From a virus: a DNA stretch of 23,438 nt. Below are positions 1 to 23,438 of the stretch, one piece after another (position 1 is the stretch's first letter; every line of letters starts with the position of its first letter). The stretch covers positions 1 to 23,438 of IMG/VR virus record IMGVR_UViG_3300032240_000037. The stretch is one strand, 5' to 3'. The translations under genes were made by a program, and so were the position numbers. Under the pieces are notes generated by a model that saw nothing but the letters and a program-made list of their open reading frames with translations, did not search any database and had not been told where the DNA came from.

Positions 1-2
1 AG

Positions 3-26
3 GGTTTACGTATCTGGCGGTTGTGA
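3..26 (+). CDS. Possible 3' end of a plus-strand gene
   Basis: In frame 3 of the plus strand the window opens with seven sense codons followed by TGA at 24..26. A strong plus-oriented intrinsic terminator follows about 40 nt later. That spacing is what one expects for the last gene of a convergent plus-strand unit, so this may be the C-terminal tail of such a gene. Seven codons are far too few to prove coding, and the stop may be accidental. The only real support is the terminator orientation. Confidence 0.2.
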   Translation, partial: GLRIWRL

Positions 27-38
27 TATTAAGAGGGT

Positions 39-68
39 GGAAGTTTGCTCCTTCCCTGATGAACTCAG
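39..68 (+). other. Two short stem-loops preceding the terminator
   Basis: Positions 39..43 (GGAAG) pair with 51..55 (CTTCC) around a 7-nt loop. Positions 56..59 (CTGA) pair with 65..68 (TCAG) around a 5-nt loop. The terminator stem begins at the next base, so three helices are contiguous in the plus-strand RNA. This could be a structured 3' UTR or the tail of a small RNA. The stems are short and could be chance. Confidence 0.35.
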
Positions 69-98
69 CCCCCGGCGTCCCCGCGTCGGGGGTTTTTT
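69..98 (+). terminator. Rho-independent terminator, plus-strand orientation
   Basis: A 9-bp GC-rich stem (69..77 with 84..92, one G-T wobble) encloses a 6-nt loop and is followed by six T residues at 93..98. On the minus strand the bases after the stem (CTGAGTTCATC) contain no T run, so the element is directional and terminates transcription arriving from the left. It overlaps the TAA stop codon (97..99) of the convergent minus-strand giant gene. It therefore marks a convergent junction with a plus-strand unit outside the window. Confidence 0.85.
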
Positions 99-3000
99 AT
101 TGCAGGTAACTCCGCTCAGCCGGGGACATCTCGACACCGCGAATGCTCTTCTGGGCTTTTTTCTCCGCAGTCTTGATAGACTGCGCGATGTCCTTGCGCT
201 CGATGATGTAGGTCGGATCGCCATAGTTAGTACCGGGTACCGTCGGTACTTTGTTATTATACGCAATGATCTTAGCTATGGCTGCTGTGATATCCTGTTC
301 AGTATGTGGGGCGCTGAGCATCATGCGCGTTTCCTTGATGAGATTATTACGCTCATCCTCCATACTGTGCTTCCACCCGAGGATTTTGCGGTTCTCTTCA
401 CGCGCTTCAGCTAGCTTAAGAGGTGTCGCCCCCAACCTCTGATTGATTAGGTCAAGGGTAGTAAACTCTTCAGGGGCCATAACGGTACGCCCAGTGCTCT
501 CCTGCACCTCACCCTCAGTCGCAAGGCGGTTAGCGGTGAACCAACCACGTACTGCAGCAGGCATAGCCTTCGAAAAAACGCGAGACATATTGCCCTTGCC
601 GAACTCCTTCAGAGCATCCTTAAGCTGGCTGGCTTCAGAGAGCTTGGGCGAGAGGTTATCCAGAAATACGTTCGTAGCCGTATCCACCCAGTCGTCACCC
701 TGACGGACATCCCGTATCCATAGATCGTTCTGTGAGATACGCGGACCAAGGTCAGCGCCGGTCATCTCAGCCAGCGCACCGTGCTTGGCGATCTTGGTAA
801 TCATGGAGTCCGTACCAAAATGATAGGGTATCCAAACATTACGGAACCAGTAGTCAGAGTCGAAAGCTTCTTTAGGGTGTTCACGCCTCCAGCGTTCCTT
901 GTCCTCATCCGACATAAGGCTCTTCATAAGCGTATTAATCAGGAAACAAGCGGCTGAGTAACCAAATACGGTCTTGACGCCGCCAGACATAGCACCAAGG
1001 AGCACCGTGCCCATCAACTCATGGAATGCCTCCATGCGGGTCTGATAGGGACTACCGCGTGTCATAGCATCCATCTGTCTAAAGTAGTACTTCGTGCGCT
1101 GCACAGCGTAGTTGCGCAGGAAGCCGACGAAGCGCCTGAGCGCATCACCACGCAGTGCAGTCATCTTATCGAGTTCGGTGTAGTTACCCAGCGTGTCGTC
1201 AGTGTTCTTGACCGCCTCGTCAACCGCCTTCTCAAACGCCTGCTCGTGGGAGACACCTTCCTTGCGCAGCTTATTGTAGTGAAGCTCGGCAAACGCCATA
1301 CCCACCATCTCGCGGGATAGCTGGTCAGCAGAACTCATAAGTGCGCCGGAGAAATGCACAAGCTGCTCGTAGCCTGAACCTGCCTTGTTCAGGACACCTT
1401 TGGTGCCGTAGACAGTCGTAGGGCGATCACGGAGCCGCATGCTTACGATGTGCTGCGAGAATAGGTCGCGCTTGTTGTTTAGCTCATCCCAGAAGCGGCG
1501 GCGCAGCGGGTTGTTCTGGACACTCGGTGCATTGCCAAGCGAAGGCTGGGTGAGATGCTTCTCACCTGTCACCGGGTCTACGTCCGTGAACATATCCACC
1601 GTGTCGAACACTGGCATGTAGTGACCCATAACCTTGGCGGTTTCTGCGTAACCGTAGCGGGCGTTCATGCGCGGCATGGACTGCATGGGCACTGAGAATA
1701 GCTGCGCACCTGCAGTGTACGCGCTGGTCAGCATGCTGAAGAAGGTGAAGGTTGAAGTGAGGTTTTCAATCTTACCGGGGCCGTTTGTCGGGTTCACTGT
1801 CTCGCGGTAGCGACCGACGTAGGCATCAACCATCGTGCGCAGCTTTGCCATCTCAGCTGGGTCGCGTTTGGTTTCGTCGATGGTATCGTATGCGGTCTCG
1901 ATAAGACGCTGCGCTTCGCGCCCGTACGCCAGCTTTGGCAGCTGCGAGGAGTACTGGTTCACGGCGTTCTTGAAGATACGCAGCGCGTCGGCGCTGTTAC
2001 CGGTCATCTTCTCGGCATGGAGGAATTGCTTGCGGAGGCTACGCTCCGGCAGCGTCATGAGGTACGTCTGGTACAGCTGATCCTTAAGCTGATTCTTGGC
2101 AGCCTCGTTAGCCTGCTCTTTAGTCGCAAACTGGGTGCTATCAAAATCCCTCATCAACGTGGACTCGTCGATGATCTTAAACATCTTACCCAGCATAACG
2201 CTGTCGCCAGCCATGCTATCGCGCATGTCCTTCAGGCTATCCAGCTGCTTAAAAGTAGCGTTGTACTCAGGGGTGCCCTTCTTAAGGCCCAGCTGGCGGG
2301 CGCGCTTGTTCTGCCACATCCTACGCTCGAATGCGCTTTCGAAGTGGTAGCGTTCACGCTCGATGTCTGTACCCTTACCACCGACAAGCAAGGCGTAGTT
2401 ACCAAACCTGCGGAACGGGAAGTACTCGTTCGGGAACAGGTTCTCGGGGATACCCGGGAACCGGTCGTTCTCGTCGGTCAAACCTTCTTCATTCTCACCC
2501 TTGTGGGCTTCAGCAATCAGTCGGTCTGTGGCCTTCTCGTCTAGCCCATAAGCACGGATATTATCGTCCTGCTCCGCACGGAGGGCGGTGTACATGTCCT
2601 TGTAGAACTGGCGCACCTGCTTGTAGAGTTGCTGCCCACCCTCCTGCTGGCCGAGCTTCTCCCACGCAGCCCAAGCTGCCCGGATGTCATCCTCACGGTT
2701 CTTCAGGTGATTCTTATACGCCGCCTTCTGCGCTGGCGACATGCTGGGGTCCACAAGATAACCACGGTATAGGTTAGCAGCTTTATCGTTCTTCAGAAGC
2801 TCCGCGAGCGAATTAGCAGAGGTAACATCGACCCGGTTGACGCGGGCAATTGTCATCGTGCCCGAGATCACATCCTGCGTATTCTTCTTAACGAACTTCT
2901 CAAACTCCTTGACCCTGCGGGTCAGAGCCTTCTTCATCGACTGCCGCATACCGCGCATGCGCGGCTCGATGTTGCTAAGCTGCGAGATCGTCGCCCCGAC

Positions 3001-6000
3001 GACAGGGTTCAGGCGCTTGATAGCCTCAAGGATGCTGGACGTAGTGGTGATGGCCAGCTTCTTAGGCAGAGCGTTCACGCTCACTGCCTCTAGCCTCGCT
3101 TCAGCATTCTCCTTAGCCCCTTCGATCCAGCCGTGGCTGGCATCGGTCAGACCTTCGAAGAACGTAGCCCCGCTGCTAAGCTGCGCCTTCTGGACACCAC
3201 GGTTGATCCTCTGCTCCGGTGTCTTGGGGCGCATGTACTTGTTAATAACGCTGACATCGCTATCGTCGAACAGGACGTAGTTATAGGTAGGATTCTCGAC
3301 GAACGGCCCGCGCGAGTTCCCATCGAGGTACTTGTTACCCCGGATACCTGCGTCAAGGAGGGCGAGAGAAGCGGCTTGGGGGGAGCGGCCATTGGTATAT
3401 TCGATAAGCTTATATACTTGCCCACCAGTTCTAGGTGTGGGTCCCTGTTGTTCAAGCGTAGTTATCCGCTTAGCCAAATTACGTATTTTCATGCGCTCTG
3501 TTGGGGAAAGCCCGCCCATTATTTCGGAAGTCAAACGTTGAAAACCGCCCCCATATCGACGTTCGTAATCATTATATTCTTTTTCAAGTTGCGTAATCTC
3601 CAAAGCACGGTCAATGTCCATGCCCATATTGCGCAGGGCGCTAAGAACTTTAGGTGATTGCTCAGTCAGCGGCTTGTCCCACAGCAGGAAGTCGTCTTCC
3701 TCTGGCTTGATGTCTACTTGGTAAAGCTTGCCGGTAGTCTTGCGCTGAACAACATGATTTTGGAGCGCTTCTAGCGCTTTAATTGTTTCAGAGTTTAGCT
3801 CCAGCAATTCTGCAAATTGGTTATATGTTTCACTAGGGGATATATAACCTCCGTCTGGTTCGTACTCGTAATTGCGCGTGTACTCCGCAGCGTTAACAGC
3901 TTCTTCCGCGAGGGCTAGCTCAGCTTCCAACTTACTATGGTACGTTTGTATAAGCGCCAGTGCTTGTTTGGCGTCGATATTTTCATTTTTAAAGATATCA
4001 ACTAGCTCGTGATACACACCATCATAATATTTATTTCGGGGGTTTACAGGTTGCGTAGTGTAGTACCACTTTTCTAGCGGAGTATCGCCAACCATGATAT
4101 TGGTCTGACTCAGCCGATCACGATACTGCTTCTCAGCAATCTCCTTGGTGTCGGTAAAGTACAGCCCCCACCCGAATATCTGCGCGCCTTCGCCGCTGCC
4201 GATCTTGGAGATATCAAACTTATCGAAGTTATGGGGAGACCCGTGCCATGCGGTCATATACCGCAGGCCCTTCACGACGGTGCTCTCCTGCTTACCACGC
4301 ACCACTTGGTCGTGAGCCATCGAGAGGATAGCAGCTACGTCACCATCAGTAAGCTCAACCTTGAAGCCCACACGGCGTGCAAAGTTACGGATGATGGTAG
4401 CAATCTTACGGAAGAACGAGACCTCAAGACGCCCATTCTCAGAGCGTTCGGCAAGGACTTCTTCAACTGCACGCGCCAGCGGGTTCTTGTCCCGCTTGTA
4501 GGCATCGGGGTTTTCCGCCACCCAAGCATCGACATCAGCCTTTAGCTTGGCGTTGTTGTTATACATGCCCACGAGGGCGGTATCGAGCGTATTGCGGAAG
4601 AGCTTCTCAAGGCCAATGTGCCCGAGAGCTTCATGGAAGAGCGCAGCGCGAATGTCCTGCACCGAGAGCGCATTATCGGCAATGATGTAGACCGTGCCAT
4701 CGGGAGCCACAAAGCCCAGTGCGTTCTGGGCACCGTCCTTCTCCATCGCACGGCGTAGGGCTGCCGGTAGGTCCGCAATAGAGTTTACGACCGAAATGTT
4801 CGGTCGCCCCTTCCACGCACCGCTAGCGGCGTTAACTGCCTTCTGCGCTTCTTCTACGGATACTACCTTAGGCGGGCCACCGGCTTCCTTCTCGCCGCGC
4901 ATGTACTTGGTGGGCTTGGCTTCGGCTAGGTCAATGGCAGCTTCGCGCTGTTCACGCTGTTCAGGAGCAACGTTTTCGCCCCCCATACGCCCAAGAGCTT
5001 CTTGCACCTTGGCGTTACCGACACGCTGCTTGGCACCAGCCCGTTCGTCTTCCCGAGCTTCGGTGAGGGTTTTCAACCGTGCACGGACAGGGTTACCCAC
5101 TATGTTGTTAGCAACACGGCGCAGGTCACCTGCGATGTTGGCGGCTTTAAGCTCGGCGGCTTCCTTCGCTGCATCGCTCTCTGCATTACGCAGGTCGTTC
5201 ATGGCAGCAAGGTAGGCTTTTTCGCCATCCCCAATAACCTTCTTGGCACCGCCCCGATTTGACGAGTCTACGATTTGCTGGAAGAGCGCAGCCTTCTCGC
5301 TATCCGTGATCTTGTTTGCTGCACGGGCAGCGTTGATCTCAGTAACGAGGTCTTCGTTAATCTGCGTGTACGGGGTGTTGGGGACTTCTCGCCCACCTTT
5401 AATAGCCTGCGCGGACAGCGGGCGCGATGTATACGGAACAAGGTTACCAGCGGCTTCCTCGAAGTCAGTAAGGTTGTCCTTGGCAACAAAAAGCTCACGC
5501 GAGCCATCTGCCTCTTCAGGACCGACTACCTGATAGGGGGTCGGTGAGCTTGGCACATACCGCACTTCGTAGGGCTTGTTGGCCTTGTTCGCAGCCCGGA
5601 TATCGTTCTGGACCTTGGCAATGCGCTGCTGCTCGATCTCCTTGTTGCGCTGCGCTAGCTCCGCAAGCTTCTTTGCCTGCTCCTGCTCCTGCGCAGCTAC
5701 CTGTGCCTCACGCTGCCGCTTTTCTTCCTCGGAAGCAAACCGCTGAGCGTTATACTCATCACGTTTGATAGCCTCACCCGGTGCTTGTTGCGTAGGCAGG
5801 TCAAACCCTAGCGATGCAGTCTGGGTATCCTTAGGCGTACGCCCACGCATGTAGCGGATGCCAGTAGATACACCCTCGGCAATGGTGTTAAGCTCGTTGA
5901 TAGCCTCCGGCTCACTCATGCCCCGGCTTTCCGCGTACCGGGCAATCGCTGCGTCGTCGTTGAGGATAAGAGCCGCGCGCTCAGGAGTCATGTCCGACGC

Positions 6001-7575
6001 GGGCGCCGGAGTTCCAGTAGCCGTGGGGGCAGGTGCAGGAGGTGTAGTGCGCCCGCTAACTACTTGCTGCTGACCGTTGATATCGTAGGTGGTTTTGAAC
6101 GTACCCGGTGTTTCTCCCGCCTGACCCATCTCGTCGGCATAGGCTTCGGGCGGCGCAAACGGCGGTAGGTCTTCCGGCATACCGGGTTCTTCGGTAGCGG
6201 CAGTAGTATACGCCTGCGGCGCACGGGCCTTAGCAATGCCAGCCTTCGCGTACTTTACCGCTTCGTCGTACCCCACGCCGTACATAGTGACGTAGCGCTT
6301 AGCGATAATGTCGATAGCTTCTTGGTTCTCAGGGTCCTTGACGGCGTCCTGAGTGGCCTTGGCAAAGTCGTAGTCGTCCTTGCGCTCTTGCGCCTTCCGC
6401 TGAAGCACTTCGTGCAACGGCTCATGCTCTTCACCCTCGGCAGGGGGAGCGCGCATCTCTTCGATGTTTTTGATGCCGACTGTCTGGATATTACCGCCAG
6501 CATCACGGACGAGAACGGCACCCTTCTTATCGGGCACAGTGAGAATATCGAGTGCCTCAGGAACCTGCTCACCAGTCTGGCTATTCTTCAGGACTTCCAC
6601 AGAGTGCAGTGCAGGCGCAAGCTGGGCAGCCTTAGTGCGCGCGGCATTGATCTTCGCAGAAGCAAAGCCGACTGGGGTACCCATAAGAGCACCAACCAGA
6701 CCAGCTTCGACGGTCTGATACAGGTTTTGCTTGGTTGTAGGGTCAGCACCACCAGCAACCTGCTCGATCAGGTTCTGGGCCATTTCGGTGAGACCCTCTT
6801 CCCTACCCGTCTTTATCGCCTCCTTGACGATATGCCGCATACCATGCTCAAGGGCTTCCTTAGCGGTCTCCCTGCCAATCTTGGAGATAGCGCCACCGGT
6901 ACCAGTAAGCACATCAAGGGCAGTACTTGCAGCCGTACCGATTATGGCGCGGCCCACATCGTCGATGCCTTCCTGCTTCTGCTGCTGGCGGATACCACTG
7001 TATGTCTGCAAGCCGCCCAGTGTACCCATAATGGCCATACCGGCTGTCGGGTTCTTAGTAATGGCAGTAGCTGCCAGAGCAGCCAGAGTAGTCGGAGCGC
7101 TCTCGGCTGCCGTCACAGCAACCGAACTAAGACCGCCAAAGAACCCCTGAGAATGTTCAAAATCGGGGGTAGTACGCTCGGGGACGAGGTTAGATACTGC
7201 CTTACCCGCACTCTGGATAGCGCCAGTGGCTGGTGCAACGCCCTCTGCCCAGCCCTTGCTGAAGCGTTCCTTAGTAGCCTGCGGAGTGATCGCGGATACA
7301 ATCGCCGTGGCGGGGTTAAGGCCGCTCAGAGCATCCAGTATCTTCGGTGCTTCAGATACAGCTTCTGAACCAAGCGAGCTAACGAGGTTACCCGTACCGC
7401 GCACGAGGCCGCTACCAATATCTTCCAGAGTACTGAAGAAGCCAGCTTCTTTAGGTTTAGCCGACTCAGGATGCTTCAAGTAAACTGCATAAGCTAGGTT
7501 TGCTTGCGAGGCATTAGGTGGTCCGTCTACTTTATACGTGACACCATTAGGGGCAGTTACGCTATAGGTAGGCAT
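97..7575 (-). CDS. Giant polyvalent protein: metallopeptidase-like, ADP-ribosyltransferase-like and PLxRFG modules
   Basis: This 2492-aa protein is the last gene of the unit and covers about a third of the window. Its start has an SD (ATAGGG) six bases upstream. An N-terminal tag is followed by an Ala/Gly-rich helical region (about 60-320), a Pro/Ala linker (about 500-540) and a charged coiled coil (about 609-660). A zincin-like module has HEALGH at 981-986 and a downstream EEVLAE. An ADP-ribosyltransferase (ART)-like module (about 1107-1447) has HGSPH at 1111 and GWGLYF at 1135-1140. A long helical C-terminal region contains PFRRFG at 1720-1725, matching the PLxRFG signature of giant phage proteins, and a hydrophobic stretch near 2190-2220. 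Such polyvalent proteins are thought to enter the host with phage DNA and act as effectors. Delivery and activity here are inferred. The third ART residue is not identified, and HExxxH differs from classical HExxH. Confidence 0.88.
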   Translation of the reverse strand: MPTYSVTAPNGVTYKVDGPPNASQANLAYAVYLKHPESAKPKEAGFFSTLEDIGSGLVRGTGNLVSSLGSEAVSEAPKILDALSGLNPATAIVSAITPQATKERFSKGWAEGVAPATGAIQSAGKAVSNLVPERTTPDFEHSQGFFGGLSSVAVTAAESAPTTLAALAATAITKNPTAGMAIMGTLGGLQTYSGIRQQQKQEGIDDVGRAIIGTAASTALDVLTGTGGAISKIGRETAKEALEHGMRHIVKEAIKTGREEGLTEMAQNLIEQVAGGADPTTKQNLYQTVEAGLVGALMGTPVGFASAKINAARTKAAQLAPALHSVEVLKNSQTGEQVPEALDILTVPDKKGAVLVRDAGGNIQTVGIKNIEEMRAPPAEGEEHEPLHEVLQRKAQERKDDYDFAKATQDAVKDPENQEAIDIIAKRYVTMYGVGYDEAVKYAKAGIAKARAPQAYTTAATEEPGMPEDLPPFAPPEAYADEMGQAGETPGTFKTTYDINGQQQVVSGRTTPPAPAPTATGTPAPASDMTPERAALILNDDAAIARYAESRGMSEPEAINELNTIAEGVSTGIRYMRGRTPKDTQTASLGFDLPTQQAPGEAIKRDEYNAQRFASEEEKRQREAQVAAQEQEQAKKLAELAQRNKEIEQQRIAKVQNDIRAANKANKPYEVRYVPSSPTPYQVVGPEEADGSRELFVAKDNLTDFEEAAGNLVPYTSRPLSAQAIKGGREVPNTPYTQINEDLVTEINAARAANKITDSEKAALFQQIVDSSNRGGAKKVIGDGEKAYLAAMNDLRNAESDAAKEAAELKAANIAGDLRRVANNIVGNPVRARLKTLTEAREDERAGAKQRVGNAKVQEALGRMGGENVAPEQREQREAAIDLAEAKPTKYMRGEKEAGGPPKVVSVEEAQKAVNAASGAWKGRPNISVVNSIADLPAALRRAMEKDGAQNALGFVAPDGTVYIIADNALSVQDIRAALFHEALGHIGLEKLFRNTLDTALVGMYNNNAKLKADVDAWVAENPDAYKRDKNPLARAVEEVLAERSENGRLEVSFFRKIATIIRNFARRVGFKVELTDGDVAAILSMAHDQVVRGKQESTVVKGLRYMTAWHGSPHNFDKFDISKIGSGEGAQIFGWGLYFTDTKEIAEKQYRDRLSQTNIMVGDTPLEKWYYTTQPVNPRNKYYDGVYHELVDIFKNENIDAKQALALIQTYHSKLEAELALAEEAVNAAEYTRNYEYEPDGGYISPSETYNQFAELLELNSETIKALEALQNHVVQRKTTGKLYQVDIKPEEDDFLLWDKPLTEQSPKVLSALRNMGMDIDRALEITQLEKEYNDYERRYGGGFQRLTSEIMGGLSPTERMKIRNLAKRITTLEQQGPTPRTGGQVYKLIEYTNGRSPQAASLALLDAGIRGNKYLDGNSRGPFVENPTYNYVLFDDSDVSVINKYMRPKTPEQRINRGVQKAQLSSGATFFEGLTDASHGWIEGAKENAEARLEAVSVNALPKKLAITTTSSILEAIKRLNPVVGATISQLSNIEPRMRGMRQSMKKALTRRVKEFEKFVKKNTQDVISGTMTIARVNRVDVTSANSLAELLKNDKAANLYRGYLVDPSMSPAQKAAYKNHLKNREDDIRAAWAAWEKLGQQEGGQQLYKQVRQFYKDMYTALRAEQDDNIRAYGLDEKATDRLIAEAHKGENEEGLTDENDRFPGIPENLFPNEYFPFRRFGNYALLVGGKGTDIERERYHFESAFERRMWQNKRARQLGLKKGTPEYNATFKQLDSLKDMRDSMAGDSVMLGKMFKIIDESTLMRDFDSTQFATKEQANEAAKNQLKDQLYQTYLMTLPERSLRKQFLHAEKMTGNSADALRIFKNAVNQYSSQLPKLAYGREAQRLIETAYDTIDETKRDPAEMAKLRTMVDAYVGRYRETVNPTNGPGKIENLTSTFTFFSMLTSAYTAGAQLFSVPMQSMPRMNARYGYAETAKVMGHYMPVFDTVDMFTDVDPVTGEKHLTQPSLGNAPSVQNNPLRRRFWDELNNKRDLFSQHIVSMRLRDRPTTVYGTKGVLNKAGSGYEQLVHFSGALMSSADQLSREMVGMAFAELHYNKLRKEGVSHEQAFEKAVDEAVKNTDDTLGNYTELDKMTALRGDALRRFVGFLRNYAVQRTKYYFRQMDAMTRGSPYQTRMEAFHELMGTVLLGAMSGGVKTVFGYSAACFLINTLMKSLMSDEDKERWRREHPKEAFDSDYWFRNVWIPYHFGTDSMITKIAKHGALAEMTGADLGPRISQNDLWIRDVRQGDDWVDTATNVFLDNLSPKLSEASQLKDALKEFGKGNMSRVFSKAMPAAVRGWFTANRLATEGEVQESTGRTVMAPEEFTTLDLINQRLGATPLKLAEAREENRKILGWKHSMEDERNNLIKETRMMLSAPHTEQDITAAIAKIIAYNNKVPTVPGTNYGDPTYIIERKDIAQSIKTAEKKAQKSIRGVEMSPAERSYLQ

Positions 7576-7593
7576 AAAATACCCTATCTTTTA

Positions 7594-9522
7594 TTAGTGT
7601 ACTACGTACTCGTTAGGGTTAAATCCGTCCGGAGATAGCGCAGGGCGAGGTGCGCCAGTACGTTTGGTTGGATCCCAGACAGGATCAATCCCCGGAGTCC
7701 TAATACTGTATTGTTGCCATTCTGGCATCGCTATGTGATATGCTGTGTTACGAAGCGCATCCTTGTCAATCATACTATCGATTTTATTTTCAGGTATACC
7801 CTTAGCCCTAAGTTTTCCTACCTGCTCATTATAGCCTTGCTTATAGTAAGTGTTAATCAGACCCTCAAGGCCCTTGTCCATCTTGGTATCAGAGCCAATA
7901 CGAGCCGCTGTTATACTAGCAGCATTTCGAGCGGTAGATATACGCTCCTCCGCCCTCATCTTTTCGCGTTCGACTTCCGCGTTAAGGGTATGCCCGCGAA
8001 TTTCTTCCGCAAGCGTATCTGCCGCATGCTTGTTAGATACCTGCGACTGCACGACCGAGATAGCTCGGTTAGCCTTCTCATTGGCTTCCTTGTTGCTGTA
8101 GTTCTCCAGCTGTGCGCCTTCGACAATAGCGCTATGTGCTTCCTTCTTCAGGTCGTTGAGATCAGCCTTTAGACCGGCAGCGGCAGGCATACCGGCTTCG
8201 CCTACTGCACCGAGGAAGTTAGGGTTCTTCGAAGCCATAAGTGCAAGGCCAAAGTTCATCAGCGCTTGGTTAGCAGCCTGCTTGCGGTCCTTCTTAAGCT
8301 CCTCGGGGTCCAGCCTGTGCATTACATCCGTAGAAAGCATATCCGAGAATTTGTGCTGCTGCGGCGCAAGCGCACCGAGGTTGGCCTGTACCCGCTGCAG
8401 ATTTTCCGGACTATACGGGTCTGGTGTACCTGCAGCAAAACCCGGAACTTCGCCGCCCCCCGCCATACCCTGCGGCATAAGCATAGCAAGACCCTGCTGA
8501 CCGAGAGCAGCCCACCCAGCCATACGGCGGTTCCGTTTCTCGGCTTCGCGTTCCTTGGTGTTTGTCGCTAGCATATCGTACATAGCTGCCGTATCTTCAT
8601 TAGGAAGCTCAGAGGCAGCGAGCCCTACGGGAGTAGGAGAGGCGGGGGCGGCAGGTGTAGGGTCAGAAACCATACGCGCAGGGGCTCTACGCCGACCACC
8701 CGGTTCTACGTGGACGTGGTCGCCTTCGTTAATCACATCATAACCCACACCATAGAGGTCAGCGAGCCTCTTATACAGCGACCCCATACTCATGTCTTTG
8801 GGAGGCACGAAATCACGGGCGTTGTTAGTCAGGTGGTAGCTATGGGGGTTACCACCCACTTGGGCGTTATGTGCGGCACTGCGCTCCCGGCTAGTGACCC
8901 GGATACCGGGGATAGCCTCTGTTGCCTGCTCCTCAAACCAAGGACCGAGAGGACCCCCCTGCTTGAATGCTACAATGCCACCGGGCGCATATTGCTGGAC
9001 ATCGCTGTCACCGACAGACGAATTGAACATATCATCAGGTACGGGGAGCGCGGCAAGGCCGCCATCAGCAAACCCAGCCCCCTCAGGAAGCCCGGCTTCC
9101 GGGAACGGGAGGAGCGAGCGCATACGCCCACCCCCGGCGAACCCGACTTCGCCACCATCAGCCATACTCGGACCCATAGGCTGCATATTCTGCGGCGACT
9201 GAGGGGGCATCGGAGGCTGCGGAGCGGGGGCAGGAGCAGCACTGGGCACGGGAGGCAAACCACCAGCACCGGTACCACCGGGAGCCTGAGCAGGAGGCGT
9301 CTGCGGGTTGAACACTTGGCTAGCCACAGTGCCCTGAGGAGCCTGCGACTGCATCGCACCTGCCGCCATGCGGTCAATAAACATACCGGCAAGGGTGCCG
9401 ACAGTAGGGTCGACGATGCCCAGCTGCATAGCCTGAGCGATCTTCTGCTTGTTACCGCCGTAATCCTTGGCAATCTGTTCAGGAGACTGCGCACCGAAGG
9501 GCTTAGAGTGAGCACTTTGCAT
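7594..9522 (-). CDS. Virion-associated protein with M15-type peptidase domain
   Basis: This is a 642-aa protein. The ORF also offers an ATG at 9528 overlapping the upstream stop (ATGA), but the AAGGG SD at 9532..9536 lies only 3 nt from it and 9 nt from the ATG at 9522, so I prefer 9522. A central domain carries the M15/VanY-type zinc pattern: SYHLTNNARD, giving H230 and D237, then DHVHVEP with H271. These folds cleave peptidoglycan peptide cross-links. Around it are long Gly/Pro/Ala-rich stretches (GFAGGG, GFADGG, MAGGGEVP) and a helical, charged C-terminal half. Its place between two putative internal proteins and the giant protein suggests a virion-borne wall hydrolase used during DNA entry, distinct from the lysis endolysin at 16480. 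The C-terminal coding part is relatively AT-rich (about 38-40% GC in two 60-nt lines near 7741-7860). Confidence 0.75.
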   Translation of the reverse strand: MQSAHSKPFGAQSPEQIAKDYGGNKQKIAQAMQLGIVDPTVGTLAGMFIDRMAAGAMQSQAPQGTVASQVFNPQTPPAQAPGGTGAGGLPPVPSAAPAPAPQPPMPPQSPQNMQPMGPSMADGGEVGFAGGGRMRSLLPFPEAGLPEGAGFADGGLAALPVPDDMFNSSVGDSDVQQYAPGGIVAFKQGGPLGPWFEEQATEAIPGIRVTSRERSAAHNAQVGGNPHSYHLTNNARDFVPPKDMSMGSLYKRLADLYGVGYDVINEGDHVHVEPGGRRRAPARMVSDPTPAAPASPTPVGLAASELPNEDTAAMYDMLATNTKEREAEKRNRRMAGWAALGQQGLAMLMPQGMAGGGEVPGFAAGTPDPYSPENLQRVQANLGALAPQQHKFSDMLSTDVMHRLDPEELKKDRKQAANQALMNFGLALMASKNPNFLGAVGEAGMPAAAGLKADLNDLKKEAHSAIVEGAQLENYSNKEANEKANRAISVVQSQVSNKHAADTLAEEIRGHTLNAEVEREKMRAEERISTARNAASITAARIGSDTKMDKGLEGLINTYYKQGYNEQVGKLRAKGIPENKIDSMIDKDALRNTAYHIAMPEWQQYSIRTPGIDPVWDPTKRTGAPRPALSPDGFNPNEYVVH

Positions 9523-9536
9523 TATCATGGACCCTT
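9523..9536 (-). promoter_or_regulatory. Ribosome binding site deciding the start of the M15 virion protein
   Basis: The minus-strand AAGGG at 9532..9536 lies inside the end of the upstream gene. It is 3 nt from the first ATG (9528) and 9 nt from the second (9522). The spacing favours the second. Initiation is probably coupled to termination of the upstream gene, whose stop is at 9525..9527. Confidence 0.45.
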
Positions 9537-10469
9537 CAGCATGTTGTATGTACTAAGTCCCGTTAGCCCAGCACCCATAATCTGCGAGCCAAGCGATGGA
9601 CTAGGAGCCATCGTCGTAGATACTTCATTAGGCTTCATCGGCGCACCAAATACAAGCCCTGCTTCCCACGAAAGGTTATTCTTTTCCCAATTGCGCCAAT
9701 CGTTCCAGTCTGCGTTATTTATATCAAGGTACCGCTGAGCGAGGTCTTGACTCTGTGCTGCAGTCCCCTGCTGCATACCGAGCCGTGCCAAGTTAGCCTG
9801 CTGCTCTGCGCTGCCGAGATTACCAAGTGTCTGACCAGCCTGACCAGCCTGTGCGTAGCCCTGAAGACCAAGGTTAGCACCAAACTGCTGGTTCTGCATC
9901 TGAGCCTGCTGCTCAGCATTGAACTGCCTCATAGCGGCATCGTAAGCAGCCTGCAGCCCCGTAGCCTGAATCTGCCCAAGCTGAGTACCAAGGTTACGCT
10001 CTCGCTCAGTAGAGGCAAGAAGCTGACGCGCACCGCCATAAGTACCTTGACGGGCAGCACCTAGGTTCTGGGCAAGCTGCCCCTGCTGCGCATCTCGAAT
10101 AGCCTGCTGCTTCTGTACATCCAGAACCTGCTGCATGTACGGTGACATGTACTGCTGGGCCGTACCATCTTGGGTAAAGCTCTGGGGACCAGCCATCTGA
10201 GCGTAGCGGTCACCGGCAGTAAGGCTACCGAGCCCAGATAGGCCTGCGAGTGCCGACCCCTGCCCGAACTGACCCGGAGTCTGCTGATTCAGAATCGCTT
10301 CGCGTACTGGCTTCTGCTCTTGGGTAAATGTAGCGACACGCTGATTAGGATTTTTTTCGTAGTCCCGAGCAGCAATAGCCTGAGCCTGCCCCATAATCGA
10401 GGTATAGTATGGCTTCGCATACTCAGGGAGTGACGTTGTAGTCGTCTGCTGTACAGTTTGCGTACCCAT
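9525..10469 (-). CDS. Putative internal virion protein, Gln/Ala-rich
   Basis: This 314-aa protein starts with an AGGAA SD six bases before ATG. After a Thr/Gln-rich N-terminus and a segment reading SLPEYAKPYYTSIMG, most of the chain is Gln-, Ala- and Gly-rich helix with recurring LGxLG, QQAxL and AxxGQ elements. That is the composition of phage internal or ejection proteins that assemble as long helical bundles. No catalytic motif is visible. The C-terminus has a hydrophobic Gly/Leu tail (about residues 288-312) that could touch a membrane. Its neighbours are the M15 virion protein downstream and a hydrophobic virion protein upstream, so I infer an ejectosome component. The family resembles proteins of uncultured aquatic phages annotated only as structural or hypothetical. 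Confidence 0.7.
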   Translation of the reverse strand: MGTQTVQQTTTTSLPEYAKPYYTSIMGQAQAIAARDYEKNPNQRVATFTQEQKPVREAILNQQTPGQFGQGSALAGLSGLGSLTAGDRYAQMAGPQSFTQDGTAQQYMSPYMQQVLDVQKQQAIRDAQQGQLAQNLGAARQGTYGGARQLLASTERERNLGTQLGQIQATGLQAAYDAAMRQFNAEQQAQMQNQQFGANLGLQGYAQAGQAGQTLGNLGSAEQQANLARLGMQQGTAAQSQDLAQRYLDINNADWNDWRNWEKNNLSWEAGLVFGAPMKPNEVSTTMAPSPSLGSQIMGAGLTGLSTYNMLKGP

Positions 10470-10498
10470 GCTGCGTTCCTAAACCCTTTGTATCCCTG

Positions 10499-11965
10499 TT
10501 ACGCAATAGCTCGCAGGCCAGTATCCTGACCACGTTTAGCAGACTTTCTAGCTTTCTGCGCCTTATCCATCAGAGCATAAAGCTTCTGAGTACCTTTCTT
10601 GTGGTCACCGCCACCTACCCGCGCAACTGCTTCGGGGGAGAAGTGAACCTCATCACGCGCCACACGCGCTTGCTGCTTGCCATTGATACGGGCAGGAACA
10701 GAATCACTTACTCCATCACCGGAGCCATGGATCGGCGTACCGCCAAGCTTGGCAAGAACCTGCTGACCGGCACTGCTACTCCCATTACCAAACTCTGCAG
10801 TCTCACGGGCAGGCATAACAAACGAGCCGCTACGCATGTGAAGCGTACCACCGGCAGCGAGGCCCGGAAGGCCTTTGATCCCACCCTGCGGCTGACCATA
10901 GCCAGACGACTGCATATACGGGCTAGGCGTAGTTTGCATCGGCATCTGGGGCTGGGGTTGAGACTGTTGATCAGACTGAGGCTGAGACTGCATTGAGTAT
11001 GAGCCGTCCATCATCTGCTGTGCAGGCTGCGGGATAGTCTGCGTATTGACCGCCGTTTGATTGTTTCCAATCTGCCCGCCACCAGCATAGCCGCGCATAT
11101 TTTTCGGCGTAGTCTTCTGGCCCGGAATCCAAGGATTACCTGCCCTATCTGTGTAGGTCATAGGGCCAAAATAATCCCGCTCCGAAGAGTCGAAGTTATA
11201 TGGGTCGAAGTTAGCCATCTGCCCCGGCGTGATAGCATTGGCAGTGAGCGCCTGACTATGTGCTTGGTAGGGGCCGATATAACCATACTCATCAGGCGCC
11301 TGCTTCGCATCCTTCTGAGTAGGCGTGAATGCATTAGATACGCCCTGAATAGCTCCAGTAGCGGCCAGCATAGGTGCAGCCCTACCGATAATACCACCGG
11401 GGAGGCCAGCCTGTGCAGCTTGGCCGAAGTTAGACATTGCTGCGCCGATACCAGTCTGTGCTATACTCTTACCGCCTTCCGCTGCGATATTAGCTGCATT
11501 TGCAGGCCCATTTACGAAATTACTGATGTCACCCATACCACCAACAGCAGGATGCATAACCGCAGCAGTTGAACCGGGGAGGCCGATACCGGCACCAACG
11601 TGCCCAAGGGCACCACCAAGGCCAGCAGCACCAGCCAAAGAAGCGCCGCCGAATGCGCCGAGGCCAGCCATAAGACCCTGCTTGATGTCGCCAGTAATAG
11701 CCGTACCACCGATAGCGCCGAGTGCACCCATCCAAACTGGGGGGATACCGAACGCCATACCCAGACCACCTAGTAGAGTAGGCAGTAGCTTGCCGAGCCA
11801 GCCAGCTTCAGGGAGGCCAGTATCTGGGTTGATGGTGAGTGAACCACCATGCGCCATGGCAAGATTCTGCAGTCCGCTGACCTCCGCAGGGGTCATATGG
11901 ATCAGCATCGTATCGTCACCGCGTCCCCGCGACCGTACGTGTTCTGCCATGTGCGAGTAGTGCAT
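10499..11965 (-). CDS. Putative internal/ejection virion protein with hydrophobic Gly/Ala region
   Basis: This 488-aa protein has an AAGG SD seven bases before the ATG at 11965, which supports this start over the ATG at 11950. A short polar N-terminus is followed by a very Gly/Ala/Leu-rich hydrophobic region (about residues 55-200) that could insert in membranes. A Gln/Pro/Met-rich low-complexity segment follows (about 310-360). The conserved-looking C-terminus (about 365-488) contains GDGVSDSVPARING and LYALMDKAQKAR, a pattern I recognise from uncultured phage virion proteins of unknown function. Short YAGGGQI and LAAGGTL motifs near residues 292 and 367 recur in other proteins of this window. 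Its position in the four-gene block ending with the giant protein suggests ejection or pore formation; that role is inferred. Confidence 0.7.
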   Translation of the reverse strand: MHYSHMAEHVRSRGRGDDTMLIHMTPAEVSGLQNLAMAHGGSLTINPDTGLPEAGWLGKLLPTLLGGLGMAFGIPPVWMGALGAIGGTAITGDIKQGLMAGLGAFGGASLAGAAGLGGALGHVGAGIGLPGSTAAVMHPAVGGMGDISNFVNGPANAANIAAEGGKSIAQTGIGAAMSNFGQAAQAGLPGGIIGRAAPMLAATGAIQGVSNAFTPTQKDAKQAPDEYGYIGPYQAHSQALTANAITPGQMANFDPYNFDSSERDYFGPMTYTDRAGNPWIPGQKTTPKNMRGYAGGGQIGNNQTAVNTQTIPQPAQQMMDGSYSMQSQPQSDQQSQPQPQMPMQTTPSPYMQSSGYGQPQGGIKGLPGLAAGGTLHMRSGSFVMPARETAEFGNGSSSAGQQVLAKLGGTPIHGSGDGVSDSVPARINGKQQARVARDEVHFSPEAVARVGGGDHKKGTQKLYALMDKAQKARKSAKRGQDTGLRAIA

Positions 11966-12005
11966 AATGCTACCTTATGTTCATCTGAGTTCTTATACTA
12001 TTAAC
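11966..12005. other. Largest intergenic gap (40 nt) in the operon
   Basis: This is the largest untranslated gap between genes in the minus-strand unit. It holds the AAGG SD for the 488-aa protein and an A/T-rich stretch with TATAAG on the minus strand. I see no convincing -35 partner, hairpin or T run, so no promoter or terminator is called. Confidence 0.6.
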
Positions 12006-12308
12006 TTAGACAGAAGTCACTGTCTGCCATGCGGAGCCATTGTACACACAGAGCTTACCCAACGTGGTATCGAAAACGACCCATCCCTTCTTCGGGGTAA
12101 GGGCATTTTTCTCTGTGGTAGTAACATTCTTCGTGGCTAGAATACCATTAAAGGTATCTGCCGTGTACTTCTGCGCATGGTTCGGCGTATTCGAGTCAAG
12201 CTGCGAGAAATAAATTTCGAGCACGCGCAGCACCTGCCGCATGTACTGCGCATCCCATTCCCCCGGAGGGTTGGGCAGTGGTGGGGCTTTGAACTTGTCG
12301 AGAGCCAT
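12006..12308 (-). CDS. Small phage structural protein
   Basis: This 100-aa protein begins 3 nt after the stop of the gp10-like gene. The N-terminal half (KFKAPPLPNPP, then a helix containing QYMRQVLRVLEIYFSQL) is a conserved-looking signature of small proteins beside tail genes in uncultured aquatic phages. The C-terminal third (GWVVFDTTLGKLCVYNGSAWQ) resembles the short beta motif that often ends fibre or tail-associated phage proteins. No enzymatic motif or membrane segment is visible. Tight coupling to the gp10-like gene suggests it works at the tail or head-tail interface, but the precise function is unknown. Confidence 0.7.
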   Translation of the reverse strand: MALDKFKAPPLPNPPGEWDAQYMRQVLRVLEIYFSQLDSNTPNHAQKYTADTFNGILATKNVTTTEKNALTPKKGWVVFDTTLGKLCVYNGSAWQTVTSV

Positions 12309-12311
12309 AGC

Positions 12312-14522
12312 CTATCTCTTGCCATCCAGTCTGAAATCAAGGCGCGGTGAGCCAAGCTGCCACTGGGTAACTAGGTCGCTAGACCGCACGGTAAGCGCCA
12401 TCTGGCGCGCACGGGCGCGGAGGAATACCTGACCTGTATACGTGCTAACGTCAGTAGTTATCACTCTGGAGGTATCATCTGTATTAGTATTAAACGCACT
12501 ACCGGGAAAGTTGCGGCTTTTAATTTCCAGCGTGACAGTAGGTTGAGGGCTAGCCGGTACCGTGGGGGCAATAGACCCAGAGAAGTCGATATCTGGAATA
12601 ATACGCCGAGTAAGTATGAACTGCTCACCATTTTCAAGATCGAAATCGTTCGACTGGATATAGGCACTCATTGCTATACCATCGTCATCAATACCATTCT
12701 CATGGTTATAGATACGGCCAGTTGTCGAGTTCTGTGAGGTATTGGCAGCCTGCGGCCAGTGGCGCAGCGGGGTATCCAACCAAGCTGTGCGCTCGATAGT
12801 CCCATAGTACCAGACCTTATCGAGGTAGTTATATATCACGTAGGCATTATTCCAGTTGGAATCTTCAGTAGGGTAAAACCACCAGATTTCGTTCCACTGT
12901 TCATTAGTACCACAGATAATCTGGTCGGCTTGGTCGAAGTTAATGTTCATGAATACATGGTTACGCAGGGTGCAGGGCAGTGTCTCGACACGGCCTGTGT
13001 AGGCGTAGAACTTATCCTGACCCATCCAGAAGACGATATTCGAAGCAACCGCAACGGAGCGCGGCGAGGCAATCGAGATGTTATCCGCATACTCCTGTAG
13101 CCCGAACACATCAGTCGTACCGAGAAACTGCAGGGTATAGAGGTTGCTATCACTCCAGATCAAGATTTCCTGCCGGGTAGCCAGCGCCCGCACGATACGC
13201 GAACCACGAGAGACACGGAGGAACCCAGCACTGTTAGTTGTTTCCGGTATCCAGTTGCCGGGGCTATCCTGTGATGCCCAGCGGATTGTTAGTGGGTCAA
13301 AAGTAGTACTCACACCAAAGTCAGAACCAAAAGCCAGCAGGTGTTTATCCTGCTGTGAGACTAGAAGCTGGCCAACCTTAGTTGGTGCAGCATCCCTGTA
13401 CTGCGCAGGGGTGAATGAAAGACCTGCAGTAGCAGTTGCCCAGTTATAGGCGTATGCAGAGAGTGTAATAGCCCGAGTCCCGAGACTCGTCGTGGGATCA
13501 GTTACAGACCCGCGCTGCCAGTAGTAGGGCGCACCGTTGCGGATGTTGGCGACAAGGTCGTTGTCGAAGTTATCCATCCACCAGTCCTGCTGGGGGAGCA
13601 GGATAGGCTTATCGGAAGTAGAACTCCATGTACCACGGCTCCAAGTGCTAGTACCCCAGCCGTAGCCAGCGGTCGCGCTTGCATAGCCTGTATCAATCTC
13701 GAAGCTAACGGTAATACCCGTCCCGCCGCCACCAGCTACCGTCGAGGTAGCAACCGTGGTCGTCTGAAACGTAAATGAGTTAGCTGGACTAACTGGAATA
13801 CTTGTAATAAGCTGTGATGCATTAAACTCAGAAATAGGAATACCGCCAATAGTACCAATTAGCGTCTGTGTACCTGACCCAGCACTACCCGCAACAATAG
13901 CAGTACCACCAAGGATACTAGATACCGTAATTGTAGTACCAGACGTATTGGATACTACATAGTATGTAGTTCCCGTAACAAAATTTGTTGGAAGCGATCC
14001 TGTAGTTGCAAACTGTACTAAAGTACCTACTGCAGGAAGGTTAGTCCCAGTAATATTAGCAGACCCATTCGTAAACCCTACAGTAAACGGTGTGCTAATA
14101 GCCCCCGAGATATCCACATAGTTACCCGCTAGCGCGCTAGGGTCTGTAGTAAGCGTGACCCGCACCACGTTTGAACCACTCGTAGTGTAGATGCAGTTGT
14201 TCGTAGCAGTGCTTACATAAGTCGGGTTTGTAGCGCGTAGGGGAGTGATATCATAATACGAACCCCCGAGACCATTCTGGATATAAAGTTTGAGGTTTGT
14301 ACCAACGCCAAGAAAGTTATCGCTGAAGGTAGTAATCCAACTCCACATCTGGCGGCAGGTACCGAGGAACGTATTACTCCCATCGCGGGTCCAGCCGCCG
14401 ATCTTCTCAGGAAAGCCCGAACGGAACCTGACCTTATCGCCAGCATACCAGCCACCCTCACCCGTATAATCGGTCTGATCACGGTTAATACCGGGTCTGA
14501 ACTGGAGCTTGATGAAGGTCAT
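12312..14522 (-). CDS. P22 gp10-like DNA stabilisation / tail hub protein
   Basis: This 736-aa protein has a strong SD (TAAGGG, six bases before ATG) that overlaps the stop of the upstream gene. The N-terminus (KLQFRPGINRDQTDYTGEGGWYAGDKVRFRSGFPEKIGGW) is the hallmark of the Phage_stabilise family related to P22 gp10; in P22 this protein closes the portal channel and forms part of the tail hub. The body is Trp/Tyr-rich beta structure, as expected for a propeller-like hub. Residues about 140-255 are a Ser/Thr/Gly-rich insert containing GTTYYVVSN, of a type seen in phage tail proteins. The DNA encoding it is noticeably AT-richer than the rest of the gene. The position downstream of fibre and adaptor genes fits. 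Confidence is high for the family and moderate for the exact role. Confidence 0.82.
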   Translation of the reverse strand: MTFIKLQFRPGINRDQTDYTGEGGWYAGDKVRFRSGFPEKIGGWTRDGSNTFLGTCRQMWSWITTFSDNFLGVGTNLKLYIQNGLGGSYYDITPLRATNPTYVSTATNNCIYTTSGSNVVRVTLTTDPSALAGNYVDISGAISTPFTVGFTNGSANITGTNLPAVGTLVQFATTGSLPTNFVTGTTYYVVSNTSGTTITVSSILGGTAIVAGSAGSGTQTLIGTIGGIPISEFNASQLITSIPVSPANSFTFQTTTVATSTVAGGGGTGITVSFEIDTGYASATAGYGWGTSTWSRGTWSSTSDKPILLPQQDWWMDNFDNDLVANIRNGAPYYWQRGSVTDPTTSLGTRAITLSAYAYNWATATAGLSFTPAQYRDAAPTKVGQLLVSQQDKHLLAFGSDFGVSTTFDPLTIRWASQDSPGNWIPETTNSAGFLRVSRGSRIVRALATRQEILIWSDSNLYTLQFLGTTDVFGLQEYADNISIASPRSVAVASNIVFWMGQDKFYAYTGRVETLPCTLRNHVFMNINFDQADQIICGTNEQWNEIWWFYPTEDSNWNNAYVIYNYLDKVWYYGTIERTAWLDTPLRHWPQAANTSQNSTTGRIYNHENGIDDDGIAMSAYIQSNDFDLENGEQFILTRRIIPDIDFSGSIAPTVPASPQPTVTLEIKSRNFPGSAFNTNTDDTSRVITTDVSTYTGQVFLRARARQMALTVRSSDLVTQWQLGSPRLDFRLDGKR

Positions 14523-14531
14523 CGGTAACCC

Positions 14532-15140
14532 TTACGTATACGCGAAGCTGATTTGGCCACGAGCGCCACTGCCAGAGATAACGCTACCCATATCAGGGCC
14601 ACTACCACCGCCGCCGCCACCGGGGGCTGAGCCGTTACCGGGGGCTATACCGCCTGCTGCACCGCTTGCACTCGCACCACCATCACTACCAGCAGCAGTA
14701 TTATTGCCTGCACTACCAGAGGTATTAGTATCACCACCAGTCGCAGTACCACCTGCACCGCCTGATCCTTGAGTGCCGCCTAGCCCGCCACCAGCAGTTA
14801 TAGATACTGAACCCCCTGATACAGTACCAGATACTGTAGAACTTACCCCAGAGTTACCTATACCCGCAGAAGTCCTACCACCAACAGCAGTAGCTACTGT
14901 ATAGGTAAATGTATTTCCGCCAATTACAGCAATGGTCTTAATACTACGCGAGCCGCCGCCACCGCCGCCGCCGCTAGTAGAGGAGTTGTAACCGCCAGCG
15001 CCACCGCCGCCATCTACAGTGATTACCACTCGTGTAGCACCTGTAGGTACCGTCTCTGTGGCAGCAGTACCCGTGGTATAGGTATTGGTCACAGAGGCAA
15101 ATCCGCCCGACCCCATCAGTATCATCTGGATACCGCTCAT
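14532..15140 (-). CDS. Glycine-rich protein, candidate distal adhesin
   Basis: This 202-aa protein starts at the ATG in a TAATG overlap with the stop of the tail-fibre gene. An in-frame ATG 30 nt upstream lies inside that gene and is less likely. The N-terminal part carries a beta segment (ETVPTGATRVVITVDGG), followed by repeated poly-Gly and Gly/Ser/Thr tracts through to a short aromatic C-terminus (GQISFAYT). This matches the phage glycine-rich-domain architecture; poly-Gly sandwich domains form the receptor-binding tip of gp38-type adhesins. Its place immediately after the fibre gene parallels the gp37-gp38 order of T-even phages, but I see no direct homology to gp38. The coding sequence is full of GCC/ACC-type trinucleotide runs prone to slippage. 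Confidence 0.7.
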   Translation of the reverse strand: MSGIQMILMGSGGFASVTNTYTTGTAATETVPTGATRVVITVDGGGGAGGYNSSTSGGGGGGGSRSIKTIAVIGGNTFTYTVATAVGGRTSAGIGNSGVSSTVSGTVSGGSVSITAGGGLGGTQGSGGAGGTATGGDTNTSGSAGNNTAAGSDGGASASGAAGGIAPGNGSAPGGGGGGSGPDMGSVISGSGARGQISFAYT

Positions 15141-16264
15141 TAGGACAGCCCCGACCCCGATACAAACCATGTATTCGTATCAACCTTAAGCCAAGTCGCC
15201 ATACCGCGAATAGCCAGTGTTCCACCCGAGGCCCATGCCGTGGAAGTACCTGCCTTGTAGACAGTCACACCCGTAGTCGTAAAGCTGATGGATGTAGTAC
15301 CGTTGTTGACCACCGTGATCGCAGTACCAACCGGGATAGCGATGGTAGCATTGGTGGGGACTGTGATAGCCTGCGCACCCGTATTGGCCGAGTAGACATG
15401 CTTGCCTGCATCAGACAGGGCGAATGAATAGGCTCCGCTCTGCGCGTTCTGCGGGACACCACGATAGCCAATAGTATTAGCCGCAATGGTACCCGTTGCA
15501 GTGATGACGATATCTTGATCTAGCGCAGTGATGTCTGTGTTAACACCCGAGGCTGCTGCGCCAAGATTAGAGAGTGCAGTAGCTGCGCTCGTAGCACCAG
15601 TGCCACCAGCCGTGATCGGGAGTGTTCCAGCCGTCAGAACAGAAGCACTGGTAGAGTAGATAGCATTATTAGCAGCGGTGAAAGTCGCAAGGCCAGTGCC
15701 ACCTTGGGCCGCAGTGATTGCGGTTGTGAGGCCTGTGAGCGAGGTGATGTCACTGTTAGCTCCAGAAGCAGCAGCACTAAGCGCAGTACGCGCAGCCGAC
15801 GCAGTGTTACCCCCCGTACCACCAGAGGTGATCGGTAGCACGGTAGCGAGAGTAAGCGAGGTCAGGTGGGTGACGACATTGACTACGTTCGCGCCGTCAT
15901 TGAACACCCACACCGTTTTGCCAGTGGGTACTGCGATGCCCGTACCAGCAGCGGTCTTAACGGTAATCGTGCCGTCCGTACCGTTGTTGACGATATAGGC
16001 CTTCTCGATGGACGGCACGACCAGATTGTAGCCCGCAGTCGCAGTACCCGTCAGGTTGAGGCGCAGATTGCGCGCCGTCTGGGTGCTGTTCGTGTCGGTA
16101 AGCGTAAGGGTCACATTGGCGTTAGAAAAAGCCACATCGGCAGAACCGGTGATGGCCTCTTCGATGGCAGTACCCAGATTGGTGTTGGTGACGTTACCCC
16201 AAGTGGAGTTGTTCTCACCGACAGCCATAAGCTGAATCTTGAGGTTGCTATAGGTACTGGCCAT
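15140..16264 (-). CDS. Tail fibre protein
   Basis: This 374-aa protein has an N-terminal region (YSNLKIQLMAVGENNSTWG) shared with tail fibre/appendage proteins of many podovirus-like phages, where it anchors the fibre to the tail. A beta-rich domain follows. Residues about 140-250 hold collar-type repeats: LPITSGGTG, AQGGTGL and LPITAGGTG, each followed by an Ala-rich SAAxxAL segment, typical of trimeric fibre shafts. The C-terminal ~120 residues are a compact beta domain ending in WLKVDTNTWFVSGSG. There is no chaperone-like auto-cleavage motif. The next gene is translationally coupled (TAATG) and encodes a glycine-rich adhesin candidate, so the two probably form one receptor-binding unit. 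Confidence 0.78.
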   Translation of the reverse strand: MASTYSNLKIQLMAVGENNSTWGNVTNTNLGTAIEEAITGSADVAFSNANVTLTLTDTNSTQTARNLRLNLTGTATAGYNLVVPSIEKAYIVNNGTDGTITVKTAAGTGIAVPTGKTVWVFNDGANVVNVVTHLTSLTLATVLPITSGGTGGNTASAARTALSAAASGANSDITSLTGLTTAITAAQGGTGLATFTAANNAIYSTSASVLTAGTLPITAGGTGATSAATALSNLGAAASGVNTDITALDQDIVITATGTIAANTIGYRGVPQNAQSGAYSFALSDAGKHVYSANTGAQAITVPTNATIAIPVGTAITVVNNGTTSISFTTTGVTVYKAGTSTAWASGGTLAIRGMATWLKVDTNTWFVSGSGLS

Positions 16265-16288
16265 CTTCGTTATCCCGCTTAGTTAGCG

Positions 16289-16477
16289 TTACGCCGGGTT
16301 ATTCGTCGTAGCCGCCATCAGTCCGCTGCCGAGCACGAGCGTTACGGCCTGCCCGACTTGATCGATCTGCATACCAAGGGCAGGCGCACCTGCCACACCC
16401 GCGATAAGTGCGAGGCCGGTGTAGGTCGATTTCTCATGGGCGCGCTGGCCGATCCACTTCAGAGCCTTCTTAAACAT
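16289..16477 (-). CDS. Small holin-like membrane protein beside the endolysin
   Basis: This is a 62-aa protein. The ORF is open further upstream, but the AAGGA SD at 16486..16490 lies 8 nt before the ATG at 16477; the ATG at 16483, which overlaps the endolysin stop as ATGA, is only 2 nt from it. The N-terminus is basic and amphipathic (MFKKALKWIGQRAHEK). Two hydrophobic segments follow (about 19-36 and 41-57) separated by a short polar turn, giving a membrane hairpin. Placement directly after the M15 endolysin supports a holin or lysis-accessory role. It matches no named holin class that I can confirm, so the call rests on topology and context. Confidence 0.6.
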   Translation of the reverse strand: MFKKALKWIGQRAHEKSTYTGLALIAGVAGAPALGMQIDQVGQAVTLVLGSGLMAATTNNPA

Positions 16478-16490
16478 GGTCATTTTCCTT
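16478..16490 (-). promoter_or_regulatory. Ribosome binding site deciding the holin-like start
   Basis: Minus-strand AAGGA at 16486..16490 sits inside the last codons of the endolysin gene, 8 nt before the ATG at 16477. The competing ATG at 16483 is too close for normal initiation. Two closely spaced starts are reminiscent of dual-start holins, but here the upstream product would gain only Met-Thr. Confidence 0.5.
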
Positions 16491-16881
16491 TCGGGTATTG
16501 CTTCCAAGGCAGTTCCCAATGCGGGCCATCCTTGAAAGTACGCCAATCACCGCCCCACTGGATCGGGACGTTCTCGGCCTTTGCTGCGTCCTTCACGACT
16601 GCAGCAAACTGATGGTAGAGTGGCCAATCCCAGCGAACGGTACCGCCGATCATGGGCGCGAGATCGACGGCGTGACCAGTGACATGCCGAGACCGCGTGG
16701 GGTCTTTAAGGCTGGACGCACCTGCCGCGATAAGCTGCTTCTGCCGGTCCAGTGTGCGAAGCCCTTCCAGCACTGTGAAGTCGAGCGACGACATGGTAGC
16801 GGCCTTCTTGACGACACGGACCAAGTCGGGGTGGACGCCTTCAAGGCGTGAGAGCGAGCGTTGTCCTAGCACGATAGACAT
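16480..16881 (-). CDS. Endolysin, M15C-type L-alanyl-D-glutamate peptidase
   Basis: This 133-aa protein carries the complete M15C zinc-peptidase signature. SRHVTGHAVDL supplies H66 and D73 as zinc ligands. The C-terminal WGGDWRTFKDGPHWEL supplies D118 as the likely catalytic acid and H121 as the third ligand. The family, of which the T5 endolysin is the reference, cleaves the L-Ala-D-Glu bond of peptidoglycan; 130-140 aa is the usual length. There is no signal peptide, so export needs a holin, and a small membrane protein follows immediately. The start overlaps the upstream stop as TAATG. It is separate from the larger M15-domain virion protein at 7594..9522, so the phage encodes two peptidases of this fold with probably different timing. 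Confidence 0.93.
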   Translation of the reverse strand: MSIVLGQRSLSRLEGVHPDLVRVVKKAATMSSLDFTVLEGLRTLDRQKQLIAAGASSLKDPTRSRHVTGHAVDLAPMIGGTVRWDWPLYHQFAAVVKDAAKAENVPIQWGGDWRTFKDGPHWELPWKQYPKGK

Positions 16882-17354
16882 TATGCAATCCTAACGATAG
16901 CCGTGGTATTAGTAGCACTGGGGAACACAATCGTGAAGTCGCTCGAAGACACAGTCTTGTCCGAACCAAAATCCAACACGGCGACCGCAGGGTTCGTCAG
17001 TGTAGTATTTGCCGTGCCATTAGCCGAAGGGGTAGAGTTATAGATGAGCGCTCCGCGCGCTGTAAAGGTAGCATTAGTCCATGTCACGTTGCTGAAGGTC
17101 GTATACCCCGTACCCTGCGCTGTGCCATCATATGAAGCTGTGACACCTAGGTTAACAAGGGTATTACCCCCGGCTGTATAGTTGGTACCGGTAACTTCAT
17201 TAGATGCCGTGTACGCCGTGGTGTTAGCATCAAGGCTAGCTGCTGCGCTATACAGCGCGATCTTGAAGGTATCACCACTGGTAGCACGAAAGTCATGCAC
17301 GGCAAGAAGCACTTCAGCCTTGAAGCTAGTGCACATCCCCTGAACGATAGCCAT
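16881..17354 (-). CDS. Small beta-rich phage virion protein
   Basis: This 157-aa protein has an AAGGGG SD eight bases before ATG. An N-terminal helix (SFKAEVLLAVHDF) is followed by GDTFKIALYSA and then a Thr/Asn/Gly-rich beta body with TARGALIYNS and VLDFGSDKTVSSSDFTI near the end. I recognise this pattern as a family common in uncultured tailed phages, always among structural genes and usually unannotated or called minor structural. No catalytic motif or membrane segment is visible. It sits between the adaptor and the endolysin and is coupled to the latter. A decoration or minor tail role is plausible but not shown. Confidence 0.72.
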   Translation of the reverse strand: MAIVQGMCTSFKAEVLLAVHDFRATSGDTFKIALYSAAASLDANTTAYTASNEVTGTNYTAGGNTLVNLGVTASYDGTAQGTGYTTFSNVTWTNATFTARGALIYNSTPSANGTANTTLTNPAVAVLDFGSDKTVSSSDFTIVFPSATNTTAIVRIA

Positions 17355-17369
17355 ACATAAAACCCCTTG

Positions 17370-18029
17370 TTACCGGACTGGATACCGTACCTGCGTAGTG
17401 CGGTACATATCCTGCCGGTTCTTACCTTCACCCAGTTCCTTGAGCATGGCAAGCGCTTCATCGTAACGCTTCTGGTAGCCCGCGATAACGTCTGCCTCAC
17501 CCTTCATGAAGGTATAGGCTTCAAGCAGAGAGCCGTAAAGTAGGACGCTATCGAAGTTGTCACCCAGCCACGAAGTACCTGCATCCACGATAGATTGCGG
17601 GTAGTAGAAGTAATTCAGCTTCAGGCTGTACGTGGAATCAGGAGTAGGCCCCAGCAGGAACGTACTCTGATCGAGGTAGGCATAGTGTGTCGGCGTACCG
17701 GTACTAGTAGGCGACGGGAATGCTTCCCGAATAAAGTTTACGTCCTTATTCAGGAGGTAGTTGTAGTTCCCGCTTGCATCCACAAGCGCGAGAGAGAAGC
17801 TGGCCAGCCAGTCAGCAGGGGCACTCACAGTAGTCACGCCCGTTGCGCATGTCAGCGTGCCGTCCTTGCGGAAACTCAGCAGCTGAACCGAATTGAAGAT
17901 ACGCTGCTCTGCCTCCTTGATGAAGATATTGATCTGCGCCGTAGACGTAAGACCGCCAGCCCCCGCTGTGTCCGGGAAGTCGTTTTCGGTATACGCCTTG
18001 ATGGCGGAGACGAGAGCAGTGTAGTTCAT
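17370..18029 (-). CDS. Putative head-to-tail adaptor protein
   Basis: This 219-aa protein overlaps the stop of the upstream gene as TAATG. The N-terminus (YTALVSAIKAYTENDFP) leads into two helices with IFIKEAEQRIFNSVQL. A beta section follows (KDGTLTCATGVTTVSAPADWLASFSL, then HYAYLDQSTFLLGPTPDSTYSLKLNYFYYPQSI), and a helical C-terminus has LLYGSLLEAYTFMKGEADVI and a YQKRYDEALAMLKE helix. This layout is typical of the adaptor proteins that dock under the portal of podovirus-like phages (SU10 adaptor type). I base the assignment on motif pattern and context, and could not confirm it by profile search. It probably links the portal to the tail hub. Confidence 0.7.
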   Translation of the reverse strand: MNYTALVSAIKAYTENDFPDTAGAGGLTSTAQINIFIKEAEQRIFNSVQLLSFRKDGTLTCATGVTTVSAPADWLASFSLALVDASGNYNYLLNKDVNFIREAFPSPTSTGTPTHYAYLDQSTFLLGPTPDSTYSLKLNYFYYPQSIVDAGTSWLGDNFDSVLLYGSLLEAYTFMKGEADVIAGYQKRYDEALAMLKELGEGKNRQDMYRTTQVRYPVR

Positions 18030-18232
18030 TAGCCCATCTTCGTGCTGTTGCTATTCCCACGCGTCGTATTCTTAGTACCACGAGTACGCATGGTCTGGGT
18101 ATTAGCTACCTTGTTCGGGTAGCCGTTATTACCGAGATTGACATCGGTACCACCAGACATGGTATGTGGCTTAGCGTAGGTGCTAGCAGGACCGACCTCA
18201 TTGCCGCCCTTCTTCATGCTAAACTTAGCCAT
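18029..18232 (-). CDS. Small basic protein of unknown function
   Basis: This 67-aa protein is rich in Lys, Asn, Thr and Gly (begins MAKFSMKKGGNEVG, ends with an Asn/Ser/Thr tract). It overlaps its upstream neighbour by 8 nt and its downstream neighbour as TAATG, so it is locked into the operon. No fold or catalytic motif is visible and the chain looks disordered. It belongs to a set of short basic proteins scattered through this unit; DNA binding or a virion-internal role is a guess. Confidence 0.65.
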   Translation of the reverse strand: MAKFSMKKGGNEVGPASTYAKPHTMSGGTDVNLGNNGYPNKVANTQTMRTRGTKNTTRGNSNSTKMG

Positions 18233-18353
18233 TCTTGTTCACCTTCACTTCGTTCGTCGGTACCGTGCGTACCGGCTTCTTCTGGTTAGCAATCTTAGCC
18301 AGATTGCGACCCAGCTTCTTCATCTGCTCGTTAGTCTTACCGCCCTTAGCCAT
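18225..18353 (-). CDS. Very small basic protein (42 aa)
   Basis: Reading the minus strand from 18353 gives ATG, 41 further sense codons and TAA at 18225..18227. The product begins MAKGGKTNEQMKKLGRN and is strongly basic, with one predicted amphipathic helix. It fills what would otherwise be a gap of about 130 nt between the zinc-ribbon gene and the 67-aa gene and overlaps the latter by 8 nt. Its MAKGG opening is shared with other small proteins here (for example MAKGGVN in the 83-aa protein). Coding is likely from fit and composition; function is unknown. Confidence 0.65.
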   Translation of the reverse strand: MAKGGKTNEQMKKLGRNLAKIANQKKPVRTVPTNEVKVNKNG

Positions 18354-18362
18354 ACCTTACTC

Positions 18363-18797
18363 CTACGATTGCACAGTCACTGTGCCTATCTCACCATTAC
18401 CTATTAGCGTATTTGGGAGGTCAGGGAAAGCCAGTGGATTATTAAGCCCCACAGGAGCCCACCCCCACTGGATGACACGACTACCATCAGAAGGCTGACC
18501 GAAGGCTAGCGTATTAGTAGCTGGCACTTCGCCATGGGTCTTTATCTTAAGCCCAGTCAGACCCGCCTGCCAATAACTGACATCAGGGCGCGGATTACGT
18601 AGTGCCTGCGGGTCATCGACCGGATACATACCGATCTGAAGCTGCGGCTGGTCTGGCTCCCAGCAAGACGGGCATACGAGGATATTCGTACTCTTGGTCT
18701 TAATCGTCAGCTTCTTAAGCTGCTTAAGCTTGTACCTAAAGCCGCAGCGGTCGCACTCCGCAATGGATTTTTTACCAGAGGCGAATGGATTAGGCAT
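18363..18797 (-). CDS. Zinc-ribbon phage protein
   Basis: This 144-aa protein has a GGGAGG SD five bases before ATG. The N-terminal third holds two CxxC pairs, C15/C18 (ECDRCGF) and C42/C45 (VCPSCW), separated by a basic stretch (KLKQLKKLTIKTK). This is a clear treble-clef or zinc-ribbon candidate. The C-terminal two thirds are Pro/Asn/Gly-rich beta-type sequence ending in GEIGTVTV, with QWGWAPVGLNNPLAFP. I recognise the combination from structural clusters of uncultured aquatic phages but know of no assigned function. Placement between a connector candidate and an adaptor suggests a virion or assembly role rather than transcription control. The zinc binding is well supported; the role is open. 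Confidence 0.72.
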   Translation of the reverse strand: MPNPFASGKKSIAECDRCGFRYKLKQLKKLTIKTKSTNILVCPSCWEPDQPQLQIGMYPVDDPQALRNPRPDVSYWQAGLTGLKIKTHGEVPATNTLAFGQPSDGSRVIQWGWAPVGLNNPLAFPDLPNTLIGNGEIGTVTVQS

Positions 18798-18809
18798 AGC
18801 ACCCTCCCA

Positions 18810-19526
18810 CTAAATAAACATCTGGCGCGGAGCGATCCGCAGGGGGGCCTTCTCACGATCTTCTTCGGAAGCCTGTTGCCAAGCTTCTTCGTACATAGCC
18901 TTCAGCATGGGGGTACGCTCCATGGCACCGGGAAGCTTAAGCGACAGATAGTACGCCAGCCCAGCTACCATGCAGGGGAGGAATCGGAATGGGATATCTT
19001 GCGTGTTGATACCGTTCCCAGCATCCTGAATGCGGCGAAGCCGGTAGTAGAAGAAGGTGTAGTAGTTGCTCTGGTCCGGGGCGGGCCAGACATTGATCTG
19101 CGGTGGCTTCACACCAGTAACCGGATAGGTCGCACCTGACTGGCGGTTGATCCACACCTGAATGGGACGACCCTGAGCGTTCTTGTTCGGGATCGTGATG
19201 TAGGTGTCGGCGCTGATGCGGTTGATGTTGATATCAAGCTGGTTCGAAGTCGTACCCGCATTTGTACGGATAACGTGTTCCATCAGGTCAATCGTATCTA
19301 CCGGCAGGTCATAGGTGATCTGCCCCTGTACCATGGAGATCGAGCCCTGCTCGATAGTCCAGAGATTGATGCCCCGGTTAGCCCACTCGATAGTCAGAAG
19401 GTTAAGGCTACGGCGGGCAGTCTTCAGGTCATAGCCTGTACGAAGCTCAGCACCACACCGCTCAAAAGCCTCTTCTACAAGGTTATTGAGATCGAGATTG
19501 AACGATGTGGTACCAGTCGTGGTCAT
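18810..19526 (-). CDS. Putative head-tail connector / tail accessory protein
   Basis: This 238-aa protein overlaps the upstream stop as ATGA. The N-terminal segment LDLNNLVEEAFERCGAEL, followed by TGYDLKTARRSLNLLTIEWANRGINLWT, is a strongly conserved signature I recognise from uncultured podovirus-like phages. A beta region follows (ITYDLPVDTIDLMEHVI, then IQVWINRQSGATYP, INVWPAPD and YTFFYYRLRRIQD), then a helical end with PCMVAGLAYYLSLKLPG and an acidic/basic helix. A helix-beta-helix layout among adaptor and hub genes resembles tail accessory factors such as P22 gp4, but the match is by architecture only. I infer a ring component between portal and tail. Confidence 0.65.
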   Translation of the reverse strand: MTTTGTTSFNLDLNNLVEEAFERCGAELRTGYDLKTARRSLNLLTIEWANRGINLWTIEQGSISMVQGQITYDLPVDTIDLMEHVIRTNAGTTSNQLDININRISADTYITIPNKNAQGRPIQVWINRQSGATYPVTGVKPPQINVWPAPDQSNYYTFFYYRLRRIQDAGNGINTQDIPFRFLPCMVAGLAYYLSLKLPGAMERTPMLKAMYEEAWQQASEEDREKAPLRIAPRQMFI

Positions 19527-19921
19527 CTAAAGCTCGCTGTCTTCTTGGCTATGGTCTTAGGCTGCTTGACGAACTGCTTGCCCGCCTTCGTACCTTCACG
19601 CTTAGCCTTGGTTGTAGCAGCATATTCAGAGGATGTCAGGGCCTGCCGTGCTTTCTTCGGAAGGTAGCGTTCGCCAGTAGCTTTGGCCCCCTGCGTAGAC
19701 GGCTTACCCGACTTGGTACCCCAGTCCTCCTTAGTCCATTTAGACAGGGATTTCTGGGCTTCAGTCTTCGGGCCGCTATATCCACCACCAGACTTCTTGT
19801 ATCGCTGAGTAGCAAGCTGAGCCTTACGCGCAGACCATTGGCCTGCGTTGCCGCCCTTAGTTCCGGCTTTCACACTGGCGACAATGCGCTTCCACTTGCC
19901 CTCATCAGTGTGCCCAGCCAT
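19523..19921 (-). CDS. Lys-rich DUF5872-like protein
   Basis: This 132-aa protein is strongly basic and rich in Lys, Gly, Ser and Thr. The segment KWTKEDWGTKSGKPS followed by GERYLPKKARQAL closely resembles the DUF5872 signature found in phage and large-virus proteins. The N-terminus has WKRIVASVKAGTKGGNAGQW, another recurrent element in small phage proteins. There is no membrane segment or catalytic motif. It lies among the head-tail connector and low-complexity genes. Its charge suggests nucleic-acid contact, for example as a packaged DNA-condensing protein, but that is inference. Confidence 0.7.
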   Translation of the reverse strand: MAGHTDEGKWKRIVASVKAGTKGGNAGQWSARKAQLATQRYKKSGGGYSGPKTEAQKSLSKWTKEDWGTKSGKPSTQGAKATGERYLPKKARQALTSSEYAATTKAKREGTKAGKQFVKQPKTIAKKTASFR

Positions 19922-19932
19922 CTTACCTACCC

Positions 19933-20595
19933 TTACCTGAAGTTGCTGTATTGCCCATGCATAAACTCAGGGCCACCGCCGCCACGCTGTATATTGCGCA
20001 TAACCTGCATGCGCGGGCTTTCTGGCATAACCTGCTGAACCATAGGGGCCTGAGGCATATGCGGGGGAATCTGCGGCATATACTGCATATATCCGGGTAC
20101 CTGCGGCGGGTGCATACCCTGCATCTGCTGCATTTGTTGAGCAAACTGCGGGTTAGCCTGCTGAAAGAACTGCGGGTTTAGTTGCTGAGCAAACTGATTG
20201 GGCTGCTGTGTTGGCTGCATACTCTGCATCAATGCCGACTGGGTTGGCTGTTGCTGGTTAGGCATACCGCCAAGATGAGTAACTGCCTGCGGGTTAGGCG
20301 TACCACGCATATACTCTGGTACACCCAGCGCGGCAGCCATAGCATCATCCTGCGGATTGTGCATATATCCGGGTACCTGCGGGGGCACTGACTGAGGCAT
20401 ATTAAGATTTGGGGGTGCTGCGGACTGCCCAAAACCCCCTGCCTGCGGATGCATACCCTGCATACTCTGCATCAATGCCGACTGGGTTGGCTGCTGCTGG
20501 TTAGGCATACCACCAAGCGGAAGCGCACCTAGACCCTGAGACTGGGGTTGGGCTTGCATTAGCGACTGGCTACCAGTGCCGAGAGTAGGGAACAT
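19933..20595 (-). CDS. Met/Gln/Pro-rich repeat protein
   Basis: This 220-aa protein starts at ATG 20595 with TAAGG five bases upstream; a GTG at 20601 is an alternative two codons longer. The chain is almost entirely low complexity and made of two imperfect copies of one unit. GGMPNQQQPTQSALMQSMQ occurs twice, PQVPGYM twice and QGMHP twice, and the C-terminal half is dominated by QQ/PQF/QM elements. There is no globular domain, signal peptide or catalytic motif. It ends in a short basic segment with RGGGGPEFMHGQY. An intrinsically disordered assembly or scaffold protein is possible, but the function is unknown. Confidence 0.65.
   Translation of the reverse strand: MFPTLGTGSQSLMQAQPQSQGLGALPLGGMPNQQQPTQSALMQSMQGMHPQAGGFGQSAAPPNLNMPQSVPPQVPGYMHNPQDDAMAAALGVPEYMRGTPNPQAVTHLGGMPNQQQPTQSALMQSMQPTQQPNQFAQQLNPQFFQQANPQFAQQMQQMQGMHPPQVPGYMQYMPQIPPHMPQAPMVQQVMPESPRMQVMRNIQRGGGGPEFMHGQYSNFR
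20084..20382. repeat. Dispersed short direct repeats, 23 bp (20084..20106 and 20360..20382)
   Basis: Two identical 23-bp copies encode the PQVPGYM element of the repeat protein on the minus strand. Their spacing (276 bp) differs from that of the longer repeat in the same gene (243 bp). The underlying duplication has therefore been remodelled by insertion or deletion of about 33 bp, an in-frame change. Confidence 0.75.
20218..20517. repeat. 57-bp direct repeat, copies 20218..20274 and 20461..20517
   Basis: The copies differ at two positions that I can see (C/T within the Gln codons, and A/G in CACCAAG versus CGCCAAG). They lie 243 bp apart within one ORF and preserve frame. This is an intragenic duplication, not a CRISPR array or terminal repeat. 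Confidence 0.8.
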
Positions 20596-20602
20596 TGCCA
20601 CC

Positions 20603-20854
20603 TTACTTACCCTTCTTCATACCCTTGAGCAGTTCAGCAAACCGTGCGCGCTGACCAAGCTTACCGGGGGCCTTAGCAGCCTTAGCGAGCTTTTTGGCCG
20701 GGATCGGCTCACCCTTCTTGGCACCAAGCTCAGCGCGCAGGGCACCGGGCTTCTTGATCGCCTTCTGGATAAAGTTTACACCACCCTTGGCCATACCCAC
20801 CTTCGTGGGCATTTTGGACTTTTTCATATCACCCATACCTCGGCTCGGTCGCAT
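20603..20854 (-). CDS. Small highly basic conserved phage protein
   Basis: This 83-aa protein has the strongest SD in the window (AAGGAGA, six bases before ATG), which overlaps the upstream stop. It is very rich in Lys and Ala. The C-terminal 50 residues (KKPGALRAELGAKKGEPIP, then KKLAKAAKAPGKLGQRARFAELLKGM) form a pattern I recognise as widespread in uncultured phages and some prophages, where it has no assigned function. It probably folds as a small helical bundle. Strong initiation suggests an abundant product, consistent with a DNA-binding or virion-internal protein; that is inferred. No membrane segment is seen. Confidence 0.75.
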   Translation of the reverse strand: MRPSRGMGDMKKSKMPTKVGMAKGGVNFIQKAIKKPGALRAELGAKKGEPIPAKKLAKAAKAPGKLGQRARFAELLKGMKKGK

Positions 20855-20860
20855 AGTTAA

Positions 20861-20867
20861 TCTCCTT
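20861..20867 (-). promoter_or_regulatory. Strong Shine-Dalgarno for the 83-aa basic protein
   Basis: Minus-strand AAGGAGA is separated by six bases from ATG 20854 and overlaps the TAA of the preceding gene. It is the closest match to a consensus SD in the window and fixes the start. Confidence 0.8.
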
Positions 20868-21099
20868 ATGCCCAGACACGCGAAGGTGTGACTGGTACGA
20901 TAATGTACTTGTCGAAGGGCGTGGTGTCGATCTCTTCCAGCACGCGCAGATTGGCATGGTAGCCTCTGATACCCTCGATCTTGCCAATGCGGTCCAGCAG
21001 CACGTTAGGTGAGACAGGATTGCCATCATCATCCAGCAGTGCGCCAAGCGCCCTGTCCAGATACGTCTGGCTTGAGGCCTTAAGGTAGTAGTCGGTCAT
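20866..21099 (-). CDS. Small phage protein, tail/fibre associated
   Basis: This 77-aa protein overlaps the stop of the lectin-like gene as ATGA. It begins MTDYYLKA and ends PVTPSRVWA, with GYHANLRVLEE in the middle. The combination YHxNLR plus a terminal P-x-RVWA recurs in small proteins beside tail-fibre genes of phages and prophages, whose function is not known to me. It is acidic in the first half and has no membrane segment. The tight coupling to the 455-aa fibre/spike gene suggests it is an accessory of that protein. Confidence 0.7.
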   Translation of the reverse strand: MTDYYLKASSQTYLDRALGALLDDDGNPVSPNVLLDRIGKIEGIRGYHANLRVLEEIDTTPFDKYIIVPVTPSRVWA

Positions 21100-22463
21100 G
21101 TCGTCAGGGCCTGTAGCTGTGCATCTGGCAGGCGAATGTTATAGTAACTGACAGAGCGGATATGTGTGTTGGTCACATTGACCGCTGCGCCGCTTGGGTC
21201 AGCGCCGATATTAAACTGCGTCGGGGACACAGGAAGGGCGCCTGATGTATCCGTCACGACAGCCCCACCATCGCGCGAGGCCGAGAAGTCGTTGACTGCA
21301 TACGCGCTGGCAACAGTATTTACCACGCCGGCAGTCCCGTAGGCGCCGAGCGACAAGATGGCCTGCGCCACTGAGCCGGAGTAATACACGGCGCGCATAA
21401 GGGAGCCCCCGGCGTCATTGTCGAAGTGGAAAGAGTTCTGCCCCACAACCCCATTTGAGGCGGCAATGTATGTAGCGTACACATTGGGCGAAGTTTCATA
21501 GCTGGCCACAAAAGTCCCCTGCGCAGCGTTAAACCACGAGGAGAAGTTTGCGCCTGTCATGACAGCTACGTCTGCCGCGCGTGTAACCTGTGAGCCCGTG
21601 GTGGGGATGTAGCTGGTGGCGAATGCACCTGCTTCGAGTTGCGCGCCCCAGACGTAGATACCGTTGGCTCCGGTGCCAGTATAGGTCGGGTAGCCGCTAG
21701 TTCCTCCGACAGCTCCGGTGGCAGAAAGCCCCACACCAACCCGGTTAAAGGCAATAGTCCCCGCCACTACGGTGATCGCGCAGCGATACCACCCGTTGCC
21801 CGCTGGGGCGACCGAGGTTGAAACAATCGATATCCCAGCGCCAAGCGCAGCAGTGTTTGCGACTGCTCCAGTTGTCAGGTCAAATGAAGCCGCGGCGTAA
21901 TTATTGGCCGTTGAGTTATATAGGTTAAGAACCCCATAATTGATTCCCGCGTTTTTCAAATAAACCGTTTGAGTGAAGGTTGCGCCAGTAGTGGCGACTA
22001 CACTGCCTTGCTGAATGTAGTGTCTTCCGGAAGTAGCATCATCCAAAAGGGTATCCGCATTACTTGTGCCATCCGGCGCAGTAGCGCTGTTAGCCACAAT
22101 GGAGGACGCGACTTTTGTCCATATAACGTTGTCGAATTGGGCGGAATAAATAACTGAGTTCGTGCGCTGCTCCTCGATCAGCAGCCCCTCAGACGCGAGG
22201 GTGACAGGGTCGTATTCGAACCGGGGCACATTGATCGCCGCCGTTTGGATAAAACCGTCGATGCCGGAGAATGTCGCGGTGGATCCGCGTGTAAACGTAA
22301 TGCGCGGGTCAAGAGGAGCGCCGGCCAAGAAGTCAAGCGAGAGGGTCTGGACCCATCCGCCTGTGATGAGGCCGGGGACACCGCTCCAAAGACCAGAGAC
22401 ATTATGGTACAGTCCTGTACCCAAGACAAGACCTGAGCCGTCACTAGATAGCCCGTTAGACAT
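21096..22463 (-). CDS. Lectin-like fibre/spike protein (CBM-like plus LamG-like)
   Basis: This 455-aa protein starts in a TAATG overlap. After a Gly-rich N-terminus, residues about 45-105 hold DPRITFTRGSTATF and LLIEEQRTNSVIYS, hallmarks of phage carbohydrate-binding surface proteins. A beta-sandwich module follows (about 110-290) with YLKNAG, GNGWYRCAIT, IYVWGAQLEAGAFATSYIPT. The C-terminal region (about 295-455) ends in IRSVSYYNIRLPDAQLQAL, typical of LamG/concanavalin A-like domains. It probably binds host or environmental glycans as a head fibre or tail spike. No hydrolase residues are evident. The coding DNA is GC-richer than its neighbours (39/60 and 41/60 in two lines, against 22/60 in the gene just upstream), suggesting acquisition as a module. 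Confidence 0.78.
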   Translation of the reverse strand: MSNGLSSDGSGLVLGTGLYHNVSGLWSGVPGLITGGWVQTLSLDFLAGAPLDPRITFTRGSTATFSGIDGFIQTAAINVPRFEYDPVTLASEGLLIEEQRTNSVIYSAQFDNVIWTKVASSIVANSATAPDGTSNADTLLDDATSGRHYIQQGSVVATTGATFTQTVYLKNAGINYGVLNLYNSTANNYAAASFDLTTGAVANTAALGAGISIVSTSVAPAGNGWYRCAITVVAGTIAFNRVGVGLSATGAVGGTSGYPTYTGTGANGIYVWGAQLEAGAFATSYIPTTGSQVTRAADVAVMTGANFSSWFNAAQGTFVASYETSPNVYATYIAASNGVVGQNSFHFDNDAGGSLMRAVYYSGSVAQAILSLGAYGTAGVVNTVASAYAVNDFSASRDGGAVVTDTSGALPVSPTQFNIGADPSGAAVNVTNTHIRSVSYYNIRLPDAQLQALTT

Positions 22464-22792
22464 TACGGATGTAGACCCGCCTGAATAATAGTAAGTACTG
22501 CAGAGCCAGTACCCGCAGTCTGCTGGAGACGTACCGCAGCAGGGATATAAGCATAGTTACCCTGACGGTTAACCGTCTGCGCTACCAAGTTAGCATCGGG
22601 GTGGCTAAACCAAGTCGGAGTAATTGCCGTATTAAGTACATTATCCAGTGTCTGTTGAACAGTATACGTTACTGTACCTGTTACGACTACCTGAATAGAG
22701 ACTTCAGGGCGACCATAATAATCTAGTATGAGAGCAGTCGAGTTTTTCGTACCGCCAGATGCATCTGACGTTGTTGTGGTCATAGGACGCAT
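22463..22792 (-). CDS. Small beta-rich structural protein
   Basis: This 109-aa protein starts at ATG 22792, with AAGGGG about 10 nt upstream inside the previous gene; an ATG at 22783 is an alternative. The chain is Thr/Val-rich and predicted beta, with ALILDYYGRPEVSIQVVVTGTVTYTVQQTLD, TPTWFSHPD and a C-terminal AVRLQQTAGTGSAVLTIIQAG. This looks like one beta sandwich, as in small decoration or tail-accessory proteins. The region is distinctly AT-rich (22/60 GC in line 22621). I do not recognise a named family. It is coupled to the lectin-like gene by TAATG. Confidence 0.65.
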   Translation of the reverse strand: MRPMTTTTSDASGGTKNSTALILDYYGRPEVSIQVVVTGTVTYTVQQTLDNVLNTAITPTWFSHPDANLVAQTVNRQGNYAYIPAAVRLQQTAGTGSAVLTIIQAGLHP

Positions 22793-22793
22793 A

Positions 22794-23258
22794 TTACTTC
22801 ATCCCCTTGTGCACGCCTGCGCAGCGGGTCTTCCCACGCTGAGCGATGCCATCGATAGAACCACCCTTAGCACACTTCATGACTTTACCGCCCTTGCGCA
22901 TGTTCATGCTACCCATCTCGTTAGAAGTTGGCATCTGCTTGGTAACACCGCCGCCAGCAGCATACTTATTGAAGGGGTATGCCTTTTCCATGGCCTTCTT
23001 CTCAGCTTCTTCACGCGGGGTGCGCTTATTCGCAGCAGCCTTGGCATCACGCGCAGCAGTGTCCCGCTTGGCCTTATCGAGATCGATACGGATAGGATAC
23101 TGCGGGGCAGTACCTCCATCAGCGAACTTTTTTGCCTTCTTATCAGCCATCTCGAAATCCTTACCTACCGATTGCTTAACGCCAACCTTCTTGGCGAATG
23201 ACGGGCTATGGGCGATAGCTCGCATGAACTTTGCCTGCTTGGCGCTAGTCGAAGGCAT
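22794..23258 (-). CDS. Basic phage protein with conserved N-terminal module
   Basis: This 154-aa protein starts at the ATG in a TGATG overlap with the holin-like gene stop (an in-frame ATG 18 nt upstream lies inside that gene). The N-terminus (STSAKQAKFMRAIAHSPSFAKKVG, then KQSVGKDF) is a module I recognise from many uncultured phages, function unknown. The middle is a Lys/Ala/Glu-rich helix. The C-terminus contains FADGGTA, YAAGGGV, MRKGGKV and CAKGGSI elements, a Cys near RCAGVHKGMK, and is disordered-looking. It is probably a virion or DNA-associated protein. The shared xGG motifs link it to the internal virion proteins at the other end of the operon. Confidence 0.7.
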   Translation of the reverse strand: MPSTSAKQAKFMRAIAHSPSFAKKVGVKQSVGKDFEMADKKAKKFADGGTAPQYPIRIDLDKAKRDTAARDAKAAANKRTPREEAEKKAMEKAYPFNKYAAGGGVTKQMPTSNEMGSMNMRKGGKVMKCAKGGSIDGIAQRGKTRCAGVHKGMK

Positions 23259-23431
23259 CACTTCTTTCCCATCCAACGCTGTACAGTATCCGTCTCATAG
23301 ATGCGGATAGCTGTCCAGATAATCGTGAATATTGCCGCGACTGCAGGGAGCATATTAACTATAGTCCCCAATACCGTGACAAAGGACAGTGCATCTATAA
23401 CATGTTTAGTGGCTTCGTCAGGGTCCGTCAT
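23258..23431 (-). CDS. Holin-like small membrane protein (57 aa)
   Basis: Reading the minus strand from ATG 23431 gives 57 codons to TGA at 23258..23260. The product has a short acidic N-terminus (MTDPDEATKHVIDAL), one long hydrophobic segment (about residues 17-43: VTVLGTIVNMLPAVAAIF...) and a charged C-terminal tail (RIYETDTVQRWMGKK). Size and topology match small phage holins, and near-identical patterns are often annotated as holin in uncultured phages. The stop overlaps the next start (TGATG). A TGA at 23433..23435 in another frame could be the stop of a further upstream gene cut by the window end. A second small membrane protein lies beside the endolysin. Confidence 0.68.
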   Translation of the reverse strand: MTDPDEATKHVIDALSFVTVLGTIVNMLPAVAAIFTIIWTAIRIYETDTVQRWMGKK

Positions 23432-23438
23432 GTCAGCA

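Follow-up and report, generated by a model that had tools for sequence, protein, structure and literature searches.

Organization of the cassette

The window (the whole stretch of DNA analysed, 23,438 nt) carries five small basic ORFs, which encode proteins of 154, 83, 132, 42 and 67 aa and are all located on the minus strand, at 22794..23258, 20603..20854, 19523..19921, 18225..18353 and 18029..18232, respectively. The original prediction had described them, at these places, as a cassette of Lys-rich, strongly basic proteins, and their coordinates, pI, charge and Lys content all bear this out: computed pI ranges from 10.2 to 11.3, Lys content from 10.4 to 22.9%, and net charges are +21, +20, +23, +9 and +8 in the order given above, the 67-aa protein being the mildest of the five. 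These genes are not adjacent, and near-neutral or acidic genes encoding proteins of 109, 455, 77, 222, 144 and 238 aa (net charge 0, -11, -3, 0, +4 and -1) lie between them. One of these, the neutral, Gln/Met/Pro-rich 222-aa protein within the interval (19933..20601, minus strand), matches neither a Pfam nor a PHROGs family. The cassette is headed by a gene for a small 57-aa protein (23258..23431, minus strand), which by eye appears to have a single transmembrane segment, and similar-looking genes are seen in relatives.

The genes had also been placed among head-tail genes, correctly, as the 238-aa and 219-aa neighbours both match SU10_adaptor (PF24175, cut-off 27 bits). The 238-aa head-tail adaptor (18810..19526, minus strand, 35.9 bits) marks the cassette boundary, and the 219-aa protein (17370..18029, minus strand) scores 91.1 bits. 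An SU10_adaptor gene thus adjoins the cassette, as in the head-tail block of SU10-type podoviruses. In relatives, the capsid gene bounds the cassette on its far side, a point before which the window record (23438 bp) stops. The order TerL-portal-GroES-scaffold-like-MCP-cassette-adaptor is observed in related contigs and in an isolate, Planktothrix phage Pag-Yong1. Two other isolates, Pelagibacter phage HTVC027P and phage DSL-LC04, have a related capsid gene together with small basic proteins.

Among the 24 genes that we chose to score, one of which lies at the window edge with too little upstream sequence, the 83-aa gene has the best Shine-Dalgarno sequence, as predicted (TAAGGAG, 20862..20868, minus strand, 7 nt 5' of the ATG). 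The description of the proteins as mostly disordered fared less well: it suits the 83-aa protein better (mean pLDDT of 61 in the predicted model) than the 132-aa protein, whose AlphaFold2 model has six helices, a mean pLDDT of 88.8 and a pTM of 0.59.

A recurrent C-terminal peptide

The 154-aa protein terminates in ..AKGGSIDGIAQRGKTRCAGVHKGMK (22797..22871, minus strand), a C-terminal peptide that recurs in related phages, where it closes one to five different small proteins. This tag has the core DG[CI]AxKGKT[KR]G and, in its wider form (AKGGS..DG[CI]AxKGKT[KR]G..), spans about 16-25 residues. In the window, the pattern has a single match among the 196 ORFs of at least 35 aa. Across 11 sequences, which come from ten records and include the window (about 441 kb in total), all 24 matches fall within the capsid-adaptor interval and none elsewhere. 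In tagged ORFs from 166 loci, the tag lies in the last 50 residues in 164 of 166 cases, against 60.6 expected under a uniform distribution, and exactly 13 residues from the end in 98 of them. Where the gene in question is present, it is downstream of the capsid gene in 99 of 99 cases and upstream of the adaptor in 152 of 154. A second sample of 72 loci, chosen by the tag, gave the same picture, with all 157 strict matches located at most 50 residues from the stop, 86 of 86 downstream of the capsid gene and 140 of 142 upstream of the adaptor. Isolates searched with the tag alone yielded three phage records at E 3 (Pag-Yong1, MinM2 and Pra-JY27); the match inspected, in the 308-aa protein UMO75986.1 of Pag-Yong1, is again a protein C-terminus in the same capsid-adaptor interval.

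The proteins that carry the tag have otherwise little in common, as none of 89 within-locus pairs of bodies is similar. Sharing is largely restricted to C-termini: among 28,453 within-locus pairs, at least 8 of 16 residues are common in 28 cases at C-termini (both members being tagged in 18), as compared with 3 at N-termini and 1 in mid-protein. Conserved C-termini joined to such variable bodies (49 single-linkage families) might be recombination scars, that is, a DNA homology arm through which genes are exchanged and which matters little as protein. Several tag copies per genome are indeed identical in DNA in three loci (L003, L106 and L137), so that some tag sharing reflects recent copying, and among identical residues the codons are different at 209 of 526 sites, where independence would predict 289.8. 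However, tag pairs in other loci retain their residues despite many changed codons: in L136, 15 of 16 residues are identical although 11 of their 15 codons have changed, in L019 all 16 residues are identical although 8 codons have changed, and L070 behaves likewise. Selection on the peptide is therefore needed, and we regard the scar explanation as highly improbable.

Two further ideas about the tag were rejected. Genome-specific co-evolution of the tag with a partner was at first apparent (1 of 300 shuffles) and was lost after removing near-identical DNA pairs, as tags then differ at 5.36 of 16 positions within genomes vs 5.47 between genomes. Secondly, the tag is not a copy of the coat-binding end of the phages' own scaffold, as it is absent from the C-termini of the scaffold-like proteins in the three genomes G001, G008 and G009. 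The capsid and portal C-termini inspected in relatives also lack it, and thus no known binding element appears to have been copied at the ends of these proteins.

Modules A, B and C in related phages

The three motifs highlighted by the original prediction are present as written, and the proteins that carry them recur in viral contigs, with at least 595 relatives for the 132-aa protein, 47 for the 154-aa protein and 508 for the 83-aa protein. Failure of the modules to co-occur had been named beforehand as a refutation. Among the 31 tag-selected loci in which a capsid and an adaptor gene are both present, all 31 have the 83-aa module, 23 have the N-terminal module of the 154-aa protein and 21 that of the 132-aa protein. 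All three occur together in 14, so that the prediction survives. Conservation, basic charge, capsid-adaptor position and co-occurrence of the modules are thus upheld, while the common C-terminal peptide had been overlooked.

Module A (MPSTSAKQAKFMRAIAHSPSFAKKVGVKQSVGKDFEMADK..; 23124..23258, minus strand) corresponds to residues 1-45 of the 154-aa protein and occurs in 38 of the 166 loci left after de-duplication. It belongs to phrog_16759 (E 2.4e-19, over positions 1-45 of the 58 in the profile). In jumbo phages, a 32-residue stretch of the module is up to 84% identical; in both of the jumbo phages inspected, the module is a small protein by itself, whereas the copy in the window is joined to a variable middle part and the tag. 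Module B of the 83-aa protein (GALRAELGAKKGE..LGQRARFAELLKG) is found in 107 of 166 loci, and module C, the 132-aa protein, consists of two halves matching phrog_17747 and phrog_14910. DUF6321 (PF19846), which occurs in 530 phage records, mostly cyanophages, is a companion cassette gene in related loci and is absent from the part of the cassette within the window. Modules A, B and C, as well as DUF6321, have median net charges between +19 and +27, showing that basicity is kept across relatives. Relatives of the 42-aa protein (MAKGGKTNEQMKKLGRNLAKIANQKK..) are found in 59 of 166 loci, one of them (in L110) being fused behind a KQDK..VHKHE stretch.

The original prediction had proposed abundant DNA-contacting proteins acting either in the virion or in host takeover, and the analysis gave no positive support to the second of these roles. 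Such genes could also encode late proteins that never enter the virion, helping instead to take over the host, disrupt the nucleoid or lyse the cell while being encoded in a structural operon. The small transmembrane-type protein among the cassette genes would suit this explanation, as would HMO-2011, in which the halves of the 132-aa protein are encoded near a lysozyme gene. Yet the capsid-adaptor position is fixed, with DUF6321 in 41 and the tag in 37 of 43 loci, and two PHROG families, phrog_22033 and phrog_25121, whose longer members have module A at the N-terminus, are annotated as 'virion structural protein', leaving a non-virion role quite improbable.

The 132-aa protein and nucleic acid

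The 132-aa protein scores 16.0 bits against DUF5872 (PF19197). As this is below the Pfam cut-off of 27.5, we call it DUF5872-like and do not file it as a member. Two bacterial relatives (L273 and L243) do exceed the cut-off, at 29.1 and 29.4 bits, and align over residues 5-132 and 2-132 of the phage protein with 55% and 56% identity, respectively. Full-length likeness extends to proteins of Sphingomonas, Methylobacterium, Roseomonas, Azospirillum and others, mostly at 51-59% identity. Bacterial DUF5872 members often have an additional Rho_N-like stretch (all Rho_N matches being under the Pfam cut-off) or a long basic tail, in some cases histone-H1-like and Lys/Ala-rich, whereas the phage protein consists of the core only. 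Given these extensions in its bacterial relatives, it is plausible that the 132-aa family contacts nucleic acid.

Structure comparisons with the 132-aa model gave no PDB fold at E<=0.001 (7 matches, best E 8.8), and in the comparison with VIA the Z value did not exceed 3.2, for alignments of about 40 residues. PDB sequence searches with the 132-aa and 154-aa proteins returned nothing at E 1, NCBIfam had no credible match, and profile-search matches to L32 (E 0.2) and glutamine synthetase (E 1.6) were dismissed as chance-level. No common partner was seen by eye in the gene neighbourhoods of six bacterial DUF5872 loci.

The tag itself might be a DNA- or RNA-binding tail of the AT-hook or H1 type, recruiting proteins to nucleic acid rather than to a head protein. 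Its basic GKTKGR-like core and Lys/Gly-rich approach are consistent with this explanation, as are the basic charge kept by the cassette proteins across relatives and the basic tails of the DUF5872-like relatives in bacteria. On the other hand, the core is more exact than charge alone would require (Asp in 96 of 98 tags, Gly and Thr in 98 of 98, plus the Cys/Ile site), and its distance to the stop is fixed in more than half of the tagged ORFs. As the C-terminal peptide is common to cassette proteins, we favour a common address or assembly partner over charge alone, and consider a nucleic-acid tail rather unlikely.

A putative address for head cargo

Tentatively, the explanation that we prefer is that the cassette of these podovirus-like phages, flanked by the genes for the major capsid protein and the head-tail adaptor, is a variable payload block whose basic proteins are loaded into the head via their common C-terminal tag. 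Judging from sequence, the cassette proteins are probably head-associated and co-packaged, the tag presumably being a common address or assembly peptide. The small basic proteins would probably be made late and most likely be incorporated into the head, where they would touch the DNA. The tag would bind a single conserved component of the head, and whatever protein is fused to the tag would thereby be carried into the procapsid. Basic, largely flexible bodies would then lie alongside the DNA and may leave with it on ejection. The 132-aa protein belongs with a bacterial family bearing extensions of nucleic-acid-binding type.

Alternatively, tagged proteins could be capsid decoration or minor capsid proteins, with the tag as a common capsid-binding peptide on the outer face. 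The same interval does contain a 'cement protein' gene in phage DSL-LC04 and a 'minor capsid protein' gene in Pag-Yong1, but these decoration-like genes encode near-neutral or acidic products that lack the tag, while tagged proteins are basic and of low complexity, which to our knowledge is unlike known cement folds. Decoration is thus an improbable role for them.

Head loading of cargo has precedents. In phage T4, a short peptide is common to different small internal proteins, and a foreign protein attached to it was localised in the core (PMC9958956). Similarly, here, the tag is common to different small proteins of one phage. The T4 capsid-targeting sequence, which is processed by the prohead protease, is about 10 residues long and N-terminal, whereas the tag, a putative loading signal, is longer, C-terminal and found in a different phage type. 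The cargo of phiCrAss001 and the ejection proteins of P22 and T7 are also phage-coded, stored in the head and leave with the DNA (PMC10172136). These proteins are large (90.8 kDa for crAss001 gp45), unlike the small, basic cassette proteins with their common C-terminus, and the part of that source that describes them mentions no shared tag.

If the tag is an address, sequence alone could suffice to identify head cargo among the uncharacterised small proteins of very common aquatic phages, the variable gene block beside the capsid gene would acquire a purpose, and protein loading into phage particles could make use of a short C-terminal peptide. Otherwise, it is still a strongly selected peptide common to unrelated genes that needs explaining. 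Cassette parts resemble known families, and as far as our searches show the reused C-terminal tag is undescribed in the open-licence literature, in which we found nothing relevant on a shared C-terminal motif or tag in phages, no papers on Pag-Yong1 or DUF6321, one mentioning DUF5872, and neither virion proteomics nor binding data for any cassette member; the search on virion proteomics of HMO-2011 led to a paper on another phage.

A broader proposal, possible although doubtful, is that a large, mostly uncultured podovirus-like group relies on a portable C-terminal peptide as the address for loading a fast-changing basic payload, genes captured between capsid and adaptor becoming cargo on gaining the tag, and that other groups have sister tags. 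A candidate sister tag is RGVGCAMRGYGRAMKG, in locus L044. The 67-aa protein has a variable N-terminus and a conserved C-terminus (..RTRGTKNTTRGNSNSTKMG), with relatives in 67 of 166 loci and none in isolates searched with this tail; these relatives terminate in RTRGTGCATKG.. or KTRGTGAATKG.., which resemble the tag core.

A reused C-terminal peptide in the cassette

The cassette of small basic protein genes between the major capsid gene and the SU10_adaptor head-tail adaptor gene combines a conserved place, charge and modules with a reused C-terminal peptide (the tag, core DG[CI]AxKGKT[KR]G) that is under selection. In the window, the 154-aa protein ends in AKGGSIDGIAQRGKTRCAGVHKGMK, and a profile search with this tail returned many other small proteins whose ends are close variants such as RADGCATKGKTKGRFV. 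Tag-like ends often occur on two to five small proteins per contig, and in one related locus (L003) the tag is common to five nearby genes with different bodies. The tag profile, built on 98 sequences, shows Gly-13, Gly-8 and Thr-6 without exception and Asp-14 in 96 sequences; at position -12, 60 sequences have Cys and 34 have Ile.

The end of the 67-aa window protein is conserved, the N-termini of its relatives being variable. Some of these relatives end with RTRGTGCATKG or KTRGTGAATKG, near the tag core, so the 67-aa end may be a third form of the tag. Three consecutive proteins of another locus (L044, 1-1219) have a common end, RG[VC]G[CA]A.RGYG[RK]AMKG, probably a sister tag of the same design with other letters. 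Separately, three genes of locus L118 (15315-17243) have a common C-terminus, GAGG[QK]GGDGFV..WW, which may be an element of a fibre or tail tip, and the 644-aa and 488-aa window proteins (7594-9528 and 10499-11965, minus strand) carry repeated GG motifs (FADGG, AGGGEV, AAGGT) similar to the lead-in of the tag.

Position, bodies and selection

Searching 166 de-duplicated loci with one pattern gave matches in 166 ORFs from 84 loci. The tag lies in the last 50 residues of 164 of these ORFs (60.6 expected if uniform), and the match begins exactly 13 residues before the end in 98. At the genome scale, all 24 matches among 3,836 six-frame ORFs of at least 35 aa (11 sequences, about 441 kb) fall inside the capsid-adaptor interval, whose limits we set from gene positions; five of the 11 are contig segments rather than whole contigs, and for the window and the related contig G007 the capsid-side limit is the end of the available sequence. 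A replicate set of 72 additional loci, retrieved with the tag (hence with at least one match each) and not overlapping the first, gave 157/157 strict matches within 50 residues of the stop (186/206 with a looser pattern), downstream of the capsid gene in 86/86 cases and upstream of the adaptor in 140/142.

The bodies of 143 tagged proteins (body of at least 30 aa) showed similarity in none of the 89 within-locus pairs. Single linkage yielded 49 families and united both members in one family for 14 of the 89 pairs; the largest family (69 members) is chained via partly low-complexity sequence. Among 28,453 within-locus gene pairs used as a control, at least 8 of 16 residues are common at the C-termini in 28 pairs (18 with both proteins tagged), at the N-termini in three and in the middles in one. 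Some within-locus tag pairs are identical in DNA, and others retain their residues despite many codon changes. Over all pairs, 209 of 526 sites with identical residues use different codons, 289.8 being expected if independent. This pattern indicates both DNA copying and selection on the peptide.

We propose that the cassette proteins would enter the head, that the tag would bind one conserved head part, and that the bodies would contact DNA or travel with it. It is rather unlikely that the tag is instead a nucleic-acid-binding tail. That the cassette proteins serve as decoration seems improbable, and that they are non-virion late proteins slightly more so. The nearest known logic is the capsid-targeting sequence of T4, which is N-terminal (PMC9958956), whereas the tag is C-terminal. 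A looser parallel is the head-stored cargo of crAss001 (PMC10172136).

Modules of the cassette proteins

Over its first 32 residues, module A (the N-terminus of the 154-aa protein) reaches 84% identity with small jumbo-phage proteins, one annotated 'structural protein', and two PHROG families of larger proteins called 'virion structural protein' have profiles that start with module A.

The 132-aa protein (module C) joins two halves encoded by separate genes in HMO-2011 (gp63, gp59) and CRP-13 (gp66, gp65). It falls below the DUF5872 cut-off. Bacterial relatives span its whole length, many carrying either an added C-terminal Rho_N-like stretch, at best 23.7 bits and so under the 24.9-bit cut-off, or a long tail rich in Lys and Ala; these gene fusions hint at nucleic-acid contact, short of proof. 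Some plasmid copies are named 'DUF5872 domain-containing protein' or 'Rho termination factor N-terminal domain-containing protein' in RefSeq, others bearing unrelated names. DUF5872-like proteins occur in many alphaproteobacteria and some Pseudomonas/Stutzerimonas (L225-L304), several with H1-like tails.

The original observation that the modules recur widely is borne out, and modules A, B (in the 83-aa protein) and C also co-occur: among 31 tag-fetched loci with capsid and adaptor, B and DUF6321 are each found in 31, A in 23, C in 21 and A, B and C together in 14. In 43 loci with both capsid and adaptor matches, the capsid-adaptor interval holds DUF6321 in 41, B in 38, the tag in 37, C in 32 and A in 14, counts that are biased because modules A, B and C each served to retrieve these loci (the annotated phage HTVC027P was added).

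Gene order in the window and its relatives

The window record, an IMG/VR virus fragment of 23,438 bases, has all genes of interest on the minus strand. From the right end, these encode a 57-aa small membrane-type protein, the 154-aa basic protein, a 109-aa protein, a 455-aa tail-protein-like protein (phrog_5939), a 77-aa protein, the 83-aa basic protein, a 222-aa protein, the 132-aa basic protein, a 238-aa SU10_adaptor, a 144-aa protein (18363-18797), the 42-aa and 67-aa basic proteins and a second SU10_adaptor (219 aa), followed downstream by an endolysin, fibre-like genes and a 2492-aa protein. Basic charge and motifs in the five basic proteins are as first described, and the SD of the 83-aa gene, held to be the best in the window, was confirmed on checking.

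In relatives, the order is TerL-portal-GroES-scaffold-like-two genes-capsid (Phage_capsid_4)-cassette-adaptor. The same order is seen in the isolate Planktothrix phage Pag-Yong1, whose capsid protein is 73% identical to that of the related contig G001 and which has a single tagged protein, annotated as 308 aa, with the end GRDGCAKRGRTKGRFI. The window capsid gene should therefore lie just past the right end. More tagged genes probably lie there too, as suggested by a relative of the window phage (L083, 148-609) whose tagged protein ends in RADGCCSKGKTKGRFV.

The 144-aa protein, between the two adaptor genes, has two CxxC pairs, with weak zinc-finger matches only and relatives in 87 of the 166 loci. 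The 2492-aa protein (97-7575, minus strand) has an ART-PolyVal match below cut-off (23.6 versus 31.2 bits); one Pag-Yong1 gene is annotated 'large polyvalent protein'. In 34 of the 43 loci, the genes between capsid and adaptor include one for an acidic, glycosyltransferase-like protein of some 245 aa (L207:1411-2148, minus strand, and relatives; PF13506, 29.8 bits versus 21.7). The DUF6321 cassette protein of locus L208 (17018-17272, minus strand) is up to 82% identical to cyanophage proteins and matches 530 phage records.
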